From NCBI GenBank assembly GCA_020053475.1, contig JAGVNC010000008.1, positions 1 to 55,030 of the forward strand: 55,030 nt of DNA. Reading direction: 5' to 3'. This stretch comes from Candidatus Omnitrophota bacterium. Its GTDB lineage: Bacteria; Omnitrophota; Gorgyraeia; Zapsychrales; Zapsychraceae. Under the pieces are notes generated by a model. That model worked only from the letters and a program-made list of their open reading frames with translations. It ran no database searches and was not told the DNA's origin. Made by a program: the position numbers and the translations under genes. Numbering within the stretch: position 1 is the first letter of the stretch; every line of letters begins with the position of its first letter. This document shows positions 1 to 55,030 of the stretch, piece by piece.

Positions 1-13
1 CTGTTTCCACATT

Positions 14-114
14 TCGAGCTTCGCTCGACGCCCTTTGGGCGAAAAGCCATTCATCCACGGGCAAGCCCGTGGTATTCTGCCCTTCGGGGTTAATAAATTC
101 CTGCCTATCGGCAG
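14..114. repeat. Cluster of short GC-rich hairpins
   Basis: Four perfect short inverted repeats lie almost end to end: 14-19/23-28 (TCGAGC with GCTCGA), 29-33/37-41 (CGCCC with GGGCG), 55-62/65-72 (CCACGGGC with GCCCGTGG) and 101-105/110-114 (CTGCC with GGCAG). No coding frame is visible here, and the rest of the stretch to 197 is AT-rich. Such hairpin strings are common between genes in many uncultivated bacterial genomes; their function is unknown to me. Confidence 0.6.
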
Positions 115-197
115 GCAGGCAAAACTCAAAATCCAATCTTTTATATCTTGAATCTTGGATTTAAAGTTTATTTAGGGTTTAGTGTTTTGAGTTTCTA

Positions 198-2060
198 ATG
201 ATGAAAAATTCCCTTATTGCCCAAATCGTCGTTGGACTTCCCATTGAGGGGCCGTTTGATTATGCCATTCCCGCATCCCTGCGCCCGACGATTGCCATCG
301 GCCAGAGGGTGTCGGTCATTTTTAACCACCGGAAAAAAGTTGGTTACGTCGTTGGATTCAAGAACAAGAGTGCTTTTCGTAAGCTCAGTTCGGTCTTGGG
401 CGTTTTAGACAAACAGCCGGCGCTTACGCCCCAAGCGTTGACGCTGACAAAAATGGTCAGTGAATGCTGCGGTTCGTCCTGGGGGGAAGCGATTGAAACG
501 TATTTGCCTAAACAACTGCGTAATAATAAGCCGTTGGAGGATCCTAATCCTCTTCCCGCGGTTACTCTTGCCGACAGAAGACCTGACGTGACGCTGATCC
601 ACGACGTGAGCCGCACGCAGAGCTGGCCGCTGATGATGGACGCGATCAGCCAAACGCTGGCCCAGAAACGCAGTGTCATTTTTCTTGTCCCGGGGGCTCA
701 TTTCATTAAAGACGTCCAAGCTCAATGCGCTAAATATCCGGAGAAAATTACGTCGTTGTTTTTGGTTTACGATAAAAAGCCTAAGCCGCAACAAGAAACT
801 GACCAATGGCTGAAGCTGCGTCATTCCCCGCCGGTCGTGATTGTGGGTACTCGCTCGGCGGTGTTTGCACCGTTGCCTTCGTTGGGATTGATCGTCGTTT
901 ACGAAGAAGAAAATTCGTCTTACAAACAGGAACAAGTGCCGCATTACCACGCTCGCGATGTCGCGTTGATGCGTTCGCAGATCGAAGGGGCGGACGTACT
1001 TGTGGTGAGTGCCGTTCCTTCGGCTGAAACGTGGTTTTTAGCTCAGCGCAAGAAATGGAAAAGGATAGGATTCCCCGTTGACCCTTCGTCAGCGGTCACG
1101 GTCGTCGACATGCGACAGTACAATCCGCGCCGCCATTCGATTTTGTCGTTTCCGTTGCAGACGGCGCTCCAGAAAACATTGGAACAAAATGGCAAGGTGA
1201 TTTTGTATTTCAACCGCAAGGGGTTTAGCCGTATCACGCGTTGCAATCAATGCGGGTTTACAGTAAGCTGCCCGCGTTGCGATATCCCGCTCAAATATAT
1301 TTTTACGAAAAAAAAGATGGTTTGTTCGAGCTGCGGGCACGAAACTGACCTGCCGAAAATCTGTCCGTCATGCAAAGGCGCTTATCTGCGTTCGATGGGG
1401 ACAGGCATCGAAAAGTTGGAGAGTGAGGTGGCACGGCTTTTTCCGCAAGCGCGTACCGGCCGCTACGAAAGAGAATCAACAACAGCGCCATCGCAGGCGA
1501 ACGTGTTGATTGCGACCCAAGCGTTATTGCGGCTCGAAGACAATTGGCCGGCGGATTTGGTTGCTGTCATGAATTTTGACAATGAGCTTAATCATGCCGA
1601 TTTTCGTAGCGCCAACCGAGCGTTGTCATTACTTGTCCACTTTCGGCTCTGGGCGCGTCAAAAACTAATGATCCAAACCACAATGCCGGACAACGATTGC
1701 GTCAAAACGGCCAAGACGCTGAATTTTGCCGCTTTTTACAAGAGAGAATTAAAGGCGCGCAAAGAAGTCGGCTTGCCTCCACACACGCATTTGGTCGCGT
1801 TGACATTGCGCGGCCCCGACGAGCAAGTATTAAACGAGCAAAGCCAGCAGCTTTACGAATTATTAAAGAAGGACGCCCCTTCGGGGGTCGATATCTCCGA
1901 ACCGTTTAGCGAAGGCGCGCCAAAGTTGCGCGACAAGTACCGATTGATTATAATACTCAAGGGCAAGAAGACAGCAGGCTTGTTGGCATTGGCCAAGAAA
2001 ACCATGAAAAAAGTCCGGCGCAAGAAGGGGACCGTGATTGGGCTGGATGGGAATCCTTAA
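198..2060 (+). CDS. priA: PriA-like replication restart protein with degenerate helicase motifs
   Basis: 620 residues. The overall architecture is PriA: an N-terminal DNA-binding region, a helicase core, and eight zinc-binding cysteines in CxxC pairs at residues 349/352, 358/361, 376/379 and 389/392, all intact. PriA loads the primosome at stalled forks. The ATPase motifs are not intact. The position of the Walker A (GVTGSGKTE in typical PriA) reads HDVSRTQSW at 135-143. The DEEH box reads YEEE at 235-238, although the following SSYKQEQVPHYHARD is conserved. The GRAGR motif VI is replaced by LWAR near 484-487. The protein is therefore probably a non-helicase PriA, as known in Actinobacteria. 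ATG codons at 198 and 201 are both possible starts; no strong ribosome binding site is seen. fmt follows, the usual neighbour. Confidence 0.9.
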   Translation: MMKNSLIAQIVVGLPIEGPFDYAIPASLRPTIAIGQRVSVIFNHRKKVGYVVGFKNKSAFRKLSSVLGVLDKQPALTPQALTLTKMVSECCGSSWGEAIETYLPKQLRNNKPLEDPNPLPAVTLADRRPDVTLIHDVSRTQSWPLMMDAISQTLAQKRSVIFLVPGAHFIKDVQAQCAKYPEKITSLFLVYDKKPKPQQETDQWLKLRHSPPVVIVGTRSAVFAPLPSLGLIVVYEEENSSYKQEQVPHYHARDVALMRSQIEGADVLVVSAVPSAETWFLAQRKKWKRIGFPVDPSSAVTVVDMRQYNPRRHSILSFPLQTALQKTLEQNGKVILYFNRKGFSRITRCNQCGFTVSCPRCDIPLKYIFTKKKMVCSSCGHETDLPKICPSCKGAYLRSMGTGIEKLESEVARLFPQARTGRYERESTTAPSQANVLIATQALLRLEDNWPADLVAVMNFDNELNHADFRSANRALSLLVHFRLWARQKLMIQTTMPDNDCVKTAKTLNFAAFYKRELKARKEVGLPPHTHLVALTLRGPDEQVLNEQSQQLYELLKKDAPSGVDISEPFSEGAPKLRDKYRLIIILKGKKTAGLLALAKKTMKKVRRKKGTVIGLDGNP

Positions 2061-2068
2061 TAGCTGCC

Positions 2069-2124
2069 GACAGTCGCCGGTCGCTAGCAGTCAGTTTTTG
2101 CTGGTCACCAGTGACAGGTGACGG
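2069..2124. repeat. Long imperfect inverted repeat between priA and fmt
   Basis: The arms 2069-2094 and 2100-2124 are imperfect reverse complements around a T-rich loop (both read GTCxCCxGTCxCT when the right arm is reversed). Similar imperfect hairpins with short-period arms occur at 11981-12048 and 28188-28300. No coding sequence fits. Confidence 0.45.
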
Positions 2125-2137
2125 GCCACTTACTTAT

Positions 2138-3109
2138 ATGACCATAATCTTTTTCGGCAGTGACGATTTCGCGGCAACACACCTGGAGGCGCTGGTTAAG
2201 ACCAAGCACCGGATTGTGGGATGCGTCACGCCTTTGGACAAACCGCAGGGCCGCGGCATGAAAATGATTTATTCGCCGGTCAAGACGATCGCCGTCGAGA
2301 ACAACATCCCCGTGTGGCAGCCTGCGGACGCGCGCGACACAACATTCCTCGACCAATTAAAAAAAGCCGGCGCTGATCTGTTTGTCGTGATTGCTTACGG
2401 ACGGATCCTGCCGTTGAGCGTGCTGGGCCTGGCGAAAAAAATGGCCGTTAATGTCCATGCGTCGTTGTTGCCCAAATACCGCGGGGCGGCCCCCATTAAC
2501 TGGGCGATCATGAACGGGGATGAGGAAACGGGCCTCACGATCATTAAAATGAACGAGCAAATGGATGCAGGGGACATTCTGGTGCAGGAAAAAATTTCCA
2601 TTGCTCCATTGGAAACATCTCCTTCTCTCCGCCGGAAAATGATCCGTGTCGGGCCTACACTTTTACGCAACGCCATTCAATCCATTGAAGAAGACCACTA
2701 TGTCATGACCAAGCAGGACCCTAAAGCTGCCACGCTGGCGCCCAAGCTGACCAAAGAATTGGGAAGGATCGATTGGAACAAGAGCGCCCGACAAATCGAA
2801 TGTTTGGTGCGAGGGCTGTTGCCTTGGCCCAGCGCGTACACATTTTATCAAGGGAAGATGCTTAAGGTCCTCGAAGCTGAAGTGGGCCCGGCCCTATCCG
2901 CGGTCCAGACCCAAAAAATTCATCCTCAACCCGGTGACATTCTAGAAGTTTCCGCCAAAGGTATTTTGGTTGCCACATCCACGTCGTTCACGGCCGCCTA
3001 TCACGGGAGCCTTCTCATCAAACAAGTCCACCTTGAATCAGCCAAACTGATGACCGCCGGCGAATTTATCCGCGGCCACGCGATCAAACCCGGCGAAAAG
3101 TTGGGGTAA
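2138..3109 (+). CDS. fmt: Methionyl-tRNA formyltransferase
   Basis: 323 residues, the usual family length. It transfers a formyl group from 10-formyl-tetrahydrofolate to Met-tRNA(fMet) in the cytoplasm. Diagnostic parts are the N-terminal FFGSDDFA strand, FVVIAYGRILP (82-92), the formate-binding NVHASLLPKYRGAAPINW (from 105; N105 and H107 match the catalytic pair), MDAGDI (142-147, catalytic Asp) and a C-terminal domain with IRGL-like VRGLLPWPSAYT. I chose the ATG at 2138 because the protein then begins right at the first beta strand; a GTG at 2111 would add nine residues from the preceding hairpin. It lies 77 bp after priA and is probably co-transcribed. Confidence 0.95.
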   Translation: MTIIFFGSDDFAATHLEALVKTKHRIVGCVTPLDKPQGRGMKMIYSPVKTIAVENNIPVWQPADARDTTFLDQLKKAGADLFVVIAYGRILPLSVLGLAKKMAVNVHASLLPKYRGAAPINWAIMNGDEETGLTIIKMNEQMDAGDILVQEKISIAPLETSPSLRRKMIRVGPTLLRNAIQSIEEDHYVMTKQDPKAATLAPKLTKELGRIDWNKSARQIECLVRGLLPWPSAYTFYQGKMLKVLEAEVGPALSAVQTQKIHPQPGDILEVSAKGILVATSTSFTAAYHGSLLIKQVHLESAKLMTAGEFIRGHAIKPGEKLG

Positions 3110-3381
3110 GGCTCAATGGTTTTTTTCATGGAACTTCTTGAAAACATTTAAAGCGCGTGTCATAATCCCATGTGATGAGTTTTCCGATCGCGTTGATGTG
3201 GCGGAAAATTCCCTTGATTTTTCTAACTTTCCCAGCTTGCGGGACAAAAGCATCCTTTGGGGCACAGACGTTCCTCAGGACTACCTCAGTCCCTGACCAT
3301 AGATGATGTTAACCGTTTTTTAGTATTTAGGTTGACGTTTTGCTCTGAACCAATGGAGCAAAAAATTAAGGAGGTTAGAAA

Positions 3382-4059
3382 ATGTATTATTGGAATGAAA
3401 TATTGTTGGTTCCCGCAAAAACAATTCTTGCCCAGGTCAGTCAATTTATCGTTAGTGTCCTCCTCGTTCTTCTTCTTCTAATCGTCGGCTGGGCCATCTC
3501 CACATTTATCATCAAGGCGGGGGTTACGCGGCTGTTAAAGATTTTGAAATTAGATGAACTCGCCGATCGGATTGAGTTAACCGGCATCTTGAGCAAGGGC
3601 GGGGTTAAGTACTCCCTCTCCGAGCTCGTGGGAGAAACCGCGTATTGGTTATCCATTCTGATCACGTTTGTCGTTGCCTTGAACGCCGCGGGGCTGACGA
3701 TTGCCGCCGATCTTTTACAGAGGATCGGGCTTTTTGTCCCCAACGTGATCGCCGCCATCTTCATCCTGATTGCCGGGATGTTTTTGGCCGTCGTCATGAG
3801 GAATATCGTGATCACCTCCGCCAGTAACGCTGGTTTTTCTCAAGTCAACCTTTTCGGGAAAATCACCGAAATTGTGATCGGCGTATTTGCTGTTGCGATG
3901 GCTTTAGAGCAGCTGCAAATCGGGGCCATGATTATTCAAATGACGGTCACCATTATCTTGGGATCCCTTGGGTTAGGCTTCGCGTTAGCCTTTGGGTTGG
4001 GGTGCAAGGATATTGTGGGGAAATCCGTTGAGAAGATTCTTCAAGAGCTGAAGAAGTGA
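3382..4059 (+). CDS. Small MscS/CmpX-like membrane protein (conserved TM-helix family), paralogue 1
   Basis: 225 residues with a perfect ribosome binding site (AAGGAGG, 3368-3374) before the ATG. I see about five hydrophobic segments, at roughly 20-47, 80-102, 112-140, 155-175 and 180-205. The last contains LGLGFALAFGLGCKDIVGK, the signature of the conserved TM helix family (Pfam TM_helix, as in CmpX) related to the pore of MscS channels. The cytoplasmic beta domain of MscS is absent, so gating by tension is not certain. Two paralogues are at 46544-47212 and 47570-48229. The 270-bp upstream stretch holds no gene that I can support. Confidence 0.75.
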   Translation: MYYWNEILLVPAKTILAQVSQFIVSVLLVLLLLIVGWAISTFIIKAGVTRLLKILKLDELADRIELTGILSKGGVKYSLSELVGETAYWLSILITFVVALNAAGLTIAADLLQRIGLFVPNVIAAIFILIAGMFLAVVMRNIVITSASNAGFSQVNLFGKITEIVIGVFAVAMALEQLQIGAMIIQMTVTIILGSLGLGFALAFGLGCKDIVGKSVEKILQELKK

Positions 4060-4067
4060 GTTTTAAA

Positions 4068-4099
4068 TGAGTTCTGGGGACATATGTCCCCAGAACTCA
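4068..4099. repeat. Perfect 32-bp palindrome
   Basis: Two 16-base arms, TGAGTTCTGGGGACAT and its exact reverse complement, meet with no loop. There is no T tract, so it is not a normal terminator. It sits just 13 bp before the HTH-like gene and could be its operator, or a mobile REP-like palindrome. The 12-mer TGAGTTCTGGGG recurs at 42547-42558 next to another palindrome. Confidence 0.8.
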
Positions 4100-4112
4100 C
4101 TTAAGAATGTTT

Positions 4113-4367
4113 ATGCCAGAACCCCGTGATTTTGGTCCCCAGCCGTTGGCCCCAGTGATGGCACGTTTAGGAATCACAAACCACGATCTCGTCGCAGCAT
4201 CCAGCGATCAGTTGACATACAAGATGATTGCGAAAGGATGCAAAGGCCGGAAGCTCACGCCCAACGTGCAGAATAAAATCCTTGCGGCGTTGCGCGCCTT
4301 GCGCCCGGAGGCGAACGTGGCGCTCAGAGAAATTTTTAATTATCAGAAGTCATCAGTGGCCAAATAA
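4113..4367 (+). CDS. Small HTH-like protein of unknown function
   Basis: 84 residues from ATG 4113 (ATG 4107 would add two). The segment LTYKMIAKGCKGRKLTPNVQ followed by NKILAALRAL resembles the recognition-helix region of small XRE/Cro-type DNA-binding proteins, with a basic GRKLT turn. No second domain is visible. A near-adjacent 32-bp perfect palindrome upstream would be a natural operator, but this is inference. The gene ends at a strong terminator shared with the basic peptide gene on the other strand. Function unknown. Confidence 0.65.
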   Translation: MPEPRDFGPQPLAPVMARLGITNHDLVAASSDQLTYKMIAKGCKGRKLTPNVQNKILAALRALRPEANVALREIFNYQKSSVAK

Positions 4368-4400
4368 AAAACCCTCTAAGAATTCTTAGAGGGTTTTTTA
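4367..4400. terminator. Bidirectional intrinsic terminator
   Basis: An 11-bp perfect inverted repeat (CCCTCTAAGAA with TTCTTAGAGGG, 4372-4393) is flanked by A6 on the left and T6 on the right. It serves the HTH-like gene (plus) and the basic peptide gene (minus). Confidence 0.9.
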
Positions 4401-4415
4401 TTGAATATCGAGAAG

Positions 4416-4487
4416 CTATCTTCTTCTTCTTTTCGCTGTTTTTCTTTTCGCTGTTCTTTTCTTGGCTTTCTTTCTTTTCGCTGGCAT
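4416..4487 (-). CDS. 23-residue Lys/Arg-rich basic peptide
   Basis: A very short gene read from ATG (4487-4485) to TAG (4418-4416). The peptide starts MPAKRKKAKK, carries repeated (T/P)AKRK units and ends AKRRRR: 17 of 23 residues are Lys or Arg and none is acidic. Support for translation is strong: a perfect AGGAGG box seven bases before the ATG, and an intrinsic terminator right after the stop. Its composition recalls the tails of histone H1-like or HU-tail proteins and very short nucleoid or ribosome-associated peptides; a DNA- or RNA-binding role is inference. It lies convergent to the HTH-like gene. Confidence 0.75.
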   Translation of the reverse strand: MPAKRKKAKKRTAKRKTAKRRRR

Positions 4488-4580
4488 ATTTATTCCTCCT
4501 TTATCAAGAGTCATTTACTGCCATTTCTTTATTTATCTTAACACACCCCTATCGATATCCTTAAGTTATTTCAGATATAA

Positions 4581-4611
4581 TTGAAGGCATTTTTCAATAA
4601 CCTGTTATAAT
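4581..4611 (+). promoter_or_regulatory. Promoter candidate with extended -10
   Basis: TTGAAG (4581-4586) and TATAAT (4606-4611) with a 19-bp spacer; the TG two bases before the -10 makes an extended -10 (TGTTATAAT). Transcription would begin near 4618, either giving an almost leaderless message for the frame at 4620 or a 170-base leader for the gene at 4790. Confidence 0.5.
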
Positions 4612-4619
4612 AAATTTAA

Positions 4620-4778
4620 ATGAATAAAAAGATAGTAACCTCCCGAAAGGGACGGAAGTGCAAGCAGTTTCGCTGCAAACAGATCTTAAGCATTTATAAT
4701 CATGAGACCCGCTGCCACATCCATTCCCACAACGTATCCCCCGGAACAAAGAAACAAGACGCAAAGAAACGTGATTGA
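4620..4778 (+). CDS. Possible 52-residue Cys/His-containing peptide
   Basis: An ATG frame of 52 codons beginning MNKKIVTSRKGRKCKQFRCK and ending with a basic tail. It has C14, C19 and a CHIHSH cluster, which could bind a metal. It begins one or two bases from the predicted transcription start and stops 11 bp before the next gene, so it may be a leaderless first gene of a two-gene operon. There is no ribosome binding site and I know no homologue; it may be just leader RNA. Confidence 0.35.
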   Translation: MNKKIVTSRKGRKCKQFRCKQILSIYNHETRCHIHSHNVSPGTKKQDAKKRD

Positions 4779-4789
4779 AGGCGGCACCC

Positions 4790-5515
4790 ATGATTAACCT
4801 CATCGACGGCGGCATCCAGCATTCGAATATTTTTTTGCACATGCCCTTGTTTGATTCCATCACGTACAAGGGCTGCGTTGACGGTAAAGTCCGCAAATAT
4901 TGCGCCATTCGCGAAGATCAACAATGCCAATTTCTTGTCCTCAATGTGATTCGTAAAGAGGAAGATATCATCTGGGACGCGGTGGAAGATCTGATTGGGC
5001 GCAGCGTGATCCAAGTGGCAAGCGGCGTGCACGGCGTGTATGTGTTTGATTTGCTCACAATTGACATTCACAAGGAAGTCAAAACATTCAATCCTAATGA
5101 ATTAACAGTGGTTCTAAGCAACCACGCGCGCAAGACAGCGCCCGGAACTGTTCGGCTGATCAAATATTCAAGTGTGTATGGGTTATTGCAGAAGATGCTC
5201 GATGAAAGCTGGGGCAAAATTACGCTCAAGACAGCAGTGGAGGTGTTTAATGATAAACCATGTTTTTTTGATTTGCTCGTGAAGCGCTTGATTAAGAATT
5301 TTGAGTTTTCGCACGACCCGGGGATTCTTTTGCTTAACGATTTAAGCCAAGACCCGATTTTTAATCCTGCGGACGAACAGCAGCAGTCCCGGTTAAAGGC
5401 GCTCATGAAAGCGCAGATCCCAACCACCGTCGAGTTTCCCCCGGAAGTCTACATCCAGGATAAAAACGGGCTGCGGGAGCTGCTTTCGGAATCAGAGATT
5501 AAAAGAAATTCATAA
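4790..5515 (+). CDS. Conserved protein of unknown function
   Basis: 241 residues from the ATG at 4790, with GAAGG eight bases upstream; a TTG 15 bases earlier is also in frame. The protein is soluble, with no signal peptide or membrane segment. The first half is rich in beta strands (VLNVIRKEEDIIWDAVEDLI, VIQVASGVHGVYVFDLL); the second half looks helical. I recognise no catalytic motif or domain. A strong terminator follows 24 bp after the stop, so it forms its own short transcription unit. Confidence 0.75.
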   Translation: MINLIDGGIQHSNIFLHMPLFDSITYKGCVDGKVRKYCAIREDQQCQFLVLNVIRKEEDIIWDAVEDLIGRSVIQVASGVHGVYVFDLLTIDIHKEVKTFNPNELTVVLSNHARKTAPGTVRLIKYSSVYGLLQKMLDESWGKITLKTAVEVFNDKPCFFDLLVKRLIKNFEFSHDPGILLLNDLSQDPIFNPADEQQQSRLKALMKAQIPTTVEFPPEVYIQDKNGLRELLSESEIKRNS

Positions 5516-5539
5516 AAGAGAAGAAATGTTTAACAAAAG

Positions 5540-5564
5540 AGCCCGGTGTTTAGCCGGGCTTTTT
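5540..5564 (+). terminator. Intrinsic terminator
   Basis: Stem AGCCCGG (5540-5546) with CCGGGCT (5554-5560), loop of seven, then TTTTT. An A-run before the stem allows use on the minus strand too, where it is downstream of the GH26-like gene. Confidence 0.85.
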
Positions 5565-5592
5565 GATGTGAGCATGTTATGATCTTTACAGA

Positions 5593-7152
5593 TTACGGTT
5601 GTGGCACGCTGATAATATTCGGTTGATTCAACTTATCGATCCAATGCTGGATGATGTCTGGATGAGCGTTTTGGATTTGAAAATCTCCCCACTCAGGCTC
5701 TGCGCCAACTTCCGCGTAATTCACACTAGAGTAGCAAAAGGCCTTGCCTTTGTTTTCCATTATGTCGAAATAAGGAACAAACCATTTGTCCCAAGTCTCA
5801 GGATCTTGCATATCCAGATCGTACGGCGGCTCAAGATTCGCATTGGGGCCGCTTTCCGCAGTGAGGAAAGGCCTCTTAGCAGAAAGTCCACTCGGCAGCA
5901 CTACGCTTTTTTCTTCTGAGAATTTTTTAATAAAATAATTTGTTTTAGATTTCCCGTAAGGCTGGATAATGCTTGCAAATAGGTCAGCCCCGACCCAGTC
6001 CGCGTAGGCATCTCCCGGATACAACTTTTCCCACGAGACCAGATCCCCTACGGCGATGAGGACCCAAGCGACAACAATATTCTCCGGAGCTTTTGATTTG
6101 AGCGTGTCCACAACTGTTCTAAAGGCATCGGCAAAATAATCCGGATTATAATTATACATCGGCGCGTTCGCTTCTTTGCCGGGAATAATAAAGATAACAC
6201 CATCCGGGTTATTGGGATCGACACCCTTGTGTTCCAGATGATATTGGTGAAACATGTCTCCAAAGGCTTCGAGGACATCTTTTTTGTCGCCGTTAATGAT
6301 TTCTAGGTCATGGGGAATGCCTAGCCCCATGGGGTCCGGCTCTGTCCAATAAATAGATATGACGGGGATCCCTTTCGTGTGATCCAAATCATATTTCATT
6401 AACGCGACTGAGTCCGCAATATTCGATGAGTGGGAATTATAAAGAGATAAGTCTACACTAAACATGATCGGGACTTTGTTTGGGAAGTAATTCGTATAAT
6501 CTGTGTAATATTTTTCCGTTGAAGTATAGATGCACTGAAGGGTGCCGTCAAAATTCCCTGTTTTAAGGTTCTCATAAGTGTAGGGGTTATAGGCCAGGAA
6601 ATTCACAGACATAATATTTGATTTGGCTTTGGTGACTTTATTGTGGACCAAGAAGCTGGCGGTAAACGCGGGAAGGTCTTTTCCGTTAAAGTGAACAACA
6701 AGAGTTTCCGGGCTAAGATAATCAAAGATGGTGTATTTAATGATCAAAACATTCCCGTTTTCAGGATTTGTGACAGCGATATAAACTTCAGGATTATAAA
6801 AGTTGGTTCCTTGAACAGTGATTTGATTGCAGCTTTTGGATAAATCACATGTTGACGGGGTCATGCTTGTAATCTGAGGTTTGTCTGCGGAGCTTTCCTG
6901 AGAATCGTTGTTGAAAAGTTGTGAAGCTTCAGTGCTCTCTAATATAATCCCTCCATCAACGAACGGATCTTTGGTTTCTCTGGGTCTTGGATCAGGTGGT
7001 AGTTGCAGTCGAGTTGCGGAGGGATGATTTCTTTTCCCCCATCGAAGAAGACGTTGTCCATCGTCATTTTGGTCGGCAAAAGCGGGAAGTAGATTGACAA
7101 ATAAAAGAAAAAATAGTGCAATGGCTGTGTTACGGTAAATAGTGGTTTTCAT
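5593..7152 (-). CDS. Secreted TIG/IPT + GH26-like glycoside hydrolase
   Basis: 519 residues from ATG 7152, preceded by AAAGGGGAG; an in-frame ATG further upstream has no ribosome site. Signal peptide 1-27 (AFALFF-type core, cleavage near AFA-DQ). Residues 92-188 form a TIG/IPT Ig-like module with a C102/C108 pair, clearly the same module that opens the two giant proteins at 15362 and 20781. Residues about 200-510 look like a TIM barrel of the GH26 kind (beta-mannanases and relatives): PGKEANAP (E327 as candidate acid/base), YPGDAYADWVGADLF (378-392) and PFLTAESG (E433 as candidate nucleophile). Exported, probably by the type II system in this window. The substrate cannot be read from sequence. 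Confidence 0.7.
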   Translation of the reverse strand: MKTTIYRNTAIALFFLLFVNLLPAFADQNDDGQRLLRWGKRNHPSATRLQLPPDPRPRETKDPFVDGGIILESTEASQLFNNDSQESSADKPQITSMTPSTCDLSKSCNQITVQGTNFYNPEVYIAVTNPENGNVLIIKYTIFDYLSPETLVVHFNGKDLPAFTASFLVHNKVTKAKSNIMSVNFLAYNPYTYENLKTGNFDGTLQCIYTSTEKYYTDYTNYFPNKVPIMFSVDLSLYNSHSSNIADSVALMKYDLDHTKGIPVISIYWTEPDPMGLGIPHDLEIINGDKKDVLEAFGDMFHQYHLEHKGVDPNNPDGVIFIIPGKEANAPMYNYNPDYFADAFRTVVDTLKSKAPENIVVAWVLIAVGDLVSWEKLYPGDAYADWVGADLFASIIQPYGKSKTNYFIKKFSEEKSVVLPSGLSAKRPFLTAESGPNANLEPPYDLDMQDPETWDKWFVPYFDIMENKGKAFCYSSVNYAEVGAEPEWGDFQIQNAHPDIIQHWIDKLNQPNIISVPQP

Positions 7153-7191
7153 TTCATTTCTCCCCTTTAAATTCCATTTTTTATGAAATGT

Positions 7192-7223
7192 ATTATAATA
7201 ATAACGTCGCGCACAACTGTTAA
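7192..7223 (-). promoter_or_regulatory. Weak promoter candidate for the GH26-like gene
   Basis: On the minus strand TATAAT (7197-7192) with TTAACA (7223-7218) 20 bp upstream. The spacing is long, so only the -10 is convincing. No riboswitch is seen here, unlike the two giant genes. Confidence 0.3.
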
Positions 7224-7368
7224 AATATAACATTTTATTTTATCAATAACCAATTTTTTAGCTGATTTTTTAGAAGCTAAATTTTTGTAAATTGTTGGAA
7301 TATAATGATTTATGAAATAGTTATTGATGGATTATAAATCTTCAATGGATTAACTAGGAATTCTATCT

Positions 7369-7872
7369 TTGCCCTATCACAATCGTAAATATACGTTCCG
7401 TTTTAAAGAAAAAAAGGTCATTTTTAACAAGCTTGCACATGAGTCGGAGTTTCATCCGTTCGCCAAAGCGTTGGTGTATGCGCTCTATCATAAGGAATAT
7501 CCGACGCTGCGCGTCGAAGCCAAGATCAATGACCGCTTCCAGCCGGATTTAAATGCCGTTGGATTTGATGGGACAATGCTTTTTTGGGCGGAAGTCGGTC
7601 CTGTTTCTCTTACAAAAATAGAAAAGCTGTTTAAGAAGTATCGCAAGGCCCATTTTGTGTTTATTCGGGAAGAAAAAGAAAGCGGTATTTTTCAGAAACA
7701 ACTAGACAAGATGGCCAAAGACATGCATCGTCTCCCTTGGGTAGATATTGTCGTGTACCCAGTGCATTTTCACGAGTGGAACGTCAGCGACGAAGGCGAT
7801 GTATTTATCCGTAAAGAGGACGTCACCATCATTCCCTGGCATGAGCCGGAGGGAAGGATGAAGTACTATTAA
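7369..7872 (+). CDS. YaeQ-like protein (PD-(D/E)XK fold)
   Basis: 167 residues. The start is a TTG at 7369 (AGGA nine bases upstream); an in-frame stop lies just before, and no ATG fits. The layout matches YaeQ: a beta hairpin near the N terminus (KYTFRFKEKKVIF), a helix with FHPFAKALVYALYH, then QPDL (D60) and LFWAEVGP (E75), the remnants of a PD-(D/E)XK nuclease core, followed by the KIEKLFKKYRKAHFVFI alpha/beta unit. YaeQ has no proven enzymatic activity. It lies alone between the GH26-like gene and ssb. Confidence 0.6.
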   Translation: MPYHNRKYTFRFKEKKVIFNKLAHESEFHPFAKALVYALYHKEYPTLRVEAKINDRFQPDLNAVGFDGTMLFWAEVGPVSLTKIEKLFKKYRKAHFVFIREEKESGIFQKQLDKMAKDMHRLPWVDIVVYPVHFHEWNVSDEGDVFIRKEDVTIIPWHEPEGRMKYY

Positions 7873-7878
7873 TAAATA

Positions 7879-7908
7879 TTGACAACCCACACGAGTGTGT
7901 GGTAGTAT
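7879..7908 (+). promoter_or_regulatory. ssb promoter with an operator-like palindrome between -35 and -10
   Basis: TTGACA (7879-7884), 18-bp spacer, TAGTAT (7903-7908). The spacer is almost entirely filled by the inverted repeat CCACAC-GAGT-GTGTGG (7887-7902). A repressor bound here would block RNA polymerase directly. It is not the classical LexA box. The leader to ssb is about 80 bases. Confidence 0.65.
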
Positions 7909-7994
7909 CTTTTTGTAAATAATTCCCCATTCTTTAGTGAGTTTTGTATAATCAAATAACAAGATATTTTAATGCCAATGAAAGGAGAAAAAAC

Positions 7995-8417
7995 ATGAGC
8001 TTAAACAGTGTAAACATTATGGGGAATTTGACGCGTGATCCGGAATTAAAGTACACGCCTTCGGGCAAGGCGGTCTGCAGTATGTCGCTCGCCAACAATC
8101 GCGTGTTTACAAGCAAGGGCGAGAAGGTGACGGAAGTATCGTATTTTGATGTCGAGGTGTGGGGACCGGTCGGGGAAAATTGCGTAAAATATTTAACTAA
8201 AGGCAGCGGCATTATCGTCGAAGGGCGCTTGAAGCAGGACCGCTGGGAGAAAGACGGCAAAACCCAAAGCCGCGTGCGGATTACGGCAACCAATATTCAT
8301 TTCCTCCCTAAGAAAACGAATAATGGCAGCAGTGGTGCAGGCACCCAACAATCTCATGCGGAAGTCGGAGCCGAAGTTGCCGAACCTACGGCCCAATCCA
8401 CCGCGTGGGATGAATAA
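7995..8417 (+). CDS. ssb: Single-stranded DNA-binding protein
   Basis: 140 residues from ATG 7995 with AAAGGAGA upstream. The OB fold is complete: MSLNSVNIMGNLTRDPELKY, VCSMSLANNR, FDVEVWGPVGENCVKYLTKGSGIIVEGRL, then SRVRITATNIHFL. It coats single-stranded DNA in replication and repair. The linker after residue 106 is short and the protein ends STAWDE; the acidic DDDIPF-type tip with its terminal Phe, used by most bacterial SSBs to recruit partners, is missing. Whether another SSB exists elsewhere cannot be told. It ends base to base against the stop of the flavoprotein gene on the opposite strand. Confidence 0.93.
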   Translation: MSLNSVNIMGNLTRDPELKYTPSGKAVCSMSLANNRVFTSKGEKVTEVSYFDVEVWGPVGENCVKYLTKGSGIIVEGRLKQDRWEKDGKTQSRVRITATNIHFLPKKTNNGSSGAGTQQSHAEVGAEVAEPTAQSTAWDE

Positions 8418-9599
8418 TCACACGCTCTGCCCGGCGACGAAGCCCGACGCCCAGGCCCACTGGAAATTGTAGCCTCCCAAGTGCCCGGTAACGTCGACCA
8501 CTTCCCCGATAAAATAAAGCCCGGTGATTTTATTGGTTTCCATCGTTTTTGAGGAAAGTTCTGTTGTATCTACTCCCCCCACAGTGACTTCAGCTTTTGC
8601 ATAACCTTCCGTTCCCGCAGGGGTTACTATCCATCCGTGAAGCCAATCACTGATTTTTTCCATTTTATGAAACGAGATTTCGTTGAGAGGTTGGTCCGCG
8701 AAAAAATGCTGGCATAGTTTTTCCGCTAATCGCGCCGGCAAATAGTCGGCGAGCGTGTTTTTTAACGTCGTTTTGCTTTTGTGCTGCGTTTTCAATTCCG
8801 CGAGAATATCGACATCAGCGAGGAGGTCGATGGTAATTGTTTCGCCTTCCCGCCAATAAGAAGAAATCTGCAGGATCGCCGGTCCGCTTAAGCCCTTGTG
8901 CGTAAAAAGAATATTTTCGTCGAACAAAATTTTGTTGAGAGAAACGCGCGCGTTGACGGACAATCCTGACAGATCCTGAAAAATGGCCAGCTCATTTTTT
9001 CTCCATAGCAAAGGCACAAGGCCCGGCCGACACGGGTTAACCTTGATGGCAAATTGCTTCGCCAAGCGATACCCTAAATCGGTCGCCCCCAGAGGAGGAA
9101 TGGACAATCCGCCCGTTGCCACGACAAGGGATTCGCAGCTAAAATCACCGTGATTTGTTTTTAGATGGAAATGAGCTGCGTTTTTGGTAACGGTCTTTAT
9201 TGAGGTTGACGTGAGGATTTGTGCGTTAACGGCCGCGCATTCCTTTTTCAGAAGATCAATGATTTCTTGCGCGTTTATGTCGCAGAAGAGTTGTCCCAGT
9301 TTTTTTTCGTGGAAAGAGATCCCGTGTTTTTTGACAAGACGGCAAAAATCATCGGGCGTAAAGCGTGCCAGCGCTGATTTGGCGAAATGCGGATTGGTGC
9401 TCAAAAATTGTCCGGGAGCAGTGTGAATATTGGTGAAATTACAGCACCCGCCACCGGAAATCCGGATTTTTTTGCCGGCCGTGTCGTTGTGTTCGAGGAC
9501 GACAACACAGCGGCCGCGTTTGCCTGCTTCGATCGCACACATCAAGCCGGCAGCGCCAGCACCTAAAATCATCACATCGTTGTGTTGGGGTTTTAGCAT
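8418..9599 (-). CDS. HI0933/YhiN-family FAD-dependent oxidoreductase
   Basis: 393 residues. FAD-binding Rossmann motif ILGAGAAGLMCAIEAGKRG (11-29), followed by the family hallmark GKKIRISGGGCCNFTN (about 43-58), VVATGGLSIPPLGATDLGY in the middle and the C-terminal GEVVDVTGHLGGYNFQWAWASG. The reaction of this family (once called BaiN-like) is not settled; a flavin reductase or oxidase role is assumed. The gene is divergent from the NHL protein gene and converges without any gap on ssb. The promoter (9610-9638) would put the transcript start about four bases before the ATG. Confidence 0.9.
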   Translation of the reverse strand: MLKPQHNDVMILGAGAAGLMCAIEAGKRGRCVVVLEHNDTAGKKIRISGGGCCNFTNIHTAPGQFLSTNPHFAKSALARFTPDDFCRLVKKHGISFHEKKLGQLFCDINAQEIIDLLKKECAAVNAQILTSTSIKTVTKNAAHFHLKTNHGDFSCESLVVATGGLSIPPLGATDLGYRLAKQFAIKVNPCRPGLVPLLWRKNELAIFQDLSGLSVNARVSLNKILFDENILFTHKGLSGPAILQISSYWREGETITIDLLADVDILAELKTQHKSKTTLKNTLADYLPARLAEKLCQHFFADQPLNEISFHKMEKISDWLHGWIVTPAGTEGYAKAEVTVGGVDTTELSSKTMETNKITGLYFIGEVVDVTGHLGGYNFQWAWASGFVAGQSV

Positions 9600-9609
9600 A
9601 AACAGTGCC

Positions 9610-9638
9610 TATTATAATCGAGAAATTGTCAAAGGCAA
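9610..9638 (-). promoter_or_regulatory. Promoter of the flavoprotein gene, likely leaderless
   Basis: On the minus strand TTGCCT (9638-9633), 17-bp spacer, perfect TATAAT (9615-9610). The predicted start near 9603 is only four or five bases from the ATG at 9599. Confidence 0.55.
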
Positions 9639-9642
9639 ACAA

Positions 9643-9669
9643 CACAATTCGTCGTGTCACAATTCGTCG
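9643..9669. repeat. Direct repeat, two exact 12-mers 15 bp apart
   Basis: CACAATTCGTCG occurs at 9643-9654 and 9658-9669, right upstream of the -35 box of the flavoprotein promoter and 33 bp before the NHL gene. Its placement between divergent genes suggests a regulator site. Confidence 0.55.
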
Positions 9670-9701
9670 ATTCGCTATATTCTTCCTTATATGGTATATT
9701 T

Positions 9702-11885
9702 ATGACGATGAAAAGAATAGCCCTGAATAAATCACTTAGGTGTTGGTGTTTTGTGGGGATGCTTTTTGCCGGGGTTTATTTTTGTGACTCCGGATCGGCT
9801 CAAATCACAACCGTTAGCCCCCGTCTTAAAACGTTGCCCCAAGATAAACTCAAGAATTTTTTGTTGTCGACAAAAGAATTAAATTTTGGCCATGATCTCG
9901 AAGAGGCAACTGTTTATCTAACCAATATTTCTTCTAAGGATTTGTCTTGGAGCGCGGCACCTGCGCAATCATGGGCCAGCGTTGCCCCGGCCAGCGCAAC
10001 GATCTTAGATCCTCAAACATTATCTGCGGATGCTTCTTATCGCCATGTTACCATGTGGCCGCAATCCTTACAATTAGCGAATCTTTGGTATGTCATTAAT
10101 CCTGAGAGTGTGGGCATCGATTTAGAAGGCAATATTTATGTTGTTGATTCCGGGAGCTCTCCGATCCAGAAATTTAATCAATATGAAGAATTCCTTTACG
10201 AGATGAATCCCAGTAACAACCCCCAATCTCCGCTGTACCCACGTCACATAGCGTTTGATTCCAATAACAATTTTTATGTCGTTGATTCCGCTCAATCGGT
10301 TGTTCAATTTGACAAGAATGGGAATTATATTCAATCGTTGATTTTTCCGACCAACTTTCCTTTGCCCATTGCGCCTTATGATATCGCCATTAGTGCAGCC
10401 AATGAAATTTATATTACAGACGTCAATAACTTTAAGATCCATAAATTTGATCAAAACGGGAATTACCTTTTAAGCTGGGGGAGCAAGGGCCTCGGCGACG
10501 GGCAATTTGACAGCCAGAGCTTCAAAGTAGGGATTGTTGTCGATCGTCTCGACGGGAATGTGTATGTCGCGGATAATCATTACGAACGGATTCAGCGCTT
10601 TGATCCGCAGGGCAATTTTGTGGACAGTTTTTGTGCCGGCGAACTAGTCGCCGATTGCAAACAATTGATTAGTGAATCTCACTTCCAAGAGGGATTTGCT
10701 ATTGATCAGCACGTCCTTTATGTGGTGCATGAAGACATGGGGTTTATCCGAAAATTTAAGACAGATGGGACGCCTGTCGCTTTCCTTAATCCGACGCAAT
10801 GGTTCACAGATTTGGGATGGTATAGCCAGGGCGATTTATCCATTACTCCCAGCGGCGATATTTATATGGCAGGCAATGACCGTACGATTGCTAAATTCAA
10901 CAAGGATGGGGATTTGTTGGCTTTCTTTAAGAGTCATGTTAAAGAACAGCCCGGCGCTTTTTATTGGCCCGTTGGGGTTGCTGTCGATCAAGAGGGAGAC
11001 CTTTACATTCGCGATGAAAATGAAAAGATCCAAAAATTCGATGCAACGGGCAAACTGAAACAATCTTGGGACATCGCCGGTATTTATCCATTGATTAATC
11101 CGTTAGACTCGATGTCCATGTCAGTGGATGTGCAAAAAAATATGTACATTGCTCAGCAAAATTTTCTGTTGAAGCTGGGATCGCAGGGAGAAGTCAAGAA
11201 TATCTGGACATTTAGTCAGTATACTGCGCTGGGCGTGATGGCCATGGACTATCCGCATGATCAAATCTTTATGTTAGCTGAAGGGGCAGCACCAACATTC
11301 GCTCAAAAATTGGTCAAATTAGACATTCAGGGCAATGTCCTGTGGGAAGTCAATCTAAATTTCATTCCGAATCCTTATACCATTACCGATATAGCGGTTG
11401 ATCAGGGCAAGAATACTCTTTATCTATCAAGTCGAACAGACGGTGTTTATCAATTTAATTTTAACGGTGTATTGCTGAGCCATTTCAATTATGCTCCAGC
11501 CTTAAAACCGTCTTGGTTCGGGGGAAGCACAAGCCTTACCGTTGATCAGGATGGGTATATCTATGTTCTCTTTTATGATTCTGCCGAGGTGCATAAATAT
11601 GATGCTAATGGTAATTTTTTGACCAGTTGGGGACAGGGAGGGACAAAAGCCGGCGAACTTTTATTGAGAGGCAGTAACTGGATCCGCTCCTGTGGAAATC
11701 ATATTTGTGTCATCGAACACGGCTCCAATCGTGTTCAAGTTTTTTCGCAGGCTTCCTTCCCCGTCACTATTTCTGTTGATAAAACGTCCCTCCCCCTTGG
11801 ACAAAGCTTATCGGAGGTCATTTTTACCAAGATGGGCCCCCTGGCGGGACTCCCTGTCAAACTTAAAGTGACTGTCGAAAAATAA
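9702..11885 (+). CDS. Secreted NHL-repeat beta-propeller protein
   Basis: 727 residues from ATG 9702 (ATG 9708 equally possible; no clear ribosome site). Signal peptide about 1-31 (basic start, CFVGMLFAGVYF core, GSA end). Residues about 45-100 resemble a BACON/Ig-like domain (WSAAPAQSWASVAPASATI). The rest holds about ten NHL repeats of the pattern GIAVD-x-GNIYVVDSGNNRIQKFDxxGNF, for example IAFDSNNNFYVVDS, IYITDVNNFKIHKFDQNGNY, VYVADNHYERIQRFDPQGNF and VDQDGYIYVLFYDSAEVHKYD. NHL propellers bind proteins or sugars outside the cell; no catalytic residues can be assigned. The tail (PVTISVDKTSLPLGQS) is another short beta module. Confidence 0.8.
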   Translation: MTMKRIALNKSLRCWCFVGMLFAGVYFCDSGSAQITTVSPRLKTLPQDKLKNFLLSTKELNFGHDLEEATVYLTNISSKDLSWSAAPAQSWASVAPASATILDPQTLSADASYRHVTMWPQSLQLANLWYVINPESVGIDLEGNIYVVDSGSSPIQKFNQYEEFLYEMNPSNNPQSPLYPRHIAFDSNNNFYVVDSAQSVVQFDKNGNYIQSLIFPTNFPLPIAPYDIAISAANEIYITDVNNFKIHKFDQNGNYLLSWGSKGLGDGQFDSQSFKVGIVVDRLDGNVYVADNHYERIQRFDPQGNFVDSFCAGELVADCKQLISESHFQEGFAIDQHVLYVVHEDMGFIRKFKTDGTPVAFLNPTQWFTDLGWYSQGDLSITPSGDIYMAGNDRTIAKFNKDGDLLAFFKSHVKEQPGAFYWPVGVAVDQEGDLYIRDENEKIQKFDATGKLKQSWDIAGIYPLINPLDSMSMSVDVQKNMYIAQQNFLLKLGSQGEVKNIWTFSQYTALGVMAMDYPHDQIFMLAEGAAPTFAQKLVKLDIQGNVLWEVNLNFIPNPYTITDIAVDQGKNTLYLSSRTDGVYQFNFNGVLLSHFNYAPALKPSWFGGSTSLTVDQDGYIYVLFYDSAEVHKYDANGNFLTSWGQGGTKAGELLLRGSNWIRSCGNHICVIEHGSNRVQVFSQASFPVTISVDKTSLPLGQSLSEVIFTKMGPLAGLPVKLKVTVEK

Positions 11886-11932
11886 TTCGATTAAAAAGAA
11901 TAAACCTCAACTGATTTTTCCCCTCTTAAGGC

Positions 11933-11961
11933 TTGCAACTTCCCAATGCATGGATTAATAT
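11933..11961 (+). promoter_or_regulatory. Promoter of the galT pair
   Basis: TTGCAA (11933-11938), 17-bp spacer, TAATAT (11956-11961). The leader of about 85 bases contains the inverted-repeat element at 11981-12048. Confidence 0.55.
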
Positions 11962-11980
11962 AGTTCACGGTTTTAAAGAA

Positions 11981-12048
11981 GTTCGTAGTTGAGAGTTCGT
12001 AGTCATTTTTTATTTTTTACTCCGAACTCCCAACTGTGAACTCCCAAC
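11981..12048. repeat. Imperfect hairpin with 14-bp periodic arms
   Basis: The left arm has GTTCGTAG at 11981 and 11995. The right arm has GAACTCCCAAC at 12024 and 12038. Both arms have a 14-bp period and the right arm is roughly the reverse complement of the left. The loop is T/A-rich. The element lies in the leader of galT, ending four bases before the ATG. Confidence 0.55.
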
Positions 12049-12052
12049 GATT

Positions 12053-13084
12053 ATGCCAGAATTACGCAAAGACCCTGTGGTGGGCCGCTGGGTGATTATC
12101 GCCACCGAACGCGCCCGCCGCCCAGGAAATTTCGTCGACCAAACTACCGATGGACACGATTCCAACGGGGACCGATGCCGATTTTGCCATCATGAAGGGC
12201 TGGTCGTGTCCATGGTTTCGCGCCCGCATCACGCTAGAACCGAAGGCCAGCCGTGGGACGTGGCGGTCATTCCTTTCCAAACGTCTTTTTTGCAGACTAA
12301 TATTGAATTTAAACGCACCAAACACGGGCTTTACGATGTCATGAGCGGCTTTGGGGTGCATGAAGTCGTGATCGAGACCCCCGATCATGTGGCGAACATG
12401 GCGGATTTGGACCAAGCCCAAATCCAAGTTGTTATCGAAACATACGCCCAGCGCATCCACGCGTTGGAAAAAAATTCCTATTTTCAGTTTGTGATGGTGT
12501 TCAAAAATTACGGGGAGATCGCCGGCAGCCGCAACATCGGCCATGCTCGTTCACATATTGTGGCAACACCCGTCAATCCTCTGCATATGAAACAAAAGTT
12601 ACGCGGCACGCGTGATTATTATGCAGCGCACAAGGCGTGCATTTATTGCGATCTCATTCAAGAAGAATTGCGCCAGAAAAGCCGTATCATTTTGGAAACG
12701 CCGCATTTTTTGGCCGTGGCCCCGTTTGCCGCGCGGTTTTTATTCGAAATCTGGATCTTACCGAAAAAACATTCCTGCGATTTCACGACCGGAATTGTGG
12801 GCTGTGAAGAAGACTTGGCCTACGTGTTAAAAACATTATTAGTGAAATTTAAAGAAGGGCTGGACGATCCGGCGTACAATTTTTATCTGCAAACAGCGCC
12901 ATTCCGCCGGCCGGACCCGGATTACAAGCGCTGGGAAAACCTGGACAAGGATTTTCACTGGCACATCGAACTGATGCCGCGTTTGACGCAGATTGCCGGA
13001 TTTGAAAAAGGCACGGGATTTTACATTTCGGATGTCCCGCCCGAATCGATGGCGGAGTATTTAAGGGAAATAGAATTTAAGTGA
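12053..13084 (+). CDS. GalT-family protein lacking the catalytic histidine
   Basis: 343 residues. HIT-superfamily galactose-1-phosphate uridylyltransferase fold: MPELRKDPVVGRWVIIATERARRP at the start, zinc ligands C42/C45 (CRFC), HEVVIETPDH near 102, FHWHIELMPRL near 302. The active-site motif that normally reads EHPHSQ(I/L) reads GHARSHI at 163-169: the nucleophilic second histidine is Arg166 and the preceding Glu is Gly. UMP transfer through a phosphohistidine should be impossible. GalT works as a dimer with shared active sites, so this could be the partner of the intact GalT just downstream, or a paralogue with another use. Its stop is 12 bases before the next start. Confidence 0.85.
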   Translation: MPELRKDPVVGRWVIIATERARRPGNFVDQTTDGHDSNGDRCRFCHHEGLVVSMVSRPHHARTEGQPWDVAVIPFQTSFLQTNIEFKRTKHGLYDVMSGFGVHEVVIETPDHVANMADLDQAQIQVVIETYAQRIHALEKNSYFQFVMVFKNYGEIAGSRNIGHARSHIVATPVNPLHMKQKLRGTRDYYAAHKACIYCDLIQEELRQKSRIILETPHFLAVAPFAARFLFEIWILPKKHSCDFTTGIVGCEEDLAYVLKTLLVKFKEGLDDPAYNFYLQTAPFRRPDPDYKRWENLDKDFHWHIELMPRLTQIAGFEKGTGFYISDVPPESMAEYLREIEFK

Positions 13085-13096
13085 TCAGAGGAAACC

Positions 13097-14086
13097 ATGG
13101 CTGAATTCCGTAAAGATCCGATTGTTGGCCAGTGGGTGATTGTCCACACGGATAATTCGTGGGGACCGGACCGCTACGCGGTCGAGGACCATACTCCTCG
13201 CGATCGGGCGACATGCCAATTTTGTCCCGGCCGTGAGCACATGACCCCGCCCGAATTGGATGCTGTGCGCTCCAACGGCGAGCACAGCGGGTGGAAATTG
13301 CGCGTTGTCCCCAATAAGTTCCCGGCATTAAAAATCGAAGGAACTATCGACGCGCGCAAGTCCGGGCTATTTGATTATTCCAACGGTGTGGGGGCCCACG
13401 AAGTCGTGATTGAGACACCCGACCACAACAAACAATTGGCGGATTTAAGCCTCGATGAAATCAAATGGGTGATCGATAAATATCAAAGCCGGTTGGTCGA
13501 TTTGACCGGTGACAAACGGTTTAAATACATTATTATTTTTAAGAATTACGGCGATTCAGCCGGCGCTACCATCGAGCACAGTCATACCCAAATCATCGCT
13601 CTACCCATGATTCCTAAGTATGTTGTTGAAGAGCTGGAAGGCACGCGACGGTATTTTGAACAAAATCAACGCTGTGTGTTTTGCGATATGCTTGCCCAGG
13701 AATCCAAGGATGAGGATCGCATCGTCATCCAAAATGACGAATTTGTGGCCTTTTGTCCGTTTGTCCAGCGGTATCCTTTTGAGACATGGATCCTGCCGAA
13801 AAATCACAGCTCGGAATTCGCTTCGTTATCCGATTCTGGAAAGATAAATTTGGCCGCAACCTTGAAGAATCTGCTACTCAAGATGCGTAAATGCCTGCAT
13901 GACCCGGCGTATAATTTTTATCTCCATGTGGCACCGATCAATTACGAAGGCCAACAAAGTTTTCACTGGCACATTGAATTTGTGCCCAAGCTCACCAATC
14001 CTTCCGGATTTGAGTGGGGGACAGGATTTTATACTGTCCGCACAGCCCCGCACGTCGCCGCCCGGTTTTTAAGGGAAGTGAACTAA
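13097..14086 (+). CDS. galT: Galactose-1-phosphate uridylyltransferase
   Basis: 329 residues, AGAGGA ribosome site. It swaps UMP between UDP-glucose and galactose-1-phosphate (Leloir pathway; some relatives act on ADP-sugars). All key parts are present: MAEFRKDPIVGQWVIV, CQFCPG zinc pair, HEVVIETPDH, IEHSHTQIIALP with nucleophile H163, and FHWHIEFVPKL. The start codon is 12 bases after the stop of the histidine-less paralogue, so the two are surely co-transcribed and made in similar amounts. gapA follows with its own promoter. Confidence 0.92.
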   Translation: MAEFRKDPIVGQWVIVHTDNSWGPDRYAVEDHTPRDRATCQFCPGREHMTPPELDAVRSNGEHSGWKLRVVPNKFPALKIEGTIDARKSGLFDYSNGVGAHEVVIETPDHNKQLADLSLDEIKWVIDKYQSRLVDLTGDKRFKYIIIFKNYGDSAGATIEHSHTQIIALPMIPKYVVEELEGTRRYFEQNQRCVFCDMLAQESKDEDRIVIQNDEFVAFCPFVQRYPFETWILPKNHSSEFASLSDSGKINLAATLKNLLLKMRKCLHDPAYNFYLHVAPINYEGQQSFHWHIEFVPKLTNPSGFEWGTGFYTVRTAPHVAARFLREVN

Positions 14087-14112
14087 CAACCTCATTCCTG
14101 CCGCAATAACTC

Positions 14113-14141
14113 TTGACAATCTTTAGGGATAGTTATATCTT
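14113..14141 (+). promoter_or_regulatory. gapA promoter
   Basis: Perfect TTGACA (14113-14118), 17-bp spacer, TATCTT (14136-14141); the leader is about 57 bases. Confidence 0.55.
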
Positions 14142-14174
14142 AGAAGTCTTGCCAAAATTTTTTTATAAAGTTAA

Positions 14175-15218
<1,044 letters not shown>

Positions 15219-15246
15219 GTAACAGCAAATTAATTCGATAGAAAAC

Positions 15247-15282
15247 AAAAGGTGCAGCTTGATTCAGGCTGCACCTTTTTTA
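15247..15282. terminator. Intrinsic terminator after gapA
   Basis: AAAAGGTGCAGC (15247-15258) pairs with GCTGCACCTTTT (15268-15279), followed by T-rich sequence. The A-run upstream makes it usable by the minus-strand giant gene as well. A second GC-rich hairpin (GGGGGCG/CGCCCCC) lies at about 15293-15319. Confidence 0.88.
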
Positions 15283-15361
15283 TATATTTAGAGGGGGCGC
15301 GATTTTCACCGCCGCCCCCCTTTGGGACCGTGGCTGGTAAAGTTTACGTTGCTGTGACTTA

Positions 15362-18300
15362 TTAATATTTTCCCATTAACTCCTGGACAATCCGCAATGT
15401 ATACGCCCATGTTGTATCAAACATCTTATCCCCGCCCTTAGCCATAATCTTTTTTTCGATATCGGCATAGTCTGTCGGGCTGGCTCCCACAGTTTTGGCG
15501 GCCTGCTCGATAAACATGATATCTCCTGTCAAATCATAGGCATATCCAGGGATCGATAAATAATCTTTCCCCGTCACTTTTGTCCCGTCATCATGGGAAT
15601 CAGCTGGGTAATCATAAGTGTCTGGGCAATACATCACTGTTTTGGGAATATTTGCGGTGGCAATCTGGCTCCATGGATACTGTTTGGTGACATTCCAAAG
15701 AGGAGGATTGAATGTGGGATAATAACCCCTTACAAGGACATCCTTCGCTTGATCCGCCCGTACTTCATCAGCCCCGTCATAAACACTTTTTAAAATACCG
15801 GTTAGAGCTATTTTTAACAGATATTCCTCATATTGTTGTGTTCCTTGATGGTTTTCGAGTATTTTACCGGAATTAAATTGACTGCGGAAAAGGCCGGTGC
15901 AGTCAATCTGGGCCAAATCAAAAATATCTGTGTACGCATCAAACCAATAGCGTTTTTTATTGCGCCAATTATCGTCAGCGATGGAATATTGAGTGGCCAT
16001 CGTTAAAGCGACCCAGGCCTCATCTCTATTGAGCAACTCGATTCCTGTCCCAGGATTCGCTGAGGCATTGAGTTTATGCGCCCGCAATGTCTCTGAGGCG
16101 ATGTTGATGCATGTGTTGTCCCATTTTTTCTTAGGGTGAGTGGTATAGGTTAATTCGATATTCTGCGCTTCCATTTCAAATTCATCTTTCGCTATTGGGT
16201 CATTGTTCAAATACACCAGCACCAGAGCGTTTCGTAAATATCTGAACAAATGTTGGTTGTCGATAATTTTAATCGCCTTTAATTCATCATAATAATAAGG
16301 CATCATATCGGCTGGGGGTTCTTCATACCAAGGTTCATCGATCTCTTGAAAACCAAACGGATCGCTTTCATCGAGATTGGTCGGCGTTAATGTGAGAATA
16401 TCATATTCGGCATTCTGATATAATTCAGAAGGATTTTTGGGGCAAGCCATCAGATGTTGTTCTATATCATTTGGATTTCCATATTGATCAACAAAAAATA
16501 CGCGTTGACGGCTGGCATACATTCGAAGAAGCATTTCATACGTTTTTAATCCTTCTTTAGAGCCGGCGTAAGCGGTTCTTAGCCCCTCGGTAATGTGCAT
16601 TTCTTCGCCGCTTGTTTTACCGCCGTAATCGATATTGTATGAATGAGCCCATCCTAAAACAGGATGAACAATATCATCGCCTGACGCGATGCCCAATTTC
16701 AGGGCATTGTAAATCTCATCGTAATCAGCTTTTAAATCAGCTTGAATTTTATTCTTTGAGTCCGTGGGATTAACACCAACCGTGTCATAATTCGGCAAGG
16801 CATGACGTTGCGCGGCGTAGGCGGCCACATTTTTATTCCACCAGGAAAAATATTGATTGCCTTCAGCGTCCTTGGCATCGATGTTAAAGGCCAACCCCTC
16901 GCCTCTTAACAAGGCCTCAGCTTCGGCTTCTTTGCCAATGGGATAGATGGCGTATCGGCGGTGGAATTGCGCCTGTCTGTCCATATAGTGGTTTCCACTG
17001 GTTAAAGGTTTAACGATATAGAAATTATTCGGTTCTGAGGTTAAATAACCCGTATAGGGATCTTCAACATCGGCTTTAATAGCCCAACCAGCGGGGACAT
17101 TTTCAATCCTTAAATATTTAAAGAACATTTCATTAAAAACATCATCTTTAGCTGTTGTTTTATCCATTCCGTTAGAAGCATTGACCACTCTCATGTCCAA
17201 TAAAAGAACATCGGAATCTGTTGACGTTGTGACGTACGCGAAGACTCCTTGTAAATGGCTGTAAGCAGCCATTGTAGGAGATGAAGGTGTCAAGACATCG
17301 TATGTTCTTATGGTCCTGCGAATATCCCCGTTGGTATTCCCGCGCATGATTTTGGAATACCCTTTAAAAATATCGAGGGAATATGAATAAGAAGATTCAA
17401 AATCTTCAGCTTTGATAACAAGGGAGCCCTCTTTGAGAATGTCATTTTTTAAATTGCTGGGAAGATTAGGGGTATTTTTAAGAAATCCGAGGACAGAGGT
17501 GTCCGTCAAATCGCCAAGAGGTGTATAATTCGTCATGACGACGTTGTATTTTAATTTGGCAGCTAGTTCCGATGGATCGCGATGCACCCGCGCGCTGATT
17601 TCAACAACCGAAGCTCCATCGGTACTGTCGGGGAATCGGGTGACGATATCAACCTGGGCCGGGACTACGGTGTCATCATAATCGACAACACCAAAAGGCA
17701 CGGAACCGTCCAGCGTCGGATACAATCCTTTAGGGAGCGGGATGGCCCCATGCAGGATAAATTCATTGGCGATCGGTCTATCCATTTCCATCACCGCGAC
17801 AATGTCGCCGGCTTCTAATGGCTCTTGATTAGAATCTTCCGGAGCATAAACAAGCGTCTCAGCGCTTTCTCCTTTGTCATAGCTGTTCTTTGCAACGATG
17901 GTAACGATTGCCGTTTGGTTTTTCTCTAAAAGAGGTAATGTGACCGGGACAAGATTTCCTATGAAGGGAGTCGGGAGTGTTAAAGGAGTCATATCTCCTT
18001 CCAAATTCATCTGCCCGGATAATTGGCATGGATTGACCGTACAATTATTGATTTGGATATCCATGGTTAACCCATCAATTTCATGAAACTCTGATGGGGC
18101 GATGACACTGGGAATCGGAACAGGCGCTTTAAATAAAACAGTTTTTGTATTGGAAGATTTTCCACTAGTGGTGTCATAAATATACAAATTTGCGTCCGTA
18201 TCATATTCTAAGGAGGGAATCTTGGCGGATAATGTCGTTGAGTTTACATATGTCAACGGTAAATTAAAGGATCCGCTAATGCCGTTGGATGTTATGGTCC

Positions 18301-19897
18301 CTTTTAGCGCATACCCATGAGTGCTGTCGAAGTTTGTTCCTTCAATCGTCATGGGATATAGTCCGCCAGGCCCCATAGGGATGATATTTAAATCAAAAAT
18401 TTGTGGGACGCTTGTCAACTCTGGAGTTGGATAAAAAGGCGTGAAGTTGTTTTTTTCGACTCCGGATGTATTAGAATAAGGGTTTGTGACAACAAACACT
18501 TTGAGTTCGCCGACGACGTCGATAGTTGATAGATCAAGTAATAGTTGTTGGGGATTGATGAATTCAAAAGGCAATACAACTTCCTGATTATTGACTGTTG
18601 TTCCGACGTCCGTTAATCCGTTAGATTTAAAGGCCCCTTGCACGGCGTTAACGGGCATTTTGCTATTTTGGGAATTTAAGTCCCAAGTGCTGGGAATAGA
18701 AATATCTAATTTAGTTTCGGCGGGAACGAGGGCTGCATTTTTGGTGTTCGATTCCGTATACTGTTTCACGATTTTAACAGAGAAATAAACAATGTTATCA
18801 ACGGTGACCGCATCCACCGTCATTTTATCGAATTTGACCTGCATCTTTGTCGGACTGATATAAGTGGACGAAAAATTCAATGGCGCATTTGTTCCATTGG
18901 CATATTCTGCCTCAATCACCACCTGGCTTATCGGGTCAAAGCCGATCCCGTCCAAGTCATAAACATATTTCCCATCGGCTCCGACAGGATTAGTATTCAT
19001 ATCCACGATTTCTGGGGCTAAATGGATGGAGGCAGGGGTTTCTTGACCAATAATAGTGATTTCTTCGCTAAAGTTAGACGGCCCAACATCAGGCACATAG
19101 ACAGCAAGAACCATCTTGATGCTTTCGCTGGAAGCGGATAAAGGAATTTTAATGTGTTCGGGATCGACAAAGACATAGGCCTGATTGTTAAGTGTCAATG
19201 GAGTTTTATCCCCGTTGGGATGAATGATATCTCCGGCAATCGTCATATTGTTTGTAAAATTTTTCCCTGTTAACACCAGTTCAGTCACCCCTAAATTAAA
19301 ATTAAGCGGGTTGGGTTCAACCGCCGTGATTTGCGGGAGAGGAACAATGTATTTAGAAAAAAATACGGGGAAGGGGATAGAAGCAAGTTTGTCATCGGGA
19401 TTATAAACGATAAATTGGGCTGTAAAATCAACATCCGCTTTCGCCCCTTCGAAATGAACAATGATTGTTTGATCATTAATGATATCAAATGCAGGATATT
19501 CAAGAATTTTCTCTTCACTTCCCGATATGTCCGTTACAATGACATAAAGTTTGTTCCCAAGGCTAAAGTTCTCTCCGCTAAGCGTTAATTGCTGGCAAGT
19601 AAATAATGCACAAGGATTAGGTGTTGCGGCAGTGATCTTGGGGTTAGCCGCATCCCCGGTCGTCACTTTGCTTTGGTTGCTTGGAGGGAGACTTTTAACG
19701 ACGGTTCCTTGGCTGAATAGAGCAGAGGGTTGAATAACATCGGATTTAGAAATAATTTTACGGCTTATTTTCCCACTCAGCTGTGTGGAGGAGGAAACAT
19801 TGTTTCTAGCGAAAGCAAAAGAGGCATTGAGAAGAAGAAAACAACTTACGATGAAATAGATAAGAAAGAAATGTCTCGTTTTTAAAGGTGTAAGCAT
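15362..19897 (-). CDS. Giant exported TIG/Ig-like protein with lyase-like C-terminal region, paralogue A
   Basis: 1511 residues from ATG 19897, which has GGAGGGG five bases upstream; the frame stays open 222 bases further, but that part is the terminator and riboswitch. Signal peptide 1-30 (cleavage near FAFA-RN). TIG/IPT modules lie at about 86-180 (C96/C101 pair), 187-284 and 295-395, with further Ig-like modules to about 710. Residues about 715-830 (PLPKGLYP, PFGVVDYD, VPAQVD) recall the N-terminal domain of YetA/PcRGLX-type rhamnogalacturonan lyases. The last 500 residues are mostly helical with conserved tracts (GGKTSGEEMHITEGLRTAYAG, MYASRQ, MPYYYD) and may be a toroid of the kind seen in polysaccharide lyases; this is a tentative fold guess. 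Paralogue at 20781. Controlled by a c-di-GMP riboswitch. Confidence 0.85.
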   Translation of the reverse strand: MLTPLKTRHFFLIYFIVSCFLLLNASFAFARNNVSSSTQLSGKISRKIISKSDVIQPSALFSQGTVVKSLPPSNQSKVTTGDAANPKITAATPNPCALFTCQQLTLSGENFSLGNKLYVIVTDISGSEEKILEYPAFDIINDQTIIVHFEGAKADVDFTAQFIVYNPDDKLASIPFPVFFSKYIVPLPQITAVEPNPLNFNLGVTELVLTGKNFTNNMTIAGDIIHPNGDKTPLTLNNQAYVFVDPEHIKIPLSASSESIKMVLAVYVPDVGPSNFSEEITIIGQETPASIHLAPEIVDMNTNPVGADGKYVYDLDGIGFDPISQVVIEAEYANGTNAPLNFSSTYISPTKMQVKFDKMTVDAVTVDNIVYFSVKIVKQYTESNTKNAALVPAETKLDISIPSTWDLNSQNSKMPVNAVQGAFKSNGLTDVGTTVNNQEVVLPFEFINPQQLLLDLSTIDVVGELKVFVVTNPYSNTSGVEKNNFTPFYPTPELTSVPQIFDLNIIPMGPGGLYPMTIEGTNFDSTHGYALKGTITSNGISGSFNLPLTYVNSTTLSAKIPSLEYDTDANLYIYDTTSGKSSNTKTVLFKAPVPIPSVIAPSEFHEIDGLTMDIQINNCTVNPCQLSGQMNLEGDMTPLTLPTPFIGNLVPVTLPLLEKNQTAIVTIVAKNSYDKGESAETLVYAPEDSNQEPLEAGDIVAVMEMDRPIANEFILHGAIPLPKGLYPTLDGSVPFGVVDYDDTVVPAQVDIVTRFPDSTDGASVVEISARVHRDPSELAAKLKYNVVMTNYTPLGDLTDTSVLGFLKNTPNLPSNLKNDILKEGSLVIKAEDFESSYSYSLDIFKGYSKIMRGNTNGDIRRTIRTYDVLTPSSPTMAAYSHLQGVFAYVTTSTDSDVLLLDMRVVNASNGMDKTTAKDDVFNEMFFKYLRIENVPAGWAIKADVEDPYTGYLTSEPNNFYIVKPLTSGNHYMDRQAQFHRRYAIYPIGKEAEAEALLRGEGLAFNIDAKDAEGNQYFSWWNKNVAAYAAQRHALPNYDTVGVNPTDSKNKIQADLKADYDEIYNALKLGIASGDDIVHPVLGWAHSYNIDYGGKTSGEEMHITEGLRTAYAGSKEGLKTYEMLLRMYASRQRVFFVDQYGNPNDIEQHLMACPKNPSELYQNAEYDILTLTPTNLDESDPFGFQEIDEPWYEEPPADMMPYYYDELKAIKIIDNQHLFRYLRNALVLVYLNNDPIAKDEFEMEAQNIELTYTTHPKKKWDNTCINIASETLRAHKLNASANPGTGIELLNRDEAWVALTMATQYSIADDNWRNKKRYWFDAYTDIFDLAQIDCTGLFRSQFNSGKILENHQGTQQYEEYLLKIALTGILKSVYDGADEVRADQAKDVLVRGYYPTFNPPLWNVTKQYPWSQIATANIPKTVMYCPDTYDYPADSHDDGTKVTGKDYLSIPGYAYDLTGDIMFIEQAAKTVGASPTDYADIEKKIMAKGGDKMFDTTWAYTLRIVQELMGKY

Positions 19898-19926
19898 AGG
19901 ACCCCTCCAGGAGTTATGCTGACAAT

Positions 19927-19957
19927 AAAAAAACCTATTCGGCCAGCGAATAGGTTT
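19927..19957 (-). terminator. Riboswitch-linked intrinsic terminator
   Basis: On the minus strand AAACCTATTCG (19957-19947) pairs perfectly with CGAATAGGTTT (19941-19931) and runs into a T-run (19933-19927). It lies 12 bases after the riboswitch aptamer and 29 bases before the start codon, the position of an expression platform that acts by premature termination. Confidence 0.9.
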
Positions 19958-19969
19958 AGAGTCAGAAAA

Positions 19970-20066
19970 CCATCGGCAGCTGGCTACCCTGTATCCGTCA
20001 AGAACGGATGAGGGTCCTATAGCTTTGCGCCCTACTCTTACGAGCAGTTTGCCTTTATCAACGGTG
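19970..20066 (-). promoter_or_regulatory. Cyclic-di-GMP-I (GEMM-I) riboswitch A
   Basis: Read on the minus strand, the P1 arm CCGTTG (from 20064) pairs with CGATGG at the end; GGCAAAC, then a stem-loop, GGGCGCAAAGC, a second stem, a hairpin and GGGTAGCCAGCTGCCGATGG follow in the order and spacing of the GEMM-I consensus (GGCAAACC, GGGACGCAAAGCC, GGUAGC-GGUUACCG). The tetraloop-receptor and ligand-pocket elements are recognisable. The class binds c-di-GMP (established knowledge). It is followed by a terminator and then the giant gene A. Confidence 0.93.
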
Positions 20067-20091
20067 AAACAACGAATTGTTTTATGCTTGA

Positions 20092-20113
20092 AGTATACCA
20101 TCGCACAAACTCG
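20092..20113 (-). promoter_or_regulatory. Promoter of riboswitch A transcript
   Basis: On the minus strand an extended -10, TGGTATACT (TATACT at 20097-20092), with TTGTTT at 20119-20114 sixteen bases upstream. The start near 20085 leaves about 20 bases before the aptamer. Confidence 0.5.
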
Positions 20114-20152
20114 AAACAAGATGTCAAAGGCCGTTTTGAGAAAACGGTTCCT

Positions 20153-20527
20153 TTAATCTTGCCCTAAAATATTTTCTAAAAAATTTGTGGATGAAAATAA
20201 AGGAGGAAGAAGAAAAGAAGGCAAAGGAATGATCCATCGATGGGGAATTTGAAAAAAATCCCCAAAGTCCATCCCGGGGGCTTTACCATTGAGAACCCAG
20301 TGGGTGTTTGGAAATTGTTTATTATGATCTGGCCAAAGGGAGAGACCCCTTGACGTCAACAGCGCCTTAACACAAGGGATATCTGCCTTAAGGGTGATCC
20401 ATAATAATACAGGAATGGCATAGAAAGCCACACTTGGGTAGCATGTTGTATCAGTATTAAACACTTTATGGGATGCCTCATATTCTTCCTTTATTTTCAA
20501 CCATAGAATAAAAATTAGCAGCGCCAA
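20153..20527 (-). CDS. Doubtful 124-residue frame
   Basis: An open frame with a possible TTG start at 20527 and no ribosome binding site. The first residues are hydrophobic (ALLIFILWL) and could be a signal anchor; the rest (CYPSVAFYAIPVLLWITLK, HWVLNGKAPGMDFGDF) reads somewhat like real protein. It lies between the terminator of giant gene B and the promoter of giant gene A, so it may be a decayed gene fragment. I see no known domain. The stretch 20528-20720 upstream holds nothing I can name. Confidence 0.3.
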   Translation of the reverse strand: MALLIFILWLKIKEEYEASHKVFNTDTTCYPSVAFYAIPVLLWITLKADIPCVKALLTSRGLSLWPDHNKQFPNTHWVLNGKAPGMDFGDFFQIPHRWIIPLPSFLLPPLFSSTNFLENILGQD

Positions 20528-20723
20528 AAAACTGTAGACGTGATTTTATCGGTCAGTCTGAATGGTATTAAATAAATGTCTATCGAGTTTTTTATTGCTC
20601 ACTAATGTGATGCTGAAAGTATAATCTATAATTGACATAATGCAAGGGCTGGGGGGAGGCAAAATTTTATACAATTGTTATCCAGTGGTAAGCCATTAGG
20701 ATTTAATGAGTTATCGTGAAGAA

Positions 20724-20757
20724 AAAGAAAGAGGGCCACGGAAAAAATCCGTGGCCC
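20724..20757 (-). terminator. Intrinsic terminator after giant gene B
   Basis: On the minus strand GGGCCACGG (20757-20749) pairs with CCGTGGCCC (20741-20733), loop ATTTTTT, then TCTTTCTTTTTC. It lies 24 bases past the stop codon. Confidence 0.85.
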
Positions 20758-20780
20758 CTTGAGAGGGAATGGACATCTTG

Positions 20781-23700
20781 TTAGGGGAATAACCCATTAA
20801 CTTCTTGAACGACACGCAAAAAATATTGTTCATTATTTTCATTTTCGGATTTACTTTGCATTTTAGACATCAAGGATTCATAATTCCCCACAGTGGTCCC
20901 ATAGGCTTGCGCGGCTTTGTTTAAGTAGTCAATGTCATACGTTACTTTATACCCATTGGCCAGAGCGGTCCCTAAATCACATGTTCCGCACTCTCCGGCG
21001 AATGACCCGGAAGGATAATCAAACGTATCAGGGCAATAGGCCACTGTTTGCTCAATGTCCCCTGTGGCAATGATATTATTAGGCTCTTCTTTCACAACAT
21101 TCCAAATAGGAACAGTGATGATCGTTTGATATAGTTGATTGACCATTTCTTTAATTTGAGATACCCTTACAGGATCTAGGCCGTCAAAGACATTTTCGAT
21201 TGCGCCTTCGTATGAATTCGTGTCGATCAAGGCTTCGTACTTCTGTGCAGCCCGATGATTGGTGAGTAATTTGCCGGTATTGTAGGTAGATTGCAAAAAT
21301 CCAGTACACGGAATGTGAGCGGTATTAGACAAATCGGCTAAATTTTCAAACCAATATTTCTTATTGGCTCGCCATTGCTCATCACCAGAAGCATAAGCGG
21401 AATTCATGATATTAAGCATATGCCCATGGGCACGGCCATAGCCATCAAGCCCTATCCCAGGATTTGCGTTAGCTTCTCCGATAAAATCAAGCATACTTCC
21501 GGAGATAGGAGCGCAAACATATCCTTTTCCGGCTTGCCATTTTTCTCCAGGATAGACCGGGAATGATAATTCGACATTTTGAGCATCGAGCAAAATTCCA
21601 TCTTTGGCCATCGGATCATTTCTTAACCAAAGGAGGACATACAAACTTCGTACGGCTCGTATTCTGTGTTGATAATCGATAATATCCACTGCATTAATAT
21701 TGTCGTAATAATAAGGTAATAGATTATTGTCTATCACATATTGTGTTTGATCGATGGATCCTGTCCCAAAACCCCAAATATTTCCGGATTTTGCAACATC
21801 CATGGGAACACCGTTTGCCCAGCTAAAAGCAACTTTTTGTTCAGTTTTAGCACTATCATTAGGGCAAGCCTTTAATAGCTGGCTCACATCGACTTGGCTT
21901 CCGTCATTGTTAAACAAAGCGATGGCCTGACGGCTGGCATACATGCGTTCGATGAGATTATAGAGTAAAATCCCTTTTCTAGACCCGGCATAAGCCGTGT
22001 GAAGCCCATCGGTAATAAATATTTCGTTTCCGCCTGTCATCCCGCCATATTCAACTCCATAAGATTGGGCCCAGCCCATCACACCTTTGGAAACAGGATA
22101 ATCGCAGACTTGTTGTGGAACTCCATCAACTGTTACTGTCTTTTTTGAACAAGATCCCGTTGTGACCAAATTTAGCAAATAGCTATAATCACCCGCTAAT
22201 TTTGACTCCACAGCTGCTCTGGCCTTAATAGGATCGGACCCGGCCCCTTTGAAATCCAAACTGGCTAAAGGATCTCTTTGCGGGAAATAGTTTCCGGTAG
22301 ATTCATTCCACCAAGACCAAAGTTGCTGGCCATTTTGATCTTTGGCATCGATGACAGCACCCCAACCTTCGAGGTCCAATTGGGCCTTGGCTTCGGCGTC
22401 TTTTCCCAGATAAGCAAGCGCAATACGGCGATGGAATTGGGATCGAGGAGGCATATAGTTCATACTTCCCGGGACTTCTTTAACAAGTTCGTGATAAACA
22501 TCGCTTCCGGCCAAAGTCCCACCGGTAGCCGTATAAGGATCGGTAACATCGGATAATCTTACCCATCCCACAGGAATAACTATTTTCAGGGTTTTAAAAA
22601 ACATATTGTCGATGGCGTCATCTTTCGGGTCGGTTTTATCTAACCCGTTCATCGCATTACTGATGATCAAATCTAGCAAGACGACATTGGAATTAGCCTG
22701 AGTGGTGACATACGCATGGACACCCATTAAATGCGACAATGTGCCTGGATAGGCGGATGTCATGACGTCAAATGTCTTTACGGTTCTTTTAACATCTCCA
22801 TTATCACCGCCGCGCATAATTTTAGAAGAGCCTGTCAAAAGATCCATTGTATAAGGGTTTCCTTTTGCATCTTGGGCCTGCATGGTCAGCTTGCCTGGCT
22901 TTAAAAGATCTTTAATATTTGGGAGAAGCCCAGGAAGATTGGTTAAAAAGGCAATAGTCTCTTTATTCGAGACATCGCCCACGGCTGAATGAGGAGCAAC
23001 AACAACAGAATATTGAAGCCGTGTATTGGGGGCTACAGGATTTTTAATATGAACCCGAGCATTGAGTTCAACAACCGCTGCGCCGTCCGTAGCAAAACTA
23101 GGATACTTCGTGACTGTATCCACTTGCGCCGGAACAGCACTTCCATCGGCATCAAGGAATCCAAAAGGAATCAATCCATCAGCGGCGGGGAATACGCCCT
23201 TGGGAACAGGCATCGTCGCATTAAGCGTAAATGTTCCATCGGCCGCCGTAACGGTCGGCTTATCAATTTCAATGATAGCGACAACATCACCGGCTTCAAG
23301 AGGTTCTTGATCAGGATCTTCCGGAGCATAAACAAGCGTCTCAGCGCTTCCTCCTTTGTCATAACTGTTCTTCGCAACAATGGTAACGGTTGCCGTCTGG
23401 TTTTTTCCTAAAAGAGGCAATGTGACCGGGACAAGATTTCCTGTGAAAGGAGCAGGGAGTGCTAAGGGAGTCATATCCCCCCCCAAATTCATCTGCCCGG
23501 ATAATTGGCATGGATTGACCGTACAGTTATTGATTTGAACATCCATGATCAACCCGTCTTTCTGATAAAATGTTGCCGGAGCATTGACACTCGGTGTGGG
23601 GATAACAGCTTTAAATAAAGTTGTCTTCGTGTTTGATGATTTTCCTGTTGTCGTATCCTGAACATACAAGTTTGCATTGATGTCATCCTGGAGTTCAGGG

Positions 23701-25925
23701 ATTTTAGCAATCAATGTTGTCAGGTTGTTGTAGGTTATAGGTAAATTGAAGGAACCTGTGACGCCGTTGGACGTCATCGTTCCTTTGAGCGCATAACTGT
23801 GCGAACTTAAGAAGTTAGTTCCTTCGATCACCATCACATATAATCCATCCGATCCGGCTTGAGCGAGGTTAAGATCAAAGACAGCCGGCACGCTGGTGAT
23901 GGCCGGTGCCGGATAATTGGGCGTAATATTGATCGTCCATATAGACGACAATTTATTCCAGGGAAGGTTTTGAATAAAGAATTTTAAGGTCGTTATGGCT
24001 GTTATGTCTAAAGGTAAATCGATCGTTAATTGTGTTGGGCTGAGAATCCCGACTGGATAATCGACGGTTTGATTGTTGGCAGTCATTTTTACTTGAGTTT
24101 TACCGTCAAGTTTAAATCCCGTGCCATAAACCGTTAGATTGTTGGGCTGCGTGTTGAGGTCCCAGCTGGTCGGCGTCGAAGAGCTGATCGTCGGTTTATT
24201 TTCAAAGGGCAACAACGTGGTATTCATTTCATTCGATGTTTTGGCGTAAGGCTCAAGATTGACGACATGATAAATAAGCGAATAGATATCCGCGGTACTG
24301 ATCGCATCGACTTGGATCTCCGGGGTTAAAATGTGCAATTCTTTATCGCTAACAAATTGAGAGGTGTAATTAAGTGCCACATTTATCCCGTTAGCGGTCG
24401 CTTGAAGGACAACTTGACTATCTGAGTTAAACCCCGTCCCGTTGAGCACTAGATGAAAATCATTCCCTATCTTTGTTGCGACGTTCTGATCCAGGACTTC
24501 ATCGGCGGAAGTGATCGTCGGTGCCGGTTCAAACCCGATAACATCTAATTGTGCTTCATTGGAAAACTTGTTGTAGGGTTCGTTCTCAACGTGGAATGTA
24601 TAGGTTTTGCTTTCATTCATTTGAGGGATTTTGATCACAAGAGTGTTCCCATTAATTTCATAAGCTAATTCCATGCCGACAACTTTGCTGCTGGGTTTTA
24701 ATCCAGCCGTTTCCAGGGAGACAGAATACAGCCCATTGGCATCGGCATCAACCAGGTTCTGATCAAGTGTCGTTTGGCTTGATAAAATTTCAGGAGATGG
24801 TTCAAAGGCAACGACGCTTAATTGGGCCTCGTTAGAGATTTTGTTATAGGGCTCGTTTTCAACATGGAATGTGTATGTTTGATTTTCATTGAATAGAGGG
24901 ACGTTGATCGTAACCGTGTCTCCATTAATGTCATAAGAGAAATCCAATCCAATGATTTTACTTGTCGGTTTTAAACCAGAGGCGTTGACCGAGACAATGT
25001 AAAAACCATTTGCATCCGGACTGACAAGATTTTGATCAAGCATCAGTTCAGAAGATAAAAGAACAGGGGCCGGCTCGATCCCAATGACATCAACCACTGT
25101 TGAATTTGATTGGCCGGCGACGGGATCATTGAAGACAAAAGAAATTTTGCTGTTTTCTTCGGAAGGCAGGGTGAGCATATCAAGAGGAACATTCACATGC
25201 TGAGCGTCGATGTATTGATAGGTTGCGGGGTCAAGGCTCAATGCCGTTTCGCCTCCATCCATGTGAATAATTTTGCCGATCAGCGTCATGTTATTCGTGA
25301 AATTATCCCCGGTGATGGTTAGTTGAGAAACTTCTAAATTAAGATCAACGGGGTTAGGCTCCACGACGTTGATGATCGGATCGGGAGGATCATATTTTAA
25401 GAAGTTAACCTTAACAGAGTTGGAAGCAAGCTTTAATAATGGATCATGAACAACAAATTCTGCTGAAAAATCAGTGTTGATGTTGCTTCCATCAAAATTA
25501 ACGACGATTGTTTGATCATTGATCACTTCAAAAAAAGGATAAGAAATGATCTGTTTATGGCCATCTGTAGGATCGGTGACGATGACATAAAGTTTGTCCT
25601 CTGCATTAAAATTGTTTCCACTGATCGTTAATTGGTGGCAATCATACAGAGAACAAGGATCGGGGCTGATTGAGGTGATTTGCGGTTTCGGAGCATCGGC
25701 CGCTTTAGCATTGTTCTGATTATCTTCAGGGATGGCATTGACAAGCGTTCCTTGAATAAGGGCTAGGTCTGTTTTAGTCCCTTGAATTTTGGTGAAGAAT
25801 TTACCTTGATATAATTTGGGTGAACTCTCCCCGGCGAAAACTAAGGAATGATTAAACAGGAATAATGACGTCAGAAGAACAACAATAAAAAATCGTTTAG
25901 AATAAAAAAAATGAGTCGCGCACAT
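20781..25925 (-). CDS. Giant exported TIG/Ig-like protein with lyase-like C-terminal region, paralogue B
   Basis: 1714 residues, AAGGGGGAG before ATG 25925. Signal peptide 1-31 (FIVVLLTSLFLF core). Opening TIG/IPT module about 80-175 with C91/C96, a second at about 180-280, then two nearly identical 90-residue modules (LDQNLV...YTFHVENEPYNKxSNEAQL) at about 285-465, further modules to about 860, a YetA/PcRGLX-like segment (PVPKGVFPAADGLIPFGFLDADGSAVPAQVD) at about 905-940 and a C-terminal helical region like paralogue A (GGMTGGNEIFITDGLHTAYAGS, MYASRQ, LPYYYD). It has about ten cysteines in the second half, unlike most proteins here, as expected for an extracytoplasmic protein. Catalysis is not proven. 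Preceded by c-di-GMP riboswitch B. Confidence 0.85.
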   Translation of the reverse strand: MCATHFFYSKRFFIVVLLTSLFLFNHSLVFAGESSPKLYQGKFFTKIQGTKTDLALIQGTLVNAIPEDNQNNAKAADAPKPQITSISPDPCSLYDCHQLTISGNNFNAEDKLYVIVTDPTDGHKQIISYPFFEVINDQTIVVNFDGSNINTDFSAEFVVHDPLLKLASNSVKVNFLKYDPPDPIINVVEPNPVDLNLEVSQLTITGDNFTNNMTLIGKIIHMDGGETALSLDPATYQYIDAQHVNVPLDMLTLPSEENSKISFVFNDPVAGQSNSTVVDVIGIEPAPVLLSSELMLDQNLVSPDANGFYIVSVNASGLKPTSKIIGLDFSYDINGDTVTINVPLFNENQTYTFHVENEPYNKISNEAQLSVVAFEPSPEILSSQTTLDQNLVDADANGLYSVSLETAGLKPSSKVVGMELAYEINGNTLVIKIPQMNESKTYTFHVENEPYNKFSNEAQLDVIGFEPAPTITSADEVLDQNVATKIGNDFHLVLNGTGFNSDSQVVLQATANGINVALNYTSQFVSDKELHILTPEIQVDAISTADIYSLIYHVVNLEPYAKTSNEMNTTLLPFENKPTISSSTPTSWDLNTQPNNLTVYGTGFKLDGKTQVKMTANNQTVDYPVGILSPTQLTIDLPLDITAITTLKFFIQNLPWNKLSSIWTINITPNYPAPAITSVPAVFDLNLAQAGSDGLYVMVIEGTNFLSSHSYALKGTMTSNGVTGSFNLPITYNNLTTLIAKIPELQDDINANLYVQDTTTGKSSNTKTTLFKAVIPTPSVNAPATFYQKDGLIMDVQINNCTVNPCQLSGQMNLGGDMTPLALPAPFTGNLVPVTLPLLGKNQTATVTIVAKNSYDKGGSAETLVYAPEDPDQEPLEAGDVVAIIEIDKPTVTAADGTFTLNATMPVPKGVFPAADGLIPFGFLDADGSAVPAQVDTVTKYPSFATDGAAVVELNARVHIKNPVAPNTRLQYSVVVAPHSAVGDVSNKETIAFLTNLPGLLPNIKDLLKPGKLTMQAQDAKGNPYTMDLLTGSSKIMRGGDNGDVKRTVKTFDVMTSAYPGTLSHLMGVHAYVTTQANSNVVLLDLIISNAMNGLDKTDPKDDAIDNMFFKTLKIVIPVGWVRLSDVTDPYTATGGTLAGSDVYHELVKEVPGSMNYMPPRSQFHRRIALAYLGKDAEAKAQLDLEGWGAVIDAKDQNGQQLWSWWNESTGNYFPQRDPLASLDFKGAGSDPIKARAAVESKLAGDYSYLLNLVTTGSCSKKTVTVDGVPQQVCDYPVSKGVMGWAQSYGVEYGGMTGGNEIFITDGLHTAYAGSRKGILLYNLIERMYASRQAIALFNNDGSQVDVSQLLKACPNDSAKTEQKVAFSWANGVPMDVAKSGNIWGFGTGSIDQTQYVIDNNLLPYYYDNINAVDIIDYQHRIRAVRSLYVLLWLRNDPMAKDGILLDAQNVELSFPVYPGEKWQAGKGYVCAPISGSMLDFIGEANANPGIGLDGYGRAHGHMLNIMNSAYASGDEQWRANKKYWFENLADLSNTAHIPCTGFLQSTYNTGKLLTNHRAAQKYEALIDTNSYEGAIENVFDGLDPVRVSQIKEMVNQLYQTIITVPIWNVVKEEPNNIIATGDIEQTVAYCPDTFDYPSGSFAGECGTCDLGTALANGYKVTYDIDYLNKAAQAYGTTVGNYESLMSKMQSKSENENNEQYFLRVVQEVNGLFP
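24530..25075 (-). repeat. Tandem Ig-like module duplication inside giant gene B
   Basis: Two consecutive units of about 270 bp encode modules sharing YTFHVENEPYNK, SNEAQL, LDQNLV and ANG-Y-VS. The similarity extends to the DNA level, so the duplication is fairly recent. Confidence 0.7.
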
Positions 25926-25995
25926 GGCTTCTCCCCCTTGACCATACGTCTGACAAAAGGCCTATTTAAGTTGCAAATAAGTCTGTGTTAGACGA

Positions 25996-26091
25996 CCATT
26001 GGTAACTGGCAACCCTTGATCTGTAACGCAGATCGGAGGGCCCTTTAGCTTTGCGTCCCGCTCTTTCGAACGGTTTGCCCTGTATCAATAG
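25996..26091 (-). promoter_or_regulatory. Cyclic-di-GMP-I (GEMM-I) riboswitch B
   Basis: On the minus strand P1 CTATTG (26091-26086) pairs with CAATGG (26001-25996). Between them are CAGGGCAAACC, a loop with CGAAAG (a GNRA tetraloop), GCGGGACGCAAAGC, a hairpin built on GATCTGCG/CAGATC, and GGGTTGCCAGTTACC. This matches the GEMM-I consensus even better than riboswitch A. The 70 bases to the start codon hold only a weak AU-rich hairpin (CTTATTT/AAATAGG, about 25977-25957) followed by CCTTTTG, so the output could be weak termination or translational. Confidence 0.93.
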
Positions 26092-26218
26092 TTTCGTGTT
26101 TCTTCGCTGATGAAATATCCCAAGGGATACTGTTCAGCCAGGTGGATACGCTAATGTGGGTGGAACGGATCGTTTGGCAGCCTGAAAGAAAGGCTGTTGG
26201 ATAACTGCAGGAATGTCC

Positions 26219-26262
26219 GTTACAAAAAAAATAACTCACGCACATAGTTTTTCCCCTTTAAC
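26219..26262 (-). pseudogene. Second copy of the giant gene B translation start, upstream of the riboswitch
   Basis: On the minus strand GTTAAAGGGGAAAAACT then ATGTGCGTGAGTTATTTTTTTT nearly matches the true start (GTCAAGGGGGAGAAGCC then ATGTGCGCGACTCATTTTTTTT) base for base, about 80 % over 40 bases. The ATG at 26245 opens a frame of 66 codons (MCVSYFFCNGHS...) that runs into the riboswitch and has no signal-peptide core. It is either a remnant of an older gene start separated by the inserted riboswitch, or a leader frame. Confidence 0.6.
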
Positions 26263-26287
26263 TCTTTGTGCGGTGAGTTCTACAGCA

Positions 26288-26296
26288 AGTATAACA
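26288..26296 (-). promoter_or_regulatory. Extended -10 promoter candidate upstream of riboswitch B
   Basis: On the minus strand TGTTATACT (TATACT at 26293-26288). A transcript from about 26281 would carry the leader start at 26245 and then riboswitch B. No clear -35 box. Confidence 0.4.
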
Positions 26297-26414
26297 TTGG
26301 CAAAATAAAAAGAAAGGCTTGGGGGGTGCTTGAGGGAAAACGCTTCCTGTGAAACACAAAAGGTCCGCCGCGTGTTGCTAATATTCATTGAGAATAGGAA
26401 TTTATCTTGCTTGA

Positions 26415-26443
26415 TTGACAAGCCTTAGATAGGGTGCTAAAAC
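26415..26443 (+). promoter_or_regulatory. Promoter of the type II secretion operon
   Basis: TTGACA (26415-26420), 17-bp spacer, TAAAAC (26438-26443), then AAAGGAAAG and an AT-rich stretch to the gspE start. It is divergent from the giant gene B promoter, about 120 bp away. Confidence 0.5.
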
Positions 26444-26487
26444 TTAAAGGAAAGAATATATAAATATTTATAATAATAGAATATTAG

Positions 26488-28182
26488 ATGATTATAAAAT
26501 CAAAATTTCCCCTAGGGCAGCTTTTAATTGAGCGAAAAATTATTACGCCGGAGCAATTGGACGTGGCGTTAAAACGCCAAAAAGAAACGGGCGAGTTATT
26601 AGGGATTGTTTTGTTAGAATTAGGTTTTGTGGATGAAGAAACCGTGTTTTTACCCATTGTGGCGGGGCAGTATGGGGTTGATTATGTCAATTTAAAGGAT
26701 GCTCAAATCCCTCCCGAAGTCTTGAATCAGCTTCCGGCCCGGTTTGCCAGCCATTATAAAGTCATTCCTGTCGATTATCGAGAAAATACACTCATGATTG
26801 CCACCACCCGGCCGTTAGATATTCACTTATTGGATGAACTTTCGTTGGTTGTTAAAGCTAAACTCAATCCAGTGTTGGCTTCGGAAAAAGATATTTTGGA
26901 AGCGATCCGTAAATATTATGGGGTGGGTGCTGAAACCATTGAGCAGATGATGGGTTCCGTCAAATCGCTTGATCTCCCGGAAGACGTGGACGACTTAGGC
27001 GCGATGGAAACGGAAGCGTCGATCAGCAAATTTTTAAATCAGATATTGCTGGAGGCTTACCGTGATCGGGCGACTGACATTCATATTGAACCCTTTGAAG
27101 ATAGCCTGCACGTTCGCTACCGCGTTGACGGGATATTGTTCGATGCGAAGGTCCCTAAAAATATTCGGCATTTTAAAGATTCGATTATTTCACGCATTAA
27201 GATACTTTCCAATTTAAACATTGCCGAGAAAAGAACGCCGCAAGACGGCCGGTTTAAGGTGCACGTCGGCGAAATTGATCTTGACCTGCGCGTCTCGTTC
27301 CTGCCAACCCCGTTTGGGGAAAGTGTGGTGTTAAGAATCCTCAATTCAACGCGGCTTTTTAGTTTTGCCGAATTGGGTTTGGATGACCAAGAGCGAAAGA
27401 TTCTCGAGCATTTAATCGAGAATCCCCACGGCATTATTTTTTTGACCGGTCCGACGGGGAGCGGAAAAACAACGACATTATATTCCTGCCTGTCCCAAAT
27501 CAATACGGAAGATACAAAAATCATCACCATTGAAGATCCGATCGAGTATCAGCTCGAGGGCATCACCCAGATTCAAATCAATCCGGCGGTCGGGTTGACG
27601 TTTTCCACGGGGTTGCGTTCGATGCTGCGCCATGATCCCGACGTCATGATGGTCGGAGAAGTCCGGGATATCGAAACGGCTGAAATCGCTATCCAGGTCG
27701 CGCTGACCGGGCACTTGATATTTTCCACCCTACACACCAACGACGCGGCCAGCGCTGTGACACGATTGTTGGATATGGGGGTTGACCCTTATCTGGTTAC
27801 GAGTACCGTTGAATGTTTTATCGCCCAACGGTTGGTGCGAACATTATGCCCCAAATGTAAAAGTCCAACCACATTAACCTCAGCGATGGCCGAGGATTTT
27901 AAGCGTCACGTCGATATGACGGGTGACATTAAGATTTATGAGCCTAAGGGCTGTGAAGCGTGTAAATTTACCGGCTACTTAGGGCGCGCGGCCATTTATG
28001 AATTCCTTGTCGTGAATGAGGCGATTCGAAAAATTATTATGGAAAAAGCCACAGCCTCAACGATCAAAAGTAAGGCCGTCGCCCAAGGGATGAGAACGCT
28101 CATGCAGTCCGGATGGGAAAAAGTCCGTCGAGGCCTGACCACGCCTCAAGAAGTTTTACGGGTTACGAAGGAAGAGGATTGA
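26488..28182 (+). CDS. gspE: Type II secretion ATPase GspE (PilB/MshE type)
   Basis: 564 residues. Hexameric cytoplasmic ATPase that drives pseudopilus assembly. N-terminal MshEN-like domain (8-70, PLGQLLIERKIITPEQLDVAL...LGIVLLELGFVDEETV) in two repeats; in MshE such repeats bind c-di-GMP, but here the first RLG is PLG and the GxxG-type glycine is Lys17. Walker A GPTGSGKTT at 321-329, Asp box and HDPDVMMVGEVRDIETAEIA (Walker B), His box HLIFSTLHTNDAASA, and zinc CxxC pairs near 454 (CPKC) and 488 (CEAC). Ribosome site unusually far upstream (AAAGGAAAG). First gene of the cluster. Confidence 0.93.
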   Translation: MIIKSKFPLGQLLIERKIITPEQLDVALKRQKETGELLGIVLLELGFVDEETVFLPIVAGQYGVDYVNLKDAQIPPEVLNQLPARFASHYKVIPVDYRENTLMIATTRPLDIHLLDELSLVVKAKLNPVLASEKDILEAIRKYYGVGAETIEQMMGSVKSLDLPEDVDDLGAMETEASISKFLNQILLEAYRDRATDIHIEPFEDSLHVRYRVDGILFDAKVPKNIRHFKDSIISRIKILSNLNIAEKRTPQDGRFKVHVGEIDLDLRVSFLPTPFGESVVLRILNSTRLFSFAELGLDDQERKILEHLIENPHGIIFLTGPTGSGKTTTLYSCLSQINTEDTKIITIEDPIEYQLEGITQIQINPAVGLTFSTGLRSMLRHDPDVMMVGEVRDIETAEIAIQVALTGHLIFSTLHTNDAASAVTRLLDMGVDPYLVTSTVECFIAQRLVRTLCPKCKSPTTLTSAMAEDFKRHVDMTGDIKIYEPKGCEACKFTGYLGRAAIYEFLVVNEAIRKIIMEKATASTIKSKAVAQGMRTLMQSGWEKVRRGLTTPQEVLRVTKEED

Positions 28183-28187
28183 TTTAA

Positions 28188-28300
28188 GGGTTGTGGGGGG
28201 TAGGGTTTAGAGGCGAGTAGGGTCTTATGTCTAAGGTTTTTGGACTTTTAACCATTGCCTTATAACTATACCCGCTTCCAACCCTTACACCCAAAGACTT
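28188..28300. repeat. G-rich/C-rich imperfect inverted repeat between gspE and gspF
   Basis: The G-rich arm (about 28188-28222, GGGTTGTGGGGGGTAGGG) is imperfectly complementary to the C-rich arm (about 28268-28299, ACCCGCTTCCAACCCTTACACCC). It interrupts an otherwise tight operon and resembles the elements at 2069 and 11981. Confidence 0.4.
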
Positions 28301-28307
28301 TAATAAC

Positions 28308-29537
28308 ATGCCTAAATTCGCTTACAAAGCTAAAGAAGGTCCACACAAAATCGTTGAGGGGTTGATTGAAGCCTCCGATAAGGATATGGCTGTCAGCAGA
28401 ATTATTGCCTCAGGCGTGACCCCAATCGAGATTACATTTGCCACGCAAGCGGAAGAGAAGCGCCGAGAGAAAATAACGACGAAAGTTCGGCGCTGGTCCA
28501 ACAAGGTTACGTTAAAAGATTTAGTTATTTTTACCCGGCAACTGACGGATTTAGTCGAGGCCTCGGTTCCGATTTTACGTTCTTTAAAAATTATTAGCGA
28601 GCAGACAGAAAGCCCCTTGTTGAAAACAATTGTCGAGGATATGCACCAATTGGTCAAGGACGGCGGATCGTTTTCCGATGCGTTGGCTAAGTATCCGGAG
28701 ATTTTTTCCCGTTTATATGTCAGTCTGGTGAGAACAGGTGAATTGTCGGGCCGATTGGAAGAAGTCCTCGTCCGGCTTGCTTCTTACCTTGAGAAAGAAC
28801 AAGAAACGCTCAATAAAGTCACGTCCAGCTTGGTTTATCCGTTATTTATTTTGGGTGTGGGCATTATTTCGGTGTTTGTTTTGCTAACGTTTGTGGTCCC
28901 CCGGATTACCGTCATGTTTGCCGATCTGGATCAGGCACTGCCGCTTCCGACACTTATTTTGGTAAGCCTCAGTAATGTCTTGGCTAAATATTGGTGGCTC
29001 GTTGTTTTATTGGTTGGAATTTTAGTGATGTATACACGCAGTTGGCTTTTGACAGCGCAAGGCCGTCGCAAATTTGACACTTGGCGCCTCAAATTGCCGT
29101 ACATCGGGGAATTTTTACGGGTTGTGGAAGTGGGGCGTTTTGCACGCACGCTGGGGACATTGGTCGAAAGCGGCGTTCCCATTGCGTCAGCATTGACGTC
29201 GGTCGCCACAACATTGGACAACGTGAATTTTCGTGAGGAAATCGAACGGATGACGGAAGAAGTGAAGCAAGGAGGGAGCTTGCGCACATCACTCAAAAAA
29301 TCCCAATTTTTCCCGGACATGGCCGTCAATATGATCTCCGTCGGGGAAGAAACGGGACGGTTGGAAAGAGGCCTTTACAAAATCGCTGATATTTTCGAGC
29401 GCCAGGCTGATCAGACTGTCAAAACCATTGTGGCCCTTTTAGGCCCTGTTGTGTTGGTGTTGATTATTCTGGTCATTGGGTCTATGGTTGTGGCATTGAT
29501 GCTGCCTATTTTTAAAATGAATTTATTGATTCAGTAG
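28308..29537 (+). CDS. gspF: Type II secretion inner-membrane platform protein GspF
   Basis: 409 residues, usual length. It forms the membrane platform with which GspE interacts. Two T2SF domains are visible: the first with FTRQLTDLVEASVPILRSLKII...GGSFSDALAKYPEIFSRLYVSLVRTGELSGRLEEVLVRLA (about 80-165), the second with FARTLGTLVESGVPIASALT...GGSLRTSLKKSQFFPDMAVNMISVGEETGRLERGL (about 280-360). Three membrane segments: about 176-198, 225-245 and 380-402. Separated from gspE by the inverted repeat above. Confidence 0.95.
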   Translation: MPKFAYKAKEGPHKIVEGLIEASDKDMAVSRIIASGVTPIEITFATQAEEKRREKITTKVRRWSNKVTLKDLVIFTRQLTDLVEASVPILRSLKIISEQTESPLLKTIVEDMHQLVKDGGSFSDALAKYPEIFSRLYVSLVRTGELSGRLEEVLVRLASYLEKEQETLNKVTSSLVYPLFILGVGIISVFVLLTFVVPRITVMFADLDQALPLPTLILVSLSNVLAKYWWLVVLLVGILVMYTRSWLLTAQGRRKFDTWRLKLPYIGEFLRVVEVGRFARTLGTLVESGVPIASALTSVATTLDNVNFREEIERMTEEVKQGGSLRTSLKKSQFFPDMAVNMISVGEETGRLERGLYKIADIFERQADQTVKTIVALLGPVVLVLIILVIGSMVVALMLPIFKMNLLIQ

Positions 29538-29556
29538 AGACATGAAAGGAGTTTTT

Positions 29557-29988
29557 ATGAGACAATTTAACGCAAGAGCTTTTACCCTCATTGAAATCAT
29601 TTTGGTGATGACGATTATTGGGATCATTGCTGCTTTGGTTATTCCCAATGTCGCCGGCCGTGGTCAAGAGGCCCGCGTTTCGGCGGCGAGTGTTGATGTC
29701 GAGTCCAATATCCCGGCGGCACTGGATTTGTACGAATTGGATAACGGGCAATACCCAACCACAGAACAAGGATTGGCGGCCCTTCTTCAGGCACCGACGA
29801 CATCGCCTGTCCCCGGCCACTGGAATGGGCCATATCTTAAAAAGAAAAAAGTCCCTGTTGATCCTTGGGGCCAGCCATACGGGTACACATCTCCCGGGAT
29901 TCATAACACCGAGGAATTTGATTTGTTTTCTTATGGCCTTGACGGAGTAGAAAGCAGTGACGATATTGTTAATTGGCTTGTGGAGTAA
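29557..29988 (+). CDS. gspG: Major pseudopilin GspG
   Basis: 143 residues. Prepilin-like N terminus MRQFNARA|FTLIEIILVMTIIGIIAALVIP, then the GspG C-terminal pattern: ALDLYELDNGQYPTTEQGLAAL, WNGPYLKKKKVPVDPWGQPY, and FDLFSYGLDGVESSDDIVNW with its calcium-site acidic residues. The start ATG 29557 follows AAAGGAG; an ATG at 29542 lies inside the ribosome site region. The residue before the cleavage point is Ala8, not the near-universal Gly. It should be the main subunit of the pseudopilus. Confidence 0.95.
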   Translation: MRQFNARAFTLIEIILVMTIIGIIAALVIPNVAGRGQEARVSAASVDVESNIPAALDLYELDNGQYPTTEQGLAALLQAPTTSPVPGHWNGPYLKKKKVPVDPWGQPYGYTSPGIHNTEEFDLFSYGLDGVESSDDIVNWLVE

Positions 29989-30007
29989 AAATATTTTTGT
30001 CCACCAG

Positions 30008-30520
30008 ATGCGATTCCCCGAGTCTACCGTTCAAAAGATTGGTTCCCGGGGATTCACGCTCATTGAGATTATTTTAGTATTGGTCATCCTGGGCGTGATC
30101 GCTGGCCTAACCGTTCCGCGCATCGGTCAAAATTTTATTGAGCTGCAGTTAAAACGCACGGCGAATGATCTATCTTATCTGATGCGTTATGCGCAAAGCC
30201 GGGCGATTACAAAAAACCGTATGGTTCGTCTGGAATTCGATGATAATTTTTCCAAGGTTTGGTTGACCCAATCCACCGAAGAAGCCTCCCCCGAGGAAGA
30301 CAATAAAAGTTTTGAACGCATCACCGGACGATTAGGGCGAACGCTCACGGTCCCGGACAAAATTTATCTGGAGGCAGAGACCGTGCCGGTCCAGTTTTAT
30401 CCCGATGGGAGCATGGATCGCGTCCGTCTGTATGTTTGTCATGAAAAAGATTGCTTGACGGTCTCGACCCAGGAACAGAGGGGAGCTGTCCGCGTTTTTG
30501 ATTATAAATTGGCATCATGA
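30008..30520 (+). CDS. gspH: Minor pseudopilin GspH
   Basis: 170 residues from ATG 30008; an upstream ATG at 29957 inside gspG is less likely. Type III signal SRG|FTLIEIILVLVILGVIAGLTVPRI with Gly15 and Glu at +5, followed by LKRTANDLSYLMRYAQSRAITKNRMVRLEFD, the normal GspH/FimT N-domain. The C-terminal part is beta-rich, with VQFYPDGSMDRVRLYVCHEKDCL. Starts just after gspG and overlaps gspI by four bases (ATGA). Confidence 0.88.
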   Translation: MRFPESTVQKIGSRGFTLIEIILVLVILGVIAGLTVPRIGQNFIELQLKRTANDLSYLMRYAQSRAITKNRMVRLEFDDNFSKVWLTQSTEEASPEEDNKSFERITGRLGRTLTVPDKIYLEAETVPVQFYPDGSMDRVRLYVCHEKDCLTVSTQEQRGAVRVFDYKLAS

Positions 30521-30906
30521 CCATTTGTTCGATTAACAATAACCGTGGTTCGTTCCTCCTAGAAGCCTTACTATCGATTGTGATTCTTTCTGTAAGCTTG
30601 ACGCTGATGATCCAGTCGATGACTGCCGGCTTGCGGGCCATTCATTACACCTCCGATTACACGATCGCCCAGATATTATTAGATAACAAGCTTCAAGAAC
30701 TGATCCAAAAAGGCTCAACGGATGCCGGACAAAATAAAACAGAATCCTTCGAAGCGCCTTTCGACCGCTACGAGTATTCGTTAATGACCACAAGTTCTGA
30801 TTTAAGCGAAGCGCTAGTCAATGTCCGGGCGGATATTTCCTGGATGAGCGGAAAAAGAAAAAACAATATCTCTGCGCAGACATATCTTTTTGTTCCAACA
30901 CTATGA
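30517..30906 (+). CDS. gspI: Minor pseudopilin GspI
   Basis: 129 residues. Prepilin motif NNRG|SFLLEALLSIVILSVSLTLMIQSMTAGLRA with the +5 Glu, then a short beta domain; length and the LLEALxAxxIL core are typical for GspI, part of the tip complex with GspJ and GspK. It overlaps gspH and gspJ by ATGA, showing translational coupling. Confidence 0.85.
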   Translation: MTICSINNNRGSFLLEALLSIVILSVSLTLMIQSMTAGLRAIHYTSDYTIAQILLDNKLQELIQKGSTDAGQNKTESFEAPFDRYEYSLMTTSSDLSEALVNVRADISWMSGKRKNNISAQTYLFVPTL

Positions 30907-31634
30907 CATTTAATAAAAAAGAATTTCGGGGCTTCACGCTGATTGAGTTGATATTGGGCCTGAGTATTTTTGCCTTGGTCGCGTTGAATGTTTATAGCAT
31001 CTATACTGGGGGAATCCGCTTAAGTCGTCGAGCTGACACCCAGAATACGATGTTTCGCGAGGCGCGCATGGCGTTGGATTTGATGGCGTTTGATTTGGAG
31101 AATATGATCCCTTATGATTTTTCTAATTCCTATCCGCAGCAAACGGCTTTTCGGGGAGAAGAAAATAAAATTACGTTCTTAATGGCCACTTCCGACGGGC
31201 TTAATGTGGTCAGTTACTTTTTGGTTGTGCCTGAAAAGGTCAGTATTCACCGTGTCATCATCGGCAAAAGGACATCGAAAAACGTACGTATTTCCAACGT
31301 CACCCAGCAAGGACTGCGCCTGGAATCGCTGGTCCGCAAAGAACAATCGTTGATTTCCTACCTGAATGGCGAAAACAATGAAAGCTTGACCGAATTAATT
31401 GCAGTGAATGTGAAAGAAGGCAGTTTGAAATTTTCTTTTGCTTATCTGAAGGATGAAGAGAGCCAAGAGGCCATTTGGAAGGATGCCTGGGGCCTCAATT
31501 ATATTCCTTCCCGTATTCGTCTTAAGATTGATTTTGTTAATCCATCTGATCTTAATACGATTCCATTTACTAAAGAAATTCTTGTCCCCCATGGATTCTG
31601 GGGCGCAGATGAGTCAGGGGCTTCATCGGCATGA
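30903..31634 (+). CDS. gspJ: Minor pseudopilin GspJ
   Basis: 243 residues. KEFRG|FTLIELILGLSIFALVALNVYSIY with cleavage after Gly10 and a +5 Glu; then RRADTQNTMFREARMALDLMAFDLENM, the usual GspJ helix, and a beta-rich globular part (FRGEENKITFLMATSDGL) ending with ...RLKIDFV. Part of the GspI-J-K tip. ATGA overlaps on both sides. Confidence 0.9.
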   Translation: MTFNKKEFRGFTLIELILGLSIFALVALNVYSIYTGGIRLSRRADTQNTMFREARMALDLMAFDLENMIPYDFSNSYPQQTAFRGEENKITFLMATSDGLNVVSYFLVVPEKVSIHRVIIGKRTSKNVRISNVTQQGLRLESLVRKEQSLISYLNGENNESLTELIAVNVKEGSLKFSFAYLKDEESQEAIWKDAWGLNYIPSRIRLKIDFVNPSDLNTIPFTKEILVPHGFWGADESGASSA

Positions 31635-32758
31635 AATATTTTAACGAGCGCCATCTGAGAAGATTGTCGGCTAAAAAATCCCGATTGACGCGTTCCTTCA
31701 ATAATAATTCTGGTATAATACTTTTGGTCGTTCTTTGGACAATGGTTGTTTTGACGACGTTAGCGATCAGTTTAGGCCGTCAAACGCATGTTGAGTTGAC
31801 GTTGGCCAAGCATGCGATTGGAAAGTTAAAGTCAAAATATTTAGCGTGGGCGGGTGTGATTAGCGCCATTGACCAGATCCGCCAAGATGGGGAAGATGCA
31901 GCATCCGCAGAAAAGGATACGTTATACTACTGCGGCATCCCAATCAAAGAAAGCCCTTCGCCTCAAGATTTGTTTGAAAAGGTTGAATTAGAAGATGGGA
32001 CATATAGCGTTCAATATGTTCCCGAAGGGGAAGGGATTTCTAAAGGGACGGTTTATTACGGATTACAGGACGAAGAGCGGCGTTTGAACCTGAATGGATT
32101 AACCAACGAGAACAAAGATATCTTGATCGCGCTTCTGGCGTTGTTGGGGCACGACGAAGACACAGCCAAAACCATTGCGTTGGCGATCATTGATTGGAGA
32201 GATGAAGATAGTATGTCAACGGACAGCATCGAGAGTACTGAGGATGATTATTACACTGGCCTTTCGAATTCATACCATTGCAAGAATCATCCGTTGGATA
32301 CCACAGAAGAATTATTATTAATCAAAGGCGTGACGCCACAGATTTATAAGGATATGGCACCGTTTGTCACTGTATTTCCTAAAACGGGAGAATTTCAGGT
32401 CAACTTCGACACGGCTTCCGAGACGATCCTGAAAGCGTTAACGCATTCTGTCGCTGGTCCAGCCACCGGGACAGAAGTCGCTGATGCCGATTCGTTAGTA
32501 GAGAAAATGTTGACGTATCGCGCCGGGGGAGATGGGCTGGAATTTACCCCAGATGATCAAAGCATTGATATTAACCAATTTAACGTCAATGCGAAAGAGC
32601 GAGTTTTGTTTTTAGTCATTAATCAATTTCGAGCGAATAGTTCTCAGTATTTAGCCGCCGACGTGGTTGGGATTGACAAACAGCGAGGGGCCCGCACCCA
32701 CGTCCAGGCGATTATCCAGAGGGAAGATCTTTCCATCGTGTCTTGGAGACGTCAGTAG
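31631..32758 (+). CDS. gspK: Minor pseudopilin GspK
   Basis: 375 residues. Long basic leader, then NNNSG|IILLVVLWTMVVLTTLAISLGRQTHVE; the VLW motif and lack of a +5 Glu are characteristic of GspK, which caps the pseudopilus. The saposin-like helical insert is recognisable around LLALLGHDEDTAKTIALAIIDWRDEDS and TTEELLLIKGVTPQIYKDMAPFVTVFP. Acidic residues typical for calcium binding are present (DWRDED). Ends one base before gspL. Confidence 0.93.
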   Translation: MKYFNERHLRRLSAKKSRLTRSFNNNSGIILLVVLWTMVVLTTLAISLGRQTHVELTLAKHAIGKLKSKYLAWAGVISAIDQIRQDGEDAASAEKDTLYYCGIPIKESPSPQDLFEKVELEDGTYSVQYVPEGEGISKGTVYYGLQDEERRLNLNGLTNENKDILIALLALLGHDEDTAKTIALAIIDWRDEDSMSTDSIESTEDDYYTGLSNSYHCKNHPLDTTEELLLIKGVTPQIYKDMAPFVTVFPKTGEFQVNFDTASETILKALTHSVAGPATGTEVADADSLVEKMLTYRAGGDGLEFTPDDQSIDINQFNVNAKERVLFLVINQFRANSSQYLAADVVGIDKQRGARTHVQAIIQREDLSIVSWRRQ

Positions 32759-32759
32759 A

Positions 32760-34226
32760 ATGAAAATGATCCAAAAGAGAATTTTTACCGTCGTGGAAGT
32801 GACGGACTCGCATGTCAAACTGATGCAAAGCCGTAAAGTGCGTGGCAAAGTCGTGATTTCTGCTTGCGACGTGCGGCCCATCACGAATCAAAGCGATGAA
32901 GATGTGATCCGTACGGTGCGGGACATGACACTGACAAGAGCGATCCAATCGGACGATTTCATTTTTGTCATCCCGCGGCGCCTGGCCATCTTTAAACGCT
33001 TGAAGCTTCCTTCCCAGCAGGAAACTGAAATTAAAAAAATGGTCGGGTTGCAACTCGTCAATCACATCCCTTATGCCATCGACGATGTGATGTATGAAAC
33101 CCATGTCGTCGATAAAGATGCTGCCGGATATACGCATGTCCTCGTGGCCATTGTGCATAAAGATGTTGTCGGCCGTTATTATAAACTGTTCACCAAGTTG
33201 GGGCTTCATCCTGCCAAATTTGTTTTAAGTTCATTTGGGCTTTTGGGGTGGCTTAATTTTCAGGAAACGAAAAAACGCCTGGATTCACGCTACACAATGG
33301 TCCTTGTGAATATAGATGTGGCGCATACCGAAATTTGTTTCTTCCATGATAAAAAAATTTTGTATTCCCGTCATGTCAATTACGGGGCCAAAGATTTAAA
33401 TGAGGACGGCATGATGGGATTGTTAAATCAGATCGACTTAAGCTTATCCAGTTATACTCGGGAAGCCATGGGCCCAGAGTTCAAGAAGATCGTTATCTTG
33501 ACGCTGTTGACGGAGGGGGGGATCCTTAAAGACAAATGTGAAAATAATTTTAAGATCTCGGCCGAAGCCATGACGGCGTTAGAGAATATTTTATGCCAAA
33601 AAAATATTAATTTATCGACATTGCAAGACCAGAGTGGCCTTTCGTTTAGTGTGTGCTTAGGGTATCTGTTGAGTGACGCGCGGGATCTCATGAATTTTAT
33701 GCCCCAGGAGGTTCATGTCATCAAGCAGTCTAAGCGCCGGAGAATGGAATTGGTAAAATTGATTTCCCTTGCTTTCCTGACGGCCGTATTAGCTTACGCG
33801 ATTTTAGGGTTAAGGATTTATCGTAAACATGAGATCTTCAAGAAGATTGTTGAAGAAAGCGACCGGCTCAATCCCGCGTTGAAAAAAGCCAAAGAGCAAG
33901 TCCAATTTGAAATGCTGCTACAAAAAGAATTTCAGGCGCCGATTAATATGGTCGATTTAATCGCCGAGTTGTACGCGATGATCCCGCCGGAAATTTCTTT
34001 TCGTTCTTTACAGATCGACGAACGGGACCGGCTAACGATCCAGGGGTATTCACTAACAAGTGGGGCCGTTAATAATTTCCAAGCTGCGTTGGTCAAATCG
34101 ACGATATTTAAGGAAGTCAATCTGCAGTTTGCAACGAATCGGAAAATTTTTAACCAGGACGTGACAGACTTCAAAATTACCTGCCGCATCAGCCCTAAGG
34201 CAGAGAAGGAAACAGCGAAACGATGA
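32760..34226 (+). CDS. gspL: GspL-like protein (PilM-type actin fold plus PilN-type membrane part)
   Basis: 488 residues from ATG 32760, one base after the gspK stop. Residues 1-330 have the actin-like PilM/GspL cytoplasmic layout (VVEVTDSHVKLMQSRKVRGKVVI, FVIPRRLAIFKRLKLPSQQETEIKKMV, YTMVLVNIDVAHTEICFFHDKK). One membrane segment lies at about 338-358 (LVKLISLAFLTAVLAYAILG), followed by a coiled coil and a ferredoxin-like PilN/GspL periplasmic domain. It links the ATPase to the inner-membrane platform. A single chain thus covers what PilM and PilN do in type IV pili. Confidence 0.82.
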   Translation: MKMIQKRIFTVVEVTDSHVKLMQSRKVRGKVVISACDVRPITNQSDEDVIRTVRDMTLTRAIQSDDFIFVIPRRLAIFKRLKLPSQQETEIKKMVGLQLVNHIPYAIDDVMYETHVVDKDAAGYTHVLVAIVHKDVVGRYYKLFTKLGLHPAKFVLSSFGLLGWLNFQETKKRLDSRYTMVLVNIDVAHTEICFFHDKKILYSRHVNYGAKDLNEDGMMGLLNQIDLSLSSYTREAMGPEFKKIVILTLLTEGGILKDKCENNFKISAEAMTALENILCQKNINLSTLQDQSGLSFSVCLGYLLSDARDLMNFMPQEVHVIKQSKRRRMELVKLISLAFLTAVLAYAILGLRIYRKHEIFKKIVEESDRLNPALKKAKEQVQFEMLLQKEFQAPINMVDLIAELYAMIPPEISFRSLQIDERDRLTIQGYSLTSGAVNNFQAALVKSTIFKEVNLQFATNRKIFNQDVTDFKITCRISPKAEKETAKR

Positions 34227-34756
34227 TTCGACGGCTGACAAAACGTGAGCAATATATTTTTTATATCTGTTTGCTCTTCATTGGAATTTTTATTTTTTAT
34301 CAAGGGCTGATCAAGCCTTCGTGGGAAGAGTCGGAGTCGTTAGATCAAAAGATCGTCATCCAGCAGCGTCGGCTACAAAAAGATCAACGGCTGCTCCAAG
34401 AAGCGAAGGGAAAAGAGAAAGCCCACGCGGCCTATTTACTGGCCTATAAACAAAATGGGACCGATGAGCAAGTCATGTCATCGATCCTTTCTCAAATCGA
34501 GAAATTGGCTGGCGAACTAAAGTTGCGCATTTCGGATCTTAAGCCACAACGCGTCAAACAGCTTGAATTATTGAATCAGTTTTCCGTCAGCGTCACCATC
34601 GATAGTGAATTTGACGATATTTTGAATTTTTTGTATCTTTTGCAACAAGAGCCTTATTCATTTAATGTTGAAGAAGTCCGTTTTGATAAAGGCACTCGCC
34701 GCAACGAGACGATCATCAAATCCCAGCTTGTTTTAAGTAAGGTTCTCATCCCTTAG
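34223..34756 (+). CDS. gspM: GspM/PilO-like inner-membrane protein
   Basis: 177 residues, ATGA overlap with gspL. Short cytoplasmic start, one membrane segment (12-31, YIFYICLLFIGIFIFYQGLI), a coiled coil (about 40-95) and a small ferredoxin-like domain (ILSQIEKLAGELKLRISDLKPQ ... FDDILNFLYLLQQEPYSFNVEEVRF). This is the GspM/PilO layout; it dimerises with GspL. It closes the first block; an A/T-rich hairpin (34764-34788) and a new promoter follow. Confidence 0.8.
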   Translation: MIRRLTKREQYIFYICLLFIGIFIFYQGLIKPSWEESESLDQKIVIQQRRLQKDQRLLQEAKGKEKAHAAYLLAYKQNGTDEQVMSSILSQIEKLAGELKLRISDLKPQRVKQLELLNQFSVSVTIDSEFDDILNFLYLLQQEPYSFNVEEVRFDKGTRRNETIIKSQLVLSKVLIP

Positions 34757-34800
34757 GAGCCTTTTTTCTATTAAAAATAGAAAAATATTCTTAATAGTTA

Positions 34801-34829
34801 TTGACACCCCTGTAGGGCTATACGAAAAT
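34801..34829 (+). promoter_or_regulatory. Promoter candidate before the exeA-like gene
   Basis: TTGACA (34801-34806), 17 bp, GAAAAT (34824-34829). The second half of the secretion cluster could thus be expressed separately. Confidence 0.45.
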
Positions 34830-34890
34830 AATACTAACTCTCTGAGTAGAGAGTCATATCAATGTGGGCAAATAAGTCTTTTTGAGGATC

Positions 34891-35715
34891 ATGAGCTATC
34901 TGGCGACGTTACAGTTAGAAAAGGAACCTTTTTCAACAAGCCCCGATCCTTCTTTTTTTTACCGGTCTTCGGAGCATTATACCGCGTTAAACAGGCTGGA
35001 AATTTCCATTCGATTACGACGAGGATTAAGTATCGTTTTGGGGGATGTCGGGACAGGGAAGACAACTTTGTCCCGTGCTCTTTTACAGGCTTTTTATACG
35101 GAAGAAGAAGATTATATTTTTCACATGATTTTGGATCCTTCGTTTAAGTCGGAATATCAATTTCTCGCTCATTTGACAAAACTTTTCGGCATTTCTCCCT
35201 TTTTTCGGTCTACCATTGACCATCGTGAAGCGATCGAAAAATATTTCTATCAAAAGTGTGTGGAGGAGAATAAAACCGTTGTTTTATTGATCGATGAGGG
35301 CCAGAAGCTCTCGATCCCTCAGTTGGAAATTTTGCGAACACTGCTCAATTATGAGACCAATGAATACAAAATGCTTCAATTGGTGATTCTAGGACAAATG
35401 GAGTTGCTGCCGCGAATAAAGAAAATCCGCAATTTTTTGGATCGAATTAGCCTGAAGTACATTTTAAACCCTTTGGATGAATATGAAACGGGTCAATTGA
35501 TCCAATTTCGTTTACGTCAGGCCGGGTATAAGGCAGAAAAAAGTTTATTTAGCCATGAAGCGGTCCGTCGGGTATATGAATATACTCAAGGATATCCTCG
35601 GCAAATCACACGCATTTGTCATGCGGCGATCGAATATATTGTCGCCCGCGATGGGGAAGCCGTGACAGAGGACCTCCTGAGTCGGTTGATTGAACAGGAT
35701 AAGATATGGCATTAA
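34891..35715 (+). CDS. exeA: ExeA/GspA-like AAA ATPase
   Basis: 274 residues from ATG 34891 (TTG 34882 nine bases earlier is also in frame). MSYLATLQLEKEPFSTSPDPSFFYRSSEHYTAL is the family hallmark; Walker A GDVGTGKTT at 51-59, Walker B VVLLIDEGQKL, sensor region VILGQMELL, and a C-terminal TQGYPRQITRICHAAI. ExeA with ExeB helps insert the secretin through peptidoglycan. No peptidoglycan-binding C-terminal domain and no membrane segment remain (family members can be about 550 residues), and no exeB is seen; the next gene may take that role. Confidence 0.88.
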   Translation: MSYLATLQLEKEPFSTSPDPSFFYRSSEHYTALNRLEISIRLRRGLSIVLGDVGTGKTTLSRALLQAFYTEEEDYIFHMILDPSFKSEYQFLAHLTKLFGISPFFRSTIDHREAIEKYFYQKCVEENKTVVLLIDEGQKLSIPQLEILRTLLNYETNEYKMLQLVILGQMELLPRIKKIRNFLDRISLKYILNPLDEYETGQLIQFRLRQAGYKAEKSLFSHEAVRRVYEYTQGYPRQITRICHAAIEYIVARDGEAVTEDLLSRLIEQDKIWH

Positions 35716-35762
35716 CAATTAAATTTTTTTTATCGCATCAATGGATGTTATGACGGGTGTTC

Positions 35763-36374
35763 ATGGAAAAACCAATGACAGCGGAGGAAAAACTTTTAAG
35801 ACTCATTCGCAAAAAGGGCCCTCCCAGCGAACCTAAAAAGCCAGCGGCGCCTTCTTCGCCAAGCAAAGAGAACTCACAGGAACCCCGCGAGCCGATGGGG
35901 ATCGACGTTTTACGATGGGCGAATCAATTTTTAGTGGTTTTATGTTTGGGCATTACGATTTATCTGGTGGCGGATCATTTTAAGGAAGAAAAGCAAAACG
36001 TTCTTATCCCTGAAGAAAGAAAGAGAGTTGAAGAGGCGCTTCCTCAAATCATTGAACGAGCACGCATCGAGGTAAAACCTTTTGAGGTTTATAAGGATAC
36101 AATATCCCAGCGGGATGTCTTTTTAGCTCCCTGGGAAAAAAGTGAGATTCCTACAGGAGGCGTAGGCGAATCTGCCCAGGAGTTTAAAAGGCAATATAAG
36201 TTGGTCGGCATCGTCATGGATCAACAACCCAAAGCCATCCTGGAAGACTCAAAAACTCAGATATCGTTGTTTGTGATCCGAGGAGAAAAAATCGGAGAAG
36301 GGGTTGTTGAAGAAATTCAAGAGGGGAAAGTGGTTGTCTCGTTGGGCGGTGAAAAGATTGAATTTACTCCCTAA
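35763..36374 (+). CDS. GspC/PilP-like protein
   Basis: 203 residues from ATG 35763. Cytoplasmic Pro/Lys-rich stretch, one membrane segment (about 55-72, FLVVLCLGITIYLVADHF), a helix, then a small beta domain: YKLVGIVMDQQPKAILEDSKTQISLFVIRGEKIGEGVVEEIQEGKVVVSLGGEKIEF. This is the homology-region fold of GspC (and of PilP), which contacts the N0 domain of the secretin. No PDZ domain. It sits directly before the secretin gene, where GspC or PilP is usually found. Confidence 0.7.
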   Translation: MEKPMTAEEKLLRLIRKKGPPSEPKKPAAPSSPSKENSQEPREPMGIDVLRWANQFLVVLCLGITIYLVADHFKEEKQNVLIPEERKRVEEALPQIIERARIEVKPFEVYKDTISQRDVFLAPWEKSEIPTGGVGESAQEFKRQYKLVGIVMDQQPKAILEDSKTQISLFVIRGEKIGEGVVEEIQEGKVVVSLGGEKIEFTP

Positions 36375-36401
36375 TGAAAATCGGGAGAACATCGAGGATT
36401 T

Positions 36402-37907
36402 ATGAAAAATAAAATTTTGCTATTGTTGATGGTTGGAATGATCTGGGGGATGCCTTTATGCACATGGGGGATTACCCAAATGACGAGCCCCCAAACGACG
36501 AGTATTGGAACAGGGGCGACGAATTCTTTGCTGGATGTTTTAGATCTAAAAGGCATGGATGTTCTGGACGTCTTGAAGCTGATCTCGCAAAAAAGTGGGC
36601 TGAATATTGTGGCCAGCCAAAACGTTAAAGGCCGTGTGACGATTTATCTAAAAAATATCGACGTCATGGACGCGTTACGAATTATCGTCGAGGCATACGG
36701 ATGGTCCTATGCCCAGGATGGGGACATCATCAAAATCATAACGGACAAAGAGTTTGAGGACAAATATGGATATAAATTTGGGCAAAAAAGTTCAACCCGA
36801 GTCAAACCTTTATTGTTTGCCAAAGCCGCCGACATCACGACTGTCCTGAATCAGATTAAAAGCTCTTCCGGTAAAATCATCCAGGAAGACAAATCCAATA
36901 CCGTCATCCTCATGGACTCCCCCAAAAAGATCGAAGAAATGGAAATGATCATTGCTCGGTTAGATGTTCCGTTAAAAACTGAAGTTTTTCAGTTAAGTTA
37001 TGCCAAGGTCCAGGATTTATCGGCAAAGGTGACAGAGGTGATTACCCCGGGCGTGGGATCGATGCGCTTTGACGAGCGTTCTAACACGATTGTGGTTTCG
37101 GACACGGAGCACAAGATGGAAGAAATCAAAAATATTATCAACGCGTTTGATCAAAAAGATAAACAGGTTTTGATTGAAGCGAAAATTGTCCAAATTGTCT
37201 TAAGTGATGAATTCAAATTGGGGATCGATTGGCAGGCTATTCTCAGAAATTATGAGGATCTCAAATTTACTGGTGATTTCGATGTTTTGTCAGCCGCAGA
37301 TAAATCGGGCAAAGTGAGTGTGGGCACAATCGACAATAGCAATTATGAGATCGTTTTGCAAGCATTAAGTACGGTCGGCGTAACAGACATTCTTTCCAGC
37401 CCTAGTATCACGGCTGTTAATAACCAGGAAGCCAAAATCCTCGTTGGATCTACGGAGCCTTATGTCACATCAACGACAACGACACCTTCTTCAGGGCCCG
37501 TCACAACCGCCGAGAGTGTGAATTTTATTGATGTCGGCGTGCAATTATATGTCACTCCGACGATCCATCAAGATGGGTTTGTGACATTAAAAATAAAACC
37601 CGAGGTCAGTACGGTGACTGATACGTTGGAAACGAGTAATAATAATACAATTCCGATTGTGGAAACTTCGGAAGCGGAAACGACCGTTTTAGTTAAAGAC
37701 GGCATTACCATTGTTATCGGCGGGTTGATTAAAGAAGAAAAAACAAAGACAACCAAAAAAGTTCCTTTCCTGGGGGATATCCCCTTGATCAATATTGCCT
37801 TTAAGAGTGAGAATGACAGTGTTTCTAAAACGGAATTGGTGATCTTCTTAACTCCCCATATTGTCAGTGGCGACGCCAATCATGTGGCGATGAAATCGAT
37901 CTATTAA
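36402..37907 (+). CDS. gspD: Type II secretion secretin GspD
   Basis: 501 residues, short for GspD (usually about 650). Signal peptide about 1-23 (LLLLMVGMIWGMPL). N0/STN domain with VLDLKGMDVLDVLKLISQKSGLNIV (45-70) and VTIYLKNIDVMDALRIIVEAYGW; one or two N1-type domains (AADITTVLNQI, FQLSYAKVQDLSAKVTEVI...ERSNTIVVSD); and the pore domain with VLIEAKIVQI, VTDILSSPSITAVNNQEAKILVG, VGVQLYVTPTIHQDGFVTLKIKPEVS and TVLVKDGITIVIGGLIKEEKTKTTKKVPFLGDIPLI. Outer-membrane channel of the system. An intrinsic terminator follows after 76 bp. Confidence 0.92.
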   Translation: MKNKILLLLMVGMIWGMPLCTWGITQMTSPQTTSIGTGATNSLLDVLDLKGMDVLDVLKLISQKSGLNIVASQNVKGRVTIYLKNIDVMDALRIIVEAYGWSYAQDGDIIKIITDKEFEDKYGYKFGQKSSTRVKPLLFAKAADITTVLNQIKSSSGKIIQEDKSNTVILMDSPKKIEEMEMIIARLDVPLKTEVFQLSYAKVQDLSAKVTEVITPGVGSMRFDERSNTIVVSDTEHKMEEIKNIINAFDQKDKQVLIEAKIVQIVLSDEFKLGIDWQAILRNYEDLKFTGDFDVLSAADKSGKVSVGTIDNSNYEIVLQALSTVGVTDILSSPSITAVNNQEAKILVGSTEPYVTSTTTTPSSGPVTTAESVNFIDVGVQLYVTPTIHQDGFVTLKIKPEVSTVTDTLETSNNNTIPIVETSEAETTVLVKDGITIVIGGLIKEEKTKTTKKVPFLGDIPLINIAFKSENDSVSKTELVIFLTPHIVSGDANHVAMKSIY

Positions 37908-37982
37908 GAAGAAGAGATATTTTAAAATATATTTTGGGGGGCCATTAAGGAATCGTACACGATCATTAACGTTTGTTCACCT

Positions 37983-38003
37983 AAGGGGGAAACCCCTTTT
38001 TTT
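37983..38003 (+). terminator. Intrinsic terminator after gspD
   Basis: AAGGGG (37983-37988), GAAA tetraloop, CCCCTT (37993-37998), T-run. It ends only seven bases before the ATG of the AsmA-like gene, so it might also act as an attenuator for that gene. Confidence 0.85.
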
Positions 38004-38009
38004 ATTAAT

Positions 38010-38792
38010 ATGAAATTTCTTCAGAAAATAGTCATTGTTATCTTTATCATCGGCGTGGTCGGCTATTTTTTCCATAACGCCATTCTTAAATTTGCCTTGG
38101 AGAGGATGGCGCATCAACTATTAGGCCTTAACGTGCGAATCGAAACATTGGATTTGAGTTTTAAAAGTTCCACATTGCAGATCCAGCATTTAGAGGTTTC
38201 TAACCCGCGAGGGTTTAGCTCTGCACGCATGATTGATATGCCGCAAATTACGCTGCAACTTGAACCGCGGGGCCTTCTCCGGGGTAAAGTGCATTTAAAA
38301 GAAATCAATGTTTATCTTCGGGAAATGCTCGTCGAAAAAAATGAAAATGGCGCTGTGAATCTAAATGCCCTGAAGGTTGTACGAACGACGGAAGGAACCA
38401 TTCCCGTTTCTAAGCGATCCCCCTCTGAGCATCGGGATATTCGTATCGACCGGGCCTTTTTAAAGATCGATAAGGTTGTCTATAAAGATTTTTCGCAAAC
38501 ACCTCCTTATCACCGAGGCTTTCCTATTTTTTTAAATGAACAATATGACAATATTACTGATGTCAAGTCGTTGGCACAATTGATCATCGTGAAGGCCTTA
38601 GCGAAGACGACCATTGCGACATTAACGGGGTTCGATCTTTATCACCTATCGAGATCCGTCGAATCCGTTGTTGGGTTTGTCCCCCAAAAAGCATTGGAAA
38701 AAACGGCCACACAGACCAAGAAAATCCTCAAGGATGCCGGGAACGCGGTTGAGAAGGCTGTCGATTCCCTGAAAGAAATGTTCAATCAGTGA
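38010..38792 (+). CDS. AsmA/DUF748-like membrane-anchored protein
   Basis: 260 residues. N-terminal membrane anchor (5-25, KIVIVIFIIGVVGYFFHNAIL) followed by the AsmA-type start of a periplasmic beta groove: LLGLNVRIETLDLSFKSSTLQIQHLEVSNPRGF, MIDMPQITLQLEPRGLLRGKVHLKEINV. AsmA-like proteins carry lipids between membranes or limit outer-membrane assembly. The C-terminal 50 residues form an amphipathic Lys-rich helix. There is no ribosome binding site; the ATG comes right after the terminator T-run. Overlaps the next gene (TGATG). Confidence 0.65.
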   Translation: MKFLQKIVIVIFIIGVVGYFFHNAILKFALERMAHQLLGLNVRIETLDLSFKSSTLQIQHLEVSNPRGFSSARMIDMPQITLQLEPRGLLRGKVHLKEINVYLREMLVEKNENGAVNLNALKVVRTTEGTIPVSKRSPSEHRDIRIDRAFLKIDKVVYKDFSQTPPYHRGFPIFLNEQYDNITDVKSLAQLIIVKALAKTTIATLTGFDLYHLSRSVESVVGFVPQKALEKTATQTKKILKDAGNAVEKAVDSLKEMFNQ

Positions 38793-39361
38793 TGCGTAAA
38801 TTAACACACAACGAGCTGGTCAGCCGCCAACACAAGAAGAAAGAAACGCCTCGTCTGCCTTTAACGGTTGTTCTGAATAACATTCGCAGCCTATATAACG
38901 TGGGTTCAATTTTTCGAACCGCCGATGGTGTTGGCATAGAGAAAATTTGGCTGTGTGGGATTACGGGTTCGCCCACCAACGCCCAAATGGCCAAGACGGC
39001 TTTGGGTGCTGAAAAAGAAGTGCCCTGGGAACATCATCCCCAAGCTGCCAGTGTTATTAAAGATTTGAAGGCGCAAGGATATCAAATTGTCTTTCTTGAG
39101 CAAATGGAAGGAAGTGTCCCTTATCAGATGTTTGAGCCGCAGCCGCCGGTGTGTTTGGTGATGGGCAATGAAATTGAAGGGGTCGCTGATGAAATCACCC
39201 CACTGTGTGATGCCGCCATTGAAATTGAGATGATGGGGCTGAAAAATTCATTAAATGTGTCCGTGGCGTTTGGAATTGTAGCGTATGATTTAAGGCATAA
39301 ACTTTTTCTTCGGGAGAAGACGGGACAACGAGGGTGGGGGAGAAACGGTGGATCAAATTAA
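38792..39361 (+). CDS. SpoU/TrmH-family RNA 2'-O-methyltransferase
   Basis: 189 residues. SAM-dependent methyltransferase with a trefoil knot. The three SpoU motifs are present: NNIRSLYNVGSIFRTADGVGI (motif 1), VCLVMGNEIEGV (motif 2) and IEIEMMGLKNSLNVSVAFGIVAYD (motif 3). The short length without an N-terminal L30-like extension fits TrmL/TrmH-like tRNA or small SpoU enzymes; the exact nucleotide cannot be named. The start overlaps the stop of the AsmA-like gene, and the end overlaps the next start by 14 bases. Confidence 0.88.
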   Translation: MRKLTHNELVSRQHKKKETPRLPLTVVLNNIRSLYNVGSIFRTADGVGIEKIWLCGITGSPTNAQMAKTALGAEKEVPWEHHPQAASVIKDLKAQGYQIVFLEQMEGSVPYQMFEPQPPVCLVMGNEIEGVADEITPLCDAAIEIEMMGLKNSLNVSVAFGIVAYDLRHKLFLREKTGQRGWGRNGGSN

Positions 39362-39989
39362 TAAAATAAAATTATTCATTTTATGGGGGTTTCGGGCCGT
39401 CTTAGTGATCGCCATGATCGTGGCCTTGTGCCTTCATGATTGGAAGAACTTCTTTTTTTTGATATTCATATCGGTCGTCACATTTTTACCTGACATGTTG
39501 GAACGTAAGTTGCGGATTGATTATCCGGGCGAACTTGATATCCTGGTTTTATTGTTTATTACCGCGTCGATGTTTTTAGGGGAGCTGCATGATTTTTATA
39601 CAAAATATGCCTGGTGGGACGTGATGCTGCATAGCTTGTCAGGGATCGCCATCGGAGGGATCGGGTTCTCGTTAATTTTTATTTTAAACCGCCACAAGAA
39701 CCTAGCGATGAAATTAAGTCCTGCTTTTGTCGCTATTTTTGCGTTTTGTTTTGCAATGGCCGTGGGCGGCCTCTGGGAAATTTTTGAATTTTCCATGGAT
39801 CAAGCGTTCGGTACGAACATGCAACGGTCCGGATTGGTTGACACGATGTGGGATTTAATTCTCGATGCGATAGGGGGATTTTTATTTTCATTGATTGGGT
39901 ATCTTCATATTGTCGGCAATATAAGTATTTTTAATCGGATGGAAAAGAAATTCTTTAAAATGAACCCTGAGTTCAAGGAAAAGAAGTGA
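39348..39989 (+). CDS. YjdF-like (DUF2238) integral membrane protein
   Basis: 213 residues with a GTG start inside the methyltransferase gene, preceded by GGGGGAG. Five or six membrane segments. The loop WWDVMLHSLSGIAIGGIGFSL and VGGLWEIFEFSMDQAFGTNMQRSGLVDTMWDLILDAIGGFLFSLIGY carry the conserved His, Glu and Asp of the DUF2238/YjdF family. Function unknown. Ends overlapping the next start by one base (TGATG). Confidence 0.75.
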   Translation: MDQINKIKLFILWGFRAVLVIAMIVALCLHDWKNFFFLIFISVVTFLPDMLERKLRIDYPGELDILVLLFITASMFLGELHDFYTKYAWWDVMLHSLSGIAIGGIGFSLIFILNRHKNLAMKLSPAFVAIFAFCFAMAVGGLWEIFEFSMDQAFGTNMQRSGLVDTMWDLILDAIGGFLFSLIGYLHIVGNISIFNRMEKKFFKMNPEFKEKK

Positions 39990-40600
39990 TGCGAAAGAAT
40001 TTGCAGGAATTATTGGATTATAATCATACAACCACCAACAGGCTGGATGCGTTTAGTGACGGCGTTTTCGCTATTGTGATTACGCTTTTGGTCTTGGAGT
40101 TGCATGTGCCGGAACTAACAGGAGGGGCCGTCTCCGAAGGATTGCGTCAGGAGTTAATCCATCTTTTCCCTAAATTCATCAGTTTTGTCGTGAGCTTTTT
40201 GTATATCAGTATTTATTGGATCAACCATCATCAGTTATTCCATTACCTCAAAAGATCAGACCGAACGCTTTTTTGGCTCAACAGCTTTTTTTTAATGTGC
40301 CTCACATTCATTCCTTTCCCGACTGCGTTGATTGGGAGTTATCCACAAGAACCTTTAGCCGTTATCTGTTACGGAGTTGCGATGATGGTCACGGCCATAA
40401 GCTTTGTTATCATGAAAGCTTATATTTTTTCCGGAAGTGGGTTAATCGATCCGACGACTTCAACCCCTCCTGTTTTATTTTACATTGTGGCCGGGCCACT
40501 CCTTTATTTGATGGCCATTTTTTTAGCAACGACCAATACAAGTGCCGCCATTGCAATTTATATCGCTACTCCTATTATTTATATTTTTGCAAGAGGATAG
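39989..40600 (+). CDS. TMEM175-like (DUF1211) potassium-channel family protein
   Basis: 203 residues and six membrane segments. The defining motif RLDAFSDGVFAIVITLLVLEL (18-38) has the FSD triad of the TMEM175 family pore helix; the second half has ISIYWINHHQLF and FLMCLTFIPFPTALIGSYP. Prokaryotic members are tetrameric potassium-leak channels. Last gene of a tightly overlapping run (AsmA-like, SpoU, YjdF-like, TMEM175-like). Confidence 0.85.
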   Translation: MRKNLQELLDYNHTTTNRLDAFSDGVFAIVITLLVLELHVPELTGGAVSEGLRQELIHLFPKFISFVVSFLYISIYWINHHQLFHYLKRSDRTLFWLNSFFLMCLTFIPFPTALIGSYPQEPLAVICYGVAMMVTAISFVIMKAYIFSGSGLIDPTTSTPPVLFYIVAGPLLYLMAIFLATTNTSAAIAIYIATPIIYIFARG

Positions 40601-40856
40601 ACGCCTTATTCATCCCCATTGAGTGAATGATGATTAACCCTGGGAACAGAAGGGATAGGATAATGATTGGGGAATGTTCTTAACAGGGGTCAATCGCGAT
40701 GCTTGGTCATTGTCTTTTATCTCTCCACGAGCTTGCCTAGAATATCAACGGTTTCCCTGGGAGTTGTGGTTCATTTCTTGAGTTTAAAAGGGATTGATGA
40801 TAAGATAACGCCGATCTTTAGAACATTAAAAATGTTGGGATCGATCAGGAGAACCC
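40601..40856. other. Intergenic stretch without a recognisable gene
   Basis: Between the TMEM175-like gene and the receiver remnant I see no ribosome binding site, no known motif and no strong hairpin. It may be decayed sequence of the same lost regulatory gene. Confidence 0.4.
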
Positions 40857-41000
40857 AGGGCCCATCCAATATTGGTTGTGGATGATAATGCAGGCTAAGA
40901 ATTAAATGAGGCGATTGGTCGGCGGGTGAAGATCTCCTGTTTCCAAAAACCGGCGGAGCCCAAAGCACTGATGCATCAAATCAAGTCTTTGCTTGGATAG
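40857..41000 (+). pseudogene. Decayed response-regulator receiver domain
   Basis: One frame reads HPILVVDDNAG, a stop (TAA 40896-40898), then GRRVKISCFQKPAEPKALMHQIKSLLG and TAG. The first piece is strand 1 with the acidic pair of a CheY-like receiver; the second is the Lys-Pro loop and the last helix. The middle, including the phosphorylated Asp, is missing. This fits a receiver gene that lost an internal segment. It ends six bases before the DsbA-like gene. Confidence 0.6.
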
Positions 41001-41006
41001 TATTCT

Positions 41007-41666
41007 ATGGGTGAACACAAGCTTAAGAAAAAAGCGTTTCGTTTTACAGGTGTTCGACTCCCTAAGCCCACCATGACGTTGATCATTATCAGCATCAGTG
41101 TTATTGGAATCTTCGCATTCAATTTTGCTCGACGCCAAAGATCACCACATGCCAATGGTACAGCTTCCCGAAGTCAAGGCAATCCACAAGCCAATGTGCG
41201 CATCGCTGAATTTATGGACTTTCAATGTTCCCATTGCGCGGAAGGTTCCAAAATTTTAAAGGAATATCTCCGGAAATATCCCGGCCAGATTTATCTTGCG
41301 ATGCAATATTTCCCCTTAGGGCAATTGAATTCAATGGTCAGCGCGGTTTATGTCGAATGCGCCGCCCGCCAAGGGAAATTTTGGGCTTATCAAGATCTAT
41401 TGTTGGCACAGCAGGATAAGTGGCGGACACTTCTTAATGTTAAAAATACGTTAAGGGATTATGCCCAGCAGGCCGGCGTGCAGGTGGTTGCGTTGGATCA
41501 ATGTGTGCAACAAAAAGATGTTCCCGAAATGATCTTAAAAGAAAAAAAGTTGGGGGAATCTTACCAGATAACATCGACGCCGACGTATTTTATCAATAAT
41601 AAAATGGTCGTCGGACCGGAAGAGTTGAAGGAAAAACTGGGAATGCTCTTTAAAGAAAAACAATGA
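41007..41666 (+). CDS. Membrane-anchored DsbA-like thioredoxin-fold oxidoreductase
   Basis: 219 residues. Membrane anchor at 22-40, then a DsbA fold: VRIAEFMDFQCSHCAEGSKILKEYLRKYPGQIYLAMQYFPL, with the active-site CxxC C74-C77 (CSHC), helical insert, and cis-Pro loop TSTPTYFINNKMVVG near 188. Likely makes or reshuffles disulfides in the periplasm; cysteine-pair-containing exported proteins in this window (the giant TIG proteins) could be clients, by inference. Overlaps the next gene by four bases (ATGA). Confidence 0.87.
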   Translation: MGEHKLKKKAFRFTGVRLPKPTMTLIIISISVIGIFAFNFARRQRSPHANGTASRSQGNPQANVRIAEFMDFQCSHCAEGSKILKEYLRKYPGQIYLAMQYFPLGQLNSMVSAVYVECAARQGKFWAYQDLLLAQQDKWRTLLNVKNTLRDYAQQAGVQVVALDQCVQQKDVPEMILKEKKLGESYQITSTPTYFINNKMVVGPEELKEKLGMLFKEKQ

Positions 41667-42517
41667 AGATTGCGTTGTTAGGCACCGGGCTTTTAGGGTA
41701 TCCCATGGCGCAGAGGCTTTTGGCAACCGGGCACGAGACGTTTGTTTATAATCGGACGTTGGCGAAAGCAGAGCTTTTACAAAAAGAAGGGGCTATCGTT
41801 TGTGAAAGTTCAACGAGCGCTATTTCTCAAGCCGAATGTATCATCTTAGTTTTACCGGACGCTAAGTCAATTGAAGAGACCCTTTGTTCAGGAAATTTTT
41901 CTTTAGAGGGGAAGACCGTGATTCAGATGGGGACCATTTCTCCTTCCCAAAGTATTGAAATTCAAAAGAAAGTATATGAACGCCAAGGGGAATATTTGGA
42001 ATGTCCGGTGCTTGGTAGCCGCAGCGAAGCGCAATCGGGCCAATTGTTGTTGATGGTTGGCACAACCCAAGAAAAATTCGACAAGTGGAAGGATGTGCTC
42101 AGCGTCTTTGGGCCGCCTCGATTGGTCGGGGCTGTAGGGCAGGCCGCCGCGATGAAATTGGCGTTAAACCAAATCATTGCTTCCCATGCCGTTGGATTTT
42201 CGCTGAGCTTGGCGCTGATTAAAAAGAACGGTTTGCGCGTCGATGATTTCATGGTTATTTTAAAACAAAGTTCATTATTTGCTCCGATGGTTGAGAAAAA
42301 ACTTCCCAATTGGCTTAGAAGAAATTACGATCATCCCAATTTCAGCGTCAAACATCTCTTAAAAGACGTCGAATTGATCTTAAAGGAAGCACAGGACAAG
42401 GGAATGATTACGGATGTCGTTGAAGCTGTTCGTCGGCTTTTGATAAAAACTGTTGCGGAGGGATGGGCGGATAAAGATTATTCAGCGGTGTTTGAAACAA
42501 TCAACAAAAAGGATTAG
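41663..42517 (+). CDS. 3-Hydroxyisobutyrate dehydrogenase-family oxidoreductase
   Basis: 284 residues. NAD(P)-binding start MKIALLGTGLLGYPMAQRLLATGHE (GxGxxG at 7-12); Asn-Arg-Thr after strand 2 (YNRT) suggests NADPH use as in glyoxylate/succinic semialdehyde reductases. Substrate-binding GxxGSRSEAQSGQL region and catalytic Lys165 in AAAMKLALNQ. Substrate not certain. Co-transcribed with the DsbA-like gene (ATGA overlap); a REP-like palindrome follows directly. Confidence 0.85.
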   Translation: MKIALLGTGLLGYPMAQRLLATGHETFVYNRTLAKAELLQKEGAIVCESSTSAISQAECIILVLPDAKSIEETLCSGNFSLEGKTVIQMGTISPSQSIEIQKKVYERQGEYLECPVLGSRSEAQSGQLLLMVGTTQEKFDKWKDVLSVFGPPRLVGAVGQAAAMKLALNQIIASHAVGFSLSLALIKKNGLRVDDFMVILKQSSLFAPMVEKKLPNWLRRNYDHPNFSVKHLLKDVELILKEAQDKGMITDVVEAVRRLLIKTVAEGWADKDYSAVFETINKKD

Positions 42518-42518
42518 A

Positions 42519-42558
42519 GTCCCAGATTCTGGGACGCTAAGGCACTTGAGTTCTGGGG
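42519..42558. repeat. REP-like palindrome plus half copy of the 4068 element
   Basis: GTCCCAGA-T-TCTGGGAC (42519-42535) is a near-perfect 17-bp palindrome; 11 bases on, TGAGTTCTGGGG (42547-42558) repeats one arm of the 32-bp palindrome at 4068-4099. Its G-rich end may serve as ribosome site for the ABC gene at 42568. Confidence 0.6.
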
Positions 42559-42567
42559 GATGGGATT

Positions 42568-43305
42568 ATGATTACAACTCAGCACGTTTATAAATATTTC
42601 GGGACACAGGCCGCTTTGCAGGATGTTTCCTTTGACATCAATCCAGGCGAGATTGTCGGGTTTTTAGGCCCCAACGGCGCTGGGAAAACGACGTTAATGC
42701 GTGTGCTGACCACGTATTTGCCGGCGTCACGCGGCAAAGTCTTCATCGCCGGCATCGATATTGACCGGGAGCCTCTCAAGGTTTGCAGCAAGATCGGGTA
42801 TTTGTCCGAAACCCCTCCGTTGTATTATCATTTGACCGTCGCTGAATATCTGCTGTTTGCGGCGCAGCTCAAAGACGTGCCGGCCCGCGACCAACGACGA
42901 CGGTTGGAGACGGTATTAGCGCAGTGCCAGTTAGAGAATGTCCGATCGACATTGATTCAGCATCTGTCGAGGGGATTTAAACAACGCGTAGGGATTGCCC
43001 AGGCGCTTATTCATGACCCCACCGTGTTGATCTTGGACGAACCAACTAATGGGTTGGATCCCGTGCAGATTTTACAGGTGCGTCACTTGATCCAAAGCCT
43101 GCGGGAAAAACGGACCGTTATTTTAAGCACGCACATTCTCTCCGAAATTGAGCAACTCGCCCAGCGGATCCTCATCATTGAATCGGGACGGATTATCGCC
43201 GATGATCGCTTGGATCTTTTGTTAAGTCGGTATCCTCAAAGAAATCTTGAGAGTATTTTTTTAAGTTTAGTTGCGCAGCGGGCGGAAGGGAACGAGTATG
43301 TCTAA
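42568..43305 (+). CDS. ABC transporter ATP-binding protein (GldA-like)
   Basis: 245 residues. Walker A GPNGAGKTT at 34-42, Q-loop LSETPPLYYHLTV, signature LSRGFKQRVGIAQAL, Walker B VLILDEPTNGLDP, switch His in STHILSEIE. With the GldF-like permease and the GldG-like protein that follow, it forms the three-gene unit known from gliding-motility loci and from many non-gliding bacteria; the cargo is unknown. Confidence 0.92.
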   Translation: MITTQHVYKYFGTQAALQDVSFDINPGEIVGFLGPNGAGKTTLMRVLTTYLPASRGKVFIAGIDIDREPLKVCSKIGYLSETPPLYYHLTVAEYLLFAAQLKDVPARDQRRRLETVLAQCQLENVRSTLIQHLSRGFKQRVGIAQALIHDPTVLILDEPTNGLDPVQILQVRHLIQSLREKRTVILSTHILSEIEQLAQRILIIESGRIIADDRLDLLLSRYPQRNLESIFLSLVAQRAEGNEYV

Positions 43306-44008
43306 GGTGTTAGCGATTGCCCGGAAAGAATTAATGACGCTGTTCAGCTCTCCGGTGGCGTATATTGTCTTGATTTTGGCGATGGGTGTTTTTAATATTT
43401 TCTTTTATATGATTGTCGATGGTAATCGCGAGGCAACATTACGCGATATTTTCAGCATCATGGAATTCATCTTTGTTTTTTTAATGCCAATTCTCACGAT
43501 GAAAATTTTTGCCGAAGAGAAACAAAACGGCACCATGGAATTCTTGATGACCACCCCGACGACCAACAGTCAAATTGTCCTGGGAAAATATTTTGGCTAT
43601 CTTGTCTTTTTCTCATTTTTAATTTTTCTCACAGGAATTTACTATGTCATTTTGGAGGGGTTTGCCCAGCCGGACCGCTGGACAATTCTCATTGGATATT
43701 TGGGTATTTGGTTGGAGGGGGCCTTTTTTCTAGCGGTTGGGATGCTGATCTCGTCCTGGACGCGGCACCAGATGGTGGCGGCCATGGGGGCGTATATCTT
43801 TTTATTCATGCTGTATTTTTCGATCAGTTTTATTCAATATTGTTCTGGGTCATTGCAAACGATGGTCCGTTTCTTAAGCACGTGGAGTCATTTGGAAAAT
43901 TTTTCCTCCGGCTTATTTACATCGGCCGATGTCATTTATTATCTCAGTGGAATCGGTCTTTGTTTGGCGTTAACGCGATTAAGCATTGAGAACAGATTAT
44001 GGCGCTAA
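43298..44008 (+). CDS. ABC-2 type permease (GldF-like)
   Basis: 236 residues from ATG 43298, overlapping the ATPase gene by eight bases. KVLAIARKELMTLFSSPVAYIVLILAMGVFNIFFY opens the ABC-2 permease; six membrane segments, with the conserved EEKQNGTMEFLMTTPTTNSQIVLGKYFGYL between segments 2 and 3. Overlaps the GldG-like gene by ten bases. Confidence 0.9.
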   Translation: MSKVLAIARKELMTLFSSPVAYIVLILAMGVFNIFFYMIVDGNREATLRDIFSIMEFIFVFLMPILTMKIFAEEKQNGTMEFLMTTPTTNSQIVLGKYFGYLVFFSFLIFLTGIYYVILEGFAQPDRWTILIGYLGIWLEGAFFLAVGMLISSWTRHQMVAAMGAYIFLFMLYFSISFIQYCSGSLQTMVRFLSTWSHLENFSSGLFTSADVIYYLSGIGLCLALTRLSIENRLWR

Positions 44009-45594
44009 AAAAGAACTATTTGGTTATTGTTGGATTAATCGGGTTGGGGGTTTTAGCCCTAGGATACGGATTGGGCCTCTCGCACGTGGAGCAACGGTTG
44101 ACGACCCTAACTCTGTTGGCCACGATCGTCGGAGTCTTGGCGCTGGGAGCTGCCGCTTGGCTCATGAATCGTCATGCCCATCAACCAATGATTGCTTTCC
44201 CTTGGAAAAAAACGATCGTGATGGCCGCGATTGTTGTTCTGTCCTTTGTTTTATTCGCATTATTGAATTATGTGTCTTCGATTTATAATGTTCGATGGGA
44301 CGCCACCAAGTTTAAACAACATACGTTGACCTCGAAGACAAAAGGCGTCCTCCAAGATCTCACCGAGAATGTCGCCATTACGATTTTTTATGTGGGGTTA
44401 CCCCCAAAATATTTGGATGACCTATTAAAGGAATATGAGCGCCAATCCCAAGGGAAAGTAAAGACGGAAATCGTGGATCCCTTAGTCCAATTAGGATATG
44501 CGGCGCAGTTCGGACGCGTTGTTAAGGCGGATGAAAAGAAAGCTTTTGTGCGTAGTGGTCACGAAGAAAGGGAGATCAATTTCGGGGATCAGCCGCTCAC
44601 TGAAGAAATGCTCACCAATACGGTCCTACGCATTACGCGAAAAGCTCGTACGGCCTGTTTTCTGACGGGGCATAAAGAATTGCCAGTGTTTGATAAAAGC
44701 GAAACAGGCCTGACAACGCTGGTGAAATTGTTGTTGGGAAACAACATTGTCGTTAAAGAATTATTCTTGCGGATGGAAAGCAATATCCCCGACGATTGCG
44801 CTGTGTTGGTCATCGCCGGGCCGCAGGAATTTCTATCCCCCGAAGAAGAAGCCATGGTCCGCGATTATTTATCCAAAGGAGGCGATGCGTTATTTTTGAT
44901 TGAGCACACGCTCATAACGACACCTGAGAAGCCGCTAACTCCTGAAGAAATGGATAAAAATCCGTCGCTGAATAGTATTTTAAATGAGTGGGGAATTCAT
45001 GTGGCCAACGATATTGTCGTCGATTTGGCCAGCCACGCGAGCGGCGATCCGGGGAGTCCGGCCACGCGCAATTACATGCCGCATGAAGCATTGGTGAAGG
45101 AATTGGATTATACATTTTATGTCCGTCCCCGATCCATCTCGATCACCTTACAGCGTCGGCCGACTATTAAAGTTGTCCCGTTTGTGTTGACGGCTTCCAA
45201 AGAGGTGAGCTGGGGCGAAACCAATCGACTGTTGACCGTCAAATTTAATCCCGAAGAAGACAGGATGGGGCCCGTGCCCATCTCGGTGGTGGCGTGGGAA
45301 CCGCGCACTCCGGACAATGGAAAGATATCGGACACTCGCTTGATTGTCTTTACGGACGCTGATTTTTTAACGAATGCCTATATTGGTCAATTCAGCAATG
45401 CCCGAATGGGGTTGAATGTGATTAGCTGGCTGGCTGAATTGGACTACGAACCTTTTGTCGATCAGGAAGAAATTAAAGTCGAGCGGTTAGACCTGACCAG
45501 CCAACAAAAACGGATGATTGCTGTTTGGTTGATACTTTTACCGGTCTTGATCGCGACGATGGGGATTTTGGTTTGGGTGAAAAAGAATGTTTAG
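43999..45594 (+). CDS. GldG-like ABC auxiliary protein
   Basis: 531 residues. Three N-terminal membrane segments (about 7-27, 32-55 and 73-95), a large periplasmic part with RWDATKFKQHTLTSKTKGVLQDLTENVAITIFYV (ABC_transp_aux/DUF4350-type start), VLRITRKARTACFLTGHKE, CAVLVIAGPQEFLSPEEEAMVRDYLSKGGDALFLIE and FTDADFLTNAYI, and one C-terminal anchor (about 505-527). It belongs to the GldF/GldG module; the soluble part has a class-I glutamine-amidotransferase-like fold without catalysis. Confidence 0.88.
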   Translation: MALKKNYLVIVGLIGLGVLALGYGLGLSHVEQRLTTLTLLATIVGVLALGAAAWLMNRHAHQPMIAFPWKKTIVMAAIVVLSFVLFALLNYVSSIYNVRWDATKFKQHTLTSKTKGVLQDLTENVAITIFYVGLPPKYLDDLLKEYERQSQGKVKTEIVDPLVQLGYAAQFGRVVKADEKKAFVRSGHEEREINFGDQPLTEEMLTNTVLRITRKARTACFLTGHKELPVFDKSETGLTTLVKLLLGNNIVVKELFLRMESNIPDDCAVLVIAGPQEFLSPEEEAMVRDYLSKGGDALFLIEHTLITTPEKPLTPEEMDKNPSLNSILNEWGIHVANDIVVDLASHASGDPGSPATRNYMPHEALVKELDYTFYVRPRSISITLQRRPTIKVVPFVLTASKEVSWGETNRLLTVKFNPEEDRMGPVPISVVAWEPRTPDNGKISDTRLIVFTDADFLTNAYIGQFSNARMGLNVISWLAELDYEPFVDQEEIKVERLDLTSQQKRMIAVWLILLPVLIATMGILVWVKKNV

Positions 45595-46318
45595 AAAGTT
45601 CATGAAGATGGGAATTTCGGTATTTGTTGTTAGCGGCTTGATTGGGGCTAATCAAGTTCATGCCCAAGAGCAAGATATAGGAATGCAGTTTTATGACATC
45701 GATAAGATCGTCGAACAATTTGAGCTGCTTTCTTCCTCCGAGTGCAATCAATTAAAGGCCCTAGTGGATGGATTAGACCCGAGGGAAGAAGGTTATCCGA
45801 CGTTGGCCAGGATTTCCCAGAAGATAGACCGTAAAGTCCGGAAGGATCTATTGTCTTTTGAAGATTTATTTTTTCATGTGCGCAAATTTGTGGACAGCGA
45901 ATATGTTGACGCCATTGCCTCTATTCGGGAGGTAGAATTAAGCCAAACGGAAAATTATTTTGAGAGAATTAAAGAGAATTTTGTCGAAGTTCATCCAGCA
46001 TTCCCTGAACATGGCGTGGAGGCCAGCAGTGCCCAGACGTTGGAGGCCATCCAGGAATCAGCCGCTCTTCTAACTGGCAATGGTGCTTCTCCAAGCATCC
46101 CTGAATTATGGGCAGAAGTGCAGGCGATCCTAATTCCTGTGTATTCCAAATGGAACCGGAGAATGGCCGAACTTCAGAAAAAAGTCGACCTGAACCAAAA
46201 ACCTGATCAGAAGCGGAATAATATCCTTACGCATGATGAATTATTCTTTGTGGATACGTTTACGAAGATTCAAGCAGCCTTACGAAGATTTGCCCCTGCT
46301 GGTTCCAGCCTATTTTAA
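45587..46318 (+). CDS. Exported protein of unknown function
   Basis: 243 residues, overlapping the GldG-like gene by eight bases, so it belongs to that operon. Signal peptide 1-26 (MGISVFVVSGLIGANQVHAQ). The mature part is helical and charged (CNQLKALVDGLDPREEGYPTLARISQKIDRKVRKDLLSFEDLFFHVRKF; SYSKWNRRMAELQKKVDLNQK). No known domain or catalytic motif. A periplasmic partner of the ABC module is plausible. Confidence 0.75.
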   Translation: MFRKFMKMGISVFVVSGLIGANQVHAQEQDIGMQFYDIDKIVEQFELLSSSECNQLKALVDGLDPREEGYPTLARISQKIDRKVRKDLLSFEDLFFHVRKFVDSEYVDAIASIREVELSQTENYFERIKENFVEVHPAFPEHGVEASSAQTLEAIQESAALLTGNGASPSIPELWAEVQAILIPVYSKWNRRMAELQKKVDLNQKPDQKRNNILTHDELFFVDTFTKIQAALRRFAPAGSSLF

Positions 46319-46333
46319 CCTCAATTTTCTAAA

Positions 46334-46347
46334 AGAAAACGTTTTCT
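46334..46347. repeat. Perfect 14-bp palindrome
   Basis: AGAAAACGTTTTCT lies 16 bp after the preceding stop and about 40 bp before the extended -10 at 46387; it could be an operator. No T tract follows, so it is not a terminator. Confidence 0.35.
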
Positions 46348-46386
46348 CGACGGGTGCCCCCACACATAGGTATTTAAAAGGATTGT

Positions 46387-46395
46387 TGCTATAAT
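46387..46395 (+). promoter_or_regulatory. Extended -10 promoter of the membrane peptide and MscS-like gene
   Basis: TGCTATAAT (TATAAT at 46390-46395) without a good -35 box. The start near 46402 gives a leader of about 45 bases to the membrane peptide. Confidence 0.5.
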
Positions 46396-46446
46396 AAAGC
46401 CGTTCGTTAAATCATTAAATCAGAAAGGATAAGGAGGTGATTCAAT

Positions 46447-46542
46447 ATTAAGAAAGAACTCATTCTTCTCGTGGGTTTTCTTTTTTTAATATTGTTGGCC
46501 GATTTTGGATATCGGCTCAAAAAAACAAAAGGGGGGAAATAA
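46447..46542 (+). CDS. 31-residue single-span membrane peptide with apparent AUU start
   Basis: A frame read ATT AAG AAA GAA ... TAA follows an exceptionally strong ribosome site, AAGGAGGTGA (46431-46440). The peptide reads (M)KKELILLVGFLFLILLADFGY followed by RLKKTKGGK: one membrane span flanked by lysines. No ATG, GTG or TTG opens this frame after the upstream stop; the only fitting initiation codon is ATT at 46447, as used by infC. The stop is one base before the ATG of the MscS-like gene, whose own ribosome site (AGGGGGGAAA) lies in the last codons, so translation is probably coupled. Function unknown; a partner subunit of the channel-like protein is inference. Confidence 0.6.
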   Translation: MKKELILLVGFLFLILLADFGYRLKKTKGGK

Positions 46543-46543
46543 T

Positions 46544-47212
46544 ATGGTTTATCAAACGCTGGTCATTGATCCGTTGCGTGAAATGACTTCTTTGGTATTC
46601 AGCTTTGTTCCACCGATCGTTACCGCCTTCTGTCTCTTGATTCTTGGATGCATCATTGTCAAATTCATCGAACGGTTGATCGTCTCATTCTTGACGACGA
46701 TCAAGTTCGATACGCTCTCTGAACGTCTCGGCCTCGTGCGTATTCTGGAAACAGGCGATATCCGACGCAAGCCTAGCCATCTTTTTGCTTCTTTCGCCTA
46801 CTTGGTCTTGATGATGATGGTCCTCATCGTCACCGTCAGGGCGATGGGCTTGCCGATTACAACCAATGTTGTGGATCGTCTTTTGCTCTACATCCCTAAT
46901 GTCATCACAGGCGTCCTTGTCCTTATCATCGGGATGCTGATGGCAAAACTGATCTCGGGGATCATTTTTGTCATTGCCAAGAATACCGACATGCCAGTTC
47001 CTACGACGTTGGCCCGATTATCAAAATGGGTTATTCTGGTCTATATCACGATTCTCTTTTTAACGGAGATCGGGTTCATTGCCCTCTTTGCAGGAGAAAC
47101 ATACACGATTTTTATCGGAGGGTTTATTTTCGCTTTGGCCTTGGCGTTTGGCCTAGCGGGCCGGGATATTGCCGCTAAGTATTTGGAAGTTTTTAAGCGT
47201 TCCGGAGCCTAA
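46544..47212 (+). CDS. Small MscS/CmpX-like membrane protein, paralogue 2
   Basis: 222 residues. Starts MVYQTLVIDPLREMTSLVFSFVPPIVTAFCLLILG; five hydrophobic segments; ends with IFIGGFIFALALAFGLAGRDIAAKYLEVF, the conserved TM helix motif. The central LLLYIPNVITGVLVLIIGMLMAKLI matches paralogues 1 and 3. No beta domain. Preceded by the 31-residue membrane peptide. Confidence 0.8.
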   Translation: MVYQTLVIDPLREMTSLVFSFVPPIVTAFCLLILGCIIVKFIERLIVSFLTTIKFDTLSERLGLVRILETGDIRRKPSHLFASFAYLVLMMMVLIVTVRAMGLPITTNVVDRLLLYIPNVITGVLVLIIGMLMAKLISGIIFVIAKNTDMPVPTTLARLSKWVILVYITILFLTEIGFIALFAGETYTIFIGGFIFALALAFGLAGRDIAAKYLEVFKRSGA

Positions 47213-47241
47213 AGCGAAGTTGTCAAGGGACAATCATGCGC

Positions 47242-47553
47242 ATGGCTGCCTAAAAAGGGCAGCCATCGCTTTAATGAAAAGCTGAAATTGAATTGAGTTA
47301 TTTATAAGTCATTGTTAGGCAATGACTTATGTTCTCAGTTTTATAATCATTACTAAACCAATCATGTTGTGGAGAAAAAGAAAAGGCTTTCTTGGCGTTA
47401 ATGCCTAAGCCTTGGTGTTAGGCTGATTTTGTGGTACAGTTTAAGTGTAGGATACTAAGACAGCACGTGGTTTCATTCAAGCCGATACTCAGTATCGGCT
47501 TCGGCATTAGTAGGGGCCGCGAACAACGCTTAAATCAGCGAAAGCTGTTTAAG
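47242..47553 (+). other. Hairpin-rich intergenic region and leader
   Basis: The 357 bp between paralogues 2 and 3 hold no gene but five clear hairpins: 47242-47266 (9-bp stem), 47304-47330 (11-bp perfect stem), 47383-47413, 47479-47501 (11-bp stem with one-base loop centre) and 47529-47553 (10-bp stem with GAAA tetraloop). The last ends right at the AAAGGAGGG ribosome site of paralogue 3. The two last hairpins are downstream of the promoter at 47429 and so in the 5' leader RNA. Confidence 0.6.
47429..47456 (+). promoter_or_regulatory. Promoter candidate of paralogue 3
   Basis: TTGTGG (47429-47434), 16 bp, GATACT (47451-47456). It gives a structured leader of about 107 bases. Confidence 0.4.
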
Positions 47554-47569
47554 AAAGGAGGGTACTCAT

Positions 47570-48229
47570 ATGATGTTAGATACCTTAGTGATCCAGCCAT
47601 TGAAAGAAATGGCGTCCACCGTAGGTAGTTATATCCCCACGTTGTTGATTGGGTTAGCTATCCTTGCCGGTGGGTGGATCGTCTCACGGTTCGTCCGTAA
47701 GACATTAACGCATCTGTTGACTACCATCCACTTTGATAAACTAGCTCACGAAGTGGGAATCGCCCGAACCTTAAGGATCGGGGGACTCAAGCATAAGCCT
47801 GCAGAAGTTTTCAGCTGCATCGTTTATACGGTGCTGATGGTTATGACATTGATCATGTCCGTCAAGGCTTTGGGCTTCACGATTGCTGATGAACTCATCG
47901 GCAAAATCTTCTCTTATGTGCCTAGTGTCGTTACCGGTGTTGTTGTCTTGATCATCGGGATGCTCTTGGCCAAATTCGTTTCCGTCCTAGTGTATATCAC
48001 GGCGAAGAATACGGATATGCCGGCTCCGGAAACATTAAGAGATGTGACCAAACTGGTCATCGTGGCTTATGTAGGCATCATCTTCTTAAGAGAAATCGGT
48101 TTTCTTACTCTGTTCACAGATCATTATTCTCTTTTCATTGGAGGGATTATTTTTGCTTTGGCTTTATCTTTTGGGTTAGCCGGCAAAGATGTTGCATCCA
48201 AATACCTCCATGTGTTAGATAAGAAATAA
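47570..48229 (+). CDS. Small MscS/CmpX-like membrane protein, paralogue 3
   Basis: 219 residues (ATG 47570; ATG 47573 also possible) with AAAGGAGGG eight bases upstream. Closest to paralogue 2: LDTLVIQPLKEMASTVGSYIPTLLIG, FSYVPSVVTGVVVLIIGMLLAKFVSVLVYITAKNTDMPAPETL, and SLFIGGIIFALALSFGLAGKDVASKYL. Five membrane segments and no cytoplasmic beta domain. The two genes seem to be a tandem duplication that acquired separate leaders. Confidence 0.8.
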   Translation: MMLDTLVIQPLKEMASTVGSYIPTLLIGLAILAGGWIVSRFVRKTLTHLLTTIHFDKLAHEVGIARTLRIGGLKHKPAEVFSCIVYTVLMVMTLIMSVKALGFTIADELIGKIFSYVPSVVTGVVVLIIGMLLAKFVSVLVYITAKNTDMPAPETLRDVTKLVIVAYVGIIFLREIGFLTLFTDHYSLFIGGIIFALALSFGLAGKDVASKYLHVLDKK

Positions 48230-48256
48230 CCTTCTGGGAGTAAGAGATTAAAATCA

Positions 48257-48294
48257 AAGGGCAGTCTGCCTAAAGGCAGGCTGCCCTTCTTATT
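48257..48294. terminator. Strong hairpin, probable bidirectional terminator
   Basis: AAGGGCAGTCTGCC pairs with GGCAGGCTGCCCTT (48257-48288) around TAAA, followed by CTTATT. It separates the convergent paralogue 3 and the small unknown gene. Confidence 0.75.
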
Positions 48295-48305
48295 GATGCA
48301 TGTCG

Positions 48306-48599
48306 TTAGATTGATGACTTTTTGTTCTTGCGAGTCTTGCGCGGGGAAACATCTTTTCTCATCGGTTGCGAAGGCATGTGATATTCCAGCCAAATCATGG
48401 CGTAGCGTTCGATCCAGTCTTGAGACGCACGTTCAAACCCGATGTCGTAGCCGGCCTTTTCGCTCTCAATCCACAGATGCCGATTGATTTCTTCAATAAC
48501 ACCCGGGATTTTGAGAAGATTGTCGGCCTTGAGTTGACTGTTCCTTTTGATCATAGGAAAACTCTTTTGAGGGACCCTAATGTTATGCCAGTTAGACAA
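48306..48599 (-). CDS. Small soluble protein of unknown function
   Basis: 97 residues if started at TTG 48599; ATG 48554 (AAGAG upstream) would give 82. I prefer the longer form because NIRVPQKSFPMIKRNSQLKADNLLKIP looks like protein. The middle is an amphipathic helical stretch with many aromatic and acidic residues (VIEEINRHLWIESEKAGYDIGFERASQDWIERYAMIWLEYH), and the tail is strongly basic (RKTRKNKKSS). No known domain. Convergent with paralogue 3 across the terminator. Confidence 0.6.
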   Translation of the reverse strand: MSNWHNIRVPQKSFPMIKRNSQLKADNLLKIPGVIEEINRHLWIESEKAGYDIGFERASQDWIERYAMIWLEYHMPSQPMRKDVSPRKTRKNKKSSI

Positions 48600-48673
48600 G
48601 GTGGATATTAATTAAAGTATAATATATCCCCCTGTTTTGGCAAGTTAAAAAAATGAACTGGATTTTTCAATGC

Positions 48674-48702
48674 TTTTCATAATTTTGTCCTTAGTATATA
48701 AT
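48674..48702 (+). promoter_or_regulatory. Promoter of the addAB-like operon, likely leaderless
   Basis: TTTTCA (48674-48679), 17-bp spacer, TATAAT (48697-48702). The predicted start near 48709 is within two or three bases of the ATG at 48711, and no ribosome site is present. Confidence 0.6.
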
Positions 48703-48710
48703 GTTTTCCT

Positions 48711-51700
48711 ATGTCTTCTGCGCCTTCCCCCAAGACGTTAATTTTCCAATCTCCCGAAATACGCGTTGTCGAAGCGTCGGCCGGTTCCGGGAAAACGTAC
48801 GCCCTGGCCAAGCGCTATATCCAACTGGCCCTCAATCCTTTGTTGGCCAAAGAGCCGATCCCCATCCGCCAAATCCTGGCGATTACATTCACTAACAAAG
48901 CCGCTTTTGAAATGAAAGAGCGCATCCTTGAATTTTTGAAATTGACCGCCCTAGGCCGATTATCCAAGCATCAGTCCGAAAGCATCCTTGGCCCCCTAGA
49001 CACTGATCAAATTCAGCTTGAGCGGCGTGCATTTAATGTGATGGAAGCCCTGATTCATCATTACAATTTTTTCCAGGTGCAAACGATCGATAAATTCATT
49101 AACGCGCTTCTCTCGGGATGTGCGTTTAAAATCGGCCTTACGGCGAATTTTAAGATCAAAACCAATGCCAAGGATTATATCGAATATAGTTTAGACCAGT
49201 TGATTGATCGCGCGGCGCACGATCCTGCTGTCGAGAAAAACTTTCATCATTTTCTCCATCATTATCTGTATTTAGAAAATCGCAAAGGTTGGTTCCCTAA
49301 AAAGGATATGTTGGGTATTTTGCGGTCTCTCTTTACGGAAATGAACGCGTATGGGCATCCCTTTGAGGCTAATCTGATTTCTTCTGAAGACATTTTAAAG
49401 TTGAAAAGGAACATCCACCAGGATTTGAAAAAATTTTCGGAAAAATTGCCGGCAGACGTGATGAAGCGGTTTGAGGATGGATTGCAAAAATTTTTAAGTG
49501 AGAATAATCAAGTCTTCGATGTGGACGCTTTAGGCCGATCGACCTATTTTGCTTACCCGACATTCCCGGTAAAAAAAGGAGCTGTTGTCCCTCGGGATGT
49601 GGAACGCCTTTGGGCGGATCTGCAGTCCCAAATCAGGCAACTGTGCGAGCATGAGGCTAAATCCCTTTTTAATCCCTACGTGGATCTTTTTCATGGGGTT
49701 CTCAGCGAATTTCGTGTCGCCGCGCAGAAAGACGACGTTTTATTTTTAAGTGAGCTGAACAAAAAAGCGAATAGCCTTTTTGATGAAGCCCATGTGACGG
49801 TGCAGGAACTTTATTATCGTTTGGCAATGCGCTTCCATCATTATCTCATTGATGAATTTCAGGACACCAGTCGCCTGCAGTGGCACAATTTGGATCAAAT
49901 GGTTGAAGAGGCGCTTTCAACGGGCGGAACATTATTTTATGTAGGAGACAAAAAACAGGCGATTTACGGATTTCGCGGCGGCGATGTCAATCTTTTCGAA
50001 GAGATCAAAACCACGTTCCCTGTTGAACACATCGTTACTGAAAATTTGACACACAATTGGCGCAGCCAGAAACACATTGTGGAATTTAATAATTCTATTT
50101 TCTCCGCAGACAATCTGAAAGCATTCATTGAACGCAACAATCAACATGGTAGCGAAAAGAACGGTGACGATGGTGTTCTTTGGAGCGATGAGGACATCGA
50201 GCAGGTTTTAGATGTTTACGGGCAGGCCCAGCAAAGCCATCGCCCTGATCTTCGTGCCGGCTATGTTCATGTGGAACACATCGAGGCATCCACGAAAGAG
50301 GAACGTAACGACATGACCCGCCCTAAGCTGATTTCTCTCCTGCGGGAATTGAAGCAACGTTTTGATTACAAGGATATCGCTATTTTAACGCGCGGGAATC
50401 AAGAAATTGAAGACTTAACCAATTGGCTTTTGGAGGAAGGGATTCCTGTCGAAAGCGAGAGGACAAGTGATTTGCGGAAACATTATTTAATTCGTGAAAT
50501 TTTGGCGTTTTTGAAATTTCTCGACTCACCGATCGATAATATGGCATTTGTAAATTTTATTTTAGGTGATCTTTTTAGCGCCGCTACAGGGTTGGACAGC
50601 CAACGATTGCATGATTTTGTCTTTTCGTTGCGCGATCAATTAAACAATGAAAAGGATACGTATCTTTATATGGAATTTAGGGAGGAATTCCCCGACAGCT
50701 GGCAAACATTTATCGACGAGTATTTTAAAAGTGTGGGGCTGTATCCTCTTTACGAATTGATGGTGAGCATGTTTAATCGTTTTGGGTGTTTGCAGCATTT
50801 CCCGCAAGCCCAAGGATTTTTGATGGCCTTTCTGGAGCTCATGAAAGCCCAAGAAGAAGAGTACACGGATATCACGACGTTCTTGCAATATTTTGAGGAA
50901 TTGGAAGGCGAAGGAATCTATGTCCATATTGCCGACACCAATGCGGTCAAAATTTCCACGGTCCATAAGTCAAAGGGATTAGAATTCCCCGTCGTCATTA
51001 TGCCATTTTTATGCATGGACATTCAGGTCGGGGCACGCGGCCCGGAAAATCCGCATTCTTATATTTTGTCCATTCGCCAAAAGGCCGAGGACAATGGCCT
51101 TTTGGTTCAGGATGATGCCAAGGCTTCGCGGAACAAAGAGAAGAGACTGGCCCTGTTACGTTTAAAAAAAGTTTATCGGCGTTTTTCCCCGGGATTGAAG
51201 AAACTTTATGATGAAGAATACAAAAAATCGTTTCATGCGGAATTAAACAGTATTTACGTGGCGTTGACCCGCCCGCAATATGAGCTTTATTTGATGATCC
51301 CTTCCCGCGCTGGGAGCGGTTTTAATTTCGCTCAATATCTCATCGCCTCCACAGAACGCGGGGAGCGGATAACGTATCAAACAACGGCCCAGGCGACGGA
51401 AAATATTATCAAGCTGCCCTGCAGCGAACATCACGATTGGATTGGTTATCTGAAAGATGAATTCACGGATGACGAAAGTGTCTTTCGTCAGCAGGAACGT
51501 CGACGGGGAGAGGCCATCCATTGCCTTCTCTCTTTTTTGGGAAATCTCCAAGGGCAGGACGAAAAGAAGCTTTTGGAAGAGGCCGCTTCGCAGGCGCGTT
51601 TGGCTTATCCGCATGCCGAGGAGTTTGACGATTATGTCCATCTTGTTAAGAATTTGTTTAAACAAAAAGACATCCGCCTCTTTTTTGACGTGAAGGATGC

Positions 51701-51941
51701 TGAAATTTATACGGAAAAAGAATTCATCGATCGGCATGGCCTGACAAAACGGATTGACCGTTTGATCGTTGCCAAAGATAAAATCACCGTTATTGACTTT
51801 AAAGCCGGGGGAGAGCAAGGCGATTATCAATCTCAGGTCAAGGAATACATGGCCTTAGTCAAAGAAGTTTATCCTAAACGTGCCGTTGAGGGATTTGTGG
51901 TTTATTTGGGCCCTTTTAAAATCGAGCAAGTCAATGCCTAA
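48711..51941 (+). CDS. AddA-like UvrD/Rep helicase with C-terminal RecB-type nuclease
   Basis: 1076 residues. Superfamily 1A helicase: Walker A EASAGSGKTYALAKRY (21-36), motif Ia AITFTNKAAFEMKERI, Walker B LIDEFQDTSRLQW (about 380), motif III VGDKKQAIYGFRGGD (about 411), motif IV region NWRSQKHIVEFNN, motif V ISTVHKSKGLEFPVVIMPF, motif VI VALTRPQYELYL. The C-terminal PD-(D/E)XK nuclease has RRGEAIHCLL (about 928) and KITVIDFKAGG (about 1023, the D-x-K core). With the next gene it should form a double-strand-break resection complex like AddAB. Confidence 0.9.
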   Translation: MSSAPSPKTLIFQSPEIRVVEASAGSGKTYALAKRYIQLALNPLLAKEPIPIRQILAITFTNKAAFEMKERILEFLKLTALGRLSKHQSESILGPLDTDQIQLERRAFNVMEALIHHYNFFQVQTIDKFINALLSGCAFKIGLTANFKIKTNAKDYIEYSLDQLIDRAAHDPAVEKNFHHFLHHYLYLENRKGWFPKKDMLGILRSLFTEMNAYGHPFEANLISSEDILKLKRNIHQDLKKFSEKLPADVMKRFEDGLQKFLSENNQVFDVDALGRSTYFAYPTFPVKKGAVVPRDVERLWADLQSQIRQLCEHEAKSLFNPYVDLFHGVLSEFRVAAQKDDVLFLSELNKKANSLFDEAHVTVQELYYRLAMRFHHYLIDEFQDTSRLQWHNLDQMVEEALSTGGTLFYVGDKKQAIYGFRGGDVNLFEEIKTTFPVEHIVTENLTHNWRSQKHIVEFNNSIFSADNLKAFIERNNQHGSEKNGDDGVLWSDEDIEQVLDVYGQAQQSHRPDLRAGYVHVEHIEASTKEERNDMTRPKLISLLRELKQRFDYKDIAILTRGNQEIEDLTNWLLEEGIPVESERTSDLRKHYLIREILAFLKFLDSPIDNMAFVNFILGDLFSAATGLDSQRLHDFVFSLRDQLNNEKDTYLYMEFREEFPDSWQTFIDEYFKSVGLYPLYELMVSMFNRFGCLQHFPQAQGFLMAFLELMKAQEEEYTDITTFLQYFEELEGEGIYVHIADTNAVKISTVHKSKGLEFPVVIMPFLCMDIQVGARGPENPHSYILSIRQKAEDNGLLVQDDAKASRNKEKRLALLRLKKVYRRFSPGLKKLYDEEYKKSFHAELNSIYVALTRPQYELYLMIPSRAGSGFNFAQYLIASTERGERITYQTTAQATENIIKLPCSEHHDWIGYLKDEFTDDESVFRQQERRRGEAIHCLLSFLGNLQGQDEKKLLEEAASQARLAYPHAEEFDDYVHLVKNLFKQKDIRLFFDVKDAEIYTEKEFIDRHGLTKRIDRLIVAKDKITVIDFKAGGEQGDYQSQVKEYMALVKEVYPKRAVEGFVVYLGPFKIEQVNA

Positions 51942-54894
51942 GATTATTACCGTCCCTTTAACAGAAAATTTTATCGATCGGCTGATGGCGTACCTCGAAG
52001 AGCATTATATGCGAAAAGGGCGCGACATGAGCCGCTTGGCCATTGTCTTTGGCGGCCATCGCCCATCGCTATTTGTGAAACGGGAGATCGCGAAACGCTG
52101 CCAACGGGCAAGTATCTCTCCGCGATTTTTTACGATTGATGAGTTTATGGGATATGTCGTCAAACAAAAAGAAAACTTTACGCCCGTGGAGGATCTGAAT
52201 AATTGTTATTTGTTGTACACGTTGGCCCGGCAAGAAACACCGGATATCTTAAAAGGGCGGGAAGAATTCGACCGTTTTTTACCGTGGACGCGGGAGATTT
52301 TACAATTTATCGATCAATTGGATTTGGAAAATATCAATGACAAGGCATTGGGTAACGTTCAAGCGAATGCTGAAATCGGCTATGCTGTTCCTGACGACAT
52401 TAATCGATTGCTGCAGCACATCGTTAAATTGCGCCAAGCGTATCATCAGACACTCAAAACATCCAACATGTATTCCCGTGGCTGGCAATATTTACGTGCG
52501 GCGCAATTGATCGATGCCGTGGCGTTTGACCAGTTCGATGAAATTATTTTTGCGAACTTCTTTTATTTTAACCGCAGTGAAGAAGCCGTCGTCCATAGTT
52601 TACACAAACGCGGAAAAGCGGCGTTTATTTTCCAGGGAGACCAGCGCCGCTGGCCGGTGTTACAGCGCATCGCTAAACTTTTGCAGACACCCATCGAAGA
52701 GGGCGCGGAGCCGACAACCCCGCGATTTGATCTAAAGATTTACGCGGCCTTTGATGGGCATTCGCAGGTCGGGATGGTGCGCGAACTGTTGAAGAAAATC
52801 GAACATCCTCAGAAGGCTGTCATTATGTTGCCGCAACCCGACAGTCTGATCCCTCTTCTATCGGAGATGACAGGAGTTGTCAAAGATTTTAATATTTCAA
52901 TGGGGTATCCGTTGAAACGCAGCAGTGTGTACAGTTTATTCACATTTATTTTTCAGGCTCAGCTATCGCGCAAGGACGGCCGTTATTATGCCAGGGATTA
53001 TTTGAAAGTGTTGCGTCATCCCTTGATCAAAAATCTTCAACTCTCCTGCGCCGCCACGGCGACGCGAATGCTGGTTCATAAAATTGAGGAGATCCTGACG
53101 GGTTCTGAACCTGGGAGATTGTCGGGCCATCTCTTTGTTGAGCTCAAGGACATCGAGCATCTGGACGACATTTATCTGTTGACCAAAGAAACAGCCAGCC
53201 GGTTGGGCTTGAATCTCAGCCGGGAGGATCTGCATCGCGACATTGCTTTCATCCACAAAATCTTCTTTGAGCATTTTGAAGGGATTGAGAATTTTCATCA
53301 ATTCGCCGATGTGTTAAAGAAAATTTTGGATGTGTTGATGGAAAAAAGTTTCATGAAGAATTATCCGTTGAATATCAATATTGCCACCCAGATGTATGCG
53401 ATCCAAGAAGAATTTTCGCAGGCGAGTTTTCGCAACGAGCCGTTTGCCAAAGACGAGATGTTTAAAATTTTTGAAACAAAAGTGTCCGGCGCCAAGATCC
53501 AGTTCCACGGCTCTCCCTTGAAAGGGTTACAAGTCCTGGGGCTTTTTGAAACGCGGTCTCTAAATTTTGACGATGTGATTGTGATGGACGTCAATGAAGG
53601 GACGTTGCCGAATTTACGGATCCATGATCCGTTAATTCCCCGCGAGGTGATGATCAGTTTAGGGTTGGACCGCCTTGAACTGGATGAAGAAATTCAGCGC
53701 TATCAATTTATGCGGCTCATCGCTTCGGCAAAAAATGTCCATTTGGTTTATCAGGAAAGTAAAGATAAGGAGCGCAGCCGCTTCGTCGAGGAGTTGATTT
53801 GGGAAGAACAAAAGAGGCTCTCGGGTTCTCCCGTATTTTCCAAATCTACATCAGAAGGAATGCGGGACCCCGCTGTTTCGATTTGTCCAAAGGACAAATC
53901 GAGCAGGGGAAATCCCAACCTCTCCGGCCTGCCAGATGTCCCAATCTTGCGCACGGGCTTTGAGGTCAAGGTAGTGGCTCAAAAGAAAATTGTCCCTAAA
54001 ACGCCTGCCATGATCGAGCGGCTTAAAACGCACACGTATTCAGCATCGAGCATCAATATGTACCTGCGTAACCCCATGGAATTTTATACCAATTACGTTT
54101 TGGGCTTGAGGGAAAAAGAAGATCTATTGGACGAGCCCGAAGCCCGGCAGGTGGGGACGTTCATCCATGAGTTTTTGGAGGAGGTTTATGCCCCTTATAT
54201 AGGGAAGGCGCCCAAAATCGACGCCAAATTCAAAAATCGTTTTGAAAAATTATTTGAAACAAATTTTGAGGGGCAATTCGGCCGCTCCCTGCGCTCCGAC
54301 GCATTCTTACTTAAACGCGTGATGCAAGAGCGCCTGAACCGTTTCTTGGACAATGAAAAAGAGAATGAAGAGCGGCAGGTAAAAAAGATCCTCTATTTAG
54401 AGAAGACATTCGAAGATACCCTCGATTTATCGTGCGGGCCGGTCAAATTTAAATACGTTGTGGACCGTGTGGACGAAATGGCCGATGGCAGCATCATGAT
54501 CATCGATTACAAGACAGGGGGTATTGATCAAATGCCGCGCAATATCGAGAAGATCGCCACATTAGAGCTTAACCGCCAGAACATTTTTGAATACGTCAAA
54601 TCCATGCAAATCCCTTTGTATTTTCAGTTTATGGAGAAATATTTTACCGGCCAGCCCCCTACGGGGACGGTGCCCCCTACGGGAACGGTGCCCCCTGCGG
54701 GGACGGTGCAGGTGAATGCCGCTTTATACAACTTACGTACGCTGAAAATCGATAAATTCCTTAATTCCCGTATGGCTCGTACCCCTGAGCAGATCAACGC
54801 GACGTTCAAGAATGTCCTGGATTTTGTGCTGTGCGAAATCCTCAATCCCGATGTTGGATTTGAAGAGGACGAAGCCAATCAAATGGGTTTTTAG
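51934..54894 (+). CDS. AddB-like subunit with C-terminal PD-(D/E)XK nuclease
   Basis: 986 residues from ATG 51934, overlapping the helicase gene by eight bases. The N-terminal two thirds resemble a degenerate helicase: no Walker A (IVFGGHRPSLFVKREI in its place), but LQVLGLFETRSLNFDDVIVMDVNEGTLP fits AddB-type motif V. The C-terminal nuclease has SASSINMYLRNPMEFYTNYVLGL, VGTFIHEFLEEVY (about 738) and VVDRVDEM...IMIIDYKTGG (about 855). The four cysteines of the classical AddB iron-sulphur cluster are missing, as in Bacteroidota-type relatives. It carries two in-frame repeat insertions (53878-53902 and 54655-54708), each in a probable surface loop. Confidence 0.88.
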   Translation: MPKIITVPLTENFIDRLMAYLEEHYMRKGRDMSRLAIVFGGHRPSLFVKREIAKRCQRASISPRFFTIDEFMGYVVKQKENFTPVEDLNNCYLLYTLARQETPDILKGREEFDRFLPWTREILQFIDQLDLENINDKALGNVQANAEIGYAVPDDINRLLQHIVKLRQAYHQTLKTSNMYSRGWQYLRAAQLIDAVAFDQFDEIIFANFFYFNRSEEAVVHSLHKRGKAAFIFQGDQRRWPVLQRIAKLLQTPIEEGAEPTTPRFDLKIYAAFDGHSQVGMVRELLKKIEHPQKAVIMLPQPDSLIPLLSEMTGVVKDFNISMGYPLKRSSVYSLFTFIFQAQLSRKDGRYYARDYLKVLRHPLIKNLQLSCAATATRMLVHKIEEILTGSEPGRLSGHLFVELKDIEHLDDIYLLTKETASRLGLNLSREDLHRDIAFIHKIFFEHFEGIENFHQFADVLKKILDVLMEKSFMKNYPLNINIATQMYAIQEEFSQASFRNEPFAKDEMFKIFETKVSGAKIQFHGSPLKGLQVLGLFETRSLNFDDVIVMDVNEGTLPNLRIHDPLIPREVMISLGLDRLELDEEIQRYQFMRLIASAKNVHLVYQESKDKERSRFVEELIWEEQKRLSGSPVFSKSTSEGMRDPAVSICPKDKSSRGNPNLSGLPDVPILRTGFEVKVVAQKKIVPKTPAMIERLKTHTYSASSINMYLRNPMEFYTNYVLGLREKEDLLDEPEARQVGTFIHEFLEEVYAPYIGKAPKIDAKFKNRFEKLFETNFEGQFGRSLRSDAFLLKRVMQERLNRFLDNEKENEERQVKKILYLEKTFEDTLDLSCGPVKFKYVVDRVDEMADGSIMIIDYKTGGIDQMPRNIEKIATLELNRQNIFEYVKSMQIPLYFQFMEKYFTGQPPTGTVPPTGTVPPAGTVQVNAALYNLRTLKIDKFLNSRMARTPEQINATFKNVLDFVLCEILNPDVGFEEDEANQMGF
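53878..53902. repeat. Palindromic insertion inside the addB-like gene
   Basis: TCGATTTGTCC (53878-53888), AAA, GGACAAATCGA (53892-53902) is a perfect 11-bp stem, flanked by a further imperfect CCCCGCTG/CAGGGG pair (53868-53908). It encodes ICPKDKS within a low-complexity stretch (SPVFSKSTSEGMRDPAVS) that interrupts the conserved frame without breaking it. Confidence 0.7.
54655..54708. repeat. Three tandem 18-bp repeats in the addB-like gene
   Basis: The unit CCCCCTACGGGGACGGTG occurs at 54655-54672, again with one change at 54673-54690 and again at 54691-54708. It encodes PPTGTV, PPTGTV, PPAGTV. Each unit contains the small hairpin CCCCTACGGGG. The frame stays open. Confidence 0.85.
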
Positions 54895-55030
54895 GGGAAA
54901 GGAAGCGTTTTCAAGAATCCTGGCCTCTCCCAGTCTTTTCCAGTCAATAGATGAGCCTGAGTAAGAGAGTTCAGTTTGATTGAAAGATTTTAGCAAAAAG
55001 CTCCTTTCTGCGAGATTGAACAATTTGAGC
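54895..55030. other. Noncoding window end
   Basis: The last 136 bases after the addB-like stop hold no ribosome site, terminator or gene start that I can support. Confidence 0.5.

Follow-up and report, generated by a model that had tools for sequence, protein, structure and literature searches.

A c-di-GMP-I aptamer with a weakened terminator hairpin ahead of a TIG-domain gene in a Candidatus Omnitrophota bacterium

Two paralogous genes and their riboswitch leaders

The DNA analysed here (the window) is a stretch of 55,030 nucleotides that constitutes one whole contig (JAGVNC010000008.1) of the 2.03 Mb draft genome of a Candidatus Omnitrophota bacterium. Two paralogous genes lie on its minus strand, each preceded by a riboswitch leader, and these leaders, referred to as switches A and B, hold the only riboswitches in the window. 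Gene B (20781-25925, minus strand) is an open frame of 1714 residues with a signal-peptide-like start and a TIG domain (PF01833, 27.4 bits, above the cut-off). Gene A (15362-19897, minus strand) is taken to start at the ATG at 19897, which replaces the TTG at 20119 given in a mechanical list of open reading frames; counted from this ATG, its product is 46% identical to that of gene B. No relatives of the two proteins were found among solved structures, and searches for homologues of gene B, run against 55 family and order genomes and against the genome_contigs set, returned none.

A third TIG-domain relative is encoded on the minus strand at 7152-5593 (519 aa from the ATG at 7152) and is 41% identical to the gene B product over 110 residues. 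It has a strong match to the promoter matrix at 7229 (minus strand, score 17.0) but no aptamer. Divergent from gene B, a type II secretion cluster occupies positions 26488-37907 of the plus strand and encodes GspE with an MshEN domain, pseudopilins, GspK and a secretin. The MshEN domain binds c-di-GMP in some proteins, and c-di-GMP control may be common to the secretion ATPase and the giant secreted proteins. The genome encodes five GGDEF domains, which indicates that the messenger can be made.

Aptamer B is on the same strand as gene B, 72 nt ahead of the ATG of this 1714-residue TIG-domain gene. The c-di-GMP-I covariance model (RF01051, gathering score 35) matches the minus strand at 26089-25998 over its full length (model positions 1-87) with 64.2 bits, the E-value being 2.6e-10 in a cmscan of the window and 2.3e-12 in a search of the whole genome. 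An earlier note, made from the sequence alone, had placed a GEMM-I aptamer at 26091-25996 of this strand and had proposed the RF01051 search as a check; the prediction passes that search with bounds that are off by at most 2 bases, and the GEMM-I motifs that the note quoted are found in the sequence. Including the full P1, the aptamer extends over 25995-26092, with ACUAUUG (26092-26086) pairing with CAAUGGU (26001-25995). The P1, P2 and P3 helices and the GAAA loop are all present, the latter being a candidate for the GNRA tetraloop that in this class sits on P2 and docks into a P3 receptor. In Vc2 the ligand is contacted by G20, A47 and C92 (PMC4744006). Inspection of the sequence assigns these to G26079, A26052 and C26002 of aptamer B, and a motif check of all the aptamers in hand agreed on the equivalents of G20 and C92. 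In the c-GAMP-selective GEMM-I variant an A replaces the G at position 20, and this variant was ruled out for aptamer B since position 20 is a G (G26079). The c-di-GMP-I-GGC variant was also ruled out because aptamer B scores 52.6 bits against RF03167, below the gathering score of 59. By these sequence criteria aptamer B is a genuine and ordinary c-di-GMP-I (GEMM-I) aptamer within the putative leader of gene B, and it is predicted to bind c-di-GMP.

Origin of the leaders and riboswitch use among relatives

The sister aptamer of switch A (19971-20062, minus strand), some six kilobases from aptamer B, scores 62.3 bits with RF01051 and 59.4 bits with RF03167. In an alignment of 119 nt that takes in the aptamer and the first part of the terminator, the two leaders share 73% identity, and the remaining upstream regions of A and B do not align. 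This resemblance shows that both leaders descend from one ancestral riboswitch leader. Every pair of P1, P2 and P3a in switch A is still paired in B and none is broken, with seven changed pairs made up of six one-sided changes and one two-sided change; P1 of aptamer B, which has seven pairs, accounts for three of the one-sided changes. Since the pairs have been kept despite the seven changes, the aptamer appears to have stayed under selection, and both copies have evidently been maintained since the duplication.

The bacterial family makes heavy use of c-di-GMP-I switches, and aptamer B itself is routine. The genome has 10 c-di-GMP-I matches (eight above the cut-off), and all 55 genomes searched, comprising this genome and others of the family and order, carry at least two such aptamers each, so that a second switch in the window is unsurprising in itself. 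At three loci in relatives (L125 of genome G025, L153 of G039 and L163 of G004) two c-di-GMP-I aptamers lie near each other and are probable tandem switches. A strong terminator accompanies 73 of the 92 aptamers surveyed in this genome and its relatives, at a median distance of 29 nt, and aptamer B is among the 19 that have none, as is one other aptamer in its own genome. In several relatives that lack such a free-standing terminator, which is the commoner form, the terminator is by eye made from the aptamer's own 3' strand (loci L129, L141, L123, L165 and L177). A terminator of that kind would be blocked on ligand binding, which is an ON arrangement, and both signs of control are therefore likely to occur in the family.

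Expression platforms and promoters

The intact terminator of switch A (19931-19957, minus strand; -12.0 kcal/mol) is followed by UUUUAUU and was also picked up by a simple terminator scan. Its antiterminator is composed of GCCAGC/GCUGGC plus GGUUU/AAACC. When the folded transcript was ended in the terminator loop, the antiterminator (-39.2 kcal/mol) was preferred over P1 (-36.6 kcal/mol), and when the terminator was complete, P1 together with the terminator won (-47.8 kcal/mol). This predicted succession of folds, a terminator with a competing antiterminator, suggests the anatomy of an OFF switch. The antiterminator duplex of switch A taken alone is no better than shuffled sequences (z of -0.28; the mean over 73 switches is -0.64 +/- 0.15). 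Aptamer A is a marginal candidate for an anti-SD, in that 4% of shuffles pair equally well with the ribosome site.

In switch B, a degenerate hairpin (AGACUUAUUUGCAACUUAAAUAGGCCU; 25958-25984, minus strand) aligns with the switch A terminator. Its stability is -3.5 kcal/mol, versus -12.0 kcal/mol in A, its U tract is shortened to UUUUG, and it ranked as weak in the terminator survey, all of which demonstrates a loss of terminator strength in B. The earlier note had seen here only a weak AU hairpin without a real T-run and a platform unlike that of switch A, and the folding energies bear out both observations; it had missed that the hairpin is a homologue of the switch A terminator, that a rod encloses it, and that the proximal promoter is weak or missing. 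No strong intrinsic terminator was found downstream of aptamer B, where the best candidate reaches -5.0 kcal/mol and has a weak U tract. A run of eight U residues inside the start of gene B was considered as a terminator tail and rejected, as the sole preceding stem (-6.7 kcal/mol) stops three bases early. Of the 11 base pairs in the switch A terminator, 10 can still form in B, including two in which both partners have changed, but these compensatory changes were rejected as proof of a working terminator because random transitions keep 10 of the 11 pairs 24% of the time. When the switch B transcript was ended in the terminator loop, P1 (-36.3 kcal/mol) was preferred over the antiterminator (-30.9 kcal/mol) by 5.4 kcal/mol. 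With an eroded terminator and a non-competitive antiterminator, switch B is predicted to have lost both elements of a strong terminator switch and would be unable to act as one. The platform of switch B has diverged and is probably weakened.

The rod CGUCUaACA...UGUcAGACG (25947-25994, minus strand; -12.4 kcal/mol) surrounds the weak hairpin and directly adjoins the 3' strand of P1. A possible hairpin that would sequester the ribosome site, in which CCUUUUG (25960-25954) pairs with CAAGGGGG (25940-25933), spans 25933-25960 of the minus strand with a predicted stability of -7.6 kcal/mol when folded alone. The sequestering hairpin and the rod are mutually exclusive, and the whole linker of B folds to -17.4 kcal/mol with the former and -17.3 kcal/mol with the latter. 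The earlier note had supposed that the two genes might respond to c-di-GMP with different output or sign, and had proposed folding the linker with and without the bound aptamer. Enforcing the aptamer produced almost no predicted ligand-dependent change at the ribosome site of B, the computed accessibility being 0.08 against 0.10 at +25, and aptamer B was rejected as an anti-SD since 17.5% of shuffles pair with the ribosome site as well as it does. Accordingly, the platforms do differ as supposed, but a difference in sign is supported neither way.

The leaders also differ in their promoters. A TATACTT element with at most one mismatch is found upstream of 72 of 90 aptamers in relatives, at a median of 21 nt, and in 12 of 90 control stretches. 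Switch A has this element at 20097, with a matrix score of 16.7 on a scale in which the 10th percentile of the training set is 16.3 and eight sites on both strands of the window score at least 10. The best match in the window to this riboswitch-gene promoter matrix, at 20623 (minus strand, score 21.6), lies about 560 nt ahead of aptamer A with no convincing gene between. For aptamer B the usual aptamer-proximal promoter is missing or weak, and the nearest family-type -10 element (TGTTATACTT; 26287-26293, minus strand), some 200 nt upstream, scores 12.7. Transcription of gene B from a start downstream of 25996 would, according to the earlier note, have told against its proposal, and the matrix scan found no family-type promoter scoring well in that part of the linker.

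A terminator-like hairpin, AACUCACcGCACA...UGUGCGUGAGUU (26224-26279, minus strand; -15.3 kcal/mol), opens at the transcription start (+1) predicted for the 26293 promoter and is followed by an A and eight U residues. Its loop and 3' arm carry an ATG (26245) along with an SD-like sequence, and a reading frame extends from this ATG into aptamer B. The 3' half of the hairpin repeats the start of gene B in diverged form, agreeing with it at 31 of 39 bases, and this suggests a rearrangement that brought the riboswitch segment and the gene start next to an older start. No further copies of the hairpin were found in the genome. Much of the transcription from 26293 might stop ahead of aptamer B, and the hairpin could be a scar of the rearrangement or give rise to a short RNA, some 60 nt long.

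Possible action of switch B and comparison with known riboswitches

We favor the view, with a probability of roughly two in three, that aptamer B is genuine and shares its origin with aptamer A, that its terminator has eroded, and that gene B escapes strong termination by c-di-GMP. A gene duplication would have carried one ancestral riboswitch leader to both genes. In switch A, bound c-di-GMP would hold P1 and thereby prevent the antiterminator, allowing the terminator to form and transcription to stop (OFF). In switch B, the aptamer would have been conserved while the terminator hairpin and its U tract eroded and the antiterminator ceased to be competitive, releasing gene B from strong c-di-GMP termination. 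Any residual control of gene B is probably weak and post-transcriptional. P1 may stack on the adjoining rod, whose formation would compete with that of the CCUUUUG/CAAGGGG hairpin at the ribosome site, and c-di-GMP would then, if anything, raise translation of gene B via the rod. Such a weak translational ON effect is speculative and, on balance, doubtful. The outputs of A and B are likely to differ in strength, with a change of sign as a possibility.

An alternative, somewhat unlikely in our estimation, is that the weak hairpin of B continues to terminate a fraction of transcripts in the c-di-GMP-bound state, so that B has the same sign as A over a smaller range. The ten surviving pairs, with their two-sided changes, would fit such residual termination, as would the potential pairing GGGUUGC/GCAACUU, which resembles an antiterminator. 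The low stability of the hairpin and its UUUUG tail count against this reading, and the 5.4 kcal/mol by which the pairing falls short of P1 leaves little to switch between. We consider it unlikely that the platform is vestigial, with aptamer B binding c-di-GMP to no effect and gene B being controlled by the upstream promoter and terminator-like hairpin. The absence of an aptamer-proximal promoter and the position of the U8-tailed hairpin directly after the nearest one, at 26293, are consistent with this idea, and a published c-di-GMP-I riboswitch, Bc1 of Bacillus thuringiensis, binds its ligand with no visible change in gene expression (PMC11218506); conservation of the aptamer since the duplication, however, implies that it is used.

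It is also conceivable, though rather improbable, that the sign is reversed, with c-di-GMP turning B on and A off, such that the messenger would replace either giant secreted protein by its paralogue. In B, P1 directly abuts the rod and can coexist with it, and formation of the rod precludes the hairpin that would cover the ribosome site. Both signs are apparent among relatives, including the several in which the aptamer's own 3' strand is the terminator's 5' arm. Moreover, the near-identical aptamers of Cd1 from C. difficile (OFF) and pilM from G. metallireducens (a c-GAMP riboswitch, ON) serve either sign, which is decided by their platforms (PMC9262584), and Vc1 is an ON switch with no visible terminator or anti-SD (PMC4744006, PMC11218506). 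Against a reversal stands the predicted accessibility of the ribosome site, which shows no robust change between bound and free states. The most elaborate version, in which tandem paralogues have opposite outputs, c-di-GMP turning A off at transcription and B on at translation, we regard as distinctly improbable.

Returning to the reading we favor, the A/B pair constitutes a natural experiment, in that the same leader is present before and after terminator loss in one genome, with a type II secretion cluster as neighbor. Should the outputs prove to be different, the pair would afford a direct view of duplicated riboswitch-controlled genes diverging in their response to a single signal.

Comparison with characterized riboswitches places the two leaders more precisely. 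Aptamer A just reaches the cut-off of the c-di-GMP-I-GGC variant (59.4 versus 59), whereas aptamer B stays below it. Bc1 is like B in having a long leader with terminator elements and ligand binding that is not simply coupled to output; the two terminators of Bc1, however, are downstream of the aptamer, whereas the strong terminator-like hairpin of B is upstream. Cd1 resembles switch A, as its terminator is compatible with the aptamer and its antiterminator competes with it, while B has neither this arrangement nor that of pilM, and A and B differ from both in being two paralogues within one genome. Like the Vibrio cholerae riboswitches Vc2 and Vc1, aptamer B has a full-length covariance match, the G20/A47/C92 bases and a GNRA tetraloop, and like Vc1 it has no obvious terminator or anti-SD between aptamer and gene. 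What sets B apart from the V. cholerae switches is that its ancestral leader had a terminator, which is still visible in the sister copy A.

Follow-up and report, generated by a model that had tools for sequence, protein, structure and literature searches.

Does the leader of an MscS-like gene from an uncultivated bacterial lineage hold a short translated reading frame that begins with AUU, or is that frame an accident of a structured but untranslated leader? The question arises at one locus of a 55,030-nucleotide stretch of DNA (the window), which corresponds to contig C41 in a draft genome (2.03 Mb, 109 contigs) from the Omnitrophota, a phylum that, to our knowledge, is not known from culture. 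AUU is the start codon of pcnB. At the present locus, the initial annotation proposed that a strong ribosome-binding site is followed by an ATT opening a 31-codon frame that encodes a small membrane peptide and is coupled to the MscS-like gene just downstream, designated P1 here.

The label MscS-like is partly justified for P1. The protein matches the conserved transmembrane helix family PF05552 (59.2 bits, cut-off 22), so that the description holds for the transmembrane part, but it scores 71.9 bits against the NCBIfam msc channel model, under the cut-off of 100, and the domain search returned no further MscS Pfam domain. P1 is followed by a paralogue, P2 (Table 1). More distantly related is a third MscS-like paralogue at 3397–4035, about 28% identical to P1 and preceded by AAGGAGGTTA. 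Directly upstream of the locus, at 42568–45594, is an ABC transporter gene set resembling gldA–gldG, with scores below the NCBIfam cut-offs.

The geometry of the frame is exactly as first described. Six bases separate the ribosome site AAGGAGGTGA from the ATT at 46447–46449, the frame is then open as far as an AAA codon at 46537–46539, the TAA stop occupies 46540–46542 and, after a single intervening T, P1 opens with an ATG at 46544. The predicted peptide, which after the start codon reads KKELILLVGFLFLILLADFGYRLKKTKGGK, bears out the proposed single membrane span with flanking lysines. It was also correctly stated that no standard start fits: an in-frame TGA (46438–46440) lies within the upstream ribosome site, and the only standard starts in the frame, GTG at 46471 and TTG at 46492 and 46495, are all located inside the span and lack a ribosome site. 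The ATT thus lies 9 bases after GGAGG with no standard start at a usable distance, as would be looked for in a near-cognate start. The proposed coupling to P1 has fared less well, since P1 has its own Shine–Dalgarno (SD) site and has no need of coupling to an upstream frame.

Table 1. Features of the P1 locus, with coordinates in the window
Feature	Position	Strand	Basis
Promoter-like element CACACATAGGT, then TATAAT (46390–46395), with 17 bases between TAGGTA and TATAAT	46361–46395	+	Pattern search
Extended Shine–Dalgarno site AAGGAGGTGA(T)	46431–46440	+	Duplex of −18.2 kcal/mol with own 16S tail
5′ arm of predicted helix over AUU, pairs with 46482–46494	46443–46455	+	13-nt inverted repeat, prediction
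Candidate upstream ORF of 31 codons (ATT start, TAA stop), one membrane span flanked by lysines	46447–46542	+	Sequence; chance tests
U-tract, predicted to pair with A-tract 46519–46530 or G-rich P1 SD	46476–46487	+	Prediction
Leader hairpin GCCGAT-N7-ATCGGC, within the ORF	46498–46516	+	Two places in genome
P1's own ribosome site GGGGGG	46531–46536	+	−12.4 kcal/mol; position matches relatives' GGAGGGG
P1, 222 amino acids, MscS-type conserved transmembrane helices	46544–47212	+	PF05552
P2, P1 paralogue, 47% identical, own structured leader, no mini-ORF	47570–48229	+	Sequence comparison

The description of the upstream ribosome site as very strong is well founded. Its duplex with the 16S tail of the same genome (locus L031) surpasses that of every other start scored in the window, P2 coming second at −16.8 kcal/mol and P1 reaching −12.4 kcal/mol; when longer flanks are included, the site reaches −19.8 kcal/mol vs −11.5 to −17.3 kcal/mol for twelve infC sites. 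The 2.03 Mb genome contains five copies of the 10-mer AAGGAGGTGA. Besides the one in the P1 leader, two stand at genes starting with ATG, one is at the end of the 16S gene and one lies in a promoter-like spacer ahead of a pilin-like gene. Simple arithmetic gives an expectation of about four copies for a random 10-mer, and as the count is close to chance, the motif by itself is no proof of a gene. The spacing of 9 bases between GGAGG and ATT is longish; 14 of the 99 AGGAGG–ATG matches in the genome have the same spacing.

How plausible is an AUU start in this lineage? The infC gene could be located in 12 of the 14 Omnitrophota genomes searched (loci L157–L168). Its start codon is ATT in nine of the 12 and ATC in three, lying 6–8 bases after GGAGG, and the infC gene of the P1 genome itself (L168) begins with ATC. 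At ten of these loci, the region from the upstream stop to the conserved portion of the gene contains no ATG, GTG or TTG; the exceptions are L163, where an ATG follows GGAGG at a distance of two bases, and L164, where a GTG falls within the SD. With ATT or ATC at 12 of 12 loci, the lineage has at least one gene for which a near-cognate start behind a strong SD is the norm, and to this extent the AUU start put forward for the P1 leader is plausible. Such starts are not in general use: genome-wide, the arrangement AGGAGG-N6-10-ATT is not enriched (65 matches vs 103 for a reversed-pattern control); the corresponding figures for AGGAGG–ATG, which is enriched, are 99 and 35.

Several tests bear on whether a frame of this kind would arise by chance. 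In 5000 dinucleotide shuffles of the leader, no frame of at least 25 codons arose that encoded a membrane span and stopped close to the ATG, and with the ATT held fixed, a fraction of 0.0006 of 5000 shuffles yielded a comparable span. Among 107 other leaders of the gene family, a single one (L016) has a span-encoding frame near the gene, and this stops 57 bases short of the part of the gene that was matched. The survey comprised 108 leaders including that of P1, but L047–L057 duplicate organisms represented by L002–L012 and several leaders are clipped by contig ends, so the independent leaders are fewer than 108. Codon log-odds, with the codon usage of seven neighbouring ORFs as the reference, were +6.1 for the ATT frame vs −7.6 and −4.4 for the other two frames, values that come from a small sample of 30 codons.

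Conservation of the frame in relatives, the lack of which the initial annotation had itself named as grounds for refutation, was looked for and is absent everywhere: the leaders of all P1 homologues examined lack the ATT frame, these homologues being at most 52% identical to P1, so that no relative is near enough to be decisive. Within the family the P1 homologues are 46–52% identical, and an alignment-based search of genome contigs returned the same Omnitrophota as the nearest. No closer relative of P1 was found either in 384 genomes of the phylum or by searching genome contigs with P1 alone. Searches for the peptide turned up no convincing homologue: the lowest E values were 0.16 among 31 further genomes of the family and 0.033 per genome among 383 further genomes of the phylum. 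Some eight weak peptide matches were inspected and turned out to be situated in unrelated frames; they were accordingly taken as chance. Two features that might have been expected, the conserved start of known AUU-type genes and the conserved leader ORF of translational attenuators, are thus both lacking among the homologues examined, none of which is of the same genus. The main weakness of any case for translation is that the frame appears, at best, to be specific to one lineage. The gene at 45587–46318, upstream of the leader, has homologues in two of 31 other family genomes (26–28% identical) and is uninformative for the leader.

Beneath the frame lie elements that the initial annotation, whilst correct about the frame, had missed: the frame overlies a structured leader that is shared with the paralogue P2. 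The hairpin GCCGAT-N7-ATCGGC, which was spotted before its genome-wide count was made, occurs at two places in the 2.03 Mb genome only, in the P1 leader and at 47481–47499 in the P2 leader. In eight relatives (L002, L003, L005, L006, L007, L008, L009 and L011, with P1, P2, L004, L010 and L012 left out of the alignment), a UCAGC...GCUGA stem (UCAGCCGG...CCAGCUGA) with a loop of very variable length stands directly before the SD; no such stem is seen at that position in L004, L012 or P2. Four of its five pairs are invariant and the fifth shows a double change in one sequence, which amounts to little covariation support for the stem. The relatives' ribosome site, GAAAGGAGGGG, occupies the position equivalent to the P1 SD. 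Further upstream, the promoter-like pattern CACANNTAGGT-N16-18-TANNNT is found once in the genome, at the P1 leader, and also precedes the homologous gene in six distinct relatives (L003, L005, L006, L009, L010 and L011); a standard sigma-70 scan did not list the element at 46361–46395. No Rfam family matches the P1 leader, and among the relatives' leaders (ten loci) there was no match at gathering score save for c-di-GMP-I elsewhere in L010, where the riboswitch is near an MscS-like gene. The Rfam matches in the window are two c-di-GMP-I riboswitches, at 19971–20062 and 25998–26089 (minus strand). The upstream ORF therefore overlaps in part with elements that are also present where there is no ORF, and this lends weight to a chance reading of the frame.

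Computed folds suggest a way in which translation of the ORF and access to the P1 SD might be linked. The inverted repeat 46443–46455/46482–46494 (13 nt, 92% complementary) is present in the predicted centroid fold, and since the resulting helix over the AUU shares bases with the U-tract, the two pairings are mutually exclusive. Opening the P1 SD is predicted to cost 0.64 kcal/mol when the leader is free, 6.77 kcal/mol when a ribosome sits at the AUU and 0.65 kcal/mol when the ribosome is further on. A rise as large as that predicted with a ribosome at the AUU was seen in one of 400 shuffles and two of 250 synonymous recodings, although the measure was picked after the real values were known. 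The predicted switch persists across different transcript starts and from 20 to 50 °C, shrinks to 3.1 kcal/mol with a narrower ribosome footprint and is no longer seen for a transcript that runs to 46700 (6.74, 7.36 and 6.41 kcal/mol). Over its full length, the P1 leader does not fold better than its shuffled versions (z −0.83). Because the measure was chosen post hoc and the effect is lost on the longer transcript, we hold the mutually exclusive helices as a best guess for function rather than as a result.

If the switch operates, events at the leader might run as follows. In the free leader, the helix over the AUU would occupy the U-tract, so that the P1 SD stays open. The near-perfect match to the anti-SD would hold 30S subunits at the AUU codon, where initiation would be slow and weak and, by analogy, may be subject to IF3 control. 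A ribosome waiting at the AUU would release the U-tract, which would then shut the P1 SD, and a ribosome elongating through the ORF would cover the U-tract and so reopen it. Translation would yield small amounts of a membrane peptide of 31 residues, possibly with some activity of its own, and the main effect would presumably be on translation of P1.

Parts of this scheme have counterparts in known systems. The erm and cat leader-peptide attenuators combine an upstream ORF with mutually exclusive helices that cover or free a downstream SD, as is predicted for the P1 leader; they respond to stalled elongation, whereas the trigger predicted here would be slow initiation. As to the start codon, the infC genes with AUU, AUC or AUA starts offer the same combination of a near-cognate codon and a strong SD, but they encode IF3 and their start is conserved, whilst the product of the upstream ORF would be unrelated. 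Staphylococcus aureus cvfC1 is reported to begin with AUU after a strong extended SD, to stand first in its operon and to encode a 61-residue protein; the same study gives AUA as the start of infC and ccpN and puts the output of non-canonical starts at about 10% of that of AUG in one medium (PMC13009471). The likeness to cvfC1 extends to the start, the SD, the small product and the leading position. The cvfC1 product, however, may be a zinc finger, is conserved among the staphylococci and has been observed by ribosome profiling, in contrast to the predicted 31 amino acid membrane span considered here, which is not conserved. In Streptomyces, sigR has a GTC start that is repressed by IF3 and is coupled to rsrA (PMC5472188). 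There too the leading gene of a co-transcribed pair with translational coupling has a non-canonical start, which sets the stoichiometry of the two, but the codon and the proteins are others and the effect was shown experimentally. Literature searches on Omnitrophota start codons and on small membrane proteins coupled with mechanosensitive channels yielded nothing on the P1-leader case.

Taken together, these observations lead us to favour, tentatively and with confidence falling somewhat short of even, a translated, lineage-specific upstream ORF that starts at AUU and tunes P1. The strongest SD of those scored, the usable spacing, the rarity of such span frames, the codon log-odds, the infC, cvfC1 and sigR precedents and the predicted switch all point this way; the lack of conservation, the SD that P1 has of its own, the absence of ATT enrichment, the hairpin shared with P2 and the fragility of the folding measure weaken it. 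The main rival, which we consider quite possible if rather doubtful, is that the leader is a structured, untranslated 5′ UTR typical of the family, the stop-free frame arising from the U-tract, the hairpin and the A/G-rich ribosome site of P1, and the upstream SD-like sequence being accidental or a standby docking site. Such an overlap would fit with a non-conserved frame, with a hairpin that recurs only in the ORF-less P2 leader, with the stem before the SD in eight relatives and with a 10-mer that is about as frequent as chance predicts and has one of its five copies in a promoter-like spacer. It must, however, let an 11-base anti-SD match, a usable spacing, a lysine-flanked span and a stop adjoining the ATG all coincide.

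An unlikely alternative in which the peptide itself matters is that the frame is a genuine gene for a small membrane protein that serves P1 as a partner or subunit, its AUU holding the supply below that of the channel protein. The single span, its positive flanks and the stop one base before the P1 ATG would suit such a partner, and in Pseudomonas aeruginosa a gene for a small protein, cfrX, precedes the MscS homologue cmpX on the same transcript (PMC7641640). CfrX has 84 amino acids, however, as against the 31 codons of the frame, and P1 homologues lack such a peptide in every genome examined. It is distinctly improbable that the real start is ATG and the ATT a consensus error or strain variant of the metagenome assembly: the two codons are one base apart and the genome is a draft, but the infC precedent makes ATT plausible. 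Initiation at the AUA at 46445, seven bases after GGAGG, has the merit of a spacing closer to the optimum, but it would open a 14-residue frame that stops in the U-tract and yields a featureless product, and we think it very improbable indeed. Returning to the favoured upstream ORF, it could be taken a step further by regarding the P1 leader as a sensor of initiation speed, in which a strong SD and a poor AUU would park 30S subunits, parking would turn P1 off and the level of IF3 or the capacity for initiation would set the amount of MscS-like protein; we consider this extension improbable.

Whether or not the upstream ORF is translated, gene finders would misplace the ATT or ATC start of infC in Omnitrophota, and the MscS-like genes of this lineage carry a shared structured leader. 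If the ORF is translated, it would add another AUU-started small ORF to infC and pcnB, and would provide a simple case in which the quality of a start codon in a leader could control the neighbouring gene.
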